DNA from: Ruegeria sp. HKCCD8929
GTDB lineage: Bacteria > Pseudomonadota > Alphaproteobacteria > Rhodobacterales > Rhodobacteraceae
Assembly: GCF_013031405.1 (NCBI RefSeq)
Contig: NZ_WPZY01000014.1
Location: 1-64,000, forward strand
Length of the DNA: 64,000 nucleotides
Direction: 5' to 3'
Part shown: positions 1-64,000 of the stretch, piece by piece
How the letters are laid out: each line of letters opens with the position of its first letter
Position numbering within the stretch: the stretch's first letter is position 1
Position numbers and translations under genes: made by a program
Notes under the pieces: model-generated
Databases searched by the model: none
What the model saw: only the letters and a program-made list of their open reading frames with translations
What the model was told of the DNA's origin: nothing

Positions 1-99
1 AGTGTCGCTGACCCATCGGGCAAAGCGGGCGCTCATGCACCGCGCGGCGAAGGTGCCAGAAGAGCCCAGACCTACAGACTTATTGGACCGCAACGAATG

Positions 100-744
100 T
101 CAGCTTGTTTGCGCCGTTTCGTGCTCATGCGCAATTTCTTCCCGCCGTTCCTCAAGTGCTTGGCGAATGATCTGGAACGCAGATGACAAGAACAGGCTCG
201 CCATGATCGCTGCCACAATGAGGTCAGGCCAACCTGTTGCAGTGCCCCAGACCCCCAACGCGGCAATCATGACAGCCACGTTGCCGATGGCGTCGTTCCG
301 CGAGCAAAGCCAGACTGACCGCACGTTTGCGTCTCCATCCTTGTAGCTGACAAGCAGAAACACGCTCGCAAGGTTTGTCGCGAGTGCCAATGCGCCGATG
401 ATCCCCATGATTTCGGCTTCTGGAACACCCACGTAGAACACACGGTAGACGGTAGAACCAAACACCCACGCGCCCATCAGGAAGAGGCTGATACCCTTCG
501 CCAAGGCCGCATTCGTTCGAGCGCGGATCGACGCACCGATCACAGCGAGGGAAATACCATAGGTCTGTGCGTCCCCAAGGAAGTCGAGCGCGTCGGCCTG
601 AAGTGCCTTAGACTTCGCGTAGTGTCCGGCGGTCATCTCGACCACAAACATCGTCGCATTCAGCGCGATGACGATCCAAAGCCGACGTTTGTATTCGTTC
701 GACATTCCGTCGAATTTCACGTCGTTGCCGCAGCATCCTGCCAT
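100..744 (-). CDS. CDF-family cation efflux transporter with an atypical metal site
   Basis: A 214-residue, roughly six-TM inner-membrane protein of the cation diffusion facilitator type, expected to export a divalent metal by proton antiport. It lacks the usual long cytoplasmic C-terminal domain. The TM2 metal motif reads DFLGD (D54, D58), where zinc exporters have HxxxD. The TM5 motif appears as CSRND (C147, D151), where zinc exporters again have HxxxD. The N-terminus carries an adjacent Cys pair (C4, C5). It is divergent from a MerR regulator, and a MerR-type promoter sits directly upstream. Family assignment is solid. The metal is not known; the D/D/C/D site argues against a standard zinc exporter. 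Confidence 0.85.
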   Translation of the reverse strand: MAGCCGNDVKFDGMSNEYKRRLWIVIALNATMFVVEMTAGHYAKSKALQADALDFLGDAQTYGISLAVIGASIRARTNAALAKGISLFLMGAWVFGSTVYRVFYVGVPEAEIMGIIGALALATNLASVFLLVSYKDGDANVRSVWLCSRNDAIGNVAVMIAALGVWGTATGWPDLIVAAIMASLFLSSAFQIIRQALEERREEIAHEHETAQTS

Positions 745-775
745 CTTGAAACCTCTTCAGAATCGCCTCGGTTCT

Positions 776-806
776 AATGTAGTGTCTCTAGTGACTAGAG
801 GTTCAA
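776..806 (-). promoter_or_regulatory. MerR-type promoter/operator for the CDF gene
   Basis: Read on the minus strand, a -35 TTGAAC (801-806) and a -10 TACATT (776-781) are separated by exactly 19 bp. The spacer holds a perfect 7+1+7 palindrome, CTCTAGT-G-ACTAGAG (786-800). An overlong 19-bp spacer with a centred dyad is the hallmark of promoters that MerR-family activators untwist. It points at the CDF exporter and lies between it and the MerR gene. Confidence 0.9.
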
Positions 807-818
807 GAGGCTTTCTGC

Positions 819-1235
819 ATGTTCTCAATTGGCGAGCTTTCGAAGCGGACGAAGGTCAAAGTGCCCACCATCCGCTATTACGAAGAAATGGGTCTTCTGG
901 CAGCACCGGAACGTACGGCTGGCAACCAGAGGCGCTACACGAATGAGGGGTTGGAACGCTTGAGCTTCATCCGTCATGCGCGTGATCTTGGCTTCTCGAT
1001 CGAAGCGATCTCTTCCCTGATCGAGTTACAAAACCATCCGGACAGGTCATGCGAGGCCGCCACTGAAATCGCAGAAGGTCAATTGTTCGAGGTGCGAGAA
1101 AAAATCAAACGCCTAAAGGCCCTTGAGACGGAACTGAGCCGCATCGCTCACGGATGCGACGGTCGTGGCGTGGCAGAGGACTGTTACGTTTTGGCTTCGC
1201 TTGCAGACCATGACCTGTGTGGGCGAGATAACTGA
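819..1235 (+). CDS. MerR-family metal-responsive regulator (CadR/PbrR/ZntR-like)
   Basis: A 138-residue activator. The N-terminal MerR winged helix-turn-helix starts at IGELSKRTKVKVPTIRYYEE, followed by a dimerisation helix (about residues 80-110) and a C-terminal metal loop. Three cysteines, C78, C113 and C122, sit where CadR, PbrR and ZntR proteins bind Cd, Pb or Zn; the loop reads HGCDGRG then EDC. It is divergent from the CDF exporter, which it presumably induces through the operator at 776-806. That operator ends 12 bp before this start codon, so autoregulation is likely. The subfamily is inferred; Cd/Pb/Zn specificity cannot be fixed from sequence. Confidence 0.9.
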   Translation: MFSIGELSKRTKVKVPTIRYYEEMGLLAAPERTAGNQRRYTNEGLERLSFIRHARDLGFSIEAISSLIELQNHPDRSCEAATEIAEGQLFEVREKIKRLKALETELSRIAHGCDGRGVAEDCYVLASLADHDLCGRDN

Positions 1236-1441
1236 CCACCAAAAACAGACAATGGCTCAAAGATCGACAAGGGAAACTTTGTCCCGCCTCATTAACACTG
1301 ATGTAGCCAGATCGAACGGCAGTTGTCGTAGAAACCTGCGCCACCGAGTCAATCTATCTGTCCATAAGGGTCAATCCGGTGCTTCATTCCGATCTTGGCC
1401 GACAGTGGATCAATGGGTTAGCAGGTGCCCAAGGGTCAAAC
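1236..1441. other. Intergenic left flank of the IS element
   Basis: No supported gene. It separates the MerR stop codon from the left inverted repeat of the IS3-family element. The open frames crossing it show no recognisable protein features. Confidence 0.6.
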
Positions 1442-1507
1442 AGAGGTGGTCGCGGAAAATCGGACCGGTGTTTAAGGTGGATCGCATGACGAAAGAGACG
1501 ATCCAGA

Positions 1508-1815
1508 ATGTCCAAGAGAAAGAACCACTCGCCAGAGTTTAAGGCCAAGGTCGCGTTGGAAGCGATCCGCGAAGAGATGACGCTGGCTGAGCTGTCGCGC
1601 AAATACGGCGTACATCCGAACATGATCAGCACGTGGAAACGCGCAGCGATTGCGAACATGTCCAGTGTCTTCGAGCGTGGCAAATCCGATGACGCCCGCG
1701 CATCTGAGGCCGAGATCGAAAAGCTTCATTCCAAGATCGGCAGTTGGTCGTGGAGCGGGATTTTTTGGCGAACGCCTCGCATCAGTTGCTCGGGACGCGA
1801 GGCAAGAAATGGTGA
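1508..1815 (+). pseudogene. IS3-family transposase OrfA, single-base frameshift
   Basis: The first 77 residues encode the HTH of IS3-family OrfA (start MSKRKNHSPEFKAKVALEAI, then LAELSRKYGVHPNMISTWK) and the beginning of the leucine-zipper region. One base appears to be missing at 1740/1741. The expected continuation (QLVVERDFLANASHQLL) is encoded in the next frame from 1741 and ends at the TGA at 1813-1815, overlapping the orfB start. In the present frame the protein runs into unrelated sequence to about 1900. An intact OrfA would be about 102 residues. Confidence 0.85.
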
Positions 1816-2639
1816 GCGCGGACCACAAGCTCAGCCAGCGCCGCCAATATTCTTTGCTGCGCCTGAGCCGTTCAAACCTGTATTATCAGCCGGTTGGTGA
1901 AAGTGCCGAGAACCTCAAGTACATGGCAATTATCGATAAACAGTTCTTGGAAACGCCGTGGTATGGCTCTCGCCAAATGGCACGCTTCATGAAGCGGCAT
2001 GGTCATCAATACGGTCGTCATCGTGTCCGCAGACTGATGCGCAAGATGTGCCTTGTGCCGATCTACCAGCCGCCCAATACGTCGAAGAAACATCCCCGGC
2101 ACAAGGTTTGGCCCTATCTGCTCAAGGGGCTGATCATCAACCGCCCGAACCAGTTTTGGTGCGCCGACATCACATACATCCCCATACGGCGCGGGTTTTT
2201 GTATCTGGTCGCGATCATGGATTGGCACAGCAGGAAGGCCTTGAGCTGGCGTCTATCGAACAGCATGGAAGCAGACTTTTGCGTTGAAGCTTTGAAAGAA
2301 GCGTTCGATCGCTACGGTCCACCTAAAATCATGAACACGGACCAAGGCAGCCAGTTCACGGGCTTTGAGTGGACCAACACACTGATGGACGCGACGGTCA
2401 AAATATCCATGGATGGCCGAGGCCGCTGGATCGATAACCGCATGATCGAGCGACTATGGCGGAGCCTGAAATACGAATGTGTTTACCTCAACGCCTTTGA
2501 AACCGGCTCAGAGGCAAGGGCAGGAATCGGCAAATGGCTCGCCTATTACAACGCCGAACGTCCCCACTCGACCCACGGCATCTTGACGCCAAACGAGGCC
2601 TATGTGACCCAACGGCTTGAAGAGAAGAAAGCAGCCTGA
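1809..2639 (+). CDS. IS3-family transposase OrfB (DDE integrase core)
   Basis: A 276-residue rve-type transposase. An HTH_21-like N-terminal segment (SRQMARFMKRHGHQYGRHRV) precedes the catalytic core. The acidic triad is visible: D in CADITYIP, D in MNTDQGSQFT and E in MIERLWRSLKYE, with the spacing typical of IS3. The C-terminus has the family YYNAERPHSTHG block. The ATG at 1809 is preferred because it overlaps the natural orfA stop; the open frame runs further upstream but that part reads as out-of-frame orfA. Normally OrfB is made as an OrfAB fusion by frameshifting, so the orfA lesion may silence this copy. Confidence 0.9.
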   Translation: MVSADHKLSQRRQYSLLRLSRSNLYYQPVGESAENLKYMAIIDKQFLETPWYGSRQMARFMKRHGHQYGRHRVRRLMRKMCLVPIYQPPNTSKKHPRHKVWPYLLKGLIINRPNQFWCADITYIPIRRGFLYLVAIMDWHSRKALSWRLSNSMEADFCVEALKEAFDRYGPPKIMNTDQGSQFTGFEWTNTLMDATVKISMDGRGRWIDNRMIERLWRSLKYECVYLNAFETGSEARAGIGKWLAYYNAERPHSTHGILTPNEAYVTQRLEEKKAA

Positions 2640-2702
2640 AACGAAACCAAGACCCACCTTAAAACCGGGCTGAAAACTGGTCGAAAAAGCAGGACCACCT
2701 CT

Positions 2703-2914
2703 AACTATCTGTCACTCCACACAAACAAAAAGCACGGCACTGTCGAGAACCAGAGCCTCACAAAGCTCGCTGACGTTCTGCACTCAGCTTAGCTGCCACG
2801 AGTTTTCGTGCTGGGCTTTTTCAGCCCTTTTTTGTACAGCTAGTGGAAGAACTTTGCTGAGTTCATCACTAAAAGTTCAACATGATGGTATGCATTAGTG
2901 CAGCGTGACGCAAA
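2703..2914. other. Intergenic right flank of the IS, with hairpins
   Basis: No gene is supported. The stretch contains a small dyad, CCACGA/TCGTG (about 2796-2810), directly before the terminator-like hairpin at 2813-2833. An integrase stub follows at 2915. The arrangement could be the edge of an integrated element, but no attachment-site repeat was identified. Confidence 0.5.
2813..2833 (+). terminator. Rho-independent terminator
   Basis: Stem GGGCT/AGCCC (2813-2817 and 2823-2827) with a five-base loop, followed by six T residues (2828-2833). No intact plus-strand gene ends just upstream, so the transcript it once served is unclear; the gene may have been lost when the region was rearranged. 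Confidence 0.6.
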
Positions 2915-3060
2915 ATGAAGCCGCATGCGTATCTCTCACGGTCAAGACACGGCATATACTACTTCCGTTGGCCACCGCCCGACACGACCATACAGCCTGC
3001 CCCAAAAAACATCCAAGAACTTTGAACGATCACTTTGCGCACTGAACTACTCAAATCTTC
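2915..3060 (+). pseudogene. Tyrosine-recombinase (phage integrase) N-terminal stub
   Basis: The frame from the ATG at 2915 gives 36 residues before a TGA at 3023-3025. It contains YLSRSRHGIYYFRWP, the signature start of DUF6538-type integrases (SRxGxYYFRW). After the stop, another frame resumes with ITLRTELLKSS, matching the 'SLRTrdp' strand that follows in such integrases. The rest of the protein, including all catalytic residues, is absent because the SMP-30 gene begins at 3065. A remnant of an integrated element. Confidence 0.65.
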
Positions 3061-3064
3061 CCAC

Positions 3065-3988
3065 CTATAGGCCATTTACGTTCAGATGGACTGCATATAA
3101 CGAGCTGGTTCCCGCTGCGAAAAGCCGATTCAATTTCGCTCCACCGAAACACACATTTCCGACCATTTCTGGAAGTTGGACCTTTCCGATCAAGTCTCCC
3201 TGCGAGTTAAGGCAGTGAATGCCGTCTGCCGCCGAACTCCAGATACGGCCATGTCGATCTGGTCTGAAGCCATCGAACACTCCTTGTGTGCATTCCGCAA
3301 AGACCTCACCTCCTGTCAGGCTTTTCCCATCGGACGAAACGGCAAATCTGCGGATATGGGCCGGGCCGTCCGGATCATGCGTAACGCCCGTGTCTGAAAT
3401 GAAAAGGGTGCTTTCATCGGGAGAAAACGCCAGCCCGTTGGGTTTCATAAAATCTGTCGCGACAGCCGCCACCTCGGCCGTGTCGGGATCGATGCGATAG
3501 ACATGGCATGCTCCGATTTCGCTGTCCGCCCGTTCGCCTTCGTAATCCATCATGATGCCGTAAGACGGATCGGTGAACCACACAGAGCCATCCGACTTGA
3601 CCACGACATCATTCGGTGAGTTCAGACGCTTGCCATCCCAGGCATCCGCCAAAACCGTGATCGAGCCATCATGCTCGGTTCGAGTGACGCGGCGCGTCAG
3701 GTGTTCACAGGAGACCAGCCGCCCTTTTCGATCTACCGTGTTGCCATTGGTATTGTTGGAAGGCTGCCGAAACACCGAAACCGACCCATCCGTATCATCC
3801 CAGCGCATCAGACGATTGTTGGGGATGTCGGACCAAACCAGATAGCGCCCGGCGGCGAACCATGCCGGGCCTTCAGACCAGCGCGCGCCGGTCCATAACC
3901 GCTCGACCCGGGCATGACCGATGATGCAGGCCTCGAACTCCTTTTCCATGACTTCGAAACCCGTGCCGTCCAGAACACCAAACATCAA
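3065..3988 (-). CDS. SMP-30/gluconolactonase-family lactonase
   Basis: A 307-residue six-bladed beta-propeller of the SGL family, expected to hydrolyse an aldonolactone to the aldonate. Candidate metal ligands are the Glu in WSEGPAW, the Asn in NSPNDVVV and the Asp in FISDTG, in the family's usual places. No signal peptide is visible, so it is probably cytoplasmic. The start ATG overlaps the stop of the upstream cytochrome b561-like gene, placing it last in the 13-gene sugar operon. The lactone is unknown; operon context suggests a pentono- or hexono-lactone. Confidence 0.85.
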   Translation of the reverse strand: MMFGVLDGTGFEVMEKEFEACIIGHARVERLWTGARWSEGPAWFAAGRYLVWSDIPNNRLMRWDDTDGSVSVFRQPSNNTNGNTVDRKGRLVSCEHLTRRVTRTEHDGSITVLADAWDGKRLNSPNDVVVKSDGSVWFTDPSYGIMMDYEGERADSEIGACHVYRIDPDTAEVAAVATDFMKPNGLAFSPDESTLFISDTGVTHDPDGPAHIRRFAVSSDGKSLTGGEVFAECTQGVFDGFRPDRHGRIWSSAADGIHCLNSQGDLIGKVQLPEMVGNVCFGGAKLNRLFAAGTSSLYAVHLNVNGL

Positions 3989-4704
3989 TCTCCTCCTCTG
4001 TTCATCAAATCACCGGGCCTGGCCGTGGCCCACCACGTCTGTGCCATTTGGCTCCTCGGGAACGCAGGGTCAGGCCCCCAAACGGTTTGAAAGGTAGCAA
4101 AAGCACACCCTGCCCGTTGCAAAAGGAGGGTGATGCCGCACAGAACGCCCGAATAGAGAGTGACCGAAAACCACATCCAGCATAGTGCATTAGCGAACCA
4201 CAGACCGCTGAGTATGGTGATGACAATAAGTGGCAGCACAACATGGCCATTGCTTCGGTGAAAACGTTTGAATTTTAAACGCCTGCGGGTCATGTCATAG
4301 TGGTCACCGGACATGCCACCGGGATCTGATGGCCCTCCCTTTGAACAGCACGCCATCGCGCCCAAAAGCTGCAAAAAACAAAGAGACAGAACAAGAATTC
4401 CATGCACAGCGTGAAACTCCACGACGACGCCCGGAATACTCCAAACCAGAAACACAGCAGGCAATGTCAGGAAACAAGCGGTCCTCTGACCAATCCGAAG
4501 GCACTGCCACCAGATTGGATTACTCAAAACGCGCGGCCAGTTTTGGCACGACATGATCTTGAAGTACCGCGCCGCAATTATCGCCGCCGGACAAATGAAT
4601 GCCCAGGCTGGTGCCATCAGCCGCCCGCGCCATGACAGGGCGAGGCCAATCTCGTGACCTCGCCCCGAATCACAGGATGACAACAGCCATTCCGTCATCC
4701 GCAT
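3985..4704 (-). CDS. Cytochrome b561 domain-containing membrane protein
   Basis: A 239-residue protein with about five hydrophobic segments. It resembles the eukaryote-type b561/DOMON-associated membrane proteins found in Rhodobacteraceae. Candidate haem-ligating histidines lie in EFHAVHG and KRFHRSNGH. The family blocks ARYFKIM, GDHYDMTRRR and VWGPDPAFP are all present. It would pass electrons across the inner membrane. It sits between the semialdehyde dehydrogenase and the SMP-30 gene, overlapping the latter by 4 bp. A role in sugar oxidation is only suggested by neighbourhood; no partner dehydrogenase is encoded in the operon. Confidence 0.7.
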   Translation of the reverse strand: MRMTEWLLSSCDSGRGHEIGLALSWRGRLMAPAWAFICPAAIIAARYFKIMSCQNWPRVLSNPIWWQCLRIGQRTACFLTLPAVFLVWSIPGVVVEFHAVHGILVLSLCFLQLLGAMACCSKGGPSDPGGMSGDHYDMTRRRLKFKRFHRSNGHVVLPLIVITILSGLWFANALCWMWFSVTLYSGVLCGITLLLQRAGCAFATFQTVWGPDPAFPRSQMAQTWWATARPGDLMNRGGD

Positions 4705-4710
4705 TTTATC

Positions 4711-6213
4711 TCAGCCTTGTATTTCATCCGGCAACAACGCCTTGGGCATATTCTGGTAACTCACAGGGCGCAGCCAGCGCACGATGGCCAAATTACCCAC
4801 CGATGTAGCTCGCACGTCCGTGCTGGCCGGGTACGGTCCGCCATGCATCATGGCAGAACAGACCTCGACACCAGTTGGAAAACCGTTTGCCAACAAACGG
4901 CCCGCTTTTTCTTCGAGGATCGGCATGAGTGCCTGTGCTTGGGTTGTATCGGCATCATCCGCATGCAGGGTCAGGGTCAACTGCCCCTCCAGACATTCGG
5001 CCAGTGCCTGCATCTGATCTGCGTCCTCACACAGAACGATGATACCCGCAGCGCCAAACACCTCGTGTTGAAGTTTGGGGTTTGCCATCCAGTCGGCTGC
5101 GTTGACCTTGAACAACGCGGGCAATGCCCAGCGTTTGCCGGACGCCGCGCCGCACGACGTCACCTCGACCATCAGATCACGAAACTCGCGGACCCCTTGT
5201 TCGTAGGCATCGTGGATGCCATCGGTCAGCATCTTCTGTTCGGCGGTTTCGTTGAGCGCTTTGGCACAGGCGGCTTCAAGTGCCCCTGCGTCTGGTCCTT
5301 TCAGCATGACGGCAACGCCGGGATTGGTGCAGAACTGCCCCGCACCCATGGTCAGGGACGCAGCCCAGCCTGACCCTATTTCGGCCGCACGTGCGGACAT
5401 GGCATGAGGCAGGCAAAACATCGGGTTGACCGAGCCCAGTTCGCCGAAAAACGGGATCGGTTGCGGGCGTGCATGGCACAAATCGTAAAGCGCCCGGCCG
5501 CCCGTCAGAGATCCAGTGAAACCGACGGCACGGATTTCTGGATGCTGTACGAGAGCCGAGCCGACCTCGCGCCCCGAGCCCTGCACAATCTGAAATGTGC
5601 CAGACGGCACGTCGCAGATCTCAATGGCCTTGTCGATGGCCTGTGCCACCAGTTCTGCTGTGCCCGCGTGGGCGCTGTGGCCCTTTACGACAACTGGACA
5701 GCCAGCCGCCAAGGCAGAGGCGGTGTCACCACCCGCCGTTGAGAAAGCGAGCGGGAAATTCGACGCACCAAAGACGGCCACGGGGCCGATGGCTTTGTGC
5801 GTCAGGCGCAGATCAGGACGGGGGAGTGGCGTCCGATCAGGAAGTGCGCCGTCTTTTCGGATATCGAGGTATCCTGTCTCTTCAATCAGGTCGGCAAACA
5901 TACGCAGTTGGCCGGTCGTTCGGCCGCGCTCACCCACCAATCGCGCTTCGGGCAGGCCCGTTTCGGCCATGCCGGTTTGCGTTATTTCGTCGCCCAGAGC
6001 ATCCATCTGGTCCGCAATCGTGCGCAGGAACGTGGCGCGTTCAGCACGAGATTTTCCCGAATAGGCGCGGAAATCGCGCCGGGCCGCGCGGCAGGCTTCG
6101 TCGACCTGTGCGGCAGTGGCCTGCGCAAAGCTTTGCCCACCCAGATCGTCAGATGCATGCAAATTATCGGACCCGACCCAGTTGCCGTCGATCAGGTTTT
6201 TCCCAAAGATCAT
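4711..6213 (-). CDS. Aldehyde dehydrogenase, 2-oxoglutarate semialdehyde (2,5-dioxovalerate) type
   Basis: A 500-residue NAD(P)-dependent aldehyde dehydrogenase. The catalytic Cys is C295 in GQFCTNPG and the general base is E258 in FFGELGSVNP. The FGELGSVNP and QFCTNPG wording is typical of alpha-ketoglutaric semialdehyde dehydrogenases of pentose-acid pathways. It would oxidise 2,5-dioxopentanoate to 2-oxoglutarate. It starts 1 bp after the stop of the DHDPS-family dehydratase that would supply this substrate, which strengthens the assignment. A different semialdehyde is possible if the sugar is not a pentose. Confidence 0.85.
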   Translation of the reverse strand: MIFGKNLIDGNWVGSDNLHASDDLGGQSFAQATAAQVDEACRAARRDFRAYSGKSRAERATFLRTIADQMDALGDEITQTGMAETGLPEARLVGERGRTTGQLRMFADLIEETGYLDIRKDGALPDRTPLPRPDLRLTHKAIGPVAVFGASNFPLAFSTAGGDTASALAAGCPVVVKGHSAHAGTAELVAQAIDKAIEICDVPSGTFQIVQGSGREVGSALVQHPEIRAVGFTGSLTGGRALYDLCHARPQPIPFFGELGSVNPMFCLPHAMSARAAEIGSGWAASLTMGAGQFCTNPGVAVMLKGPDAGALEAACAKALNETAEQKMLTDGIHDAYEQGVREFRDLMVEVTSCGAASGKRWALPALFKVNAADWMANPKLQHEVFGAAGIIVLCEDADQMQALAECLEGQLTLTLHADDADTTQAQALMPILEEKAGRLLANGFPTGVEVCSAMMHGGPYPASTDVRATSVGNLAIVRWLRPVSYQNMPKALLPDEIQG

Positions 6214-6214
6214 C

Positions 6215-7123
6215 TTATTTTCCCCATTTCAGGACAAGCGGGTCCAGTGGTTTCAAAAGGTTTATCAAACGGTCGCGAATGGCCGGTTGCAGCGGATCGA
6301 TCGGATGACGGCAATAGTCAGATTGGATAACCCCGCCTTCGACCATCGCGGCCTTGCAGGATTGCCAGCCGCACTGACGGTTTTCATGGTTGATCGCCAT
6401 CGCCACGCGCCCGTAAGCGGCGGTCGCCTCTTCGATACGGCCAGCATGGTGGTGGGTGATCACAGGCTTGATCTGATCGACAATCATGCCCGAGGTCATG
6501 GAACCAGTCGCGCCGGCGTCCAGATCGGCAAGCAGGGTGATGCCTTCCTCGCCATCGAACGGCGCCTCAATCGCATCGCCACCCTCGGCGATCAGTGCGC
6601 GGAGCTTGTTGGCCGCACGGGGGCATTCAATCTTGAACAGTTTCACCATGTCGATCTCTCGCGCCATCCTCACCAGCAACGGCACTGGCAGATCAACACC
6701 TGACAGCGGCGCGTCCTGTACCATGATAGGGATGCCAACCTCACCCACGGCTGCAAACTGCTCATAGGTTTGCTGCGCGTTCCCTTTCAGAAGCGCCCCA
6801 TGATAGGGCGGCATCATCATGACGATGTCAGCACCAAGCTCTTTGGAGTATTTTGCCCGTTCGACTGCGATCTGCGTGGCAAAATGGCTGATCGTCACAA
6901 TCATCGGCACGCGTCCGGCGACATGTTCCAGACACAACCGGGTCAGAATTGCGCGTTCCTCGTCTGAAATCAGAAACTGCTCCGAAAAATTCGCCAAGAT
7001 GCAAATGCCATCTGCCCCTTGGTCAATGAGGCAATCCAGAACACGTTCCATTCCGTCCAGATCGAGAGCACCATCATCGTTGAACGGCGTGGGCGCAACG
7101 GGCCAGATACCTGAATAAGTCAT
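6215..7123 (-). CDS. DHDPS-family aldolase/dehydratase (2-keto-3-deoxy acid dehydratase-like)
   Basis: A 302-residue class I TIM barrel of the DapA/NAL family. The Schiff-base Lys lies in VKLFKIE and the conserved Tyr in MMPPYHG. Size and context fit a 2-keto-3-deoxy-pentonate dehydratase giving 2-oxoglutarate semialdehyde for the adjacent dehydrogenase. An aldolase activity on the keto-deoxy acid cannot be excluded from sequence. It lies between the enolase-superfamily dehydratase (3 bp upstream) and the aldehyde dehydrogenase (1 bp downstream), clearly in one transcript. Confidence 0.8.
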   Translation of the reverse strand: MTYSGIWPVAPTPFNDDGALDLDGMERVLDCLIDQGADGICILANFSEQFLISDEERAILTRLCLEHVAGRVPMIVTISHFATQIAVERAKYSKELGADIVMMMPPYHGALLKGNAQQTYEQFAAVGEVGIPIMVQDAPLSGVDLPVPLLVRMAREIDMVKLFKIECPRAANKLRALIAEGGDAIEAPFDGEEGITLLADLDAGATGSMTSGMIVDQIKPVITHHHAGRIEEATAAYGRVAMAINHENRQCGWQSCKAAMVEGGVIQSDYCRHPIDPLQPAIRDRLINLLKPLDPLVLKWGK

Positions 7124-7126
7124 GAT

Positions 7127-9319
<2,193 letters not shown>

Positions 9320-9323
<4 letters not shown>

Positions 9324-10282
9324 GCCGCATTCTCCCAATGTTTTGAAAATCCGTCGGGCAGGATGACCATGACGTCCGGCTCCTTGCCCGTATCAAAGGT
9401 CTGAACAACTTCGAACGTATCGAGGTTAAAGCGCTGCACCTGCTCACAATCGATTGCGATATAGGCAAAGGCTGCCTCGTCATCGATGCACAGTGCCAGC
9501 GGATTGGCAGGCGTTTTCTGTTCATGCAGCATCTCGCCCGTCGCCTCGTCGAAAACGGAGAACGACCCGCCGAAATGGTTCATCGTCACCAGGCGGTTGC
9601 GCTTTTCGTCATAGTAGATGCGGCAGGGATCATCCGGTGTCGGAAAGGCGCGCTCAACCTCAAGCGTTTGCGTGTTGATCACCGCAACCGTGTTGGAGAT
9701 CCGTTGCGAGGTATAGAGCGTATGAGCCTCTTCCCGCAGGCACCGACCTTCGGGTTTTTGTCCGGTCTTGATCGAAATTGGCTCGACCGAGGCGTCATAT
9801 GGGTCGAACACCGTTACATCGCCAGAGGTCAGGTTCATCGAATAAGCCGTGCGGCCATCCTTGGTCAGCGCAAACAGATGACATTTGCTGCCCCCCGTCG
9901 GCGTGATGTGATCCCAACCCTGATCGAAAGCGCGCGGGTTTTCCTTGACCAGTAAATGCCCTGTCCATTCTGACAGAACATATAGCCGCCCCTGCCTATC
10001 CAGCCCGATTCCATGCGGGCGGGCATGCTCGCCAAGATCATAAGTATGGGCGATTTCTTGTTTGCGAATGTCGACCACGACGACCGAGCGCCCATCGGTG
10101 CCGTCAATGCCGGAATTCTGCACCCCGTAGTGGCCGACATAAGCATAATGGAAATCGCTATCGACAACGAATTCATGAGGGAAATGTGGCAAATCCAAAC
10201 GCCCGAGCAAGGCGCCCGTGTCAATGTCATACCAGCTCACGCAATGGCTGCATTTCTCTATCAACATCATGGATTGCGCCAT
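9320..10282 (-). CDS. YncE/YVTN-type beta-propeller protein
   Basis: A 320-residue protein built of WD/YVTN-like propeller repeats, for example SVVVVDIRKQEI, NTVAVINTQTLEV and QRFNLDTFEVV. No signal peptide is seen, so it is probably cytoplasmic. Propellers of this type include lactonases such as 6-phosphogluconolactonase and proteins of unknown role. Its place in a sugar-acid operon makes a second lactonase or sugar-binding role plausible, but no catalytic residues can be assigned. The stop overlaps the start of the PdxA-like gene. Confidence 0.65.
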
Positions 10283-10357
10283 TCGAACTCCCTCCTGTGA
10301 TGGTCTGTTCCGCGTGTCTGAGGCCGACCTCGAAACGGCCGCCCTCAGACGGGTTTC

Positions 10358-11509
10358 TTACCGCTCCAACGCGCCAACGCCTGAGAAGCGGAAGGCTTCC
10401 TGTTCCAGCGCATCGAGCTCTTCTGCGCTCATCTGATCATGCGCGACCGTGATCCGACCCAGGAAAACAAAGGGCAGCTCGTCCTGTCGGCCTTCCATAT
10501 GCGCCTTGATCGCTTCGGCCGTGGCCGCACCAACATCATCGCCCATGCGCATTGGGGTTGCGTCCAACTCGCCTCGACGAATGGCGTCCAGCTCAAGACC
10601 TGTGCCGCCCCATCCGGTCGAGAACACATCCTTTTCTTTTCCGACTGCAACCTGCGCTTCGACCGAACCCATCGCCATCGCCGTGTTCGCGTTGTGGATG
10701 ATCGTGGCCTCTGGGTATGCCTGCAAGATCAGGCTGGTGCCTTCGAAACCGCCTTCGCGCTGATACTCGCCATAGTGCTCATAGACGGTAGTCCAGTTGC
10801 CCTTTTCCTCGACACAGGCTTTGAAATCGCCCGAGCGCTGATCATCGGTGATCCCCGGAATGCCGCGGTTCATCGCCATGGTCACATCATTACCCAGACG
10901 CCCCAGCATGTAGTCGCACATGGTCAGCGCGCCCGCCGCCGAGCTAAAGTCGAACCACGCATCCGGTTGGTTTTTCAGATCTTTGGGCGGCGTGTGGAAG
11001 GCCCATACGAAGGTCGCAAAACCATCATTGCCTGCCATCTTGTCAATATTGTCCGCCTGAATGGCTAGTTCCGAGGGACCAAAGATCACGAAATCATAGA
11101 GGTCGGCATCCTGCACAACCTGATTGGCATAGGTCGACTGCAAGCTGTGTTCGATCTGCCGACTGGCGAACTCGGTCGTCTCATATTCGATGCCCAGCTC
11201 ATCCAGACGTTTTGTCATCGCAAGGTAGTTGCGCGCCCAAAAGTCCGACGTATCCGCAGAAGGGTAGATTAAGGCAATCTGCAACGGGCCGTCTTGTGTG
11301 CCCGAGTACTTGACCGCCTCGGCCCCTGTGGTAGCTTGCAAGGCCTCCAGCTTGCCGTCGGCATTCACTTCGCCCGGCACCCAATAGTCCCGGTTTTCGA
11401 TACCTGGCAGCTCTTTCAGCGGTAGCTTCCCGTGCCCGTCGGCAACAGCTGCGGTGGCACACAGGCAAAACGCGCTTGTCGTCAGTAGTGCTTTGTTCAA
11501 TTGTTTCAC
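10358..11509 (-). CDS. LuxP-like periplasmic binding protein of a sugar-type ABC importer
   Basis: A 383-residue secreted protein with a signal peptide ending near residue 23 (AAVADG), type I periplasmic-binding fold. Several blocks strongly resemble the Vibrio AI-2 receptor LuxP: TSDFWARN then KRLDELGIEY, STGWGGTGLELDAIRRGEL, and MRMGDD. Residues W91, S88, R225, W300, T276 and R321 fall where LuxP contacts AI-2, whereas the Gln77 and Asp267 positions appear changed (D86, A277). It sits downstream of its own permease and ATPase genes, so it most likely delivers a furanose-like ligand to an importer. The ligand is unknown. Confidence 0.75.
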   Translation of the reverse strand: MKQLNKALLTTSAFCLCATAAVADGHGKLPLKELPGIENRDYWVPGEVNADGKLEALQATTGAEAVKYSGTQDGPLQIALIYPSADTSDFWARNYLAMTKRLDELGIEYETTEFASRQIEHSLQSTYANQVVQDADLYDFVIFGPSELAIQADNIDKMAGNDGFATFVWAFHTPPKDLKNQPDAWFDFSSAAGALTMCDYMLGRLGNDVTMAMNRGIPGITDDQRSGDFKACVEEKGNWTTVYEHYGEYQREGGFEGTSLILQAYPEATIIHNANTAMAMGSVEAQVAVGKEKDVFSTGWGGTGLELDAIRRGELDATPMRMGDDVGAATAEAIKAHMEGRQDELPFVFLGRITVAHDQMSAEELDALEQEAFRFSGVGALER

Positions 11510-11592
11510 GGTAAGTCCTCCCTTTCGCGAACATTGTGGGGTCTTGCAGGTGCGTCGGGACTCCTACCTCCCGGCGTACCGTTTTTTCTGCC

Positions 11593-12720
11593 CTAGCCAC
11601 TCGGCGTAGGCTCGGTTGCCAGTCCCGCCCCAACAGCCAGCAACAGGATTAGTGCGCCAATCAGCGCGGCCGAGAACCGCAGCAGCTTCTGCGCCTCCTT
11701 CGTGCGCAACCCATCCAGCAGGCTGCGTGCGCCGTCCCGGTCTTTCTTTTGCATCCAGGTGTAGAGCGCGACCGAGCTGACAATCACCACACCTGAAGCA
11801 ACGGATTGCCAGAAGAACTCAATCCGCAGGGTCACGAGCGCATTGATCATCATCGAGAGCAACAGCACGCCCGCCAGCGAGCCCAGCATCGAGGCCCGCC
11901 CACCGAACAAAGATGTGCCGCCAACCACAACCGCCGCGATGACATGCAGGTTGAAATATGGAGCCGACGTTGCCTGAATGGCATTCAGCTTACCCGTCAG
12001 CATGACACCGGCCATCGCTGCAGCCGCGCCCATCAGCACATAGGCATATATCTTGCGACGGTCGACCGCCACGCCGGTCATCTCACTGGCCTCGGGGTTG
12101 GAGCCAATGGCAATGGTATAACGCCCGAAGTAAGTGCGGGTCAGCACGACATAGCCGATGGCCATTGTGATAAGGCCCAGCACGACCGGAACAGGAATGA
12201 AACCGGGAATCTGGCCCCGTCCGATCTCGGTAATCAGGTCGGGGAAACGGGCCAGCACGAGACCTTTGGCAATCACCAGCGCCAGACCGCGATAGACCAA
12301 GTCCATCGCAAGCGTGCCGATCAGGTCGGGTACTTTGAACCGGGTGATGACGAGACCGTTGATCAGCCCCATGAGCGCGCCCATGACAACCGCCAATGGC
12401 ACGGCGACCCATGCCGGGAAACCATACTGTTTGATCAGAAAGGCCATCAGGATTGCCGACAAGGCGGCAATTGACCCGATGGACAGGTCGATCCCGCGTT
12501 GCGTAATGACGAAGGTCATGGCCATCGCCATCGGCATATAGAGCGCGGCATCCAACAGGATCAGGTTTAGGTTGGTGAGGCGGAAATACCGCGCAGGTTC
12601 GGCGATACCCATAAAGATGAGGATTGCAAGGATCATGACCATCGGGCCGATGAACGCCAGATAGGGCTCGAGCCGGTCCATGATTGTTTTCTGTTCGGTA
12701 TTTGTGGTTGCTGCGGACAT
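11593..12720 (-). CDS. Sugar ABC transporter permease (RbsC/XylH family), system 2
   Basis: A 375-residue, about ten-TM permease. The family signature is present: ITQRGIDLSIGSIAALS, then AIGSNPEASEMTGVAVDRRK and the GGTSLFGGRAS loop. A GTG frame opens at 12735, but that GTGAAGGAG region is the Shine-Dalgarno for the ATG at 12720, which is preferred. It couples to the single-domain ATPase just upstream and the LuxP-like binding protein just downstream, completing the second importer of the operon. Confidence 0.9.
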   Translation of the reverse strand: MSAATTNTEQKTIMDRLEPYLAFIGPMVMILAILIFMGIAEPARYFRLTNLNLILLDAALYMPMAMAMTFVITQRGIDLSIGSIAALSAILMAFLIKQYGFPAWVAVPLAVVMGALMGLINGLVITRFKVPDLIGTLAMDLVYRGLALVIAKGLVLARFPDLITEIGRGQIPGFIPVPVVLGLITMAIGYVVLTRTYFGRYTIAIGSNPEASEMTGVAVDRRKIYAYVLMGAAAAMAGVMLTGKLNAIQATSAPYFNLHVIAAVVVGGTSLFGGRASMLGSLAGVLLLSMMINALVTLRIEFFWQSVASGVVIVSSVALYTWMQKKDRDGARSLLDGLRTKEAQKLLRFSAALIGALILLLAVGAGLATEPTPSG

Positions 12721-12731
12721 ATCGTTCTCCT

Positions 12732-13493
12732 TCACGCAGCCGCATCCTGGGCGCCGACAATCAGGCCCAGAACGTCTTGAACGGAGCTTTCCGCAGTTTT
12801 GACAACGCCAACAGCACGGCCCCGGCGTTGCACATGCACCCGGTCGGCCACTTCGAACACATCATCCAGTGAGTGAGAAATCAGGATCACGGCCAGCCCC
12901 TGCTCACGCAGCGTCTTGATCAGCTTCAAAGTTCGCGCGGTTTCCTGAGGACCCAGCGCCGCAGTGGGCTCATCCATCACCAGAAGACGCAAGTCCTCAT
13001 GATAAACAGCGCGGGAAATTGCGACGGCCTGCCTCTGCCCGCCCGACAGGCTTTCTGTCATCACATCCATCGAGCGAAGACGAACGCCCAGGCGTTCTTC
13101 CAGAACCCGCGCAGCCTCGGTTTTCATGCGCTTGTTGTCCAGAAACGGAATGCCAAATACACTCCTGCTCAACTCGTTACCCAGAAACATATTGGCGGCG
13201 GGCGACAGGTGATCAGCCAATGCCAGTGTCTGATAGACTGCATCAATCCCGTTTGCGATTGCGTCGGAATGGCTCGCCATCTCCAAGGGCTTTCCATCCA
13301 TCTGGATGTGGCCTTCGGTGGGTTGATATACGCCAGTCAGGATCTTGATCAAAGTGGATTTACCCGCCCCGTTATCCCCGACGATGGCAAGGACCTCACC
13401 CGCGTAGGCTGTAAGATCAACATCCTGCAGCGCCGTCACGCCGCCAAAGCGCTTTGTTATTCCTAGCATCTGAACCAATGGCTGTTCGCTCAT
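12732..13493 (-). CDS. Sugar ABC transporter ATPase, single domain, system 2
   Basis: A 253-residue ABC ATPase. Walker A is GDNGAGKST, the signature is LSGGQRQA, Walker B is LLVMDEPTAAL, and the switch His is in LISHSL. It has one nucleotide-binding domain, unlike the double-domain ATPase of system 1 in the same operon. The ATG at 13493 follows an AGGAGGAA Shine-Dalgarno and is chosen over the in-frame start at 13523. Its stop overlaps the ribosome-binding region of the permease gene. Confidence 0.9.
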   Translation of the reverse strand: MSEQPLVQMLGITKRFGGVTALQDVDLTAYAGEVLAIVGDNGAGKSTLIKILTGVYQPTEGHIQMDGKPLEMASHSDAIANGIDAVYQTLALADHLSPAANMFLGNELSRSVFGIPFLDNKRMKTEAARVLEERLGVRLRSMDVMTESLSGGQRQAVAISRAVYHEDLRLLVMDEPTAALGPQETARTLKLIKTLREQGLAVILISHSLDDVFEVADRVHVQRRGRAVGVVKTAESSVQDVLGLIVGAQDAAA

Positions 13494-13604
13494 GGTTTCC
13501 TCCTCTGCGCAAAGCTCCGCCATGGCGGTCAGTTGACCGCTCGAATTGGTTTGCGCCGCTTCATTTTGCCGAAAGCGGCCCCACAGCCGGGGCCGCCCCT
13601 GGGC

Positions 13605-14651
13605 TTACTTGCCCCAGATCTGTGCGTAGGCTTCGCGATAGGGACTGTCAGGGTCGAACTGGTTGCTGTCACCCAGCTTGGTCAGACCTTCCTCGGTCAC
13701 CAATGCGGGCGAAGTGATATAGCCCGAGCATGCCTCGCCCTGAATGGCGCGGTTCAGCTCGTCCACAAGCTGCCAGCCTTGCAGGTTCAGCGGTTCAGCC
13801 ACGGTGATAGTCTGGTAGTTGCCACTGCGGATACGCTGGAACGCGGCCTCGGACCCGTCGCCGGCTGAGCCGGCCTGCGGACCATCCTCGGATGAAATCC
13901 CCGCCGCAGCCAGCGCTGGCCCCATGAAATCAAAGTACAGATCGTTGATCGCCAAAGCGTGCGTCCACTGGTCGCCATACTTTTGCAGCAGGCTGGTGGT
14001 CAGCGGGCCCATACGAGCCGACGTATCGGCAATCGGCGTGTCTACATATTCCAGCACGGTGCCACCCGCCGCCTCGATCGTTTCTTTGATACGGTCAGCC
14101 TTGTCGATGGCAATCTGGTAGGTCGAGTCAGTAAAGATGATCGCACCGACCCCGTCGCCACCATCGTCCATGGCCCATTCGGCAGCCACTTCGGACACGG
14201 TCATTGCGTCGGTCGAGACATTGGCAAAGATACCGCCGGGCGCGTCGCAGCCAATCTTGGGCCCCGAGTGCCACGCGACCATCGGAATCCCCGCGCTGAC
14301 CACACCTTCCAGCGCCGCTTGTTGTTCAACAGCGTCGAAGCCGTTGATGATGATCCCGTCAGGTTGCAAAGCCAGCGCTTGGCCAATCGCACCGGTACGG
14401 CCCTGAATCGACCCCGCACCATCCAGCACGCGGACGTCCCAGCCAATGGTACCGACCGCCTCTTCGACGCCATTGGTCACCCCAAGAATGCCACCGTTCT
14501 TCAAGTCGCCCGCCACGACGACAATTGATTTACCCTCGGCAGCTTTGGGCCCGCTGGTTGGTCCGTCAAAGGCGGTTTCGGCGAAGACCGGCACACCCAG
14601 ACCGGTCAGCAGAGCAGCGGCGGATACCGCCATAAAAGTCCGTTTCAGCAT
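13605..14651 (-). CDS. Periplasmic sugar-binding protein (RbsB-like), system 1
   Basis: A 348-residue secreted binding protein: the signal peptide runs to about residue 24 (cleavage near PVFAET), followed by a Peripla_BP_4 fold. Typical blocks are QPDGIIINGFD, IPMVAWHSGP and ALAINDLYFDFMG. The open frame extends to 14834, but the ATG at 14651 lies behind a GGGAGGAG ribosome-binding site and begins the signal peptide. It pairs with the upstream permease and double ATPase to form importer 1. Confidence 0.9.
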   Translation of the reverse strand: MLKRTFMAVSAAALLTGLGVPVFAETAFDGPTSGPKAAEGKSIVVVAGDLKNGGILGVTNGVEEAVGTIGWDVRVLDGAGSIQGRTGAIGQALALQPDGIIINGFDAVEQQAALEGVVSAGIPMVAWHSGPKIGCDAPGGIFANVSTDAMTVSEVAAEWAMDDGGDGVGAIIFTDSTYQIAIDKADRIKETIEAAGGTVLEYVDTPIADTSARMGPLTTSLLQKYGDQWTHALAINDLYFDFMGPALAAAGISSEDGPQAGSAGDGSEAAFQRIRSGNYQTITVAEPLNLQGWQLVDELNRAIQGEACSGYITSPALVTEEGLTKLGDSNQFDPDSPYREAYAQIWGK

Positions 14652-14671
14652 AATCTCCTCCCTTATGCTTT

Positions 14672-15691
14672 TTACTTGTTGGCGCCTTTGCGGCGCTGAG
14701 CGTAACCGGCAATCCCGATCGCAATCAGCAGCGTGACACCGTTGAACATCGGCTCGACCCAGAAGGATCCACCGAATTGCTGAATGCCCGAGATACCAAC
14801 AGCCAGGATCGCGACACCCACGACTGTTCCCCAAACATTCACGCGTCCCGGCTTGATGGTGGTGGACCCCAGAAAGGCCCCGACCAAAGCAGGTAACAGG
14901 AATTCAAGACCGACCGAGGCTTGCCCGATCCGCAATTTCGATGCCAGAAGCACCCCGGCAAAGGCGGTGATCAGGCCCGATGACATAAAGGCTCCGACGA
15001 CGAATTTCCGCGTCGGAATACCGTTAAGCTGTGCGGCGCGCTGGTTGGCGCCAATCGCATACAGATACCGGCCAATCGGCGTGTACTCGAGGATCAGCCA
15101 CATCGCGACAGTGATCGCCAGCACATAGAACCCGGTGATCGGCAGGCCGAACACAAAAGTCCCGTTAATCGCGTAGAAACTGTCCGGCAATGCACCAACC
15201 ATCTGACGCCCGCCCGTGTGCCACAATGCTAGTGCGTACAACACAGTCCCGGTGCCCAGCGTAGCGATAAAGCTGTCGATCTTTGCAACCTCGACCAGCA
15301 GCCCGTTCAGAAACCCGGTTAAAAGACCCAATGACAGAACGATCGCAACGGCGATCGGCCAGGGAATTCCGAACGTCGTCTGCAACGAGATTGCCAGAAT
15401 ATGCCAAAGGACGATCCCGTAGCCGACTGTCAGGTCGATCCGGCCCGCTGCCATCGGGATCATCGCACCCAGCGACAACAGCGCAATGATGGCCTTGTCC
15501 GAGATGATCGCCCTCAGGTTCAAAAGCGTCGGAAAGGTATTCGGCAACAGGATCGAGAACAGGATGATCAGAAATCCGGTCAGCAGAACCAACCCGTACA
15601 CTGGAAGAAAGCGCAGTACCCGTGTTTTGAGCGGAGCATTTTTCAGCTCGGCCTTTGTGGGTTCCAGTGCATTGGATTCAAGCGATTGCAT
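14672..15691 (-). CDS. Sugar ABC transporter permease (RbsC/XylH family), system 1
   Basis: A 339-residue polytopic permease. Family motifs are GAMIPMAAGRIDLTVGYGIV, AIGANQRAAQLNGIPTRK and the late loop VGAFLGSTTIKPGR. The ATG at 15691 is chosen 12 bp after the stop of the double ATPase; the frame reaches 15820 only by reading through that gene's 3' end. Note the substitution of the common LS(V/I)G motif by LTVG, which is seen in some sugar-acid permeases. Confidence 0.88.
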   Translation of the reverse strand: MQSLESNALEPTKAELKNAPLKTRVLRFLPVYGLVLLTGFLIILFSILLPNTFPTLLNLRAIISDKAIIALLSLGAMIPMAAGRIDLTVGYGIVLWHILAISLQTTFGIPWPIAVAIVLSLGLLTGFLNGLLVEVAKIDSFIATLGTGTVLYALALWHTGGRQMVGALPDSFYAINGTFVFGLPITGFYVLAITVAMWLILEYTPIGRYLYAIGANQRAAQLNGIPTRKFVVGAFMSSGLITAFAGVLLASKLRIGQASVGLEFLLPALVGAFLGSTTIKPGRVNVWGTVVGVAILAVGISGIQQFGGSFWVEPMFNGVTLLIAIGIAGYAQRRKGANK

Positions 15692-15702
15692 TTTCGTATT
15701 CC

Positions 15703-17208
15703 CTAACTCGCAACTGCGTTCGACGCCGAGGCTGCCTGTATGAGGTTTTCCGTCGTCAGTTCGGTGCCCATCAGCTCCTGAACGATCTGTCCCTGACTGA
15801 AAACGATGGCGCGATGGCAAATGGCAGCAACTTCTTCAAAGTCGGTCGAGACCACGATGATGCCCACGCCGTCTTCCATTGCCCGGTTCAGCAGCGCATA
15901 GATTTCGGCCTTGGCGCCGACATCCACGCCGGCGGTGGGATCCTCGCAGATCAATAATTTGCGCTTGGTTTCCAACCACCGCCCAATCACGACCTTCTGC
16001 TGATTGCCGCCGGAAAGGCTTTCAATGGCCATGCCTTGGTCATTCGGCGACAGCGCGACATCCGCCCCTATGCGGGCCGCATTCTCTGTCTCCGAGCGGT
16101 GACTCATGAAGGACAAAAGCGTCCGTCCGACGGCGGCCGGATTCAAAAACGTGTTTTCCCTGATGGTCAGCGACATTGCCACCGACTCTTCGGTTCTGTC
16201 CCGCGCGACCAATCCGATGCCAGACGCCATAGCCGCTTGTGATGAGGTCAGATCCAGCGTTTCACCATGAAGGGCGATTTGACCGTCGAACACTTCTGCG
16301 CCGAACAATGCACGCGAAACGTGTTCATGGCCCGCTCCGCGCAGGCCCACCAGACCGACAACCTCGTTGGACTTCAGTTGGAAACTCACGTTTTGCGCAG
16401 CCTCCATGGTCAGATCCGATACCTGAAGAATGGTTTTCCCGGGTGGGGTATCTGGTTTGATTACCTGACGGGTTTTGCGCCCAACGATCATGTACACAAG
16501 CTCTTCGGGCGTCGTGTGATCAATGCTGCGCAGCCCGACAAGTTCTCCATCGCGCAAAACAGCGACGCGGTCCGCGATCTGAAAGATCTCGTCCAACCGG
16601 TGCGACACGTAGATCATGCCCACGCCTTGCTCTTTCAGTGGGCGCAAGGCTTCAAACAAACGCTCGACCTCATCGGCCGGCAGCGACGCCGTGGGTTCAT
16701 CCAGAACCAGATAGTCACAATCGACCGCCAGAGCACGTGCAATAGCCACAAGCGATTTTTCGGTGCGCGACAGATCTTGAACACGCGTGGTGGGATCGAA
16801 GTCGCAGCCGACTTTATCCAACGCCCGTTGCGCGAATTCATCCACTGTCTGCCAGTTGATTAATCCGTTCTTTCGCGAATACCCCAGCGCCAAAGCAATG
16901 TTCTCGGCCACGGTCATCCATTCGATCATCCCGAGATCCTGGTGAATGAACGCCACGGACTGACGCTCACCGAAACCGCCCGGGCGATGCTCGTAGGGGT
17001 GACCGTCGATCAGAACCCGGCCTTCGTCCGCCTTGTGGATACCGCCAAGTATCTTGATGAGAGTGGATTTCCCCGCCCCGTTTTCGCCCAGCAAAGCTAC
17101 GATTTCACCGCGTTCAATGTTCAAAGATACATCACGCAGGGCATAGGTGCCTCCGAAATGCTTCTTTACCCCGTCAAAGAACAGATTGTTTTGTGCAATG
17201 CCGGGCAC
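15703..17208 (-). CDS. Double-domain sugar ABC transporter ATPase (RbsA/XylG family), system 1
   Basis: A 501-residue ATPase with two nucleotide-binding domains. The first has Walker A GENGAGKST, an LSRTEKSLV signature in place of LSGG, and Walker B YLVLDEPTASL. The second has a degenerate P-loop (GLRGAGHEH) and the canonical signature LSGGNQQKV with CEDPTAGVDVGA. This asymmetry is normal in the family. The start is taken as the GTG at 17208, preceded at good spacing by GGAGGAG; the frame opens further up at 17253. First gene of the operon, 52 bp from the proximal LacI-type operator. Confidence 0.88.
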   Translation of the reverse strand: MPGIAQNNLFFDGVKKHFGGTYALRDVSLNIERGEIVALLGENGAGKSTLIKILGGIHKADEGRVLIDGHPYEHRPGGFGERQSVAFIHQDLGMIEWMTVAENIALALGYSRKNGLINWQTVDEFAQRALDKVGCDFDPTTRVQDLSRTEKSLVAIARALAVDCDYLVLDEPTASLPADEVERLFEALRPLKEQGVGMIYVSHRLDEIFQIADRVAVLRDGELVGLRSIDHTTPEELVYMIVGRKTRQVIKPDTPPGKTILQVSDLTMEAAQNVSFQLKSNEVVGLVGLRGAGHEHVSRALFGAEVFDGQIALHGETLDLTSSQAAMASGIGLVARDRTEESVAMSLTIRENTFLNPAAVGRTLLSFMSHRSETENAARIGADVALSPNDQGMAIESLSGGNQQKVVIGRWLETKRKLLICEDPTAGVDVGAKAEIYALLNRAMEDGVGIIVVSTDFEEVAAICHRAIVFSQGQIVQELMGTELTTENLIQAASASNAVAS

Positions 17209-17259
17209 TGCGGCCTCCTCCCAGATCGCGGCAACTCTGCTGCTCCTCAACAACGTATT

Positions 17260-17275
17260 GAGTTACCCGTAACGT
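17260..17275. promoter_or_regulatory. LacI/GntR-type operator O1 (GTTACCCGTAAC)
   Basis: The 16-mer GAGTTACCCGTAACGT contains a 5+2+5 palindrome, GTTAC-CC-GTAAC. It is repeated identically at 17318-17333. It lies at the expected transcription start of the minus-strand operon, a classical repression position. The half-site matches the GTTACC-type sites known for E. coli GntR-like LacI-family repressors. Confidence 0.85.
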
Positions 17276-17281
17276 TACGTT

Positions 17282-17310
17282 AGCATTCTCGCAGGCCACT
17301 CAGATGTCAA
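17282..17310 (-). promoter_or_regulatory. Predicted promoter of the sugar operon
   Basis: On the minus strand a consensus -35 TTGACA (17305-17310) is followed after 17 bp by a weak -10 AATGCT (17282-17287). Transcription would start about 17275, inside operator O1. The perfect -35, the correct spacing and the operators on both sides make this the likely operon promoter. Confidence 0.55.
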
Positions 17311-17317
17311 CAAAAAA

Positions 17318-17333
17318 GAGTTACCCGTAACGT
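17318..17333. promoter_or_regulatory. LacI/GntR-type operator O2, abutting the repressor start codon
   Basis: An identical second copy of GAGTTACCCGTAACGT, 58 bp from O1. It ends two bases before the ATG of the divergent repressor gene (17336). Binding here would block the repressor's own expression, and together with O1 could form a repression loop over the operon promoter. Confidence 0.85.
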
Positions 17334-17335
17334 AA

Positions 17336-18385
17336 ATGAGCAGAGATTCTGAAAAACCAAGCAAGAACAGCAAGATAAGCTTGGCTGAGGTAGCTAAGGC
17401 TGCGGGTGTCTCCAAGATGACCGCCAGCCGTGTCTTGCGGGATGAAGGCGGATTTTCGGAAAAGACACGCGCCAAGGTCATGGCCGAGGTCGATCGCCTG
17501 GGGTACCTGCCGAATCGCCTGGCGACCGTGTTTGCAGGCGACAAAAAGTCGACGTTTGTCGGCGTCAGCATTCCGGAATTGGGGAACGAAATTTTTGCCC
17601 AGGTTCTTGAGGGGATTGACCGCAAGTTAGGGGCGTTCGGCCACCAGACCGTTTTGGGCCTGACCGAGCACGAAATCGATCACGAAGAAAAATGGATCGA
17701 AACGGTTCTGTCCTGGCAGCCGGCCGGATTAATCGTCACCGGGCGCTCACACAGCCCCAAAGCCATTCAGATGCTACGCGGTGCAGGCATCCCTTTGGTG
17801 GAGATCTGGGACTTCAACTCCAGCCCGCTGGATATGTGTGTCGGTTTGAACCACTTTGACAGTGGTTACAGCATGGGGCGCTATCTCGCTGGTATGGAGT
17901 ATCGAAAATTTGGGTACGTTGGCACTTCGCATGATGTTGCCAACGCGGCGACCGCGCGGCTGAACGGCTTCTCCAAGGCAATCGAAGATGCAAATGGCAG
18001 GCTCGAAAAGCAGCTTCTGCTTAAGGACACCCCGGGTTTCTATACCGGTTTCTATGGAACCGAGCAGCTCTTGGCGGCCCACCGCGATATCGAGGTCATT
18101 TTCTATCAAAACGACAACATGGCCGTAGGCGGTCTGCAATACGCGCAAAAAATCGGTCTCAATGTGCCGGGCGATGTCGGTATTGCAGGTTGGGGTGACT
18201 TGCCGATTGCAGCTATTCAGCCCTATCGTTTGACTTCAATCGCAGTACCTCATCTGAAAATCGGGCAAATCGCAGCTGAAATGGTTTTGGCACAGATAAA
18301 TGGAGAACCTGTGAAATCCGCTAAAGATGTGGGCTTTAGGCTCATTCCAGGCAGCACTGTCAAGAAACCAACAGCCGGAGCGTAA
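17336..18385 (+). CDS. LacI-family transcriptional repressor (GntR-like)
   Basis: A 349-residue repressor. The N-terminal HTH reads ISLAEVAKAAGVSKMTASRV, followed by the hinge helix region LGYLPNRLA and a periplasmic-binding-like effector domain to the end. It is divergent from the 13-gene operon and flanked by two matching operators, so it is the obvious local regulator, probably released by a sugar acid. The ATG at 17336 is preceded directly by operator O2 with no recognisable Shine-Dalgarno, so translation may be leaderless. Later starts would cut into the HTH. Confidence 0.92.
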   Translation: MSRDSEKPSKNSKISLAEVAKAAGVSKMTASRVLRDEGGFSEKTRAKVMAEVDRLGYLPNRLATVFAGDKKSTFVGVSIPELGNEIFAQVLEGIDRKLGAFGHQTVLGLTEHEIDHEEKWIETVLSWQPAGLIVTGRSHSPKAIQMLRGAGIPLVEIWDFNSSPLDMCVGLNHFDSGYSMGRYLAGMEYRKFGYVGTSHDVANAATARLNGFSKAIEDANGRLEKQLLLKDTPGFYTGFYGTEQLLAAHRDIEVIFYQNDNMAVGGLQYAQKIGLNVPGDVGIAGWGDLPIAAIQPYRLTSIAVPHLKIGQIAAEMVLAQINGEPVKSAKDVGFRLIPGSTVKKPTAGA

Positions 18386-18477
18386 TGGTCTTTTAGTTCA
18401 TAGCTATCAACGGGGTCTGATCACCGGGCTGACACAGTCATGGGATGCCAGCAAGATTCTTCAGGTTGAACGCAGCA

Positions 18478-19389
18478 TCATGGTATGCCTTTGGCATGAA
18501 CTCCCCGCTTCAATAATTGGAGGAAACGATCCTCAATGCGGCTCGACGACGTGCTACTTCTGCGTATGGCCCCCAACGGTCGGTGAAACTGAGGATGATC
18601 GAAAGGCAGGAAAACAAGACGGTCCTCCAGGTAGGGCGCCGTCGTTGCCTTCGGCATTGTGGTGATCAAGTCGGTCTCGGCAACAATCTCAAGCACGGAA
18701 CGAATCGAATCTGTTTCACAACCTATCTGCATCGAACGGACGCCGGATGCTATCATTGCTGCCTCGGTTTGCTGTCGGAGCAGGCTACCCCGAGAGTGTG
18801 CAAGCCAGACCTGCGACTCTAGATCGGAAGCCATGATCCGCTGGCGAGATGCCAGAGAATGGCCGGTGCGGCACATAACCCCAACACCATCATCGATCAG
18901 TTCTTCGAACTCCAACCCGTCTACGGGCTCGGCCAGGCTTTTCGGTCCGAAGACCAGATCGACCTGACCCCGTTTCAGCAAGGCCCGAAGCTCATGCACT
19001 AGCCCCGTGCGTATCTCGACGCTGCAATTTGGATTGGCCTTGATGAATTCCGTCAGGGCATCACTGAGGAATCTGCCGGACACGATGGGCGGGGCGCCAA
19101 TACGCAGTTCTCCCACTGACCCTTTTGCGGTTTGTGCGGCGACGATGCCGGCCTGTTCTTCTGCTAGTCGGATGGCCAGACCATTGCGGGCCAATCTCAG
19201 GCCCAGAGCGTTTGGAATGGAGCGGCGCCCTTCCCTTTGAAACAGGGGTGTACCCAGCCGGGTTTCCAGTGCCTTCATGTTCCGGCTGAGCGCTGGTTGT
19301 GTCGTGCCCAACCGATTGGCGGCGGATTGGAACGAGCCCGCCTCGACGATGACGGACAATTGAGCCAGGTGCTTGGGATCAAGTTTCAT
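18478..19389 (-). CDS. LysR-family transcriptional regulator
   Basis: A LysR regulator of 303 residues from the ATG at 19389 (an ATG two codons earlier, at 19395, is also possible). The HTH is FQSAANRLGTTQPALSRNMK, followed by a LysR substrate-binding domain (from about residue 92, GELRIGAPPI). It is divergent from the TAXI-TRAP / sulfatase operon, which it most likely controls from the 89-bp intergenic region. That region holds two related AT-rich blocks, CATATCCAATTG and CATATCAATTA, as possible binding sites. Confidence 0.9.
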   Translation of the reverse strand: MKLDPKHLAQLSVIVEAGSFQSAANRLGTTQPALSRNMKALETRLGTPLFQREGRRSIPNALGLRLARNGLAIRLAEEQAGIVAAQTAKGSVGELRIGAPPIVSGRFLSDALTEFIKANPNCSVEIRTGLVHELRALLKRGQVDLVFGPKSLAEPVDGLEFEELIDDGVGVMCRTGHSLASRQRIMASDLESQVWLAHSRGSLLRQQTEAAMIASGVRSMQIGCETDSIRSVLEIVAETDLITTMPKATTAPYLEDRLVFLPFDHPQFHRPLGAIRRSSTSSSRIEDRFLQLLKRGVHAKGIP

Positions 19390-19478
19390 ATCCAATTGTT
19401 ATGTATAGACCCGAAACTTTGATTATTCCATATCAATTAAAACTGGTAGTTTCGCGGCAACGACAGTGGGAGGACAAC

Positions 19479-20486
19479 ATGTTTCATTTCAGATCTCTGA
19501 GCCATAAGGTTCTGGCTGCAACGCTTGCCTTGGCTATGCCCGGTACCGGGTCTGCTGAAATCTTCAAGGGCGAGACCGCCGGGGTCGGTGATCCGGTTCA
19601 CACCATGTTCGTGGCATTCGCCAACCAGGCAGGCAAAAGCGATGTCGAAATTCAGGTCAACGCTGGACAAACACTGACCAAATCGATGCTAAAAGGCGCC
19701 AAGGGCGAAATCGACTTCTTCTCGACGGTGCCCTCGCTGGTGAATCTGATGGCCGGTCAGAAGCGAATGTACGAGAAGGTTGAAGGTGCCCCGGAACTGG
19801 CCAAGAACCTCCGGGCCATCCTAGGCTTCAAGGCCGGAGCCTACCACCCGGTGACGCTGGCCGGGTCAGGCATCGAAGCATGGGAAGACATCAAAGGCAA
19901 AACCGTGTTCACCGGCCCGCCCGCCGGTTCGGCCTCGGCCACCTCAGAAGCCTTAATCAAGATCATCACTGGTTATGTGGCGGGCGAAGACTATACTGCC
20001 GTGCGCCTCAGCTGGGGGGAAGGCTATGCCGCCCTGGCCGATGGCAAGATCGACATGATGGTTCGCCCTGCAGAAATTGGCTCGGCCAATATCGAACGGT
20101 TTGGCCTGTCGGGTGAGTTCCGGGTTCTGTCGATTCCTGACGACATGATTGCGAGTGACGAAATGAAGGCCCTGTTTGGTCGGCCTGGGCGCGGCATGCT
20201 CCAGTTCGACGGCGGTCTTTACAAAGGTCAACTGACCGGAGGTCAGATCACAGCCTTGGGCTTCACCCAGTTTGTTGGCACCCATGCCGACGTGTCAGAT
20301 GATGTGGTCTACAACGCCACCAAAGCGTTTTGGGAAAACCTTGATGAGGTTCACGCTACCGCATTCTTCCTCAAGGATGTGACCAGGGACACCGCCTTCA
20401 CCTCGGTCAACGTACCGCTGCATCCGGGTGCCGTGCGTTACTATGACGAAGCAGGCATCACGATACCGGACGCCCTGCGCCCCTGA
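19479..20486 (+). CDS. TAXI-family TRAP transporter solute-binding protein
   Basis: A 335-residue secreted receptor. The signal peptide ends near residue 25 (GTGSAEIF), followed by the TAXI fold with blocks GEIDFFSTVPS, FTGPPAGSAS and LHPGAVRYYDE. The late segment LHPGAVRYY is typical of TAXI proteins. The frame opens at 19401, but the ATG at 19479 has a GGGAGG ribosome-binding site and begins the signal peptide. It works with the fused TRAP permease 72 bp downstream. The ligand is unknown; the sulfatase in the same operon suggests a sulfated compound. Confidence 0.85.
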   Translation: MFHFRSLSHKVLAATLALAMPGTGSAEIFKGETAGVGDPVHTMFVAFANQAGKSDVEIQVNAGQTLTKSMLKGAKGEIDFFSTVPSLVNLMAGQKRMYEKVEGAPELAKNLRAILGFKAGAYHPVTLAGSGIEAWEDIKGKTVFTGPPAGSASATSEALIKIITGYVAGEDYTAVRLSWGEGYAALADGKIDMMVRPAEIGSANIERFGLSGEFRVLSIPDDMIASDEMKALFGRPGRGMLQFDGGLYKGQLTGGQITALGFTQFVGTHADVSDDVVYNATKAFWENLDEVHATAFFLKDVTRDTAFTSVNVPLHPGAVRYYDEAGITIPDALRP

Positions 20487-20558
20487 TCCCTCATGTCTGC
20501 CAGGCGGCTTTCTCTGCCGCCCGGCCATCGCTCTGACCATTTCAGAAAGTGACACGCC

Positions 20559-22466
20559 ATGACCGATGCGGCTTCCCCTGCCAGCGTCACGACCCGCCTG
20601 TTCGGCTTTGCCGCAGCTCTTGCCTGCCTCGCTCTGGGTCTGATCACGCTCTACAGTTCAGGCGTCGGCCTGATCAACCCCAAGCTGCACCGGGCCGTTG
20701 GCTTTGCATTGGCCGTGATCGTCGCCGTGGCGGTCTCACAAAAGCGCCGACGGGCAACGACACCTCTGCATCTCTTCCTTGATGTCGCCTTGATCTTGGC
20801 CGGGCTCTGGTCGATCTGGTCGTTTCACTTCGTTCAGACCGAGATGGAAACGGCGCTCTATGATGTGACCACCCGCGATGCCTGGCCCGCCTTGGCCGGC
20901 CTGGTCGTTTTTCTGGAGCTTTGCCGCCGCCTTTGGGGATGGGGCCTTTTTGGCGTCGGCACCTTTGGGGTCGTCTACCTTCTCTTCGGGCAAGACCTTC
21001 CCGGCATCATGGCTCACTCCGGTTTCTCGCTGAAGGAAGTGGCCGAGGCGCTTTGGTACAATACCAACAAGGGTGTGTTCGGCTCGATCACCAATATCGT
21101 GCTCAGCACGGTCTTCATCTTCATCATCTTCGGTGTGCTGCTTGAAGGCACCGGGGCGGGCGACACCCTGCTGAAATTCGCTTTCCTGGCCACCCGCCGC
21201 ACCCGGGGCGGTCCGGCCCACGCCGCCATTCTGGCCTCGTCGATGTTCGGCACAATGTCGGGGTCTACCGTGGCCAATATCGTCGGCACCGGCACCTTCA
21301 CTATCCCGATGATCAAGAAACGCGGGTTCTCACCCACCTTCGCTGCTGGGATCGAAGCAACAGCCTCGTCCGGTGGTCAGATCATGCCGCCCATCATGGG
21401 GGCTGCGGCGCTGGTGATGGCCGACCTGACCGGCGTTGGCTATCTCAACATCATAGTTGCCGCCCTGTTCCCGGCCTTGTTCTACTATTTCAGCCTGTTC
21501 TCGGCTGTGACTGTCGAAGCCCGCCGCCAAGGCATCGACGTGCAGGAGATGACCGTCGATGATCAGATCACCCGGACCGACCTGATCAACTCGGTGCTCT
21601 TCATCGGACCGATCCTCGTGGTCATCGGGTCTCTTCTGGCCGGGCTTTCCACATCCGCTGCCGGGTTCTATGCCGTCGTGGTTCTTCTGGTACTTTCGGT
21701 CATCAACCCCGAAGTGCGGGGCGATCCGGCTCGCATCTGGCATTCCTTCCTGAAGGGCGCCGAATCCGGAGCCACATTGCTGATCGCCATTGCCGCCATC
21801 GGCATCCTTGTCGGATCACTGGACTCCACCGGGTTGGGCCTGAAACTGGCCAATGTCATCGCGTCGATCCGAGGTGAGAGCCTGTTCTCGGCCCTTCTTG
21901 TCGCCATGGCCGGTGCATTGATCCTTGGCATGGGGATGCCGACGCTGCCGGCCTATCTCATCATCATCCTGGTGATGGGTCCGGCGATTCAGGAATTGGG
22001 CGTCTCGATGCTGACCGCCCATATGTTCGTCTTCTACTATGGTGTGGCCTCATCGCTGACCCCACCCGTCGCCATTGCGGCCTATGCTGCGGCGCCAATC
22101 GCCCGAGCCAACCCCTTGATGACCGCGTTCATGTCGTTCCGATTGGGGATGGCCAAATTCATCATTCCCTTCATCTTCGCCTTCTACCCGACGATACTGA
22201 TCATCGAGGAATTCAGCCTGTTGCCGTTCCTCTGGATCGTGGCCCGCACGTGTTTCTGTATCTGGCTGTTCTCGTCGGCATTGTCCGGATTTGACCGCCG
22301 CAAGCTGACCGTCCCTGAGATCGTGATCCGCTTTGCAACCGCGTTCACCTGCCTGGCCACCGATCCAATGATCCACCTGCCCGCCATCGCCATCGGACTT
22401 GCGCTGATCGCGTTCGATGTCCGTGCGGGTCGGCCGAAAGCCGCGACTTCTGAGGCATCCCAATGA
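20559..22466 (+). CDS. TRAP transporter fused permease (4TM-12TM)
   Basis: A 635-residue polytopic protein fusing the small and large TRAP membrane subunits, as usual for TAXI systems. Recognisable blocks are the SMFGTMSGSTVANIVGTGTF stretch and GIEATASSGGQIMPPIMGAA, and later GMGMPTLPAYLI and SLTPPVAIAAYAAA. It uses an ion gradient to import the ligand delivered by the TAXI receptor. Its stop overlaps the ATG of the sulfatase gene (ATGA), so the two are translationally coupled. Confidence 0.92.
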   Translation: MTDAASPASVTTRLFGFAAALACLALGLITLYSSGVGLINPKLHRAVGFALAVIVAVAVSQKRRRATTPLHLFLDVALILAGLWSIWSFHFVQTEMETALYDVTTRDAWPALAGLVVFLELCRRLWGWGLFGVGTFGVVYLLFGQDLPGIMAHSGFSLKEVAEALWYNTNKGVFGSITNIVLSTVFIFIIFGVLLEGTGAGDTLLKFAFLATRRTRGGPAHAAILASSMFGTMSGSTVANIVGTGTFTIPMIKKRGFSPTFAAGIEATASSGGQIMPPIMGAAALVMADLTGVGYLNIIVAALFPALFYYFSLFSAVTVEARRQGIDVQEMTVDDQITRTDLINSVLFIGPILVVIGSLLAGLSTSAAGFYAVVVLLVLSVINPEVRGDPARIWHSFLKGAESGATLLIAIAAIGILVGSLDSTGLGLKLANVIASIRGESLFSALLVAMAGALILGMGMPTLPAYLIIILVMGPAIQELGVSMLTAHMFVFYYGVASSLTPPVAIAAYAAAPIARANPLMTAFMSFRLGMAKFIIPFIFAFYPTILIIEEFSLLPFLWIVARTCFCIWLFSSALSGFDRRKLTVPEIVIRFATAFTCLATDPMIHLPAIAIGLALIAFDVRAGRPKAATSEASQ

Positions 22467-24034
22467 CCAAAAGACCCAACTTCCTGTTCATCATCACCGA
22501 TCAACACCGGGCCGATCATCTGGGCTGCTACGGCAACCCGGTGGTGCGGACGCCGAACATAGACCGGATCGCAGCAGGCGGTACGCGGTGGGACCGCTTC
22601 TACGTCGCCAACCCGATCTGCATGCCCAACCGGGCCTCGATCATGACCGGGCGAATGAGCTCGGTCCACGGGGCCCGTCACAACGGTATCCCGTTGTCCA
22701 AGGATCACACCACCTTCGTCGACTTGCTGCGGGACGCTGGTTACAACACCGGATTGATCGGCAAATCCCACCTGCAGAGCTTTACCGGTTTACCTGCAAC
22801 AAATCGGTTTGAGGCCAGGGAAGGCTTGTCCTCGCCGTCCGCTCACCTTCGGGATGCGTATAAGAACAATCGGCACTCATCGGAGTATGACCTGGAGGTT
22901 GCCCCCAATTGGGTCACACCTCTGGCCGAACGCCTGGATGGAGATTTCTATGGGTTCGATCATGTCGAAGTGGCCGCCGACCATGGAGATCAGGCATCGG
23001 GCGACTACCTTTTGTGGGCCGGCAACCAACACCCCGGCTTTGATACCCTGACCGGCCCCGAGAACGCTTTGCCCAACAATTGGATCGACGCCCCCCAGGC
23101 GTGGAGAACGGCCGTCCCCGAAGAGCTTTATTCAACCTCCTGGATCGCCGAAAGATCGGAAGCTTGGCTCACCAATCAGGTCGAACAAGACACTCCGTTC
23201 TTCCTGCAAATGTCGTTCCCGGACCCGCATCACCCATTCACGCCCCCCGGGCGCTACTGGGACATGTATGATCCCGCTGACATAACGTTGCCCGCATCGT
23301 TCGGCCAAAGCGATCTGCCGCCCATCAAGGCGATGAGGGAGGCGTTGGAGAAGGGATCAGATCCACGGGATAATCAGAACCCATTTGCCGTAACCGAAGA
23401 CGAGGCCCGGGCCATCATCGCCTTGACCTACGGCATGATCAGCATGATCGACGACGCCATCGGCCGCGTTTTGAAACGTCTGGAAACGCTGGGCCTTGCG
23501 GACAACACCGTGGTCATTTTCACCACGGATCACGGTGATTACATGGGCGATCATGGCCTGATGCTGAAGCTGTTGCTGCACTACCAGGGGATCATCCGGG
23601 TGCCGTTTATCTGGAACGATCCTGCGGCGCCGACCCATGGCAAAGTGGATCGGGGCTTGGGCTCCTCCATCGACATCTCTGCCACCATCCTCGCCCGGGC
23701 CGGAATTCAGTCCTTTAACGGCATTCAGGGCCGCGATTTACTCTCATCCGAACCACCAGAAGCCATCATCGTGGAAGAAGATAGCCAGCGCAAAATGATC
23801 GGTTTCGACCGCCCTCAAAGAGTGCGGACGGTCGTAACCGAACGATATCGGATGTCGCTACGGGAGGGGGAAGATTGGAATGAGCTGTATGATCTGGAGA
23901 ACGACCCGGATGAGACAGAAAACCTGTATGGAGATCCTTCTTTCGCGCTTGCTCGGCACTCGGTCACCGAGACCATGCTACGGCGAATGATTGATCTACA
24001 AGACCGTGCGCCCTTGCCAGCTTATCGGGCATAG
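22463..24034 (+). CDS. Type I sulfatase (arylsulfatase/choline-sulfatase superfamily)
   Basis: A 523-residue alkaline-phosphatase-superfamily hydrolase. The formylglycine motif is intact: CMPNR with C53, P55 and R57. Metal and active-site residues are visible in FIITDQHRADHLG, LIGKSH and TDHGDYMGDHGL. No signal peptide is present, so it acts in the cytoplasm, after import. Coupling by ATGA overlap to a TAXI-TRAP permease suggests that the imported ligand is a sulfate ester. A phosphonate monoester hydrolase activity is possible because that family shares the same motif. Confidence 0.88.
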   Translation: MTKRPNFLFIITDQHRADHLGCYGNPVVRTPNIDRIAAGGTRWDRFYVANPICMPNRASIMTGRMSSVHGARHNGIPLSKDHTTFVDLLRDAGYNTGLIGKSHLQSFTGLPATNRFEAREGLSSPSAHLRDAYKNNRHSSEYDLEVAPNWVTPLAERLDGDFYGFDHVEVAADHGDQASGDYLLWAGNQHPGFDTLTGPENALPNNWIDAPQAWRTAVPEELYSTSWIAERSEAWLTNQVEQDTPFFLQMSFPDPHHPFTPPGRYWDMYDPADITLPASFGQSDLPPIKAMREALEKGSDPRDNQNPFAVTEDEARAIIALTYGMISMIDDAIGRVLKRLETLGLADNTVVIFTTDHGDYMGDHGLMLKLLLHYQGIIRVPFIWNDPAAPTHGKVDRGLGSSIDISATILARAGIQSFNGIQGRDLLSSEPPEAIIVEEDSQRKMIGFDRPQRVRTVVTERYRMSLREGEDWNELYDLENDPDETENLYGDPSFALARHSVTETMLRRMIDLQDRAPLPAYRA

Positions 24035-24270
24035 CACGTCGTTTGTCGTGTCTATCGAAGGCGAATCCGGGTAACACAAGCGAATGAAACTGTGGGGGTC
24101 GGGCAAGCAACCAGACGTTCGCCGCTTCGCGACCAATGTGCATTTCAGGCTCATTGCGGTCATGCGGTTCTGCAGCGACCCGCGTTTTTTTGTGACGTTC
24201 TGAGACTTGAATCAGGCCCACCTTGATTTCAGCTTTGTAGCATAATTCATCAGTCAAAAAGAGCGGTGTT
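24035..24270. other. Intergenic region, no gene seen
   Basis: Nothing supported between the sulfatase stop and the transposase remnant. Some short frames cross it, but none shows recognisable protein features or a ribosome-binding site. Confidence 0.5.
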
Positions 24271-24510
24271 ACGTCTGACCTTTTCTGGCTGACCGATGCG
24301 CAGATGGCACGTCTGGAAACCTTACTTTGCCAAGTCCCACGGCAAGCCACGCGCTGATGATCGGCGCATCTTAAGTGACATTATCTTATTAAATCGCAAT
24401 GGGTTACGCTGTCGGGATACGCCAAAGGAATATGGCCCGCACAAGACACTCCACAATCGCTGGACGCGATGGAGTGACGGAGCATCTTCGCCCAGATCTT
24501 GGCGAGCTTA
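24271..24510 (+). pseudogene. IS5-type transposase N-terminal fragment, frameshifted
   Basis: Reading from 24271 gives SDLFWLTDAQMARLE, the standard start of IS5-group transposases, but the initiator position is ACG. One extra A in the AAA at 24317-24319 shifts the frame, which then continues as KPYFAKSHGKPRADDRRIL, NRNGLRCRDTPKEYGPHKTL and NRWTRWSD. A second shift gives SIFAQILASL. The sequence then passes into sulfatase-like coding at about 24510, so the DDE catalytic core is missing. This is a truncated, decayed element, not an active one. Confidence 0.8.
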
Positions 24511-25743
24511 CGCTGGGCGATCATCTCCTATCTTGTGGCGTCGGATGCTGGCTTATAGGTAAAACGCACATGACGGCGGATGCGGCGGGCATGGCCCAGC
24601 TAGGCCCGTCCGCAGATAGCGTTATTGGCGCGCGCCAGTCAGAGTGCGGTTTTGACGTGTGATGCCGCGATGACGGGCTTTGGAGCGGCGGTCCCAAGGC
24701 CCTTATGAATCCAAGCGAAGCCCCCACAACGAATATCTCCCGTCGAAAGGGTATCGAGGAGAAAACCCGGCGGCGGATTTTGCAAATGCAGGCCGTACGA
24801 GTGACGATGTGGCCAGCGGGTGGTTCATGAAAAACGCCAACAGACCCGCAAATACTGATGAACCCGACAGCGAAACTCCCTGGCTTGCCACCAAGGCCAT
24901 CTGGATCATGGACGCCGCACAAGGGCCCTGGTGCGCTCATGTTAGCTGCATCAAGCCGCGTTGGCCCTGCATCGCCTCAGCTCCCCGCCATGACATGTAT
25001 ACTGCGAACGACATTGTGCCCGTGGTGCGAGATCGAACAGAGATCAACAACCCGCATCCGGTCTACAACCCTTTCGCTTCAAACCGCATCGCCAAGAGCT
25101 TTTCCACAGATCATGTGCGTGGAAAAGTGATCCCGGTCTACATAGGATTGATTAAACAATGCGATGATCAGATGGAGCGCCTTTTCCGATATCTTGAAGA
25201 CGCGGGGCAAGACAAAGACGCGATGATCATCTTCACATCCGATCATGGAGACTATCTTGGTGATCACTGGCTGGGAGAGAAGGACCTGTTTCATACCCCT
25301 GCCGTCAAGGTTCCGTTGATCATCTATGACCCGCGAGAGTCAGCAGGCGGAACCCGTGGGGTGGTGTGCCGGGATCTGGTGGAAGCTATCGACGTTACCA
25401 CAACAATCACCGACGCTGCGGGGTGCGAGTTGCCCTCACATATCGTGGAAGGTCGCTCTTTAATGCCGTACTTAGAAAACCGGGAGCATCCCGAACCGCA
25501 GAGCCACGCTATCAGTGAGTACGACTGTTCCAACCATCCGGCCAGGGCAGGGCTGAAGGTTGCCCCTAGGACGCCTGGATGTTCATGGTAGCCACCCGTG
25601 ACGGGAAACTCGTTCACTGTGAAGGTGGATTGCCCCCGATGCACTTTGACCTAAAGAATGATCCTAATGAGTTGGTTGGTCTTGGCATAAGTCCGGAACA
25701 TTCTGATGTCAGGGCTGATAGGTATGCATTGCAGCATGACTAG
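24510..25743 (+). pseudogene. Decayed sulfatase, N-terminus and active site lost
   Basis: A second sulfatase in pieces. Part 1 (about 24510-24662) reads LTLGDHLLSCGVGCWLIGKT and MTADAAGMAQLG, then stops. Part 2 (to 25591) contains the metal-site block IIFTSDHGDYLGDHWLGEKD and PYLENREHPEP. Part 3, in another frame, begins WMFMVATRDGKLVH and ends at the TAG at 25741-25743. At least two frameshifts separate the parts. The N-terminal region with the CxPxR formylglycine motif is absent, replaced by the transposase fragment, so it cannot be active. It differs clearly from the intact sulfatase at 22463-24034, so it is not a recent duplicate. Confidence 0.85.
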
Positions 25744-25752
25744 GCGCTAAGG

Positions 25753-25866
25753 ATGTCAAAGCGAGTGACCATTTCGGACTTAGAGACCGCAAGAAAACGC
25801 AAGGATGGCGGCCAGACCGGCGTTGTTGTGAGCCTTTATAAGGACACTGGCGCCCCTCCGCCTTAA
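25753..25866 (+). pseudogene. Short stub resembling the PanB N-terminus
   Basis: A 37-codon frame beginning MSKRVTISDLETARKRKDGG and ending at a TAA at 25864. The opening resembles 3-methyl-2-oxobutanoate hydroxymethyltransferase (PanB), which starts KRVTxxDLxxxKxxG followed by a hydrophobic strand. The rest of the roughly 270-residue protein is absent. It follows the decayed sulfatase, consistent with a region full of truncated genes. Chance resemblance cannot be ruled out. Confidence 0.35.
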
Positions 25867-25919
25867 CGGTGAGATACTGCGGTAAGGTATCTGCAAGGAA
25901 GAAGTCCTGAAACGCGGCG

Positions 25920-26663
25920 CTATAGCCCTGTCAATGCAGTTTCCATTCTTGAGATTGCGTCTTTCAACATTGGCAACAACTCGTCACGTCGCTCATCCGT
26001 CAGATCGTTTCTCGGAAGGGCCAAAGCAATACAGCCTGCGGGATCCGTCGCATCCTGAAAAAACGGCATGGCGACACTAGCGACGTCTGTTTCGAAGGAG
26101 TTGCGAGTTTGGGAATAGCCCTGTCTCTTGAACGCGACCATAAGCCTCTGGAGTTCGGGTTTAGACGTCACTGTTGCATCTGTGATCTTTTCGCGCTTTA
26201 GCTTCAGAAGCTTGTTGGCAGTTTCAGAACTGGCAAATGCAAGAAACGCCAAGCCGGATGCCGTCGCATGATAGTACAGTATTTGTGACGGGATAATGTT
26301 AATGACATTACCGCGCTTTGGAAGCCGATGAGCGATCGTCGTCATGCCCTGCGCGCCTGGGATGCTTACATGCGCAGTTTCGTTTGCCTGCTCAACCAAC
26401 CAATTGGAAACCTCCTGTGCCGCCCGCACGATGGGAACCGTTGCTTCGCGTATCTTGGCGAGACGCAGAAACCCGTGGCCAAGCCGGTATTTGCGCGTAT
26501 CGGCTGCCTGTTCAATGAAGCCGTGTTTTGCCAAGGCGACAAGCAAACGGCGCGTCGCGGCCTTGTCCAACCCTGCCATCCTGGACAACTCACTCAGGCC
26601 TATTTCGGTGTTCTCCAGTGAGAACTGGTCCAGGACAGATAAGGCTTTATCGACGGTCTTCAT
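25920..26663 (-). CDS. IclR-family transcriptional regulator
   Basis: A 247-residue regulator with an N-terminal winged helix (TEIGLSELSRMAGLDKAATRRL) and the IclR effector domain, including SGLAFLAFAS and the late FETDVASVAMPFF block. It is last on the minus strand after the CoA-transferase genes, separated from them by 223 bp. It probably has its own promoter; a TATAAT -10 box lies at about 26689-26694. It is the likely controller of the downstream-to-upstream catabolic cluster 26887-35737. Confidence 0.9.
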   Translation of the reverse strand: MKTVDKALSVLDQFSLENTEIGLSELSRMAGLDKAATRRLLVALAKHGFIEQAADTRKYRLGHGFLRLAKIREATVPIVRAAQEVSNWLVEQANETAHVSIPGAQGMTTIAHRLPKRGNVINIIPSQILYYHATASGLAFLAFASSETANKLLKLKREKITDATVTSKPELQRLMVAFKRQGYSQTRNSFETDVASVAMPFFQDATDPAGCIALALPRNDLTDERRDELLPMLKDAISRMETALTGL

Positions 26664-26886
26664 TCACTGTGCCAGTAATTTGAGCATTATAAGTAGTGTA
26701 ACATAAACACCTGTGTTGTCTATAACGTACCACCAGAGCCTTCCGCCTCCTTTGGTGGCCGATAGATTTCAACCAGCCTGCATGTTGCAGCACTTTTTTC
26801 ACCGCCCTTCAGCATCGCCAAATTCACTTAGGAAGCATCCGCCAAGGCATCGGTTCTGTTGAGCCTCAGCGTCAGCCATTGATGGT
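26664..26886. other. Intergenic region upstream of the iclR gene
   Basis: No gene is seen. On the minus strand a TATAAT -10 hexamer lies about 26 bp upstream of the iclR start codon; no convincing -35 accompanies it at standard spacing. A short palindrome, ACACAGGTGT, lies just upstream and could be a regulator site. Confidence 0.4.
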
Positions 26887-27549
26887 TCAGTCTGGTCGCA
26901 GCGACATGACAGACAGGTCGGGCGATACTTCAAAGTCGGCCAACGTTGTGGCGCGGATGGTCTCCAAGTCAGTTCCCGGCGCATGCTCAAGCAGCACCAG
27001 CCCTGCTGGCGTCGGCCTGAACACAGCCAACTCGGTAACGACCAGATCGACGGGACGTGTCGACGTTAGCGGAAGTGAGCAGTTTTGTACGACTTTCGAG
27101 TGACCACGATTGGCGTGCTGCATTGCGACCACGACTTTCTTCGCGCCTGTCGCAAGGTCCATTGCGCCGCCCATCCCGGGCGTCAGTTTTCCCGGGATCA
27201 CCCAATTTGCAAGATGCCCTTTCGCATCGACCTCCAATCCCCCCAGAACTGTCATGTCTATGTGACCCCCTCTGATAAGACCGAAACTCATCGCGCTGTC
27301 TATTGCCGCAGCGCCGGGCACTGCGGTGACAAATCCTCCTCCTGCGTCGGTCAGATCGGGGTCTTCCATGCCTTCCGGAGGTCGGGCGCCCAAACCAATG
27401 ACTCCGTTCTCAGACTGAAAGAACACACCAAGATCCGGTGAGACATAGTTTGCCACGAGGCTCGGAAGGCCGATCCCGAGATTGACCAGGGTCGCCGGTT
27501 CGATTTCCTGCGCCACGCGACGGGCTATGCTCTCTTTTGCGTCCATCAC
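26887..27549 (-). CDS. 3-oxoacid CoA-transferase subunit B
   Basis: A 220-residue beta subunit of a family I CoA-transferase. The catalytic glutamate is E47 in the FFQSENGV motif. It also has NLGIGLP near the N-terminus and the PGAAAIDSAMSFGLIRGG block. It moves CoA from succinyl- or acetyl-CoA to a carboxylic acid. Its start overlaps the stop of subunit A by 4 bp (27546-27549), as usual for these heteromers. The acid substrate is unknown; context with amine-demethylating enzymes suggests a product of amino-acid or betaine breakdown. Confidence 0.9.
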   Translation of the reverse strand: MMDAKESIARRVAQEIEPATLVNLGIGLPSLVANYVSPDLGVFFQSENGVIGLGARPPEGMEDPDLTDAGGGFVTAVPGAAAIDSAMSFGLIRGGHIDMTVLGGLEVDAKGHLANWVIPGKLTPGMGGAMDLATGAKKVVVAMQHANRGHSKVVQNCSLPLTSTRPVDLVVTELAVFRPTPAGLVLLEHAPGTDLETIRATTLADFEVSPDLSVMSLRPD

Positions 27550-28208
27550 AGCGCCCTTTCGATCAGATGATCCACCAACGCCGCCGGTGTGCGAACGGAA
27601 TCCGGCGGGATCATTCCAACAGGAACAATATGCTCCGGCTCCGCAATCACGGTATCTCCTGCCATCGCCATGGTCGGATTAAAATTCTGGGCTGTCAGTG
27701 CATATTCCAGATTACCCGCATAGTCAGACTGCCGGGCGGCGATCAGGGCAAAATCCGCCTTGATCGGTTTTTCGACAAGATACGTCACACCGTCGATTTC
27801 CAAGGTGTCTTTGCCTTCGGCCACCGGCGTCCCGATACCGGTTGGCGTGATCACCGCGCCCAGGCCGACGCCGGCCGCACGAATACACTCGACCAATGTG
27901 CCCTGGGGCACAAGATCAACCTTCAAGTCACCTGCGTTCATCTTCGCCTGGGTTTCTGGGTTCAGACCAATATGAGACGCAATCACATGCGCGAGACACC
28001 CCGCCGACACCAGTTTACCGATCCCCCTGCCCGGCATCGCGGTGTCGTTGGCCACAAGAGTCAGGTTCCTTTTTTCGCTTGCCACCAAGGCATCGATCAA
28101 TCGGTTCGGGGAACCAACGCCCATAAAACCACCGACCATGATGGTCGCCCCATCTGGAATGAGTTCGACTGCCTTGTGAGGCGTTACCGATCGTTTCATC
28201 GCAGGCAT
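27546..28208 (-). CDS. 3-oxoacid CoA-transferase subunit A
   Basis: A 220-residue alpha subunit. Blocks GATIMVGGFMGVGSPN, GLNPETQAKMNAG and the VPQGTLVECIRAAG stretch are characteristic. The ATG at 28208 has a GAGG ribosome-binding site. It pairs with subunit B through a 4-bp overlap. It lies downstream of a trimethylamine-dehydrogenase-like gene, with a 66-bp gap. Confidence 0.9.
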   Translation of the reverse strand: MPAMKRSVTPHKAVELIPDGATIMVGGFMGVGSPNRLIDALVASEKRNLTLVANDTAMPGRGIGKLVSAGCLAHVIASHIGLNPETQAKMNAGDLKVDLVPQGTLVECIRAAGVGLGAVITPTGIGTPVAEGKDTLEIDGVTYLVEKPIKADFALIAARQSDYAGNLEYALTAQNFNPTMAMAGDTVIAEPEHIVPVGMIPPDSVRTPAALVDHLIERAL

Positions 28209-28274
28209 AGCAACCTCGTAATCAATTGGGCTGGCGGCGAGGAAGGGAGAAAGCCTCGCCGCCAGAAGCGCGCG

Positions 28275-30344
28275 TCAACGATCAAACAGGACCGGTGTTT
28301 CGCGCTTGTAGATACCGTTTTCAGGCTCGTGTCCGATCAGGCGGCGCGCCTGGGCGTGACCGGAAAAGACAGCGGCTTGAATAATGCCAGGCGCGAGACA
28401 GTCGCCAATTCCGGTGACATGATCACCCAGGCCCGGGAGTCGCGTCAGTTCGGCAAGCAATGAATCTTGCGGGCGCCTTGCACCTACGGTGATCAGGTGC
28501 TTACCCGAAATCGCGGGCATTATTTGCCCGGTATCAGATCTGGCGACCTCAAGTGCCGTCCCAGTCCACCGGCCAACCGTTGTGTTGGGGTACATTTGAA
28601 CACCAAGTTCGACCATTTCATCAAGCACACGCGGACTTTCCAATGTGTACCCCATCCATTCCGCAATCGACGGAAGCGGGCATACCAGATGGATCTCATG
28701 TCCTCTGGCCGCCAGGTGCCCGGCAAGCACATTGCCCATGTAATAATGGTCATCGTCATAAATGACGATTGGGCCGTCGAACTCCGCCCCTGCCATTACG
28801 TCATCGGGGGTTACCGCGTTTTCCACAAAACCTTCGATCGGGCTGAATCTTGTCGCGCCAACTCCGTCGTTGCGCCACTTGGCGCCTGTCGCCACGACGA
28901 TATTGTCCGCTTCAAAGTCGGCGACATCATTCGCGTCGATCTCACTTTCTGCGTAGAGCGAGACATTGCCCATCTGCTGCAACTGATACAGCCGATAGTC
29001 CTTGACCCTGCCCCAAGCCGACAACCCCTTGAGGCCGGATTCCTTTGAAACACGCCCCCCGAACTCCGAGGCGCGCTCGGCCACAGTGACCTCATGACCG
29101 GCCCTTGCAAGCGTCAGCGCGCACTCAAGCCCCGCGGGGCCGGAGCCGATGATCAGCGTTTTCTCCTTTTGGGGTGCCTGCGGAATGATTTCGGGGTGCC
29201 ATCCGCGTCGCCATTCCTGACTGATTGTCGGGTTCTGTGTACACATCAGCGGCACAGAATAGGCATCGGAAGAGACGCATACGTTGCAGCCTATGCATTC
29301 GCGGATGTCGTCAATCCGACCTTCCTTGATCTTGTTGGGCAGGAATGGGTCGGCGATGGACGGGCGCGACGCGCCGATCAAGTCGAAAACACCCTTTTTG
29401 ACAAGGCTGACCATGGCATCTGCTGATGTGTAGCGCCCAACCCCAACGACGGGTTTTGTAGTCACCTGCTTGACGTAAGAGGTGTATTTTTCCTGATGGC
29501 CCTCATCGTCAAACCTCGAGGTGCCGCTGTCTCGCGGCCAACTGGCGACGTTTACGTCCCAAAGATCGGGTATCTCGGCGAGGCTCTCGATCACCGCCCG
29601 AGCTTCGTTGTCGTAAGTGAGTGGGCTGCCAGACTTGAAATCGTGCGCCGGTATCCGCACCGCGACGGCGGCGTCACCCGCGACCGCTTCCATTGTGTCT
29701 TCCAAGACCTCGTGCAACAGGCGCAAACGGTTCTCAAACGAGCCACCATATTCATCCGCCCGTTGGTTGTACATCGGGTTCAGGAAGTGCCAGACCAGTG
29801 CCGCATCATGGGCCGCATAGACATAAACTATGTCATAGCCCGCCTCCTTGGACCGATACACCGCGCGCCTATGACTGTCGCGGAACGCCTTGATGTCCTC
29901 TTTGTCCATCGCCTTGGACTGAATCGGGTTTTGCGGTTTCAAGATCCGCATGGATGATGGCCCGAGAACAGGGGTCCCGGTGTCCATATTGCGCGCCCGG
30001 ATTCCCGTGTGGGCCAGTTCGACCGCAGTTATCGCACCGTGTTTCTTCACCCGCTCGACCATCAGCGCGTGGGATTTGATATCGGTGTCATCCCAGAACC
30101 GTTCCATCGGCAGGTTGGAGATATCCGAGGTCGGGTCGATCTCTGCCACCTGCATTGAGATCACACCCCACCCGCCTTCGGCCTTCATTTCCCGCATCCC
30201 AATAGAGCCGTTTGGCATCAAAGGACTGTGCCCCGTGGCGTGCGGGACAGAGTAAAAACGGTTCGGCGCCGTTACCGGTCCGATCTGAACCGGTTCAAAA
30301 AGGATGTCATAGCGCGGGTCACGCTTGTGGGCACCGCCGTCCAT
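28275..30344 (-). CDS. Trimethylamine-dehydrogenase-like FMN/4Fe-4S flavoprotein
   Basis: A 689-residue, three-part enzyme: an N-terminal Old Yellow Enzyme TIM barrel binding FMN, a 4Fe-4S site, and C-terminal FAD/NAD-type domains. The cluster Cys residues are C350, C353, C356 and C368 (ECIGCNVC then MCTQN). The TQN-to-RRGWHPE stretch closely matches trimethylamine and dimethylamine dehydrogenases, as does the YAAHD active-site block (Y176, H179). It probably oxidatively demethylates an N-methyl amine. The ATG at 30344 has a GGAGGAA ribosome-binding site. 2,4-dienoyl-CoA reductase is an alternative within the superfamily but fits the motifs less well. Confidence 0.8.
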   Translation of the reverse strand: MDGGAHKRDPRYDILFEPVQIGPVTAPNRFYSVPHATGHSPLMPNGSIGMREMKAEGGWGVISMQVAEIDPTSDISNLPMERFWDDTDIKSHALMVERVKKHGAITAVELAHTGIRARNMDTGTPVLGPSSMRILKPQNPIQSKAMDKEDIKAFRDSHRRAVYRSKEAGYDIVYVYAAHDAALVWHFLNPMYNQRADEYGGSFENRLRLLHEVLEDTMEAVAGDAAVAVRIPAHDFKSGSPLTYDNEARAVIESLAEIPDLWDVNVASWPRDSGTSRFDDEGHQEKYTSYVKQVTTKPVVGVGRYTSADAMVSLVKKGVFDLIGASRPSIADPFLPNKIKEGRIDDIRECIGCNVCVSSDAYSVPLMCTQNPTISQEWRRGWHPEIIPQAPQKEKTLIIGSGPAGLECALTLARAGHEVTVAERASEFGGRVSKESGLKGLSAWGRVKDYRLYQLQQMGNVSLYAESEIDANDVADFEADNIVVATGAKWRNDGVGATRFSPIEGFVENAVTPDDVMAGAEFDGPIVIYDDDHYYMGNVLAGHLAARGHEIHLVCPLPSIAEWMGYTLESPRVLDEMVELGVQMYPNTTVGRWTGTALEVARSDTGQIMPAISGKHLITVGARRPQDSLLAELTRLPGLGDHVTGIGDCLAPGIIQAAVFSGHAQARRLIGHEPENGIYKRETPVLFDR

Positions 30345-30345
30345 C

Positions 30346-31587
30346 CTACGTTCCTCCTGACTTGATCGTACCGTCAGCAACCCAGCCGTCGAAGATTTCC
30401 AGCGCCTTGTCGACAAACGGGCGATCATTGATATGGCAGTCGAGTTCGGTAAACAGGATTGGGTCCGTCATCTGCACACGCATCTCATCGCAGAATTCGG
30501 CAAAGGCGTCGGGATCGTGGGCTTCCTGCCCCTCGCGATCCCACTCCTCGATCCCCTGATTGGTCAGGATCACATGGGCCGGGGTGTCGGACGACTTGAT
30601 GCGTTTCGCCATCTCGCGCGCGGTTTCGCGGCGCTCTTCAGCGTTCAGCCCGGACGATTTTATCAACCGATTATGAGCATGGAACGGGCGATCCCTATAC
30701 TGGGCCGGGATTTCCTGCCAGCCAGCGAAGTCGATCAAATCGAGGCAACCGGGTGCGATGATTTGCGGAATGCCAGCGCGACCCGCATTGAGCATCCGAT
30801 CGTCACCTCCGTTGATGACAGATCCGGCCAGGAGGTTGCCAAGCTCCGGCAGCGCAAAATCCATCACACACCCAAAGCCCCCGTCGCGCGCAATGCTTTC
30901 GTAGGCCATCCCACCCATGCCCGTGGCGTGGAAAATCGCAACTTCAAAACCTCTGCTCTCCAGTTCGGGCTTCAGGGCCTTCATGTATTTCAGACAGGAA
31001 GACCCGAGCGAAGTCATCCCGACCGTCGGTCGTTCATTGCTGGGCGGTTCAACCGCGCGGGCGGCTCCCAGAACGGCGCCAGCGGCCTGGCTCAAGGATG
31101 ACTTGCAGACGGAATTCAGGCCATATAGCCCGCCCGCCCAAAGGATCATCTGGATATCCGCCGACAGTCGTTGCGGCTCGATCAGGGGAGAAAAGGACAC
31201 GGTCGACACGACATATTTCGGAACCCCGAGCGGTAGTGCCTGACAGATATCCAGGGCCGCATCGGTTCCCATGGTTCCGCCAAGGATGACCACGCCGTCG
31301 AACAGGCCGTCATCGAAGAGCTTGCGAGCCAAGGTACTGCCCCCCTTGGCCATGATTTGCATCGCGGTGTTCTCATCGCCACTGTCAATGGCGGCCTGAA
31401 TCGAACTACCGCCAGCCTCAGCCACATCGTGTTTGGAATAATCGGTTGGCCTTTCCGGATCGCCCAGAACCGAAATGTCCATGCTGAGCGCGCTACCACC
31501 TATCGCTCGGATCCGTTCGACCATATAGTCGAGTTCGTCGTTTTTGGTGTCGTAGGTGCCCACGACCAGAATCGTCTTTTCGGACAT
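30346..31587 (-). CDS. Tm-1-like/UPF0261 ATP-binding protein
   Basis: A 413-residue protein beginning EKTILVVGTYDTKNDELDYM, the opening of the UPF0261 (Tm-1 N-terminal) family, with the conserved GGTMGTDAALDICQALPLG and DFALPELGN blocks. Related plant Tm-1 proteins bind ATP; the bacterial role is not established. It ends one base before the TMADH-like start and begins 28 bp after the DMGDH-like stop, so it is embedded in the demethylation operon. Confidence 0.85.
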   Translation of the reverse strand: MSEKTILVVGTYDTKNDELDYMVERIRAIGGSALSMDISVLGDPERPTDYSKHDVAEAGGSSIQAAIDSGDENTAMQIMAKGGSTLARKLFDDGLFDGVVILGGTMGTDAALDICQALPLGVPKYVVSTVSFSPLIEPQRLSADIQMILWAGGLYGLNSVCKSSLSQAAGAVLGAARAVEPPSNERPTVGMTSLGSSCLKYMKALKPELESRGFEVAIFHATGMGGMAYESIARDGGFGCVMDFALPELGNLLAGSVINGGDDRMLNAGRAGIPQIIAPGCLDLIDFAGWQEIPAQYRDRPFHAHNRLIKSSGLNAEERRETAREMAKRIKSSDTPAHVILTNQGIEEWDREGQEAHDPDAFAEFCDEMRVQMTDPILFTELDCHINDRPFVDKALEIFDGWVADGTIKSGGT

Positions 31588-31615
31588 TTGTTATCCTCCC
31601 TGTTGTGCTTTTGGC

Positions 31616-34081
31616 TCAGCTGCGCATGATCTCGCCCTTTGGATCGTAGAATGGCCCAAGCCGCGCTTCGATCGGGTACATCTGCCCGGCGATCTGAACC
31701 TCGAAACCGCCTTCGTCGATCCAGGCTTTGGGCGCGCCGCCTTCCTTTTCGAGGGTGGCCAATCCGACCATGGCCCCCAGCCGGAAACCCCAGTCGCCCG
31801 AGGTGACATGGCCCACAATCTCGCCCCCCTTCCAGATCGGCTCGTTGTGGATCAGGTAGGGTCCATCTTCCGCGGTCAGCCCCGGCACTTTGACCGAAAC
31901 CATGCGGTGTTTGTAAGCCGGGCCTTCTTCTTCCTTCTGTTGTGCAAGGCGAGCCTTGCCCAGGAAATTGTCTTCCTTGTCGAGCTTCACAGCAAAGCCG
32001 AGACCTGTCTCATAGGGCGTATCCTCTTCGGCAATATCATGGCCGAAATGGCGGAAACCCTTTTCAAGACGGCAGGAGTTCATTGCAAACATGCCCATAT
32101 GGCGCAGCCCGTGAGGCGCGCCAGCCACAAGCAAGGCCTCATAGACGCCAACCGTGAACTCGGTCGGGAACATCATCTCGAAACCAAGCTCGCCCAAGAA
32201 CGACCGGCGGATCACCCAACCTCGCGCATATGCGACGTCCATCGCGCGCGCCGCGCCGAACGGGAAGGCCTCGTTCGACACATCATCAGTACTCAGCGAT
32301 TGCAGGATCTCCCGCGATTTGGGTCCATGCAACGTCAGCAGGCAATAGGCCGAGGTCGCATCGAAGACTTCGAAATTCCATGATGGATCGGCATGGGCCT
32401 TGATCCAGTATTGGTCCCGTATCTGGCTTGGATGACCGGTCACCACCATGAAGCTTTGCGGTGCGATACGTGTGACGGTCACATCCGCCTCGATCCCGCC
32501 ATTGCTGTTGAGGAACTGCGTGTAGACAGAGTTGCCGACATCGACATCCATCTGCGCTCCGCACACATGATTTAACGCGCGCGCCGCATCCGGCCCTTGC
32601 ACCAGAATCTTCGCATACATCGACTGGTCCAGGATCACAGCCGCATCGCGCGCCGCGAGGCATTCTTGCTTGACCTGCTCTGACCAGGGCTTCCAACCGA
32701 GCGATGGGCTATCCGGCCAAGTCGGGTTCCCGGCATCATAATACATCGGAACTTCCCAACCGATACGTTCGGCCATGACTGCGCCAGCTTCCTTAAACTC
32801 GCGATGCAGCGGAACCCTGCGCACGCCACGGGCTGAATTGACTTGTCGACCCGCCCAGGCAATGCCGTAGTGGAAGCCGACACTTTCGGCCGCACGTTCC
32901 TGATTGTAGCGGGTGTTGGCTTGGAAGGGATGCGCCCGGGCGGCCAAGAGAGGCCCCATGGACCGCGACGGCATGCCCTCGATCATCCATTCGGCCATTG
33001 TAAGGCCAGCACCGCCCGAGTTCAGGATGCCGTTTGAATTCATGCCTGTTGCAAGGAACACGCCCTGCAACTCCGGCGCCGGCCCCATATAGGGACGGCC
33101 ATCCGGTGTGAAACTCTCCGGACCGCAAAAAAAGGTCTGGATCCCCATATTCTCCAGCGACGGCATCCGCGCGAACATGCGCATCAGGTCCTCCTCGACA
33201 TGCTCCATGTCGAAAGGAAGCTCGTCGAACTCGAAGTCTTCCGGGATACCATCCTGTGCCCAAGCCTTGCCCTGCGCTTCGAACCCACCAATCAGGATTT
33301 TGCCCGCGTCCTCTTTCCAATAGTTCCGCTCTTCAATGATGTTTAGGATCGGCTGGTCAGATGTCAGGCCGTCGACTGGTTCCGTCACGATGTAGAAATG
33401 CTCGGCCGCATGGAGGGGAACCGTGATGCCATGTGCCTTACCGAAGAGGTGAGACCACATCCCCCCGGCCAGCAACACCTGTTTCGTCGCGATGGTGCCC
33501 CTGTCGGTCGCAACACCCGCGACCTTGCCGTTACGAATTTCGAGGTTCTCGACTTTGGTTTCCTCAAAAACCTGAGCGCCCTTTTGACGGGCGCCCTTGG
33601 ACAGAGCAACGGTCACATCCAGTGGATTTACCTGGCCGTTGGACGGCACAAACAAGCCCGATTTCACATCGTCGATGACGAGGGCGGGCCAGTACTCTTT
33701 CACCTCCTGAGGCGAGAGCACTTGGCTTGGGATGCCCATCCGTGCCGCATGGTCATGCTGACGTAAAAGTTGCTCGTGCCGAACATCGCTGAGCGAAATG
33801 TTGATCGTGCCGTTCTGCTTGTAACCCGTGCCTTGCCCAGTTTCCTCTTCGAGATCACGAAACAGGCGCGCAGTGTATTTGCCCAGCTCCGTCTGCGAAT
33901 TGCTGTCGCGCAATTGGCCCACGATACCCGCCGCGTGCCAAGTCGTACCACTTGCGATCTTGCGCCGCTCGATCAACACAGCAGGCACACCGCGATGGGC
34001 AAGGTGGTAAAGCGTCGACATGCCGATGATGCCGCCGCCGATGATCACGACCGGAGCCGATTGCGGAAGGGGTTTGCTCAT
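31616..34081 (-). CDS. Dimethylglycine/sarcosine dehydrogenase-like flavoprotein with GcvT domain
   Basis: An 821-residue fusion. The N-terminal DAO-type FAD domain has a GGGIIG nucleotide motif (residues 15-20) and TTWHAAG with H49, the position that covalently holds FAD in dimethylglycine dehydrogenase. The C-terminal half (from about residue 430) is a GcvT-like aminomethyltransferase fold, expected to pass the released one-carbon unit to tetrahydrofolate. It would demethylate a secondary or tertiary N-methyl amine. It is co-directional with a class III aminotransferase 13 bp upstream. Confidence 0.85.
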   Translation of the reverse strand: MSKPLPQSAPVVIIGGGIIGMSTLYHLAHRGVPAVLIERRKIASGTTWHAAGIVGQLRDSNSQTELGKYTARLFRDLEEETGQGTGYKQNGTINISLSDVRHEQLLRQHDHAARMGIPSQVLSPQEVKEYWPALVIDDVKSGLFVPSNGQVNPLDVTVALSKGARQKGAQVFEETKVENLEIRNGKVAGVATDRGTIATKQVLLAGGMWSHLFGKAHGITVPLHAAEHFYIVTEPVDGLTSDQPILNIIEERNYWKEDAGKILIGGFEAQGKAWAQDGIPEDFEFDELPFDMEHVEEDLMRMFARMPSLENMGIQTFFCGPESFTPDGRPYMGPAPELQGVFLATGMNSNGILNSGGAGLTMAEWMIEGMPSRSMGPLLAARAHPFQANTRYNQERAAESVGFHYGIAWAGRQVNSARGVRRVPLHREFKEAGAVMAERIGWEVPMYYDAGNPTWPDSPSLGWKPWSEQVKQECLAARDAAVILDQSMYAKILVQGPDAARALNHVCGAQMDVDVGNSVYTQFLNSNGGIEADVTVTRIAPQSFMVVTGHPSQIRDQYWIKAHADPSWNFEVFDATSAYCLLTLHGPKSREILQSLSTDDVSNEAFPFGAARAMDVAYARGWVIRRSFLGELGFEMMFPTEFTVGVYEALLVAGAPHGLRHMGMFAMNSCRLEKGFRHFGHDIAEEDTPYETGLGFAVKLDKEDNFLGKARLAQQKEEEGPAYKHRMVSVKVPGLTAEDGPYLIHNEPIWKGGEIVGHVTSGDWGFRLGAMVGLATLEKEGGAPKAWIDEGGFEVQIAGQMYPIEARLGPFYDPKGEIMRS

Positions 34082-34094
34082 AGTGATTTCTCCG

Positions 34095-35447
34095 TCAGGC
34101 TGCCGCCAAGCCGATATCGAGCGCGAAGAGGACTTGCCTCACGTCATCTGCGGTCAATACCAATGGTGGGGACAAAATGAGATTGGGACCCGATACGCGG
34201 ACCATCACGCCATTGGCGTGGGTTGTGTCGAAGACCTGCTTGATCCGCGCCGCGTCCAAAGGTTTTTTCTTTTCGCGGTCAGACACCAGCTCAAGTGCAT
34301 TCATCAGGCCTTCACCACCGCGCACGTCGCCGACTATCTCATGCTTGGCTTTCAGGGCCTCGAGACCCGCCATCATTTCTTTCCCCCGCGCAGCGGCGTT
34401 GTCCTTGACATTCAGGCGCTGGATTTCCTTCAGGCAGGCGATGGCTGCCGCGGCCCCGACCGGATGTCCGGAATAGGTGTAGCCGCTGGCGATATTGGCT
34501 TTGCCGGTGTCATCCTTTTCAAAGGCTTCGGTCAGGTGGTCGGCGATCATGACCGCGCCGAATGGGAAATAACCGTTAGTAATCGCCTTGGCGGTCACTG
34601 CGAAATCCGGCTTTACCCCCCAATGGCGAGAACCGGACCAAGACCCGGTCCGCCCATAGGCGGTGATCACCTCATCCGCGATCAAAAGGATACCGTTGCG
34701 GTCGCAGATATCCCGCACGCCGGGCATGAAACTTTCATGAGGGGGGATCACGCCCCCCGCCCCAAGAACCGGCTCCATGATGAAAGCGGCAATGGTCTCG
34801 GCCCCCTGAAATGCGATCTCATCTTCCAGGGCCGAAAGGCAAAGTTGAGCGAGCCGCTCTGGGTCAGTCTCGTTGAACGGGTTGCGATAGGTGTAGGGGG
34901 CCGGAATGTGAAAGCAGCCAGGCAGCAACGGTTCGTACTGCTTGCGGAAATTCGAGTTGCCATTGACGGAGGCACCGCCGGTGTGGGTGCCGTGGTAGCC
35001 CTTTTTGAGGCTCAAATACTTGGTCCGGCCCGCCTCGCCGCGGACTTTGTGATACTGCCGCGCAAGGCGCAGAGCGATCTCGATGCCGTCCGAGCCGCCT
35101 GAGGTAAAGAACGCACGGCTCAACCCATCGGGTTCGAAAAACTCCTGCAACATGTAGCTGAGTTCGATCACCGCATCGTTGGAGGTCCCTCGAAAGGTCG
35201 AGTAATAGGGCAGTTGCTCAAGCTGCGCGGCAATCGCCTTCTTCACCGGGTCGCAGGAGTACCCAAGGTTCACGTTCCAGAGCCCGCCCACCGCGTCGAT
35301 GGTCTCGTTGCCGTCTACATCGACGATGCGCACGCCCTTGCCGCCGGTGATGATCTTGGGAGGATTGGCCAGACTGTCGGCAGGATGTGCCATCGGGTGC
35401 CACATGTAACGGGCGTTGTTTTCTTTCAGAAAATTGTCGTCCTTCAT
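34095..35447 (-). CDS. Class III (omega) aminotransferase
   Basis: A 450-residue PLP aminotransferase of the aspartate aminotransferase fold type I, class III. The PLP Lys lies in VTAKAITNGYFPFG and the cofactor Asp in LLIADEVITAYGRTG. It resembles omega-amino acid:pyruvate aminotransferases (beta-alanine, taurine or putrescine type). It would convert a primary amine left after demethylation into an aldehyde or keto acid. Its start overlaps the stop of the short HAD gene upstream by 4 bp. Confidence 0.88.
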   Translation of the reverse strand: MKDDNFLKENNARYMWHPMAHPADSLANPPKIITGGKGVRIVDVDGNETIDAVGGLWNVNLGYSCDPVKKAIAAQLEQLPYYSTFRGTSNDAVIELSYMLQEFFEPDGLSRAFFTSGGSDGIEIALRLARQYHKVRGEAGRTKYLSLKKGYHGTHTGGASVNGNSNFRKQYEPLLPGCFHIPAPYTYRNPFNETDPERLAQLCLSALEDEIAFQGAETIAAFIMEPVLGAGGVIPPHESFMPGVRDICDRNGILLIADEVITAYGRTGSWSGSRHWGVKPDFAVTAKAITNGYFPFGAVMIADHLTEAFEKDDTGKANIASGYTYSGHPVGAAAAIACLKEIQRLNVKDNAAARGKEMMAGLEALKAKHEIVGDVRGGEGLMNALELVSDREKKKPLDAARIKQVFDTTHANGVMVRVSGPNLILSPPLVLTADDVRQVLFALDIGLAAA

Positions 35448-35737
35448 CCTGCTATCCTCTCTTCCAGCCCAAGCGGGCGTTCGGCCTCAGCAAAGCTCTG
35501 CCCCGGGTTCATCACATCAAAATGCACGGTGGTCATGCCGACGGCCCGCGCGCCATCAATGCCGCGGCGCTGATCGTCCTCAAAGACGCAGCCCTCTGCC
35601 GGCAAACCAAGCCTGCCGACAAGGCTTTCATAGGCGGCGGGTTTCAGCGTCTCAGTGTGATCATGCGTCGCGGAGTGCGTTTTCGAGATGACACCACCAA
35701 TATCCAGAACCAGGGATTTTGCGCGATCGGAACTCAT
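35444..35737 (-). pseudogene. Internally deleted HAD-family hydrolase
   Basis: Only 97 residues, against roughly 200-230 for the family. The N-terminus keeps the first HAD motif in modified form (SLVLDIGGVISKT). It is followed almost at once by TLKPAAYESLVGRLG and the fourth motif CVFEDDQRRGIDGARAVGM. Motif II and the whole cap domain are missing, joined in frame. It still overlaps the aminotransferase start as a coupled gene would. Either a decayed gene or a minimal protein; no enzyme activity is expected. Confidence 0.7.
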
Positions 35738-36072
35738 CTGCGGCCCTCGAAACCGCTTCGAGACCGCTCAGTATTGCTCAGAAAGCCAACGGCGATTCGC
35801 GAATTTGAATATCTTGCGCGATCATGATGTGGGGCCCTGCAGGCCTTTCTCCCTGAGATTTGGCGCAAACCCAAAAATCCCCCGGAGAACAAAAAACTAG
35901 GTTTTGCAACGAGTTCCATGTGTCTGCCGGCTCCTCTCACTGCATTTGAGCTGCGTGTGACCGACGATTTGCGCGTCGATGACCTTTCTCCATCGTTGAC
36001 AGAAGTTCATTTCTAGATCAATCTATTTTACACCGATGGTGCAAATAGTGTACCTCTGACAGGGAGACTAGA
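35738..36072. other. Divergent promoter region between the demethylation operon and the TctC operon
   Basis: 335 bp without a supported gene. It must carry promoters for both directions. A TTGACA hexamer at 35996-36001 points to the tctC side, without a clear -10. An imperfect dyad lies at 36024-36047, with CACC/GGTG inner arms and TATTT/AAATA outer arms, immediately before the tctC ribosome-binding site, and is a candidate operator. Confidence 0.45.
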
Positions 36073-37008
36073 ATGAAAAAGACACTGATCGCTGTTGCCG
36101 CAGCGCTCGCGGCGCTGACGCCGGGACTTGCCGTGGCTGAGTATCCTGAGAAGCCGGTTGAGTTTGTGGTGCCGTGGCCTCCGGGTGACGCAGAGGACGT
36201 ACTGACGCGGATGATCGCGGAAGACTTCCAAACCAAATACGGCGTGCCGGCAGCTGTGGTGAACAAGCCAGGTGGCGGCGGTGGCCCTTTCCCGGGCGCT
36301 GTCGAAGTCGCAAAGGCACCGGCTGACGGGTACACCGTCGGGTCGTTCATTCTCGCCGTGCCGGTCATCGGCCCCAATATCGGAATTCCAGAATTGAACC
36401 CGAACCCGTTTGAGCCACTGGGTGCGTTTCTGACCTATCCGTTTGTGATCGTGTCGAGCAAGAATTCTCCCTACTCCAGCATCGACGAGCTTGCCGCCCA
36501 TGCGCAGGACAATGACGTTGTGCTCGGCCATTTTGGGGCGCCGCTGATCCCGACAAAGGTGACCTTTGCGCTGGCACAGCAAAAAGGCTTTTCCTTCGCT
36601 GCGGACGCTGCGTTTGACATTCTTGACTGCAACTCCCTGGCTTCTGGCGATGTAGATGTCATGAACACCACACTGCAGTTGGTTTTGCCCTGTCTCGATG
36701 ACATCAACGTTCTGGCGTCCATCGGGGGTGAACGCATCGGTCTGACACCGGAGACGCCGACCGTCGGCGAGCTGGATCCGAGCCTGACCCTGTCTTTGTG
36801 GAACGGCCTCTTCGTGCACAAGGACACGCCAGCCGATGTGCGCGAGAAAATCATCGCGGTTGCTCAGGAGACTATGGCGTCCGAACGGGCGCAGGACTTC
36901 ATGGCGAAGACGGGTGCACTTGTGTACTGGCAAAATGCCGAGGATACGGCCGCACAGATTGAAGCGGATGCCGAGGCACTGGCCAATATCAACGCGATGC
37001 TGGAGTGA
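36073..37008 (+). CDS. tctC: TctC-family periplasmic binding protein of a TTT importer
   Basis: A 311-residue secreted receptor: the signal peptide ends near residue 22 (GLAVAEYP), then the Bug/TctC fold (EFVVPWPPGDAEDVLTRMIA, VVNKPGGGG). The ligand loop reads PPGDAED, whereas carboxylate binders generally have PGG-type loops, so the ligand may carry a positive charge. It begins an operon with tctB and tctA, then an aldehyde dehydrogenase, regulator, phospho-lyase and kinase. The symbol follows the family, not a proven substrate. Confidence 0.88.
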   Translation: MKKTLIAVAAALAALTPGLAVAEYPEKPVEFVVPWPPGDAEDVLTRMIAEDFQTKYGVPAAVVNKPGGGGGPFPGAVEVAKAPADGYTVGSFILAVPVIGPNIGIPELNPNPFEPLGAFLTYPFVIVSSKNSPYSSIDELAAHAQDNDVVLGHFGAPLIPTKVTFALAQQKGFSFAADAAFDILDCNSLASGDVDVMNTTLQLVLPCLDDINVLASIGGERIGLTPETPTVGELDPSLTLSLWNGLFVHKDTPADVREKIIAVAQETMASERAQDFMAKTGALVYWQNAEDTAAQIEADAEALANINAMLE

Positions 37009-37086
37009 TCTGGACATCCTCAGGCACTACGGCGGGCTGACCGGCCCGCCGCATCACGATGTCGGCCAGGGCCTAGGGAGGGGCAG

Positions 37087-37626
37087 ATGATCAAAGCACA
37101 AACACTACAGGACCTGTTCAAACGCTATCGCCGGCCCGGCGATTTGTTTTACAGCTGCGTTTGCCTCGCCTTCAGCCTGTTTCTGGCCGTCAACCTGTCG
37201 TCCCAGACAACCTGGGCCTCGGGTACCAAGCTTCTGGCACAACCGGCATTCTGGCCCTATGCGGCAGTGATCACGATGGTGGGCTGTTCCACCTTGCACC
37301 TGATTTCCAGTTTCGTGTCACCAAAGCTCGATGGACGCTGGCAAGAGATCGGGTTCTGGTTCAAATCGGTCGAATTTGCCGGGTGGTTCATGATCTATGT
37401 GATCATCGTCCCGCAGCTTGGGTACTTTCCAACCACGATCATCTTCTCGGTCGCATTGTCGTATCGCCTCGGCTATCGCAGCACTAAGTTCCTGGGCTCC
37501 GCCGCACTTTTCGGCGCGGTTGTTGTCATCGTTTTCAAGTCATTCCTGCAAGTGAAGGTGCCGGGGGGCGCTGTCTACGAATATCTCCCGAACGGGCTTC
37601 GCTCATTCTTCCTGACGTATCTCTAG
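37087..37626 (+). CDS. tctB: TctB-family small permease subunit
   Basis: A 179-residue protein with about four membrane segments, typical of TctB. It starts after an AGGGGC-like ribosome-binding site (37078-37083) and ends 10 bp before tctA. It supports the large TctA subunit in sodium- or proton-driven import of the TctC ligand. Little sequence conservation is expected in this subunit, so its identity rests on size, topology and position. Confidence 0.85.
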   Translation: MIKAQTLQDLFKRYRRPGDLFYSCVCLAFSLFLAVNLSSQTTWASGTKLLAQPAFWPYAAVITMVGCSTLHLISSFVSPKLDGRWQEIGFWFKSVEFAGWFMIYVIIVPQLGYFPTTIIFSVALSYRLGYRSTKFLGSAALFGAVVVIVFKSFLQVKVPGGAVYEYLPNGLRSFFLTYL

Positions 37627-37636
37627 GAGCGCAAGC

Positions 37637-39157
37637 ATGGAAACCTTCTTCTCAGGTGTCGAGCTTCTCATGCGTTGGGACGTCGTTCTTGCGCTTTTTG
37701 TTGGCTCTATCGGCGGCGTGATCATCGGCGCAATTCCAGGTGTTGGGGCAGCGGTGGCTATTGCGATCCTGCTTCCGGCGACGTTCTCACTCGACCCGAT
37801 TGTCGGCCTCACAATGCTGCTCGGAATTTATGGATCGTCGATGTATGGCGGCGCCTTGCCCGCGATCCTGATCAACACGCCTGGCACAGCGGTCAATGCG
37901 CTGACCACCTATGACGGCTATCCCATGACCAAACGCGGTCAGGCCCGTCGTGCGCTTGCGCTGGCCTACTCTGCGTCATTCTGGGGCGGGATGTTCGGCA
38001 TCCTCTGTCTGATCTTCCTTTCGCCAGTTCTCGCTCTTGTTGCCCCGCATTTCGGCAGCCGGGAGATATTCCTCGCCGCTCTTCTCGGCATCATTCTTGT
38101 CGTGCTAGCCCACCGTGGTCAGGTTTTCGCAGCCGGTGGTCTGGCTGGCTTCGGGATCTTGCTCCATACCGTTGGACTGGACGTCAAATACAATCAACGC
38201 ATGACGTTCGAGCAAACCTGGCTCACCGGCGGATTCGATCTGATCGTCGTCGTGCTTGGGCTATTCGCACTGTCACAGGCGTTCCTGCTTTTGACCGACA
38301 AGGACAGCGCACCCCACCCTCAGCCCGTCGAGGGCTCTCTTGCCAATGCCATGAAGGAAACCTGGCTCTACAAGCGCGTCGCGACTGTCGCTGGTGGGTT
38401 TGGTGTTCTGATGGGTATGATCCCAGGGGTCGGCGAATTCACCGCGCAGTTCATGTCCTATACCTATGCCCGGAAGACTTCCAAAACGCCCGATGATTTC
38501 GGTGACGGCGCTCCGGAGGGCCTGATCGCGTCGGAGGCCGCCAACAACGCGGTGCCAGCGGCAGCCATGATCCCGCTTCTGGCCCTTGGCATCCCCGGCG
38601 AAGCGCTCACTGCCATGATGCTGTCGGTCTTTTATGTGCATAACGTGATCCCCGGACCGCAGCTCTTCCAGAGTCAGCTCGATTTCGTCTACGCGCTCTA
38701 CGTGGCGATGATCCTGCTCAACGTCATCGTGATCATCTTCCTGATCTTCTCGACCAACCTGCTGACGAAGATCATCCAGGTGCCCACGCGTTTCCTTGGC
38801 ATGATCATCCTGACGCTGAGCTTTGTCGGGGTCTACAGTCTGCGAAACTCCGTTGTCGATTGCGCCATCGCGGCTGGCTTCGGCATTTTGGGGCTGGTCC
38901 TGAAACGGTTGAACTTGCCCATCGTGCCGATCGTCCTCGGCATGGTGCTGGGCGGCATCATGGAGGTCAAACTACGCTCGGCCATGATCCGAGTGAAAGA
39001 TCCGCTTGATTTCGTCGACCGCCCGATCGCCGCCATGCTCGCAGCAACGATCGTTCTGGTAACCGTCCTGCATATCCGCACGTTGCGCAAAGAGCATAAT
39101 GCGCGGTTGGCAGAATCCGAGATCGATCACGAAATGCACGACACGCAGCAAAGGTAA
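37637..39157 (+). CDS. tctA: TctA-family large permease subunit
   Basis: A 506-residue polytopic protein with the TctA hallmark GAIPGVGAAVAIAILLP near the N-terminus and its repeat MIPGVGEFTAQFMSY in the second half. The PALLI-like block GGALPAILINTPGTAV is also characteristic, as is AANNAVPAAAMIPLLALGIP. It is the transport channel of the TTT system. The next gene, an aldehyde dehydrogenase, starts 6 bp downstream. Confidence 0.93.
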   Translation: METFFSGVELLMRWDVVLALFVGSIGGVIIGAIPGVGAAVAIAILLPATFSLDPIVGLTMLLGIYGSSMYGGALPAILINTPGTAVNALTTYDGYPMTKRGQARRALALAYSASFWGGMFGILCLIFLSPVLALVAPHFGSREIFLAALLGIILVVLAHRGQVFAAGGLAGFGILLHTVGLDVKYNQRMTFEQTWLTGGFDLIVVVLGLFALSQAFLLLTDKDSAPHPQPVEGSLANAMKETWLYKRVATVAGGFGVLMGMIPGVGEFTAQFMSYTYARKTSKTPDDFGDGAPEGLIASEAANNAVPAAAMIPLLALGIPGEALTAMMLSVFYVHNVIPGPQLFQSQLDFVYALYVAMILLNVIVIIFLIFSTNLLTKIIQVPTRFLGMIILTLSFVGVYSLRNSVVDCAIAAGFGILGLVLKRLNLPIVPIVLGMVLGGIMEVKLRSAMIRVKDPLDFVDRPIAAMLAATIVLVTVLHIRTLRKEHNARLAESEIDHEMHDTQQR

Positions 39158-39163
39158 TTCGCC

Positions 39164-40651
39164 GTGACGGACCAGTCTCAAATTGATGCGCTACGCGACA
39201 AGCCAATCCCGCCGCAGAACCTTCTGATCGACGGGGAATTGTGCCAAAGCGCCTCTGGGGCGACAGATGACGTCATATCGCCGCTGAACGGAGCGTTGCT
39301 GACCACGACCCCGGCAGGCACCAGGGAAGATACCGAACGGGCGATACAAGCGGCGCGCCGGGCGTTTGATGATAAGCGCTGGCGCGGGATGCCGCCTGCG
39401 GCCCGGAAAAAGATCATGCTCAGATGGGCGGACTTGCTGGAAGAAAATATGCTGGACTTGGCCGTCCTGGGTGTTCGCAACAACGGCACCGAGATTGGTA
39501 TGGCCCTGAAAGCCGAACCTGGCTCAGCCATTGCTACGATCCGCTTTTATGCAGAGGCCATCGACAAAGTTTATGGCGAGATTGCCCCAACAGCCGATGA
39601 CGTTATGGGGCTGATCCACAAGGAAGCTGTTGGCGTGGTGGCCGCAATCATCCCCTGGAACTTCCCGTTGATGATCGGTGCCTGGAAACTGGGCCCTGCC
39701 CTCGCCGCAGGCAACTCCGTTGTCTTGAAACCGTCGGAAACAGCGTCGCTTTCTCTGATCCGTATGGCGGAACTGGCGCTTGAGGCCGGTCTGCCCCCCG
39801 GTGTGCTCAACGTCGTGACGGGCGAAGGGAAAATCGTCGGCGAGACGCTGTCGCATTCCATGGATGTCGACGTGATCGTGTTCACTGGTTCCGGCGCAAC
39901 CGGTCGTAGGCTTTTGCAGGCCTCAGCCGCGTCGAACATGAAGCGCTGCTATCTCGAACTGGGTGGCAAGTCGGCGAATGTCGTCTTTGCAGACACAAAG
40001 AACCTGTCTGAGGCCGCAGCCGTCAGCGCCGCAGGTATCTTCCGCAACTCGGGGCAGGTCTGTGTGGCTGGGTCGCGCTTGCTGGTCGAACGCTCCATCC
40101 ATGATGACTTCGTCGCGGAGTTGGCAAAGGCCGCGGCGGCCATACGAGTAGGCGATCCGCTTGATCTAACGACACAGGCTGGCGCAGTGAACAACCCCAC
40201 TCAACTGGCGCAAAATCTTGCTTTCGTTGAAACGGCACAGGCCGAGGGCGGCACGCTCTATCATGGCGGCAATCAGATCCTCCAAGACACCGGCGGGTAC
40301 TTCATGGAGCCCACGATCATCACCGATGTGGCAGAGGACCATACCGTTGCGCAGAAAGAAGTGTTCGGCCCGGTGCTGGCAGTCACGCCATTTGAAGATG
40401 AAGGCGACGCCATACGGCTCGCCAACAGCACCGACTATGGGCTTGCAGGCGGTGTCTGGACGTCAGACCTCTCTCGCGCTCATCGCATGGTGCGCGAAAT
40501 GCGCACGGGCGTGGTACATGTGAACACCTATGGTGGTCCCGATGTCACCGTTCCCATGGGTGGCGTTAAGCAGTCAGGCAACGGGCACGACAAGTCCCTG
40601 CACGCATTCGAAAAGTACTTCGACCTCAAGACGGCGTGGTTCAAACTCTGA
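39164..40651 (+). CDS. NAD(P)-dependent aldehyde dehydrogenase (PuuC-like)
   Basis: A 495-residue aldehyde dehydrogenase. The catalytic Cys is C300 in SGQVCVAGSR and the general base is E265 in LELGGKSAN; the NAD site reads IPWNFPLM and FTGSGATG. It starts at a GTG 6 bp after tctA. It resembles dehydrogenases acting on amino-aldehydes. In this operon it is well placed to oxidise the aldehyde made by the phospho-lyase. The exact aldehyde is unknown. Confidence 0.88.
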   Translation: MTDQSQIDALRDKPIPPQNLLIDGELCQSASGATDDVISPLNGALLTTTPAGTREDTERAIQAARRAFDDKRWRGMPPAARKKIMLRWADLLEENMLDLAVLGVRNNGTEIGMALKAEPGSAIATIRFYAEAIDKVYGEIAPTADDVMGLIHKEAVGVVAAIIPWNFPLMIGAWKLGPALAAGNSVVLKPSETASLSLIRMAELALEAGLPPGVLNVVTGEGKIVGETLSHSMDVDVIVFTGSGATGRRLLQASAASNMKRCYLELGGKSANVVFADTKNLSEAAAVSAAGIFRNSGQVCVAGSRLLVERSIHDDFVAELAKAAAAIRVGDPLDLTTQAGAVNNPTQLAQNLAFVETAQAEGGTLYHGGNQILQDTGGYFMEPTIITDVAEDHTVAQKEVFGPVLAVTPFEDEGDAIRLANSTDYGLAGGVWTSDLSRAHRMVREMRTGVVHVNTYGGPDVTVPMGGVKQSGNGHDKSLHAFEKYFDLKTAWFKL

Positions 40652-40667
40652 CGTTCAGGAGGGGTCT

Positions 40668-41696
40668 TTGAATAAGATCAACAGTTCCATCGCACCGGAT
40701 TTCCCTGTTGGCAAGGCAACACGCCCAATATCGTGCGCGTTCATCCTCGTCCCGGGCTTCAGTTTCTTAGACCTTGCCGCTGCAGTTGCACCGCTTGCCG
40801 CGACCAATCGGATATGCGGACGGACGGTCTATGACTACAACGTGTACTCCGTTCACGGAGGACCGGTGGAAAGCGCCAATGGCAGCCTGAGTTCGGTGGA
40901 TGGTGCGTTGGCGGACATTCGCAGCGACGCGCGGTGTTTCATTCTCTCATTCGACGACCCATGGGCTCACATCGACACGGCACTTTCGAATTGGCTGCGC
41001 CACCGGGAACGCCATGAAAACGCGCTGTTGGGCTGCATCGGGACCTCAGCGGTTGCTGTTATCGAAGCGGGAGTCCTGCGGCGGCGCCCTTTTACGGTGC
41101 ATTGGAGCATTCAGGCAGCTTTCGAGGAACGGTACCCGGACTTGGTTCGGGCTTCGTCGATTTTCACAGAAGTCTCAGGGCTTGTGACTTGTGCGGGCGG
41201 CCAATCCACATCTGATATGATGATGTCCTTGGTCGCTCGGGATACGCATGACCGTGTGTCCTTGAAGGTCGCAGATTTCCTGCTCGGGCAGGCTCCTCGC
41301 CCTCCTGACACGCCACAAAGGCTCAGCGCATCGGTTCGGTACAACACACGCAACCCAATGTTCCTGTCGGTGGTTCAGGCCATTGATGAGAACCGGATCG
41401 AAGGGCTGACCGTGGACGAACTTGTCGAACGATTTGGGATATCGCGCCGCCAGATCGAACGGACGTTCAACAGCATCACGGGGATGCCACCAACGCAATT
41501 CATCAAGCGCAAGCGGCTCGAGAAGGCACGCGATCTTCTGAACCAAACAAACATGTCCGTGATGGATGTCGCGATTGCAACAGGGTTTGGATCGGTCGCG
41601 AATTTCTCCAAATCCTTCACTCGGCAATATGGGGTGCGCCCGTCTCAATGCATCAAGAGTCAGTTTTCAGCGGACGCAGTCACGAACAGGACGCAA
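40668..41696 (+). CDS. GlxA-type AraC-family regulator (DJ-1/PfpI-like sensor plus AraC HTH)
   Basis: A 343-residue regulator. The N-terminal half is a GATase1-like DJ-1/PfpI domain (FILVPGFSFLDLAAAVAPL). The C-terminal part is an AraC double HTH (LVERFGISRRQIERTF and VAIATGFGSVANFSKSF). Relatives include CdhR, GbdR and ArgR, which sense carnitine, glycine betaine or arginine. A TTG start at 40668 follows a strong AGGAGGGG site; the open frame extends upstream into the aldehyde dehydrogenase only out of phase. It is the likely operon regulator. Confidence 0.85.
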
Positions 41697-41704
41697 TAAA
41701 ATAC

Positions 41705-43018
41705 ATGACCCAGTTTCACGCAACACGCTCAGACGCAGAGTTGATCTCGGCCAGGGAACGCCTCCTCGGCCCAAAGATGAGCACGTTTTATGAAGAACCC
41801 GTGCATTTGGTGAAGGGTGACGGAGTTTGGGTCTGGGATGCGCAGGGCCGCAAATATCTCGATTGTTACAACAACGTGCCGCATGTGGGTCATTGCCACC
41901 CCAAAGTGGTTGAGGCCATTTGCCGACAGGCGGCGAAACTGAACACACACACACGATACCTTCACGAAGGCATTATTCGATATGTCGAAAAACTGACTGC
42001 GACTTTCGATGAACCTCTGAAGACAGCGATCATGACCTGCACTGGGTCAGAGGCCAACGACATCGCACTCAGAATGGCTGAAGCGATGACCGGCAAACGG
42101 GGTGTGATCGCGACTGACCACACGTACCATGGCAATACCACCGTCGTGGCGCAGCTCTCGATGACCAATCGCCCAGGCACCGGGGATGGCAGCCATGTAC
42201 GCCATGTGCCCGCGCCGGACAGCTACCGTCCCTTGGGAGGAGAGGCAGGCGACGCGCATGCCCGCGCTTTCGCACAGGCGATTCAGGCGCAAATCGACGA
42301 TCTTGAGACCAGCGGCCATGGCTTTTCGGCACTGATCATTTGCCCCTACTTCGCCAACGAAGGTTTCCCTGATCTCGCACGCGGCTTTCTTGATCCAGCC
42401 ATCGAGGTTGTGCGCCGGGCAGGCGGGATCATCATCGCGGACGAAGTGCAGCCGGGCTTTGGCCGGATCGGCAGCCATATGTGGGGCCATCAACGCATCG
42501 GTATGACGCCGGATGTGGTCACCTTGGGCAAGCCCATGGGCAATGGGCACCCCGTTGCGGGTGTGGTTACCTCGATGGACGTGATGGCGAAGTTTCGCAA
42601 CTCCTTCCGGTACTTCAACACGTTTGGCGGCAACCCGGTCTCCTGCGCTGCAGCCGAAGCGGTATTGGATGTGCTCGAAGAAGAAGGATTGGTCGCACAG
42701 GCACATGATGTGGGGGCTTATGCCTGCAAGCGGCTGCACAAACTGGCCGAACGTCATATCTGCATCGGCGACGTGCGCGGATCCGGCCTGTTTTTTGGGG
42801 CCGAGATGGTTCTGGACCGCGAGACAAAAGAGCCAGCCACCGCCTTTACCAAACGGCTGGTCAACGAGATGCGCCAAGAAGGCGTTTTGATCAACTTCCT
42901 TGGCATCAACTACAACGTTCTCAAAATCCGCCCAAGCATGCAGTTTACGCGCGAGAATGCCAATCTTCTGATCCACACGCTTGATCGAGTTTTGAGCCGG
43001 GTGGAGTTACACCCGTGA
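41705..43018 (+). CDS. AGXT2L-type PLP phospho-lyase (class III aminotransferase fold)
   Basis: A 437-residue PLP enzyme with the Lys at K276 ([13 protein letters not shown]) and the cofactor Asp at D246. Several blocks match the human ethanolamine-phosphate and phosphohydroxylysine phospho-lyases much better than ordinary aminotransferases: [36 protein letters not shown] and [12 protein letters not shown]. Such enzymes eliminate phosphate and ammonia from an O-phosphorylated amino alcohol to give an aldehyde. The kinase next door (4-bp overlap) and the upstream aldehyde dehydrogenase fit exactly. Ordinary transamination remains possible. Confidence 0.8.
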
Positions 43019-44019
43019 TCGAAGCGACGGCACAAAATGCCCTTTCATCCTGGGGTCTCGACGGCGCGCATCTCTCACTTGTTGCGCAACGGGAGAATAT
43101 TGTCTTTCGAGTGAAACACGCCGGGGCGCAATATGCGCTGCGCCTGCATCGCCCGGGATATCAATCGGTTCAGATGATGAAATCTGAGTTGGGTTGGATG
43201 CAGCATCTGGGGGCGGAGGGTTTGAACGTTCCCGCTCCACTGCCCTCAGACAACGGAGCATTGCTGAGAGCGGTCGGCGGATATCAGGCGGACCTTCTGA
43301 CTTGGCTCAGCGGAACCCCAATGGGAGAAACGGGCAAGCCGCTGGATCTTCCTGACCGGATTGGGACCTTCCGGCGGGTAGGCCGCCTGATGGCCCGGGT
43401 TCACCAGGTTTCAGACGATTGGGACCTGCCCGAGGGTTTTGAGCGGAAGTCTTGGGACATCGACGGTCTCTTGGGCGACGCTCCACTCTGGGACCGCTTC
43501 TGGGACAACCCCGGCTTGAGTGACACAGAGCGCGCCCGTGTCATGGCGGCGCGGGACGGTCTGCGGGCCGAACTCTCAGATGACGGTTTGGATTTGGGCC
43601 TCATCCACGCGGATATGTTGCGCGAAAACATTATGATCGACGGGGATAACTTGGGTCTGATTGACTTTGACGATAGCGGTTTTGGGTTCAGGCTGTTCGA
43701 TGTTGCAACGGCTTTGTTCAAAAACCGCACAGAACCGGATTTCGGTGACTTGCAAACAGCGTTTCTGAATGGCTACCGCGACGTGCGACCGCTCGACACG
43801 ACCTTGTTGCCGCAATTCATGCTCGTGCGTGCGTTGTCGTATCTGGGCTGGATCATCACTCGCATGGATGAGCCAGGCGCAAAGGCACGTCAGAAGCGCT
43901 TTTTGTCCTCATCACTGCCGATGGTGGATGCCTACCTTGAAGGGATCGGACCAGTTTCGCGAGGTAAGGCTAACCATCGAGACGACGGTTCCGGCTCAAT
44001 CCCACCGCTTGGCTATTGA
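43015..44019 (+). CDS. APH-fold small-molecule kinase (hydroxylysine-kinase-like)
   Basis: A 334-residue phosphotransferase. The catalytic loop reads LIHADMLRENIM and the metal loop LIDFDDSGFGFRLFD, as in aminoglycoside-phosphotransferase-fold kinases including homoserine and hydroxylysine kinases. The GTG start at 43015 overlaps the phospho-lyase stop. It would phosphorylate the hydroxyl group of the substrate that the phospho-lyase then cleaves. Antibiotic resistance is unlikely given the context. Confidence 0.82.
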   Translation: MIEATAQNALSSWGLDGAHLSLVAQRENIVFRVKHAGAQYALRLHRPGYQSVQMMKSELGWMQHLGAEGLNVPAPLPSDNGALLRAVGGYQADLLTWLSGTPMGETGKPLDLPDRIGTFRRVGRLMARVHQVSDDWDLPEGFERKSWDIDGLLGDAPLWDRFWDNPGLSDTERARVMAARDGLRAELSDDGLDLGLIHADMLRENIMIDGDNLGLIDFDDSGFGFRLFDVATALFKNRTEPDFGDLQTAFLNGYRDVRPLDTTLLPQFMLVRALSYLGWIITRMDEPGAKARQKRFLSSSLPMVDAYLEGIGPVSRGKANHRDDGSGSIPPLGY

Positions 44020-44035
44020 AGAGTGTAAGCATCAC

Positions 44036-44069
44036 CCTCGCGACCGCAAGTCTCTCCTTGCTTGCGAGG
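44036..44069. terminator. Hairpin between convergent genes
   Basis: An interrupted stem: CCTCGC/GCGAGG (44036-44041 and 44064-44069) enclosing GCAAG/CTTGC (44046-44050 and 44057-44061). It lies between the convergent kinase and DMGDH-like genes. There is no T tract on either side, so it is only a possible terminator or mRNA-end stabiliser. Confidence 0.35.
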
Positions 44070-44159
44070 TGCCTTGGGGATGGTGTGTGAACCACACCCA
44101 TTGTTCAAAGCATCATCTTTGAGCGTTCAAAAGTCGACAAACGGCATTTCAGGTGATTG

Positions 44160-46580
44160 CTAACCCAACAGACGAGCGTTTTCCGGGTCGTATTGGACGG
44201 TCGGGTGCCTTTTGGCTCCAAAAGGCTCGCCCAGAATACTGACATCGCAGTCTTCACCCATTGCAAGGACCCCGCGTTTCACAAAGCCCAATGCAAGCGT
44301 TTTACCTGTCCGGGCGCCGTAAGTTCCGGACGTGACATAGCCTATGACCGCCCGGTTTTTCAGTATCGGCTCGGACGCCAGCGGCAAGGGAGAGGGGTCC
44401 GTGATTTCCAGACCGACCCATTCCCATTCGGATGCTTCTGCGGTCTGTTCAAGCAGGGCTTCACGGCCCAGAAATGCGCCTTTTTGCGGCCTGGCGAAGG
44501 ATTGCAGCCCAGCGTCGAAAAGCGTGTATTCGGTTCCGATGTCCGATCCCCAACCGTGGTACCCCTTTTCGATACGCATCGCGTTCAATGCGTAAGAGCC
44601 GAATTGCCCGATCCCGAATTTCGCCCCCTGATCCATGATCGCCCGATAGAGCTCAGGCAGGTCGGCGCTGGATGCGTGCAATTCCCATCCCAGCTCTCCC
44701 ACATAGGAAACCCGCATCGCGATCACATCGATGCCGGCGACCCTGATTTCGACGACGGACATCCAAGGGGCCGCGGCGGCCGACAGATCAGCCTCGGACA
44801 GCGGGGCCAGTACGTCGCGCGATCTTGGACCCATCACCATCAGGCATCCGTCTTTGGGGTGGCCCACGGAAAGGGTGACACCCTCGCCGGGCAACGCGGC
44901 GTTCAGCCAGTCGAAATCCCGCAAGTTCGCCAGCGTTGGCCCGCAGAGCAGGAACCGGTCATGCGAAAGCCGGGCAATTGTCGCCTCGGACCAGATGCGG
45001 CCCTTGGGGGTCAGCATGTAGCCTAGCTTGATGCGGTCGGGGTGTGGCATCGCCCCGCAAAACAGGTGATCCAGATAGGCCTCGGCCCCGTGCCCTTCGA
45101 CGGTGAATTTGGTGAACCCCCCGTGATCCATCACGCCGACGGATTGAGCGACCGTCAGGCATTCGTTGCGCACAGCGGCGTGCCAGGGCTCTTCGTGAAA
45201 GCTCAATTCTCCGGTGTCGGGCGTTTCATCGGTTTCGAACCAGAAGGCCCGCTCCCATCCGCCGATTTGGCCCATGACCGCACCAGTTTGTTTGAGTTGG
45301 GCATACAGGGGAGTGCGTTGCAGCGGTCGTCCGGACGCCATGTTCCGGTGCGGATAGGGAATGGCATATTGCAGATCGTAGTGCTCGGACGCACGGGCAT
45401 GGGCATAGTCGGGTGTCGCCCAATTTCCAAAGCGGCGCGGGTCCCAGGCCGCAAGGTCCCATTCGGTCTCACCTTCGGTGATCCATTCGGCCATCGCCTT
45501 GCCGATGGCAGCGGAATGGGTGATGCCGATCTGGACACCTGTGGCGTGGTAGAAATTGGGCGCCCCTGCCGCCGGGCCGACAAGCGGTAAGGCATCGGGC
45601 GCATAGGCAATCGGGCCGTTGACGAACCGCTGCGCGCCCGCCTGCGCCAACAGTGGAACATGCATGATCGTATCCTCAAGGACTTCGAGAATATCCTCGA
45701 CACTGTCCGAGAAAAGCTGATGCGCGAAATCGTCGGGCGGGCCGCTTTCTGACCAAGCGGGCCGTCCGGCATGGGCGTAGGAGCCCAGCAAAAAGGCGTT
45801 GCGCTCACGCCGCAAGTAAAAACGGATATCCGGGTCGCGCACCAGAGGGAACAGGTCGGGGTGTTCTTCGAGCGCCACCAGAGGTTCCGTTACCAGATAT
45901 TGATGTTCCAGCGTCACCACGGGTGTTTGCAGCCCGGCCATCTCTGCGACTTTCGCACCATAGAACCCGGCTGCATTGATCACGATTTCCGCCGTGATGC
46001 ATCCGTCAGTGGTTGAAACCTCCCACTCGCCGCCGGGCTTTCGCGTTATGCCGGTCACCGGAGTAAATCGCCGGATCTGGGCGCCCAGATCGCGCGCGCC
46101 CTTGGCAAGCGCCTGTGTCAACTGGCTGGGGTCGATATCGCCCTCATAAGGGTCCATGATTCCGCCCAGAACGGTATCGTCGGGCGACCAGAACGGGTGC
46201 ATGGCATCCATCTCACCGGGGCTCAGCCTGTGCAAGTCGAACCCGGCGCTCTGGGCCACGCCTTCGATATGGCCAAACAGGTCCATTCGCTCCGGCGTAT
46301 GCGCGGGCCAGAAGGCGCCGGTGTGACGATAGGTGATGGGACTGTCCACCTTGTCGGCGAGATCCTTGTAAAGCCGCCAGCCGTAATTTCCGGCCCTCAT
46401 CCCCAGCCACGAGGTCGCATAGATCGGGATGTTGCCCGCCGCGTGCCAGGTCGATCCGCTTGTCAGCTCGTCCCTTTCCAGCAGAACGGTGTCCGTCACA
46501 CCTGCCAAGGCGAGATGATACAGGATCGAGCATCCCACGGCACCACCGCCAATCACAACGACACGCTTATGGGTATTCAT
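44160..46580 (-). CDS. Dimethylglycine dehydrogenase-like flavoprotein with GcvT domain (second copy)
   Basis: An 806-residue relative of the protein at 31616-34081, with the same layout: GGGAVG FAD motif, GSTWHAAG with the covalent-FAD His at H46, and a C-terminal GcvT fold (from about residue 420). Sequence differs widely from the first copy, so they are old paralogues. Its start overlaps the stop of the MttB-family gene (4 bp), implying stoichiometric expression with a methyltransferase. It would oxidise a methylated amine and hand the one-carbon unit to a folate. Confidence 0.85.
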   Translation of the reverse strand: MNTHKRVVVIGGGAVGCSILYHLALAGVTDTVLLERDELTSGSTWHAAGNIPIYATSWLGMRAGNYGWRLYKDLADKVDSPITYRHTGAFWPAHTPERMDLFGHIEGVAQSAGFDLHRLSPGEMDAMHPFWSPDDTVLGGIMDPYEGDIDPSQLTQALAKGARDLGAQIRRFTPVTGITRKPGGEWEVSTTDGCITAEIVINAAGFYGAKVAEMAGLQTPVVTLEHQYLVTEPLVALEEHPDLFPLVRDPDIRFYLRRERNAFLLGSYAHAGRPAWSESGPPDDFAHQLFSDSVEDILEVLEDTIMHVPLLAQAGAQRFVNGPIAYAPDALPLVGPAAGAPNFYHATGVQIGITHSAAIGKAMAEWITEGETEWDLAAWDPRRFGNWATPDYAHARASEHYDLQYAIPYPHRNMASGRPLQRTPLYAQLKQTGAVMGQIGGWERAFWFETDETPDTGELSFHEEPWHAAVRNECLTVAQSVGVMDHGGFTKFTVEGHGAEAYLDHLFCGAMPHPDRIKLGYMLTPKGRIWSEATIARLSHDRFLLCGPTLANLRDFDWLNAALPGEGVTLSVGHPKDGCLMVMGPRSRDVLAPLSEADLSAAAAPWMSVVEIRVAGIDVIAMRVSYVGELGWELHASSADLPELYRAIMDQGAKFGIGQFGSYALNAMRIEKGYHGWGSDIGTEYTLFDAGLQSFARPQKGAFLGREALLEQTAEASEWEWVGLEITDPSPLPLASEPILKNRAVIGYVTSGTYGARTGKTLALGFVKRGVLAMGEDCDVSILGEPFGAKRHPTVQYDPENARLLG

Positions 46581-48073
46581 TCCGGGTCCTTTGGAAGCTT
46601 GATGTCGAACGCTGCGCGAATGGCCCTCTCGCGGTCCTTAGACAGGTGAGTTGGGGGCTCGGCCGTCATCTCGGCCACCCTGGCCCGCGCCCGATCCATC
46701 AGCGCCGGGCTGCCCGCATCCTGCCAGTCCTGAACACTTTGCCTGTTGGCCAGCGACGGGTAGACGTATTCGCTTTTCATCCGTGCCAGCGTCTGCGCCT
46801 CACCCAGATAGTGACCCGGCCCGCAGGCGACGGTCTCAATCATCTCGAGATCAAGCGCATCGTCTGCCAGTTCCACCCCGCGAACGGAGCGCAAGATCGC
46901 GCCGCACATGTCATCGTCAATCACCAGCGCCTCGGGCGAGGCAACCATCAGCGACCCGAGCATCCCAACGCTAAGGTTGATCATGTCGGCTCCGGCTTGT
47001 GCAGCCAGGGCAACGGTGTAGCCCTTTTCATACCCGGCCTGCGCATCTGGCACCTTTGAATCCGTCATCCCAGCGGACACGGTCGAGGGAAGCCCAAGGT
47101 TCAGCAGCAACTGCGCAGCGGCCGCGTTGGCAACCGCCGCCTCGCCGCTGCCGCCGGTCATCGCCCCCGTGCGCAGATCACTGATGAAAGGCATGAAGGC
47201 GAGGATTGTGGGGAATCCGGGATGCAACAGATTGGCGACGATCAATCCCGCCAGGGCCTCGGCAAGCCCCTGCGCTAACGCCCCGGCCAGCGTCACTGGG
47301 CTGGTCGCACCTGCCTGCGCCGCTGTGCAGATTTGCAACGGCATCCCGGCGCCGATGGCGGCTTTCATGATCTCGATGCCCTCGGGCGCAAACCTCAGGG
47401 GCGAAACCGCATGCACGATGATCCCCATGCAAAACGGCTGACGCCGGAACGCGCCCTCCTGCCCCAGTGCAATATCGAACATCGCCGCAACGCGGTCGAC
47501 ATGATGCGCGTTGTCGAAACTCACGCCGATTGGCTTGGGACACGCCTTTAGACAGGCAAAGGCTGTATTTGCATCGAGGTCCCAAGGCGTCTCCATATCC
47601 CGAGCCACAATGGGCCGAACCCCATAGTGGACGTTTTCCGCGCGCCCGACGATCTGCATAAGCTGGTAGAGATCCGCCAGATGCGCCTGCCGAAACCCGC
47701 CCGCACCGTTCGGCACTTCTACGGCGGCACCGCCCGTGCCGATGTGAACCTGTCCGCCACCGATGGTTAGGCCGAAATCTTCCTCAAATCCCGGAATGTT
47801 CACGCGCTGCATCGCCGTCGCAATGGCGTGTTCCACCATGGCTCGGGGAAAGCACAAGCGACCGTCGTCCCGCATCCTTGCACCCGCCGCGACGGCCAGA
47901 TCAGCGATATCCGCAGGGCAATCGGCCATGCCGACGGTTTCGAGAATCGCAAACGCCGCCTCGGTGATCTGAGTGACCCGCTGCGGACCAAGCTGCTGAA
48001 AGCGCCCCCCCTGAGGCGGCGGCGTTACCCGAATGCCGGGTGACTCCTGGATAATCCGTGCCCGCCTGGCCAA
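46577..48073 (-). CDS. MttB-family (trimethylamine methyltransferase superfamily) protein, non-pyrrolysine
   Basis: A 498-residue TIM-barrel protein of the MttB superfamily; GGGQVHIGTGG, GAMTGGSGEAAVANAAAAQL and AGYEKGYTVALAAQAG are typical blocks. The frame has no internal TAG, so it is a non-pyrrolysine member, like the glycine-betaine methyltransferase MtgB. Such enzymes move a methyl from a quaternary amine to a corrinoid protein. No corrinoid protein gene is present in the window. The start is a TTG at 48073 with a GGAG site upstream. It is translationally coupled to the DMGDH-like gene. Confidence 0.82.
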   Translation of the reverse strand: MARRARIIQESPGIRVTPPPQGGRFQQLGPQRVTQITEAAFAILETVGMADCPADIADLAVAAGARMRDDGRLCFPRAMVEHAIATAMQRVNIPGFEEDFGLTIGGGQVHIGTGGAAVEVPNGAGGFRQAHLADLYQLMQIVGRAENVHYGVRPIVARDMETPWDLDANTAFACLKACPKPIGVSFDNAHHVDRVAAMFDIALGQEGAFRRQPFCMGIIVHAVSPLRFAPEGIEIMKAAIGAGMPLQICTAAQAGATSPVTLAGALAQGLAEALAGLIVANLLHPGFPTILAFMPFISDLRTGAMTGGSGEAAVANAAAAQLLLNLGLPSTVSAGMTDSKVPDAQAGYEKGYTVALAAQAGADMINLSVGMLGSLMVASPEALVIDDDMCGAILRSVRGVELADDALDLEMIETVACGPGHYLGEAQTLARMKSEYVYPSLANRQSVQDWQDAGSPALMDRARARVAEMTAEPPTHLSKDRERAIRAAFDIKLPKDPE

Positions 48074-48223
48074 TACCCGCTCCGATCTTGTGTCGTCCGT
48101 TCAGGGAAAGCGGTGCGCGGGTCGGTTGCTGTAGAAAAAACGACACCGCGAGGTCGTTTTTCATTGGCCTGTGAGGGTTCTGGTAGATTTTACTTGGCTA
48201 AAACCAAAGGAGAACCGCCAACC

Positions 48224-48667
48224 ATGCACGTCTTCAGAAGCATGATCATTGAGGCCCCGGTCGCCGCGGTCTGGTCCGCGGTTCGGGCCTTTGACGGCGT
48301 CGCCAGCTGGAACCCGGCGGTTGTAAAGGCCACGATGGAGACGGGTTCAGCCACCGCGCCGGGCAGTATTCGCCATCTTGATATTTCGGATGGAACGGTG
48401 TTTCGCGAAACACTTCTGGAGCTTTCGGATCTGGATCGGTTCTACACCTACGACATCATCGACAGCCCCCTGCCCGTCCGCAACTATGTCTCCACGCATC
48501 GCTTTGTGCCGATCACGCACACGAACCAGACGCTTGGCATCTGGGAGAGCCGGTTTGACTGCGAGGCGGGTCAGGAAACCGAATTGGCCGCGGTTGTCGG
48601 CGATCAGATCTATGTCGGCGGCATGACCGGGTTGAACGACTTTCTGAAAGGACAGAGACATGAGTGA
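48224..48667 (+). CDS. SRPBCC (START-like) ligand-binding protein
   Basis: A 147-residue polyketide-cyclase/SRPBCC-fold protein. It begins HVFRSMIIEAPVAAVWSAV, the first strand and helix of this fold, and has the VASWNPAV block. Such proteins bind hydrophobic or aromatic ligands in a helix-grip cavity; no activity can be named. The ATG at 48224 has an AAAGGAG site; the frame opens earlier at 48113 without one. It overlaps the next gene by 8 bp. It is divergent from the MttB-family gene. Confidence 0.8.
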   Translation: MHVFRSMIIEAPVAAVWSAVRAFDGVASWNPAVVKATMETGSATAPGSIRHLDISDGTVFRETLLELSDLDRFYTYDIIDSPLPVRNYVSTHRFVPITHTNQTLGIWESRFDCEAGQETELAAVVGDQIYVGGMTGLNDFLKGQRHE

Positions 48668-49361
48668 CACGCTCGCGCCCCGCGCCGTTATCGGCGTCAT
48701 GACGCCCGCAATGAACACCGTCGTTCAGCCCGAGCTCGAGTTATTGCGCCCGCCCGGCGTGACTAACCAGATGCAGCGCTTCCGGTTGGGTGGCGACAAA
48801 GTCTCGGACGATCTGCCCGACGAGGCGCAAAAGCTGATGGATTGCAATCCGGCAGCGCTGTGCATCGGATTGACCACCGACGCTGGCCCCGGCGGCGTTG
48901 AACGGTTATCGCGCCGCTGTGCTGAACTGGAAGATCTGGTCGGTATACCGGTATTGAACGCCTCGACCGCCGACTATGCGGCGCTTCGCGCGTTAGGCGC
49001 CCAAAAAGTGGCCGTGGTGACGCCGTTCAATCCGGAAATCGACCAGAACGTGAAAGCCAATACCGAGGCGGCCGGCTTTGAGGTCGTCGCCATCGCGGGA
49101 ACCTGCGCTCCGTCCTTGCCGGAAATCTGCCAAACACCGCTCGATGACATTCGTGCCGTTTTCCACAAGGTCGCCGCTTCGAATTGCGACGCCATCCTTC
49201 AGGTCGGGACCGCTTTGCCGGTTGTGTCGATGATAGAAGAACTTGAGGCGGATCTCGGCAAACCCATCGTTGCCTGCAACGCTGCGGTTTACTGGCAAAC
49301 ATTGCGAAAAGTCGGCATCAGCGACGCTGTTAAAGGCTACGGCTCACTGCTTTCCAACTAG
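48660..49361 (+). CDS. Asp/Glu racemase-fold protein (maleate isomerase/arylmalonate decarboxylase-like)
   Basis: A 233-residue protein of the Asp/Glu racemase superfamily, starting AVIGVMTPAMNTVVQPE and with VPVLN-like and KVAVVTPF blocks. Maleate cis-trans isomerases and most racemases use two cysteines. Here the equivalent segments read GLTTDAGPGG and QVGTALPVV, with neither cysteine in place. The fold is clear; the activity is uncertain. It overlaps the SRPBCC gene and is presumably co-expressed. Confidence 0.72.
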   Translation: MSDTLAPRAVIGVMTPAMNTVVQPELELLRPPGVTNQMQRFRLGGDKVSDDLPDEAQKLMDCNPAALCIGLTTDAGPGGVERLSRRCAELEDLVGIPVLNASTADYAALRALGAQKVAVVTPFNPEIDQNVKANTEAAGFEVVAIAGTCAPSLPEICQTPLDDIRAVFHKVAASNCDAILQVGTALPVVSMIEELEADLGKPIVACNAAVYWQTLRKVGISDAVKGYGSLLSN

Positions 49362-49644
49362 GCGAGCGACGCCGCATCATTTGGAAAATTCAAACTTATC
49401 CTCAACCCAATGCCGACTAAGAAGGACTCGGCAACGTCCAGACCCGTGGCAAGAATAAGTGCAACGGAGGAACACTTCTCACGCGCCTCATACCCCAGCG
49501 CGTGTCAGCGCGATGACAGATCGAACCCTCACGACTTTCTCCGTCGCACTCGAAGGCTGTTCACAAAAAAAGGCCCCGCCGAGATCGGCGGGGCAAGGTT
49601 TAGTGCCTTGTGTCAGGCCACAGGCACCGGCGGTGTTCTGCTAG
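49362..49644. other. Intergenic region containing the ccrM terminator
   Basis: No gene is seen between the racemase-like stop and the ccrM stop, other than the minus-strand terminator at 49565-49593. Plus-strand frames here show no recognisable features. Confidence 0.6.
49565..49593 (-). terminator. Rho-independent terminator of ccrM
   Basis: On the minus strand, the stem CCCCGCCG/CGGCGGGG (49574-49581 and 49586-49593) with a four-base loop is followed by seven T residues (49565-49571 read as A on plus). It lies about 50 bp downstream of the ccrM stop. Confidence 0.88.
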
Positions 49645-50760
<1,116 letters not shown>

Positions 50761-50806
50761 TCAGGTTCCACGGCGCTTTTTGCGCTCATTTGGTTGAGAC
50801 AAGGAT

Positions 50807-50845
50807 GAGTCAAACCGGATTCGCGGTCAAATTCTTTTTTGAATC
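50807..50845 (-). promoter_or_regulatory. Cluster of three GANTC sites upstream of ccrM
   Basis: GAGTC at 50807-50811, GATTC at 50818-50822 and GAATC at 50841-50845 lie within 39 bp, in the 107-bp gap between rnhB and ccrM. GANTC is expected roughly once per 256 bp. Methylation of such sites by CcrM itself is known to tune its promoter in Caulobacter, so this is a likely feedback element. Confidence 0.6.
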
Positions 50846-50858
50846 AGTTACTTACGAT

Positions 50859-51476
50859 TTACTCTTGATACAAGATATTGTGGACCGGTTTGAACGAACG
50901 TCTATGATGTGGGGTCACCCCAAGATTTCGGAGCGCTTCGCGGTGGTGTTTGGACGGATAACCGGCATTCGTCTCCCAGCCATAGCCGGGGTGCTGTTGC
51001 GCCAAATCCACCATCACTTGATCACGCCATATTTTCGCCACAATTGAGGCCGCCGCAATGGAAACCGACCGGGTGTCGCCCTTGACCACTGCCTGGCTGG
51101 GCACACCAAGACCACGGGGAATCATGTTGCCGTCGATCAGCAGGAAATCAGGCGCGGGGTCCAACGCGGCCACGGCCCGCTCCATCGCCAGATGCGCAGC
51201 CCGCAGGATGTTAAGCTCGTCGATCTCTTCGACGCTGGCCTGCCCCACCGAAACCTCAGCCTGTTGCCGCAGAGCCAAATCCAATGCTTCGCGGCGTTTG
51301 GCGGTCAGTTTCTTGGAATCGTTCAGGCCCTCGGGAATGCGATCAGGATCAAGGATGACCGCCGCCGCCGCGACCGGTCCGGCCAACGGCCCCCGGCCCA
51401 CCTCGTCCACGCCCGCAATGCGAACATATCCCCGCGCCCGCAACGCCTGCTCCAGATCGTAATTCGGTGTCGTCAT
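50859..51476 (-). CDS. rnhB: Ribonuclease HII
   Basis: A 205-residue RNase HII. The active-site Asp-Glu pair is in [16 protein letters not shown], and the other acidic residues are in LLIDGN and in the conserved serine-alanine helix ([10 protein letters not shown]). It removes RNA from RNA-DNA hybrids and misincorporated ribonucleotides. The ATG at 51476 is preferred; an in-frame start exists 10 codons earlier at 51506. It lies upstream of ccrM, which probably has an additional promoter. Confidence 0.95.
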
Positions 51477-51512
51477 GCCAGTGGCAAATCGCGAATCCCA
51501 CGCCAAATCAAG

Positions 51513-51542
51513 AAAAAAGAGAGGGCGGTCTGACCGCCCTCT
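51513..51542 (-). terminator. Rho-independent terminator of the secreted-protein gene
   Basis: A perfect 9-bp stem AGAGGGCGG/CCGCCCTCT (51520-51528 and 51534-51542) with a five-base loop. On the minus strand it is followed by a T tract (51513-51518 read as A on plus). It ends the transcript of the gene at 51581-52045. Confidence 0.9.
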
Positions 51543-51580
51543 CCCACGGCGCTTCTGTGGCGCCGCTCCTGCTCGGAAAC

Positions 51581-52045
51581 TCAGTAACCGCCGACCACTC
51601 GGTAACCGTGCTGACGAAGGCAGCGAGGTTCATAGGCTTTGCGAACGCGTTCGCCATTCCAGAACCCGACCTTGCAGGACTTCGGCAGGCTGTTGGTGTG
51701 CCTGTAGTGCCGTTTCAGGCATTTCTGCCCGAGCAGCGGATGATGACGTGAATACCGCTTGAATGTACGCAGGCAACGCTGCGGCAGGTCGTACCGTGCG
51801 ACGCGCGGCGGCAGTGGGCGGCGGGTAACCGGGCCGGGATCAGGATAGTCCCGAATACGATAGTCGTGCCTTGCGCGCTCGCGATCACGCTTCTTGTCAT
51901 AGTGATGAATAGCCGCCCCAAGGATGGCGATGGCAGCCAGACCGCCGAGAATGTCGTGTGGATCGGCCGCGCGGGCCTGGGACGCAGAGAGGCCGGTAAT
52001 CGCAATCGCGGTCGAAACAATAAGGGCAATAAATTTGCGGTGCAT
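51581..52045 (-). CDS. Secreted basic protein of unknown function
   Basis: A 154-residue protein with a clear signal peptide (cleavage near SQARAADP, residue 26) and then a short hydrophobic stretch ([14 protein letters not shown]). The rest is rich in Arg, Lys, His and Tyr, with four cysteines that could form two disulphides (CLRTF, CLKRH, CKVGF, CLRQH). No known domain recognised. The terminator at 51513-51542 serves it. It is divergent from another small secreted protein. Confidence 0.7.
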
Positions 52046-52221
52046 GGGGTATGTCCTTTCACTTGGGTGGTACGATCCGCATTCGAACCGCGCCGGATAT
52101 GCCTCAACCCTGGTCCTGACCCCGTCAGACAGGCAATATCGGCCCCGTGTTATCGGATATCATCACGATCAACGCCCTGTGGTTATTGAATATCCCACCA
52201 TCCCTGCGCAGGATGCAGCGT

Positions 52222-52509
52222 ATGAAACAGTTTCTCTCTTTTTTGGCCCTTGCGGCCCTGATATCGCTCTCGCCCGCAGCCGCGTCGGCGGAATGCTACG
52301 CCGACTACAAGGCAAAGCGGGACTCGCCCCTGCGTTTGCACTATGGCGTTATGCAGGTGTCGAATTGTTCACGCAGCGGCGCAAAGGCCGAGGTTTCGGC
52401 GCGCTTGCGGTCGGCCGGCTGGACGCTGCTGAACGTGATTTCGGTCTTTGGGCCTGAAGGTCTGCAAAAGAGGAAGGCCAATGCCGGAAAATTCTATCTC
52501 CGTTTCTGA
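52222..52509 (+). CDS. Small secreted protein of unknown function
   Basis: A 95-residue protein with a signal peptide (about residues 1-22, AAASAECY). The mature part is about 70 residues with two cysteines that may pair. The ATG at 52222 has a weak AGGA site. It overlaps the following membrane protein gene by 29 bp, suggesting co-translation. No family recognised, but the coupling suggests a functional link with the winged-helix membrane protein. Confidence 0.65.
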   Translation: MKQFLSFLALAALISLSPAAASAECYADYKAKRDSPLRLHYGVMQVSNCSRSGAKAEVSARLRSAGWTLLNVISVFGPEGLQKRKANAGKFYLRF

Positions 52510-53182
52510 GGCGCGGCGTTCGGGAGTACGGCTGGTCGGTGCCGGGATCACCGTCATCGTCTTGATCCTGGCAATCTCTGCGGTCTTTCTGCTGCTGACC
52601 CTCCCCGATGCCAACGCATTTAACGCGCGGGTCGAGCGGGTGTTCATCGAAAACGACCTGACCTCGCAGGCCGAGATCAAGCTGCTCGAAATCCTCGCGC
52701 AGTCCGGCACCGCCTTCGCCGACACGCTGTCGAGCTACCGGATGGTGATTTTTGTTTTGCTGGTTTTTGCCACCGCGATGATGGTCGCCGCGCTGGTGTT
52801 TCTGGTAATGCTCGTCACCCTGAACCGGCGCATGGCGCAAATCGAGCGGACCGGGATTCAGGTAACCTCGCTGCTGATCAGCCGAGAGGAGAACACCGTT
52901 TACCTCAACAATATGGATTTCAAGCTGACCGCGGCGGCGATTGAAACGCTCTCGGTTCTTGCCGAAGCACGCCTTGACGACGAGGTTCTGTCGGGTGCCG
53001 AGATCGAGGCGACAATATCCGGCAAGGACGCCTCGGACTGCGAAGAGGCGGCAGGCGCCACCCGTATCAAGCGCCTGCGCGATACGCTGGGCAACCAGAT
53101 GGTCAGTGAGTTGCTCGTCAAGAACATCGCCCGCCGCGGGTACATGCTGGCCATCGAAAAGGATGTCATCCAGATGATCTGA
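52481..53182 (+). CDS. Two-TM membrane protein with C-terminal winged-helix-like domain
   Basis: A 233-residue protein from the ATG at 52481 (GAGGAAGG site). It has a TM helix near residues 20-43 and another near 88-115, with a short loop between. The C-terminal part (about residues 140-230) resembles an OmpR/PhoB-type winged helix: FKLTAAAIETLSVLAE, TRIKRLRDTLG and a final RRGYML strand. That would place the DNA-binding domain on the cytoplasmic side. This is the reverse order of ToxR/CadC proteins, which have the HTH first. The DNA-binding role is inferred from pattern only. Confidence 0.55.
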   Translation: MPENSISVSEARRSGVRLVGAGITVIVLILAISAVFLLLTLPDANAFNARVERVFIENDLTSQAEIKLLEILAQSGTAFADTLSSYRMVIFVLLVFATAMMVAALVFLVMLVTLNRRMAQIERTGIQVTSLLISREENTVYLNNMDFKLTAAAIETLSVLAEARLDDEVLSGAEIEATISGKDASDCEEAAGATRIKRLRDTLGNQMVSELLVKNIARRGYMLAIEKDVIQMI

Positions 53183-53337
53183 GGGTTGTACCGTTGGCAG
53201 TGCCCGCCGGCAACCTGCGTTGGTGTTGCCATTTGACCCTTCCATCCACTCTCATTCGATAAAAACCCTGCGCAGACCTTGGAAATGACCGTGTTCGCGC
53301 CCATCCTTAAACAGCGCAGGCGAAAGGGAGGTTACAG

Positions 53338-54978
53338 ATGAACGTCCACGCCACCCCTCAGGTCAAAGGCTATGGCATCGACATTGAGCCGCTTCAGGGC
53401 CGTGTTGCAATTTATCGCGGCAATACCCTGTTGGCAGCCAGCACCCATGCCAAAGTGATGTACGAAACCCGGCTGCCGCCCACCGTCTATTTCCCGCGTG
53501 AGGATGTGGCGACCGACCTCAGCGACCCGACCGAGTTGCAGACGTTCTGCCCGTTCAAGGGCACGGCGACCTATCGCGACATCGTGCTGGGAGAGGAGCG
53601 TCTGGCCAATTCGGTTTGGGCTTACGACGACGCACTGCCCGAAAGCGCTGGGATTCAAGGCCATATCGGCTTCATGCCCGACGCCTATTCCCGCATAGAT
53701 CTGGGTGAGAATACACTGCGTGAAACGGATGACGGCAATATCAGCGGCCCGTTGATCGACTGGCTGCTGCGCGGCGCATCGGGCCTTGAAAGCCCCGAGG
53801 ATTTCACGCGGGCCTTGGCGGAGAAGATGCTTGAACACGGCATCGCCATTCAGCGGTTGAGCATCCTTGTCTGGTCATTGCACCCGCTGATCGCGGGCAA
53901 ACACTATATCTGGGAGAAGGGCGAAGAGGAAATTTCGACCTTCGCGCCGACCTATGAGATTCACAGCCATCCGGCCTACACCAACAGTCCGCTACGCCAC
54001 GTGTCCAACGGGTTGGGCGGCGTGCGCCAGCGGCTGAACGACGACCAGCCGGAGAACAGCTTTCCGATCATGGAGGATCTGCGCGCCAAGGGGGCGACCG
54101 ATTATGTTGCCATGCCCATGCCATTCTCGGACGGACGCACCAACGTGCTGACGCTGACTTGCGACCATCCGGATGGCTTCACCACCGAAAATTTGGGCCT
54201 GATCTTCGAATGCTCTGCCGTGATCGGACGGTTTTACGAGGTCTTCATGCAGCGCGAAAACGCGCAGACGCTTCTGGAAACCTATGTGGGCAAACGCAGC
54301 GGCGCCCGGGTGCTGGGTGGAGAGATCCGCCGCGGCGACGGGGATGAGATTGATGCCGCCATCATGTTCTGCGACCTGCGCGGCTCGACCATGCTCGAAG
54401 AGCGTTTGGATCGCGGCGCGTATATTAAACTGCTCAACGAGTTCTTCGAGACCGTATCCGGCATCGTCCATGAGCATGGCGGCGAGGTGCTGAAATTCAT
54501 CGGAGACGCGGTTCTCGCCGTGTTCCCCGCCGGAGACGACGCGGCGCTGGCACAGTGTCACGCCCTGCGTTCGGCGGTGGAAATCGTCGAGCGGCTGGCC
54601 GAGATGCGCAAGTCCGAAACTGACGTGCAATGTGACTGCGCCATCGGACTTGCCTATGGCCGCGTGACCTATGGCAATGTCGGCTCGCAAGAGCGGCTGG
54701 ATTTCACCGTGATCGGCCAAGCCGCCAATATCGCGGCCCGGCTTGGCGATTTCGGCAAGGTGGCAGGTCACCGTATCGTTGTCTCAAAGGACATCGAGCC
54801 GGTCTGCACCGACGCGATTCCGTTAGGTGAGATCCGGCTGCACAACGTGTCGCAACCGGTAAGTTCTTATGCGGTTCGCACCCGTGTGGATGGCGAGGTC
54901 TTCCGGGCCAGAACCCACCCCGTCACATATCAATCGGAGACTGATACCGACGCCGCGGCCCAATCGCCGGGCGAATGA
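53338..54978 (+). CDS. DUF427-class III adenylate cyclase fusion
   Basis: A 546-residue protein with three parts. Residues about 15-120 match DUF427: LPPTVYFPREDV, FCPFKGTATYRD, VWAYDDALPE and IQGHIGFMPD. Residues about 150-310 form a middle sensor-like region. Residues 335-520 form a class III nucleotidyl cyclase with metal Asp residues D346 and D390, base-selecting K386 and D455 (adenine type), and N464 and R468 for catalysis. It should make cAMP. No membrane segment is seen. DUF427 at the N-terminus is an unusual partner. Confidence 0.8.
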   Translation: MNVHATPQVKGYGIDIEPLQGRVAIYRGNTLLAASTHAKVMYETRLPPTVYFPREDVATDLSDPTELQTFCPFKGTATYRDIVLGEERLANSVWAYDDALPESAGIQGHIGFMPDAYSRIDLGENTLRETDDGNISGPLIDWLLRGASGLESPEDFTRALAEKMLEHGIAIQRLSILVWSLHPLIAGKHYIWEKGEEEISTFAPTYEIHSHPAYTNSPLRHVSNGLGGVRQRLNDDQPENSFPIMEDLRAKGATDYVAMPMPFSDGRTNVLTLTCDHPDGFTTENLGLIFECSAVIGRFYEVFMQRENAQTLLETYVGKRSGARVLGGEIRRGDGDEIDAAIMFCDLRGSTMLEERLDRGAYIKLLNEFFETVSGIVHEHGGEVLKFIGDAVLAVFPAGDDAALAQCHALRSAVEIVERLAEMRKSETDVQCDCAIGLAYGRVTYGNVGSQERLDFTVIGQAANIAARLGDFGKVAGHRIVVSKDIEPVCTDAIPLGEIRLHNVSQPVSSYAVRTRVDGEVFRARTHPVTYQSETDTDAAAQSPGE

Positions 54979-55089
54979 CGGGACGGCACCTGATAATGTT
55001 TCTGGAAAAACTTGAACCGCCAACACATTGCCGCGCTTCGCGCTCTCGCAAGATTGGCGACCAATGATGTTAGGCGTTTCCGCAACGCG

Positions 55090-55887
55090 TTAGCGGATAT
55101 TCTGAAGAAGTGTTAACGCGGTCTGCGCCGATGAAAACCCACCGCCCAACGCGGCAATCTGCGATCGCGCCAGATAGGCGGTGGTCAACTGGTCCCGTAC
55201 GTCGGGGTCGGTGAATTGGTCAATCGTTTCGGAACCCGTCAGCCCCCGCAACTTGTCCTTGAACACGTCGAGCTGCCGGTCGATGTCGAGCTGAGCAAAA
55301 CTCGCTGGTAGCCCCAAAGCGGTCTCCATCATGCCACGCAGTGGCGACAAGCCCATCAAGTTAAACCACTTTGCATCGTCGCTGATGTCTCGCTGGGCCA
55401 GATCCGCCAGCTCATGCTCAGCATAAAGCGCGGTGCGCATCGTATCATCCTGCTCACCGACCGAGATTTCGAACTGCGCCACCTGGTTCTTGCGAACAAT
55501 CTCTTCCATGTCGGTCAGCAAGCCGGTCTTGGAAAACTCCCCCGGCCCAAGGCCGAAAGCGGACGAGAACTCGCGATACCGTTTGTCCGCCAGACGATTT
55601 GCCAGCGCGTCCTGCGACCCCGTACCATCTTCGAGGATCTTGCGAATGAAATAGGTGTTATTGAGATCACCCTCCAACCCAAACGCCCCCAAAGCCACCG
55701 ACAGCAGGCGCCGGTCGGAAACAAGGTCTTCGGCGGTGTTCACTTCTTTGATCTTATCCAAAAAGTATGCGTTCTCCCGCTGCCGGACATTCGATCCCGA
55801 AAAGGCGTCCAGCTGCGCCTGATAGGTGCGCTGCATAAACCGCCATCCAGCGATTCCGGTCGAGATCAAAACCGGCTGATAGGTCAT
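55090..55887 (-). CDS. DUF1217 flagellum-associated protein
   Basis: A 265-residue protein of the DUF1217 family, which in alphaproteobacteria is found in flagellar clusters. It opens YQPVLISTGIAGWRFMQRTY and has repeated LGAFGLEGDLNNTYFIRKIL and SAFGLGPGEF blocks. Its role is not established. It overlaps flbT by 4 bp (55884-55887) and so belongs to the flagellin-regulation operon. Confidence 0.8.
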   Translation of the reverse strand: MTYQPVLISTGIAGWRFMQRTYQAQLDAFSGSNVRQRENAYFLDKIKEVNTAEDLVSDRRLLSVALGAFGLEGDLNNTYFIRKILEDGTGSQDALANRLADKRYREFSSAFGLGPGEFSKTGLLTDMEEIVRKNQVAQFEISVGEQDDTMRTALYAEHELADLAQRDISDDAKWFNLMGLSPLRGMMETALGLPASFAQLDIDRQLDVFKDKLRGLTGSETIDQFTDPDVRDQLTTAYLARSQIAALGGGFSSAQTALTLLQNIR

Positions 55888-56288
55888 TGTGGGCGAAAGG
55901 CCATCAGGCGCTCCTCACGCGGAAGCAGGGTGCGTAGGGCTTTTAGACATTTGTAGTGATGGTTCGCAATCAGCGCATCCGTTGCCTCGGCCAGCGCACG
56001 ACGACTGTCGCGGTCGGTAAAAATCTGGCTCAGTTCTTCAATCCGCCGCAACTGCGACAGTCGCGTGGTTTCCGCATCGCTGTCGCCTGATAGCACCAAC
56101 TGCGCCGCGTAGCAGACCCGGCGCACAGGAGTTGTCGCCTCTTCCGGATGGATCGCATCGCGCAGCCGCAAGATATTGGCATCCTGTGTCACGATGGACA
56201 AACGCCCGCGGCGATCACCGTTTTCGATGACCGCGCCATTGATCAGAACACGTTCCTTCGGCGCCAGTTTCAGTACCAATCCGCTCAT
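55884..56288 (-). CDS. flbT: Flagellin post-transcriptional regulator FlbT
   Basis: A 134-residue FlbT: it opens GLVLKLAPKERVLINGAVIE and has the RLRDAIHPEEA and YKCLKALRTLLPRE blocks. In Caulobacter FlbT binds the flagellin mRNA leader and promotes its decay until the hook is complete. The ATG at 56288 follows a GGAGG site; the frame's earlier start at 56330 lies inside flaF. It follows flaF directly and precedes the DUF1217 gene. Confidence 0.92.
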   Translation of the reverse strand: MSGLVLKLAPKERVLINGAVIENGDRRGRLSIVTQDANILRLRDAIHPEEATTPVRRVCYAAQLVLSGDSDAETTRLSQLRRIEELSQIFTDRDSRRALAEATDALIANHHYKCLKALRTLLPREERLMAFRPQ

Positions 56289-56289
56289 G

Positions 56290-56661
56290 TCAGGCACCTC
56301 CACCGCGCAGGCCACGCATGATGGCCGCATTGATTTCGAGCAAGGGGATCACATTGGCCTCGCGCCGCAGCACCTTGCTGGTGTGGTCATGCGTGAATTC
56401 TGCGAGGTAGAACAATTGCGCCCGCAACTGCGAGGTTAGGCCGTTATCCGCGTTAGCAACTTCGGTTGCAAACACGGTCCACATCCGATTGTTGTCATAC
56501 AGGGCTTCGACCAGTTCCCCAAAGGCCGAATTCCCCTTTTTCGCCGCCGAATGTATCCGGTGCGTGATCCGTGAGATCGCCTCATATTCCATGTTTCTGG
56601 GGGTTCGGATCGGAGTGGATGTCGCGGAATAAGCCCGCCGTGCCTGTGTCAGCGCGTTCAC
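56290..56661 (-). CDS. flaF: Flagellar biosynthesis regulator FlaF
   Basis: A 123-residue FlaF-family protein (LTQARRAYSATSTPIRTPRN, LYDNNRMWTVFATEV, RAQLFYLAEFT). FlaF acts with FlbT to control flagellin synthesis, being needed for flagellin translation or secretion in Caulobacter. It lies just downstream of the flagellin gene, beyond the terminator at 56701-56724, so it may be read from read-through or from its own promoter. Confidence 0.92.
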   Translation of the reverse strand: MNALTQARRAYSATSTPIRTPRNMEYEAISRITHRIHSAAKKGNSAFGELVEALYDNNRMWTVFATEVANADNGLTSQLRAQLFYLAEFTHDHTSKVLRREANVIPLLEINAAIMRGLRGGGA

Positions 56662-56700
56662 GTCATGTCCTTACAATTGAAGAATTCACGAAAGAGAAGG

Positions 56701-56724
56701 GACCAGGGCGCGAACGCCCTGGTC
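56701..56724 (-). terminator. Terminator-like hairpin downstream of flagellin
   Basis: A perfect 10-bp stem, GACCAGGGCG/CGCCCTGGTC (56701-56710 and 56715-56724), with a four-base loop. It lies 8 bp past the flagellin stop. The run downstream on the minus strand is pyrimidine-rich (CCTTCTCTTTC), not a pure T tract. It probably ends the flagellin message or stabilises its 3' end. Confidence 0.75.
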
Positions 56725-56731
56725 AGATCGG

Positions 56732-57976
56732 TTAGCGGAACAGCGACAGGATCGACTGCGGCGCCTGGTTGGCGATCGACAGCGACTGCGTGGCCAGTTG
56801 CTGCTGCACCTGCAGGGCCTGCAGACGGGCCGAAGTTTCTTCCATATCTGCGTCGACCAGCGCGCCGATCCCCGATTTGAACGAGTCAGACAGGTTCGAG
56901 ATGAACTCTTTCTGAGTCTCGATCCGCCCCTGGGCAGAACCGAAGGCCGCCGAGGCGTCGATCGACGTGTCAATCAGCGTCTCGATAGTGCCCAGTGCCG
57001 CTGCAGCACCAGCGTCGGTCGACACATCGATTGAGCTCAGCGCAGCAAGGCCACCGGAACCCGCGTTGGTGAACTGGGCCGACACCGTCACGTCACGATC
57101 AGCATCGACACCACCCGCACCAGTCACAAAGGACAACGTGCCCGGAGCCGAACTGGAGTCATAGTCGATCTCCACGCCGGTAATCCCAAGTGCATCGATC
57201 TGGTTCTTCAACCCGACGGCAACGATGGCATCGGTATAGTTTGCATCATAGGTGCCCGACGGATCCAAATCCCCGGCCTGCACCGTGTAGGACGCAACCT
57301 TGTCACCGATGGTGATCGACACAGTGTCACCCGCCGCGAAGTTGTCGGTCGAGCTGTCGATCACGATGTCACCCGAACCACCGGTCTTGTCCATGGTGAA
57401 TCCAGCAGCGTCATTGTCCGTGGTCGCGTTGTCAGACCCGGCAAGAACGCCCTTGCTGGCATAACCGCCAGTGGACAGGTTCTGACTGGCAACGGAAATC
57501 GACGAGGCCGTCACGTTACCGGCATTGTCCCGGTCAAGCGACGCCAGAACCGAGGCGGTACCCGCAGAACCATCGACCAGGTTGAGACCGTTGAATTGCG
57601 CGGCCCCGACCACCGATGCGATCTGATCCCGCAGCGCGGTCACGTCATCGTTGATCTTTGCACGGTCGACGTTGTCTTCCTGCGCCGCAACGATCTTGCC
57701 CTTCATCTGGGTCAGCAGATCGGTCACGGTTTCAGAGGCGTTTCGCGCCACCGCCACCGTCGATTCTCCCAGCGCCAGACTGTCCTTGATGGCGTTGAAG
57801 CCTTTGACATCCGACTCCATTACTTTGGAGATCGCCCAAACGGCCGAGTTGTCCTTGGCAGTAGCGACGTCCTTGCCGGTCGAGATGGCATTCTGGGTCA
57901 TTGCCAGGTTCTTATTGACCGATTTCAGGGTCTGCAGCGCCACCATTGCGCCGTTGTTTGTCAGAATACTGGACAT
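56732..57976 (-). CDS. fliC: Flagellin
   Basis: A 414-residue flagellin. The N-terminal D0/D1 region contains the TLKSVNKNLAMTQNAISTGK and AISKVMESDVKG blocks, and the C-terminal D0/D1 region contains LQVQQQLATQSLSIANQAPQ and ends LFR. The centre is a glycine- and aspartate-rich variable domain. It is the filament subunit, exported by the flagellar type III system. FlaF and FlbT follow downstream. A stem-loop in its leader (58025-58040) is a possible control site. Confidence 0.95.
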   Translation of the reverse strand: MSSILTNNGAMVALQTLKSVNKNLAMTQNAISTGKDVATAKDNSAVWAISKVMESDVKGFNAIKDSLALGESTVAVARNASETVTDLLTQMKGKIVAAQEDNVDRAKINDDVTALRDQIASVVGAAQFNGLNLVDGSAGTASVLASLDRDNAGNVTASSISVASQNLSTGGYASKGVLAGSDNATTDNDAAGFTMDKTGGSGDIVIDSSTDNFAAGDTVSITIGDKVASYTVQAGDLDPSGTYDANYTDAIVAVGLKNQIDALGITGVEIDYDSSSAPGTLSFVTGAGGVDADRDVTVSAQFTNAGSGGLAALSSIDVSTDAGAAAALGTIETLIDTSIDASAAFGSAQGRIETQKEFISNLSDSFKSGIGALVDADMEETSARLQALQVQQQLATQSLSIANQAPQSILSLFR

Positions 57977-58024
57977 GTTTCTTTGTTCCTTCAGTCATTG
58001 GGCGGTTCACCACCCAGGTTTCAT

Positions 58025-58040
58025 CCCGCAGCAAAGCGGG
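58025..58040 (-). promoter_or_regulatory. Stem-loop in the flagellin mRNA leader
   Basis: CCCGC (58025-58029) pairs with GCGGG (58036-58040) around a six-base loop, 48 bases upstream of the flagellin ATG. It is the only clear leader structure. FlbT is known to act on the flagellin leader in Caulobacter, so this may be its target; the transcription start is not known. Confidence 0.4.
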
Positions 58041-58188
58041 CGCTATGTCGTTCTGACGTCTGCGAGTTACCGGTTCGGTGTTCGCGCCACCCGTTGTTCA
58101 AGGTGCGGGCTCACCTTTGGCCGCTTTCCCCTAACGGATTGCTAAAACGGGCAGGTCGCGTTGTTCGAATTTGATTCAAAGCGGACGC

Positions 58189-58548
58189 TCAAGCCCGTTT
58201 TTCCAGCTTGGCCTGCAGGCGCACCGGATAGCGCTGTTTCTGGCCGGCACTATCATAGGTCTCGAGCCCCTGACTGACCCGGCGCAATTCGGCCATACGG
58301 TTGGCAACCGCGCGAATCCCCTCCATCGCGCTGTTCAGAAGCGCCTGGTTGCGAGTGATCTTCTCGTGAACCCGCGTCAGGCGCCGCCCCTCTATATCAT
58401 CTTGCCCGTTGATCGCCTCGATCAGCTTTTCCTTCTCGGACATCATATTGCCCAGCCGGTCCAGCTCACCATCGATCAGCGCGCTACGCTCAAGATCGAG
58501 CAGTTCCTCAAGCGCCGTGATCAGGCCCTTTGACGAATCATGTGGCAT
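58189..58548 (-). CDS. FlgN-like flagellar chaperone
   Basis: A 119-residue, mostly helical protein: LEELLDLERSALIDGELDRL then MSEKEKLIEAING, the pattern of FlgN, the export chaperone for hook-filament junction proteins. The protein overlaps the upstream FlgJ-like gene by 11 bp. Its small size, coiled-coil character and neighbours support the call; sequence conservation in this family is low. Confidence 0.7.
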   Translation of the reverse strand: MPHDSSKGLITALEELLDLERSALIDGELDRLGNMMSEKEKLIEAINGQDDIEGRRLTRVHEKITRNQALLNSAMEGIRAVANRMAELRRVSQGLETYDSAGQKQRYPVRLQAKLEKRA

Positions 58549-58825
58549 TGCCGCTCTCCATCAATGCGTTGAACAAAGTTTCCGACAGTCCGATGCCGCC
58601 CGCGCGTGCCAGTTGCTCGGCCTGCTGGCGCACCAGCATCGAGGCGAACTGATCTTCGCCCGCGCCTCCGCCAAATGCCTCGGGTGTTTTTCCGAGGCCC
58701 GCAGATCTGAGCATCTCGGCCAGAAAGGCCGCCTCCAGTTCCACGGCGGCATCCCGCAATGCCTCATTTTTTGCCGGGGTGGGTGGCGGCTGCGCGGTTA
58801 CGGTTGAAGGGGGCTGTATCTTCAT
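58538..58825 (-). CDS. FlgJ-like flagellar rod-binding protein
   Basis: A 95-residue protein with the rod-binding domain: LRDAAVELEAAFLAEMLRSA, DQFASMLVRQQAEQLARAGG and IGLSETLF. It matches the N-terminal domain of FlgJ only; the muramidase domain is absent, as in most alphaproteobacteria. The ATG at 58825 (MKIQPP) is preferred over the frame start at 58963, because it lies behind a GGGA-type site and the extra region overlaps fliK on the other strand. Confidence 0.75.
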   Translation of the reverse strand: MKIQPPSTVTAQPPPTPAKNEALRDAAVELEAAFLAEMLRSAGLGKTPEAFGGGAGEDQFASMLVRQQAEQLARAGGIGLSETLFNALMESGNAT

Positions 58826-58938
58826 CGTTTCCCTCGGGATTTGTCTCGAACTGTCTCGATCAAAATGGAAAGCGGTTAAAATAAACGTAACCCGTTGCGG
58901 GCAATGGTTGGGCGAACACTTCAAATCACCGGATACCG

Positions 58939-60360
58939 ATGTTGACGCCGTTATTGAACACAACCTCCTCTGCGAATGGCGGTGCCGCCCTGCAAAGGGA
59001 TCGTCCCCACGTGGAGGAATCCAAGGGAAAATCCAGCGGGAAGGACTCGTTCGACCGGTTCATGGATGCGCCGGAGGACGAGCGTCCAGATCTTCAGGCG
59101 CGGGAGGTGGCAACCGATTCGCCCGATGTGGAGGGCGATACCAGTCCGGATACAGTCCGGGGGCCGACCGAACTCGCCAAGGAACCTGCGCCGGATGCGC
59201 TGTTTCTTAACGTACCAGCCAATGCAAGGGAGATTACGCGCGCGCGGGTGGCTTCCGGGGCTGACGACAGTGCAAAAGGCACGAAGCGTGCGGACCCTCA
59301 ATTAGCGCCGAACATTAGCGCGCCGCCAGCCGCGCAGGCGCATCCTGGCGCTACGAGCTCATCCGAGAACGCGCAATTCAGCAACGGGAAGGTTCACCCG
59401 GAACTGGACTCGGCGAGTGGCAAATTTGTTCTCACTGGACCGATGGGCGGAAAGGGTAACGAGGTTCACTCTAGTTCCACCGATCTGTCCGGCACTGTTA
59501 AGATGCACGACAAGACTGCGTTCGCAGCGGACGCCGGAGCCACTACACAAAACGTCGCGGCGTTAAGAATGACCACCAGATCAGGCGCGGGCCACACGCG
59601 GCCTGAAGCTCAGTTGGCAACTGGTTCCAGCGTGCGCGGCTCGCTTGCGGAATCCACAGCGCGCTCTGAGAGTGCTGTCGTTGAGCCTATCGGTCCGCTG
59701 TCTCCAAAAGCCGGTCAGGCCGCCGAAACGTCTTCCCACTCTGCCAGCGTCCAGCCTGTCAGACCGCAAGTTTCGTCAGGACCAGCAGCACCCTCTCCGG
59801 CAGTTGTGCCTGACCAAGAACAACGCACCTCTACTGCCGCGTCGCTTGCCGAGGATCTCTGGCTAGAGACGGCAGACCCGGGAGAAACCAGCGGTATTTT
59901 GGGATCGTCGCAAGCAAATAGTGCTGACCGGGCTCCGCTCGCGCAGCTTCCTTCGACGCGAGCCGAATTGGCGCGGGCTGTAGCCGGCCAGCTGTCGGCC
60001 GCAGTCTCGGCGCGCGCCGGAGCGGGTGTCGTGGACATCACGCTCAATCCGGAAGAGTTGGGGCGGGTCTCGATGGCACTGAGCACGCGCGACGACGCTT
60101 TGATCTTGTCGATTTCGTCCGAACGGCCGGAAACCTTGGATCTGATGCGGCGCCATATCGCGGAACTGTCCACTGAATTCCGAGAACTGGGATACGAATC
60201 AGTCGCGTTCGAGTTCGGTACGGCAACCGGAGATACCGAGAACGCTCCGCAAAACCCTGAAGGTGAAGCGACCAAATCCGGGCACGATCCGGGTGACCAG
60301 CAACCATCGCCCAACGCCCCGCAGCGAATCGGCGGGCCAGGCGTTGACCTGAGGCTTTGA
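58939..60360 (+). CDS. fliK: Flagellar hook-length control protein FliK
   Basis: A 473-residue protein with a long, low-complexity, Ala/Ser/Pro-rich N-terminal ruler region and a conserved C-terminal domain (about residues 340-440). The C-terminal part has GVVDITLNPEELGRVSMALS and LDLMRRHIAELSTEFRELGY, the hallmark of Flg_hook FliK. It measures hook length and switches export to filament substrates. It starts 113 bp from the divergent FlgJ-like gene and is followed 3 bp later by flgD. Confidence 0.9.
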   Translation: MLTPLLNTTSSANGGAALQRDRPHVEESKGKSSGKDSFDRFMDAPEDERPDLQAREVATDSPDVEGDTSPDTVRGPTELAKEPAPDALFLNVPANAREITRARVASGADDSAKGTKRADPQLAPNISAPPAAQAHPGATSSSENAQFSNGKVHPELDSASGKFVLTGPMGGKGNEVHSSSTDLSGTVKMHDKTAFAADAGATTQNVAALRMTTRSGAGHTRPEAQLATGSSVRGSLAESTARSESAVVEPIGPLSPKAGQAAETSSHSASVQPVRPQVSSGPAAPSPAVVPDQEQRTSTAASLAEDLWLETADPGETSGILGSSQANSADRAPLAQLPSTRAELARAVAGQLSAAVSARAGAGVVDITLNPEELGRVSMALSTRDDALILSISSERPETLDLMRRHIAELSTEFRELGYESVAFEFGTATGDTENAPQNPEGEATKSGHDPGDQQPSPNAPQRIGGPGVDLRL

Positions 60361-60363
60361 TCT

Positions 60364-61032
60364 ATGACCACACCTGTTGGAAATCCGGTTGGGAACACCA
60401 CCGGAACCCCTGCCCCCGCTCCGGCAAGCAACACTTCGGCGCTGACATCGGATTTTGAAACATTTCTGAAGATGCTCACCGCACAAGCACGGAATCAGGA
60501 CCCGTTGGAGCCCTTGGATTCATCGGAATACGCCGCACAGCTTGCGCAATTCTCGATGGTCGAGCAGCAGGTCCAGACCAACAACATGCTGGCCAATCTC
60601 GTCAACCAGCTTGGCGCATCCGACATGACGGAACTGGCCGGATGGGTCGGCATGGACGTGCGCGCGCTGGCTCCCGCGCATTTTTCCGGCGCGCCGGTTA
60701 CGGTTTCACCCACAGTGCACAATACGGCGGACAAGGCGTATCTGAATGTCCGCGACAGCACGGGCACTGTGGTCGAACGCTATGAAATTCCGGTCTCGGC
60801 GCAGTCCATCACCTGGGATGGAACCGATGATGCCGGGGCATCTTATCCGTCCGGCCTCTACACGTTTTCGGTCGAAAGTCACAAGGATGGGACAATGATC
60901 GCCGACGATCCTGTCGCAACCTATAACCGGGTGACCGAAGCGCAGATCCAGGATGGTGACATTATCCTGACACTGGCGGGCGGGCAGGTCATCCAGTCTT
61001 CAGTGGTTACCGCCGTGCGCGCAGGGAGTTGA
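60364..61032 (+). CDS. flgD: Flagellar hook-cap assembly protein FlgD
   Basis: A 222-residue FlgD. The conserved N-terminal block is DFETFLKMLTAQARNQDPLE, followed by AAQLAQFSMVEQQ. The C-terminal part holds the hook-cap Ig/tudor-like domains (ITWDGTDDAGASYPSGLYTF). It forms the scaffold on which FlgE is polymerised. It follows fliK directly and is probably its operon partner. Confidence 0.93.
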   Translation: MTTPVGNPVGNTTGTPAPAPASNTSALTSDFETFLKMLTAQARNQDPLEPLDSSEYAAQLAQFSMVEQQVQTNNMLANLVNQLGASDMTELAGWVGMDVRALAPAHFSGAPVTVSPTVHNTADKAYLNVRDSTGTVVERYEIPVSAQSITWDGTDDAGASYPSGLYTFSVESHKDGTMIADDPVATYNRVTEAQIQDGDIILTLAGGQVIQSSVVTAVRAGS

Positions 61033-61161
61033 TCTGGGCACCGGGACAGGTCAAACCATACCTGTTCCCGGGCAATCTGCCCGCTCAAGCTGCGGAGCAC
61101 GACACTGCAACCCGACACACCTCCTCCGAGTGCCCTTGTCGCCCAGCTCCACGCGCAGGGG

Positions 61162-61971
61162 TTGGCTGGCGATTCCGACCGGTTCGAGACGCTCTATGGC
61201 GGGCGAACCAACCGGGTGTGGAGGCTATTGGGCACTGAATGCGACCGGGTGCTGAAGCTTTATCAGACCGGTTTTAGGAACCCGCTATTCCGCAACGATG
61301 CGAGGCTTGAGGCGGCATGTCTGCGGGCATTCGAGGGCACCGGTTTTGCACCGCGCCTAAGAGCGGCAGGGCAGATCGGCGCAGAAAGTTGGGTGCTTTA
61401 TGATCACGCGCCCGGAACTCCCTGGCGGAAAAACCCGGAAACAGCCGCCCGTGTTCTTCGGCAGGTACATGCGCACCCGACGCGGGTCGAGGCACCAAAG
61501 GGTTGCGATGGCAGCGACGATCTGGCCCGGCATGGCGCGCGGATCGCGTGTTTGTGCGATCCGGATGACCGCCACGCCCTCGACGCCTTGCGCCCCGACG
61601 TTGTTATACCTCCTGCACAAGAACTCTGCTTGATCCACGGCGACCCGGTGGCGGGCAATATTCTGGTGGCGAACGGGAAGGCGACCCTGATCGACTGGCA
61701 GTGCCCGGCGCTGGGCGATCCCTGTGAGGATCTGGCGCTATTCCTTTCTCCCGCCATGCAGCGACTATACCGAGGCAATCCTTTGACCCAGGCCGAGATC
61801 GGCCGGTTTCTCGCCGCCTACGGCGCAACGGAAGTCGTAGATCGATATCATGCGCTTCGCCCCTGGTATGCATGGCGTATGGCCGCCTATTGCCTGTGGC
61901 GCAGCCGGAACGGGGCATCAGACTATGCGTCCGGGTTCGAGTTGGAGCTGGAAACGCTCAAAATAGGGTAA
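61162..61971 (+). CDS. Choline-kinase-like phosphotransferase (APH fold)
   Basis: A 269-residue APH-fold kinase with the catalytic loop LIHGDPVAGNIL and metal loop LIDWQCPALGDP, resembling choline or ethanolamine kinases. The annotated start is a TTG at 61162. The same frame continues upstream without a stop as plausible coding (PPPSALVAQLHAQG) but has no ATG, GTG or TTG there, so the true N-terminus is uncertain. It is convergent with the amine-oxidase-like gene, 4 bp apart. Confidence 0.7.
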   Translation: MAGDSDRFETLYGGRTNRVWRLLGTECDRVLKLYQTGFRNPLFRNDARLEAACLRAFEGTGFAPRLRAAGQIGAESWVLYDHAPGTPWRKNPETAARVLRQVHAHPTRVEAPKGCDGSDDLARHGARIACLCDPDDRHALDALRPDVVIPPAQELCLIHGDPVAGNILVANGKATLIDWQCPALGDPCEDLALFLSPAMQRLYRGNPLTQAEIGRFLAAYGATEVVDRYHALRPWYAWRMAAYCLWRSRNGASDYASGFELELETLKIG

Positions 61972-61975
61972 ACGG

Positions 61976-63280
61976 TCAGAGATCGCTCAACGCGAGAGCG
62001 GCGTAGATCGGCGGCATCAGGACACGGCGAAAGCGACCCAGCGGGAATCGCTTTGGCGGCTGCGACAGGACCGAGGGAAGGGCCGTTGGCCCGCCCAGCG
62101 CCAGTTGCGCCAGCGCCCGCCCACAATAAGTGCCCATAGCGACACCGTTGCCGTGATAAGCCAGTCCGGCGAACAGGCCGGGCCGACCGGGAACCGGGCC
62201 AACGTAGGGCTTGAGGTCGCGCGACAGACAGACAAGGCCCGACCACATGTGGCTGGCCTCGACACCGGTCCAGGCCGCGAACATCCGGTCGAAATCGCGG
62301 CGGACCCGGGCGCGGATCGCGGCCTCGGCCCGGGGTGAAGACATCAGCCCGCCGCGCATCCCAAACAGGAACCGGCGGTCGGGCATGAGCCGGAAATAAT
62401 GCAGCAGGTTGCGTGTGTCGTAGCACATCTGGTCCGAGATCCACCCCTGCGCCTGCAACTCGGCATCGCTGAGCGGGCGGGTGACCATTATCGTCGATTG
62501 TGCGGGCATGTAGCGCCCGGCCAGCCAATCCGGCACATCCTCGCTAGAATAGCCATTCGTGCAGATCAGGACCGTCTCGCACTCCACCCGGCCCTTCGGC
62601 GTCGCAACAGCGTGCCTTTGATCCGTTCGTGTAATCGCAGTGGCCGGGCTTTGGGCGAACAGGCTGCCCCCGGCATTCCGCACCGCGTCCGCCAGCCCGA
62701 ACAGATATTTGCGCGGGTTCAAACCGAAGCCAACAGGGGTTGTGTACCCACCATGAAACGGCCCGCCAAAGCCAAGGCCGGGCAGGTCTTCAGCCTCGTG
62801 CAGAACACCTTCGTCGCTGGCTGAACGCCGCAACGCCTCCATCGCGCGCGGGGTATGGGCCAACTGGGTTTCGCCCTTGGAATGGGTGTCCGCCTCGATC
62901 CTGTACCGGGCCAGAAGATCGGCCACCAAAGCGACCGCGTCACGCTCGGCCTGTGCGTAGGCATCTGCGGCGTCGGCTCCATATCTGCGGGCCATGGCGG
63001 GATAGTCGAGTTTGGAGCCGCCCAGACAGCAGAAGCCACCATTTCGGCCCGAGGCGCCCCAACCGGGCGTCTCGGCCTCAAGCACAACAACCGAGGCCCC
63101 TTCCTGGGCAAGATGCAAAGCTGCCGAGAGGCCGGTGAAACCGCCACCTATCACAGCGACATCCGCGTTAACTTTCCCAGCCAGCACCGGCCAATGCGGC
63201 GCAGCTATGGTCTCGTTCCACCAGCAGCCCTCACGCGGACCGGGGCCGTAGGTGTAGGAAGGGAAGATCCGTATCATCAT
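61976..63280 (-). CDS. DAO-family amine oxidase/dehydrogenase (PuuB/OrdL-like)
   Basis: A 434-residue FAD enzyme with the N-terminal dinucleotide motif VAVIGGGFTGLSAALHL and the GWGASGRNGGF block that characterises gamma-glutamylputrescine oxidase (PuuB) and related DAO proteins. The C-terminal GLAYHGNGVAMGTYCGR is also typical. It would oxidise an amine to an aldehyde. It overlaps the start of a PotI-like polyamine permease gene, strengthening a polyamine role. Confidence 0.85.
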   Translation of the reverse strand: MMIRIFPSYTYGPGPREGCWWNETIAAPHWPVLAGKVNADVAVIGGGFTGLSAALHLAQEGASVVVLEAETPGWGASGRNGGFCCLGGSKLDYPAMARRYGADAADAYAQAERDAVALVADLLARYRIEADTHSKGETQLAHTPRAMEALRRSASDEGVLHEAEDLPGLGFGGPFHGGYTTPVGFGLNPRKYLFGLADAVRNAGGSLFAQSPATAITRTDQRHAVATPKGRVECETVLICTNGYSSEDVPDWLAGRYMPAQSTIMVTRPLSDAELQAQGWISDQMCYDTRNLLHYFRLMPDRRFLFGMRGGLMSSPRAEAAIRARVRRDFDRMFAAWTGVEASHMWSGLVCLSRDLKPYVGPVPGRPGLFAGLAYHGNGVAMGTYCGRALAQLALGGPTALPSVLSQPPKRFPLGRFRRVLMPPIYAALALSDL

Positions 63281-64000
63281 GCGCGCACGGCAGCCTGCTC
63301 TTCCTGTTTCTGCCGGACCATGGCGCGTTTGGTCACCAGCGAGGCAGTGATTACACCCATGGTCACGATGGCAATCATGATGGTCGAAAGTGCGTTGATC
63401 TCGGGGCTCACGCCCAGACGCACGGCTGAGAAGATCTTGATCGGCAGCGTGGTCGCTGACGGACCGGACGTGAAGGACGCGATAACCAGATCGTCAAGCG
63501 ACAGGGTGAAGGCCAGCAACCAGCCCGAGATCACCGCCGGGGCGATGATCGGCAGGGTCACCAAACGGAACGATTCGGCCGGCGAACACCCGAGGTCCAA
63601 CGCCGCCTCCTCCAGTGAGCGATCAAAAGTTACCAGCCGCGAGGAGACAACCACCGAGACGTAACACATCGAAAAGGTCGTATGCGCCAGCACGATAGTC
63701 AGCACGCCCCGGTCCAGTCCGATGCCGATGAACAGGAGCAGCAGCGCCAGGCCGGTGATCACCTCGGGCATCACCAGCGGTGCGTAGATCATGCCGGAGA
63801 ACAGCGTGCGTCCCAGAAATCGCCCGCCGCGCACCAGCACGTAAGCCGCCATGGTGCCTAGGATCGTCGCCAGCGTGGATGAGAACACCGCCACCTTGAG
63901 CGTGACCCACGCGGCGTTCAGAAACGCCTCGTTCCGGATCAGTTCACCATACCATTTGGTTGAAAACCCGGCCCAGACCGTCACCAGCTTGCTTTCGTTG
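63277..64000 (-). CDS. Polyamine-type ABC transporter permease (PotI-like), partial
   Basis: The C-terminal 241 residues of a permease; the gene runs off the right end of the window, so its start is not seen. The EAA-type cytoplasmic loop reads EEAALDLGCSPAESFRLVTLPIIAP, and the C-terminal membrane block LSLDDLVIASFTSGPSATT is typical of PotI and related spermidine/putrescine permeases. It overlaps the PuuB-like gene by 4 bp, so uptake and oxidation of a polyamine are coupled. Confidence 0.88.
   Translation of the reverse strand, partial: NESKLVTVWAGFSTKWYGELIRNEAFLNAAWVTLKVAVFSSTLATILGTMAAYVLVRGGRFLGRTLFSGMIYAPLVMPEVITGLALLLLFIGIGLDRGVLTIVLAHTTFSMCYVSVVVSSRLVTFDRSLEEAALDLGCSPAESFRLVTLPIIAPAVISGWLLAFTLSLDDLVIASFTSGPSATTLPIKIFSAVRLGVSPEINALSTIMIAIVTMGVITASLVTKRAMVRQKQEEQAAVRA

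What the first reader, a model, noticed from the sequence alone, without database searches (positions are those of the whole stretch)
36073..44019. Kinase / phospho-lyase / aldehyde dehydrogenase pathway with its own TTT importer
An APH-fold kinase overlaps an AGXT2L-type phospho-lyase gene, with an aldehyde dehydrogenase, a DJ-1-AraC sensor and TctCBA importer in the same operon. The mammalian pair hydroxylysine kinase plus phosphohydroxylysine phospho-lyase (or ethanolamine phosphate phospho-lyase) does the same chemistry. The predicted route is import of a hydroxylated amine, O-phosphorylation, elimination of phosphate and ammonia, then oxidation of the aldehyde. The TctC loop PPGDAED suggests a cationic group on the ligand. 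To my knowledge no bacterial TTT operon of this kind has been characterised.
Basis: partly seen in the sequence, partly recalled or inferred. Interest (0 to 1): 0.78.

Follow-up and report, generated by a model that had tools for sequence, protein, structure and literature searches.

The report
Kinase–phospholyase route for aryl-ethanolamines
A bacterial gene cluster appears to import aromatic amines related to noradrenaline or octopamine, put a phosphate on their hydroxyl group, remove phosphate and ammonia, and feed the product into a ring-cleavage pathway; the enzymes are of known types, but the substrate is predicted from gene neighbourhoods and untested.

Summary
Window 36073-44019 (+) encodes TctC, TctB, TctA, an aldehyde dehydrogenase, a GbdR-like AraC regulator, a class-III PLP enzyme and an APH-fold kinase; the last two overlap by 4 bp. 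The PLP enzyme matches solved phospholyases far better than other class-III enzymes (392 and 362 bits against 198).

In relatives the cassette (TTT or APC importer, ALDH, second aminotransferase, UPF0261 protein, lyase, kinase) often sits in or beside homoprotocatechuate (hpa) genes, in Rhodobacterales and on Rhizobium plasmids. Across 248 genomes (247 genera) this TctC and HpaE co-occur: 64 both, 9 TctC only, 24 HpaE only, 151 neither (p = 3.5e-29).

I predict β-hydroxylated aryl-ethylamines (noradrenaline/octopamine type): kinase on the β-hydroxyl, lyase to arylacetaldehyde, ALDH to arylacetate, then hpa ring cleavage. Against: the genome's hpa cluster is on another contig, and a stand-alone lyase-kinase clade shares the active-site residues. 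Enzyme kinds known; substrate class perhaps new; no activity shown.

The parts
36073..37008 (+). TctC, periplasmic solute-binding protein of the TTT importer; loop PPGDAED
   Evidence: Pfam TctC 64 bits; best solved relative BugD, E 1e-21; PPGD in 38 of 38 TctC examined
37087..37626 (+). TctB, small membrane subunit
   Evidence: Pfam TctB 44.8 bits, cut-off 29.1
37637..39157 (+). TctA, large membrane subunit
   Evidence: Pfam TctA 425.6 bits
39164..40651 (+). Aldehyde dehydrogenase, predicted to oxidise the arylacetaldehyde
   Evidence: Pfam Aldedh 532 bits; best NCBIfam PuuC 541 bits but below its 850 cut-off, so no named substrate
40668..41699 (+). AraC-family regulator of the GbdR type (ORF open from 40530; likely start TTG 40668)
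   Evidence: HTH_18 82 bits; GbdR model 177 bits, below cut-off; AGGAGG before TTG. At 45% identity or more found only in the window among the annotated loci
41705..43018 (+). PLP-dependent ammonio-phospholyase, class-III fold (ORF open from 41648; likely start ATG 41705)
   Evidence: 5g4i 392 bits, 6tor 362, next 198; Lys295, Asp265, Arg103, Arg428 (ORF numbering) in 71 of 71 aligned homologues
43015..44019 (+). APH-fold kinase, predicted amino-alcohol kinase, 4 bp overlap with the lyase
   Evidence: Pfam APH 103 bits; best solved relative 6ef6, E 1e-38; His198, Asp200, Asn205, Asp217 in 70 of 71 homologues, the other having a gap
34095..35447 (-). Second class-III aminotransferase (PRK07481 type), predicted to act on amines without the hydroxyl
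   Evidence: PRK07481 719 bits, cut-off 575; best solved relative an omega-transaminase, 5lh9; in the stretch in 33 of 48 loci on the window's side
30346..31587 (-). Tm-1-like UPF0261 protein, function unknown, recurrent member of the cassette
   Evidence: Pfam UPF0261 N and C over cut-off; in 38 of 48 loci
31616..34081 (-). FAD/folate enzyme of the dimethylglycine dehydrogenase type, predicted N-demethylase
   Evidence: Pfam DAO 240, GCV_T 229 bits; homologues of 69-75% beside the cassette in 5 other distinct loci
28275..30428 (-). FMN amine dehydrogenase of the trimethylamine/histamine dehydrogenase family
   Evidence: 3k30 histamine dehydrogenase, E 5e-190; homologues at 53 and 59% in L029 and L117
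44160..46580 (-). Second FAD/folate enzyme of the dimethylglycine dehydrogenase type
   Evidence: 5l46, E 3e-158; next to MttB in 3 hpa-cassette loci at 62-63%
46577..48073 (-). MttB-superfamily protein, predicted amine methyltransferase
   Evidence: Pfam MTTB 321 bits; beside the cassette in L066, L068, L073 at 61-62%
26887..28208 (-). Two subunits of a 3-oxoacid/acetate-type CoA transferase on the same strand; role here unclear
   Evidence: TIGR02428 and TIGR02429 over cut-off
25920..26663 (-). IclR-family regulator
   Evidence: Pfam IclR_C 67 bits; IclR-type genes lie in many related cassettes

Best explanation
The window holds an upper pathway for β-hydroxylated aryl-ethylamines (noradrenaline/octopamine type). 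TctCBA imports the amine or a related zwitterion. Dimethylglycine-dehydrogenase-like, trimethylamine-dehydrogenase-like and MttB-like enzymes strip N-methyl groups where present. The kinase phosphorylates the β-hydroxyl. The PLP phospholyase removes phosphate and ammonia, giving an arylacetaldehyde. The aldehyde dehydrogenase makes the arylacetate, which in this genome would enter the homoprotocatechuate cluster on another contig (G000 C29). The neighbouring aminotransferase would give the same aldehyde from amines without the hydroxyl (dopamine/tyramine type). Shown here: gene content, family membership, recurrent neighbourhood, co-occurrence. Inferred: every reaction and the substrate.
For: Lyase close to solved phospholyases, catalytic residues kept. 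Kinase next to the lyase in 53 of 53 loci fetched by the lyase and compared. Cassette in or beside hpa genes in several arrangements: HpaE and HpaR over NCBIfam cut-offs in L049, HpaD in L036 and L058; Rhizobium plasmids with hpaR, hpaE, hpaD, hpaH, hpaI and a 4-hydroxyphenylacetate 3-hydroxylase. The decarboxylase in the genome's own hpa cluster is closest to DOPA and tyrosine decarboxylases. In 248 genomes TctC and HpaE: 64/9/24/151, p = 3.5e-29; lyase (E<=1e-150) and HpaE: 41/31/47/129, p = 7.8e-6; 11 of 74 lyase hits within 20 kb of HpaE, 43 of the 74 being in genomes with HpaE and 0.4-0.7 expected by chance. In the genus 14 of 37 genomes have a lyase of 61% identity or more, all 14 with HpaE (28 of 37 have it; p = 0.007). 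HpaB over cut-off in 1 of 37 genus genomes, which points to catecholic feed there.
Against: No hpa match in the window; the genome's hpa cluster is on contig C29, at unknown distance. Two or more hpa genes were seen in 17 of 48 loci on the window's side; 8 of 48 have neither ALDH, aminotransferase nor UPF0261. 31 of 72 genomes with the lyase at E<=1e-150 lack HpaE; lyases under 590 bits show no association, 14 of 40 genomes. A clade of 23 stand-alone lyase-kinase pairs has the same active-site residues. The forks that hold the window's 43 rows and the 23 rows have only 82 and 83% SH-aLRT. In 9 loci the TTT cassette lies in the hpa cluster without lyase and kinase. TTT proteins are best known for carboxylates (recalled). 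The GbdR-like regulator and the CoA transferase hint at other substrates. One kinase locus of 18 (L029) shows no lyase.
Confidence: 0.55

Rival explanations
1. Simple aliphatic amino alcohols: kinase and lyase act on ethanolamine or 1-amino-2-propanol, giving acetaldehyde or propionaldehyde, oxidised by the ALDH. The tie to the hpa cluster would come from the other cassette genes.
For: Best solved relatives are a bacterial phospholyase and ethanolamine-phosphate phospho-lyase; kinase best matches 6ef6, which I recall as an aminopropanol kinase; active-site residues equal those of the stand-alone clade; 9 hpa-cassette loci lack lyase and kinase.
Against: Three or more of four cassette parts in 34 of 48 loci on the window's side and 0 of 23 stand-alone ones (loci partly picked for nearness to TctC); lyase and kinase lie inside or beside hpa genes on Rhizobium plasmids and in L036 and L112; lyase co-occurs with HpaE.
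Confidence: 0.22
2. A β-hydroxylated, N-methylated amino acid of the carnitine/4-amino-3-hydroxybutyrate type: demethylation, phosphorylation, elimination to succinic semialdehyde, oxidation.
For: Several predicted N-demethylases and a GbdR-like regulator in the window; TTT importers usually take carboxylates (recalled); CoA transferase nearby; a gene annotated gabD (succinate-semialdehyde dehydrogenase) lies in both Rhizobium clusters.
Against: gabD is also expected of the hpa pathway, whose aldolase step yields succinic semialdehyde (recalled). The cassette sits with hpa genes in relatives, and most loci lack the demethylases: DMGDH1 in 6 of 48, MttB in 1 of 48.
Confidence: 0.1
3. 5-Hydroxylysine pathway as in mammals: kinase makes 5-phosphohydroxylysine, lyase makes 2-aminoadipate semialdehyde, ALDH makes 2-aminoadipate.
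For: Same enzyme kinds and order as the mammalian pair (recalled; title seen in a reference list); a zwitterion would suit a TTT protein and the acidic loop.
Against: No lysine or aminoadipate gene among those annotated or scanned in the window; hpa genes and an aromatic-type decarboxylase instead. Not every neighbour was identified.
Confidence: 0.08
4. The PLP enzyme is only a transaminase and the kinase acts on something unrelated.
For: The class-III fold is mostly transaminases (passages of PMC8154272; Pfam Aminotran_3).
Against: Phospholyases score 392 and 362 bits, the next solved class-III enzyme 198; kinase beside it in 53 of 53 loci fetched by the lyase and compared; another aminotransferase is already in the cassette.
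Confidence: 0.05

Closest known systems
Bacterial phospholyase 5g4i/5g4j and ethanolamine-phosphate phospho-lyase (ETNPPL, 6tor)
   Same: Class-III fold, PLP lysine, best sequence match; GKPMGNGHP shared with both, NNVPHVGH with 5g4i (NNVAHVGH in 6tor)
   Different: Known for phosphoethanolamine (recalled); here the neighbourhood in relatives is aromatic. Activity untested
(S)-1-amino-2-propanol kinase of the aminoacetone utilisation microcompartment (title seen in a reference list; that 6ef6 is this enzyme is recalled) and the Aut microcompartment locus (passages of PMC6620236)
   Same: APH-fold kinase, 6ef6 is the best solved match, E 1e-38; the Aut locus also pairs an aminotransferase-like and a phosphotransferase gene
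   Different: No shell-protein gene among the window and cassette genes that I identified; aromatic neighbourhood
Mammalian hydroxylysine kinase and phosphohydroxylysine phospho-lyase (recalled; reference seen)
   Same: Kinase then ammonio-phospholyase then aldehyde oxidation
   Different: No hydroxylysine context found
Homoprotocatechuate (3,4-dihydroxyphenylacetate) meta-cleavage cluster, hpa
   Same: Relatives carry the cassette in or beside it; own genome has it on C29
   Different: Classical feed is 4-hydroxyphenylacetate through HpaBC (recalled); HpaB is over cut-off in only 1 of 37 genus genomes
[quoted passage not shown]
   Same: Class-III PLP lyase acting on a β-hydroxy amine
   Different: Eliminates water, no kinase; the window lyase scores 211 bits to its model, cut-off 525

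Membership tests
Ammonio-phospholyase (ETNPPL/PHYKPL type) | Class-III PLP fold with the Schiff-base lysine | tested here: met
   Aminotran_3 240 bits; Lys295 in 71 of 71
Ammonio-phospholyase (ETNPPL/PHYKPL type) | Closer to characterised phospholyases than to other class-III enzymes | tested here: met
   392 and 362 bits against 198
Ammonio-phospholyase (ETNPPL/PHYKPL type) | Releases phosphate and ammonia from an O-phospho amino alcohol | not testable with these tools
   Needs the purified enzyme
APH-fold amino-alcohol kinase | APH fold with the HxDxxxxN and second Asp motifs | tested here: met
   Pfam APH; residues in 70 of 71, one gap
APH-fold amino-alcohol kinase | Phosphorylates the hydroxyl of a β-amino alcohol | not testable with these tools
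   Needs an assay
Tripartite tricarboxylate transporter | TctA, TctB and TctC side by side | tested here: met
   gaps of 78 and 10 bp
Homoprotocatechuate (hpa) catabolic cluster | Cassette linked to hpa genes in relatives | tested here: met
Homoprotocatechuate (hpa) catabolic cluster | hpa genes in the window itself | tested here: not met
   No hpa query matched the window; own cluster on C29
Hydroxylysine degradation pathway | Lysine or aminoadipate genes beside the pair | tested here: not met
   None among genes annotated or scanned in the window; not every gene was identified
GbdR/DJ-1-AraC regulator | DJ-1-like N-domain plus AraC HTH | tested here: inconclusive
   HTH firm; N-domain only through the GbdR model below its cut-off

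The most novel reading that the evidence does not exclude
Rhodobacterales and rhizobia carry a dedicated route for catecholamine-type compounds (noradrenaline, adrenaline, octopamine, synephrine and N-methyl relatives). It primes the β-hydroxyl by phosphorylation, removes phosphate and ammonia with a PLP lyase, imports through a TTT system whose binding protein has an acidic PPGD loop (an APC permease in rhizobia), and in Ruegeria-like genomes feeds homoprotocatechuate ring cleavage without 4-hydroxyphenylacetate hydroxylase.
Probability: 0.45. Interest if true: 0.75.

Novelty: new variant of a known kind. Interest (0 to 1): 0.62.

Why it matters
If true, it explains how bacteria can use β-hydroxylated aromatic amines, which are neurotransmitters and plant alkaloids, by phosphorylating the hydroxyl and eliminating phosphate. 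It would give a testable substrate to a widespread cassette whose genes carry names such as 'aspartate aminotransferase', 'homoserine kinase' and 'Tm-1-like protein', and a functional setting for a UPF0261 family member.

Tried and rejected
Hydroxylysine and ethanolamine as first choice: set back for lack of matching neighbours, not excluded. Positions that would separate the window's side of the lyase tree from the stand-alone clade: only residues 247 and 406 reach 85% in both groups (and the window itself has the stand-alone letter at 247); PLP and catalytic positions are the same. Kinase: positions 55, 202 and 228 differ at 80%; not interpretable without a structure. Promoter and terminator scans found fewer sites than shuffles give (1 against 3.0; 3 against 8.3), so they say nothing about the operon. 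The 590-bit split of lyases was chosen after seeing the scores; the unsplit test gives p = 7.8e-6. Co-occurrence tests ignore the tree, though the 248 genomes stand for 247 genera. I folded no protein: sequence settled the fold, and a fold would not give the substrate. Searches for bacterial breakdown of octopamine, synephrine or noradrenaline gave nothing on phosphorylation (listings, 13, 1 and 20 of 629 papers shown; passages of PMC10816480). Passages of PMC5028733 gave no enzyme function for UPF0261.

Sampling. Loci compared are not a random draw: 17 of 48 came from the kinase search, others were picked partly because they lie near TctC or partly because they score low. The unpicked figures are: of 74 lyase hits, TctC within 20 kb for 6 of 9 (650 bits or more), 11 of 20 (600-650), 3 of 16 (570-600), 0 of 29 (under 570).

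Rows dropped before counts: L055, L056, L058, L124, L128 as duplicates and L062 as part of the window; L061, L064, L065 as distant homologues; L046 and L047 as weak kinase hits without neighbours; the more distant lyases of G028 (45-51%), a genus member with HpaE, were not counted among the 14 of 37. My ORF picker took some shadow frames, so proteins without a Pfam family prove nothing.


Full report
What is there. Gaps between the first four are 78, 10 and 6 bp; lyase and kinase overlap by 4 bp. Two ORF starts in the mechanical list are probably too early: the regulator most likely begins at TTG 40668 behind an AGGAGG and the lyase at ATG 41705.

The lyase and kinase. Against solved structures the lyase scores 392 bits with a bacterial phospholyase (5g4i) and 362 bits with ethanolamine-phosphate phospho-lyase (6tor); the next, dialkylglycine decarboxylase, gets 198. 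Lys295, Asp265, Arg103, Asn75, Asn76 and Arg428 (ORF numbering) are the same in all 71 homologues aligned; around them the motifs vary a little (residue 78 is Pro in 64 of 71, residue 298 is Ala or Gly). This makes phospho-elimination the likely reaction. The kinase has the APH motif residues in 70 of 71 homologues, one having a gap; its best solved match is 6ef6, E 1e-38, which I recall as an amino-alcohol kinase.

The neighbourhood. A pattern scan of the GTDB genome collection with the kinase confirmed 20 loci, 18 of them strong; 17 of these 18 show the lyase, L029 does not. Of 61 relatives (window genome included) 17 have a lyase at E<=1e-100. Annotating loci by tblastn with window and hpa proteins showed a recurring cassette: importer, ALDH, a second aminotransferase (window 34095-35447), a UPF0261 protein (window 30346-31587), lyase, kinase. 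In many relatives it abuts or is interleaved with homoprotocatechuate genes. In L049, HpaE scores 754.5 bits (cut-off 638) and HpaR 133.5 (cut-off 121); L036 has HpaD of the Fe type at 447.5 (cut-off 316) and L058 HpaD at 408 (cut-off 321); the HpaF-like gene is Pfam CHMI, 139 bits. The HpaG-like gene is a Pfam FAA_hydrolase below the NCBIfam HpaG cut-offs. Named examples are plasmids of Rhizobium leguminosarum ATCC 14479 and R. brockwellii CC275e: 4-hydroxyphenylacetate 3-hydroxylase, flavin reductase, ALDH, APC permease, IclR, UPF0261, HAD, aminotransferase, lyase, kinase, hpaR, isomerase, hpaE, hpaD, gabD, a fumarylacetoacetate hydrolase, hpaH, hpaI; the second also has a pyridoxal-dependent decarboxylase. 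Ruegeria pomeroyi DSS-3 has aminotransferase, ALDH, lyase, kinase and UPF0261, but no hpa gene or TTT importer annotated in the 29 kb shown. The Shinella record has a pyridoxal-dependent decarboxylase and an APC permease nearby, the Roseateles record (flagged unverified) an hpaD.

Statistics. In 248 genomes of the family (247 genera), HpaE over its cut-off is found in 88, the window's TctC at E<=1e-90 in 73, the lyase at E<=1e-150 in 72. TctC and HpaE: 64 both, 9, 24, 151 neither, p = 3.5e-29. Lyase and HpaE: 41, 31, 47, 129, p = 7.8e-6. With a cut at 590 bits, chosen after seeing the data, 27 of 32 genomes with a high-scoring lyase have HpaE against 61 of 216 others (p = 1.5e-9), while low-scoring ones show nothing (14 of 40 against 74 of 208). 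Eleven of 74 lyase hits lie within 20 kb of HpaE and 20 of 74 within 20 kb of TctC; 0.4-0.7 would be expected for the first under random placement. In the genus, 14 of 37 genomes have a lyase of 61% identity or more and all 14 have HpaE, which 28 of 37 have (p = 0.007).

The lyase tree. In a tree of 75 lyases the window falls in a 43-row group made mostly of cassette loci; beside it stand a 5-row group of rhizobial type, also with the cassette, and a 23-row clade of stand-alone lyase-kinase pairs (support 82, 96 and 83, the fork between the three open). On the window's side (43 + 5 rows) at least three of four cassette parts are present in 34 of 48 loci, and two or more hpa genes in 17 of 48; in the stand-alone clade both are 0 of 23. 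Five of the 23 stand-alone stretches are shorter than 14 kb, and the loci were partly picked for nearness to TctC or for low score, so these fractions are not unbiased. The stand-alone pairs share the catalytic residues, so the lyase sequence itself does not reveal the substrate.

Why aryl-ethanolamines. A kinase plus ammonio-phospholyase turns R-CH(OH)-CH2-NH2 into R-CH2-CHO; with an ALDH this becomes R-CH2-COOH. Homoprotocatechuate genes degrade 3,4-dihydroxyphenylacetate (established knowledge), so R would be a phenol or catechol and the substrate an octopamine- or noradrenaline-like amine. The second aminotransferase, nearest in the PDB to an omega-transaminase, would make the same aldehyde from tyramine or dopamine. 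This fits the 9 loci that have TctCBA, ALDH, aminotransferase and UPF0261 in the hpa cluster but no lyase or kinase in the stretch (L066-L073, L082); in 7 of these 9 genomes no lyase was found at E<=1e-100 (G001, G009, G018, G019, G030, G032, G036), the other two have one elsewhere. A decarboxylase in the hpa clusters, in this genome too, is closest in the PDB to DOPA and tyrosine decarboxylases, with tryptophan and histidine decarboxylases and arylacetaldehyde synthases further down; NCBIfam names it nothing over cut-off. HpaB, needed to use 4-hydroxyphenylacetate by the classical route, is over cut-off in 1 of 37 genus genomes (two more have weak sub-threshold hits) although 28 of 37 have HpaE; another hydroxylase is not excluded. 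In this genus a catecholic feed is therefore likelier. Rhizobium, with HpaB, could take monophenols.

N-methyl groups. The window adds two dimethylglycine-dehydrogenase-like enzymes, a histamine/trimethylamine-dehydrogenase-like enzyme and an MttB-like protein. Homologues occur beside the cassette elsewhere: DMGDH1 in L028, L030, L032, L033, L117; DMGDH2 with MttB in L066, L068, L073; the FMN enzyme in L029 and L117. They suggest N-methylated substrates (synephrine, adrenaline or quaternary forms), an inference only; most cassette loci lack them.

What speaks against it. No hpa query matched the window; the genome's own hpa cluster is on another contig at unknown distance. The window's regulator is GbdR-like, unlike the IclR genes of relatives, and a CoA transferase lies in the left gene row. 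A gabD in the Rhizobium clusters fits the hpa pathway but would also fit a route to succinic semialdehyde. TTT systems are known mainly for carboxylates (recalled); DOPA-like or N-methyl amino acids would suit them, and the PPGD loop is in 38 of 38 TctC, also where lyase and kinase are missing. So TctC may carry a general aromatic amine or amino acid, with lyase and kinase as an accessory branch.

Verdict. The enzyme kinds are known; their combination with a TTT importer and homoprotocatechuate genes looks like a new variant, with the caution that my ten paper searches covered open-licence papers and none asked for TTT systems.

Noticed in passing
window 35447-35737 (-): A 97-residue open stretch directly upstream of the second aminotransferase looks by eye like a shortened HAD-type hydrolase. 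It has no Pfam hit at 0.001, and the HAD query gave no listed match in the window. Several relatives carry a HAD gene next to this aminotransferase.
   Followed up: partly
window 19401-25591 (+): NMT1-like binding protein, a TRAP DctM subunit and two sulfatase-family ORFs in a row; sulfate esters of aromatic amines are one possible feed, untested.
   Followed up: no
window 10358-17253 (-): ABC importer genes (ATPase, two BPD_transp_2 permeases, periplasmic binding protein).
   Followed up: no
window 53338-54978 (+): ORF joining a DUF427 domain to an adenylate/guanylate cyclase catalytic domain.
   Followed up: no
L042, L053, L054, L082, L119, L121, L122: A glutamine-synthetase-like gene (named by eye) with a P450 beside hpa/TTT cassettes in 7 loci; possibly O-demethylation and γ-glutamylation of aromatic amines.
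   Followed up: no
window 30346-31587 and 47 further annotated loci: The UPF0261 (Tm-1-like) protein is one of the most constant members of the cassette (48 matches at 45% identity or more) although its function is unknown.
   Followed up: no
L091-L110, L113, L114, L116: Stand-alone lyase-kinase pairs without any cassette or hpa gene in the stretch fetched; substrate unknown.
   Followed up: partly
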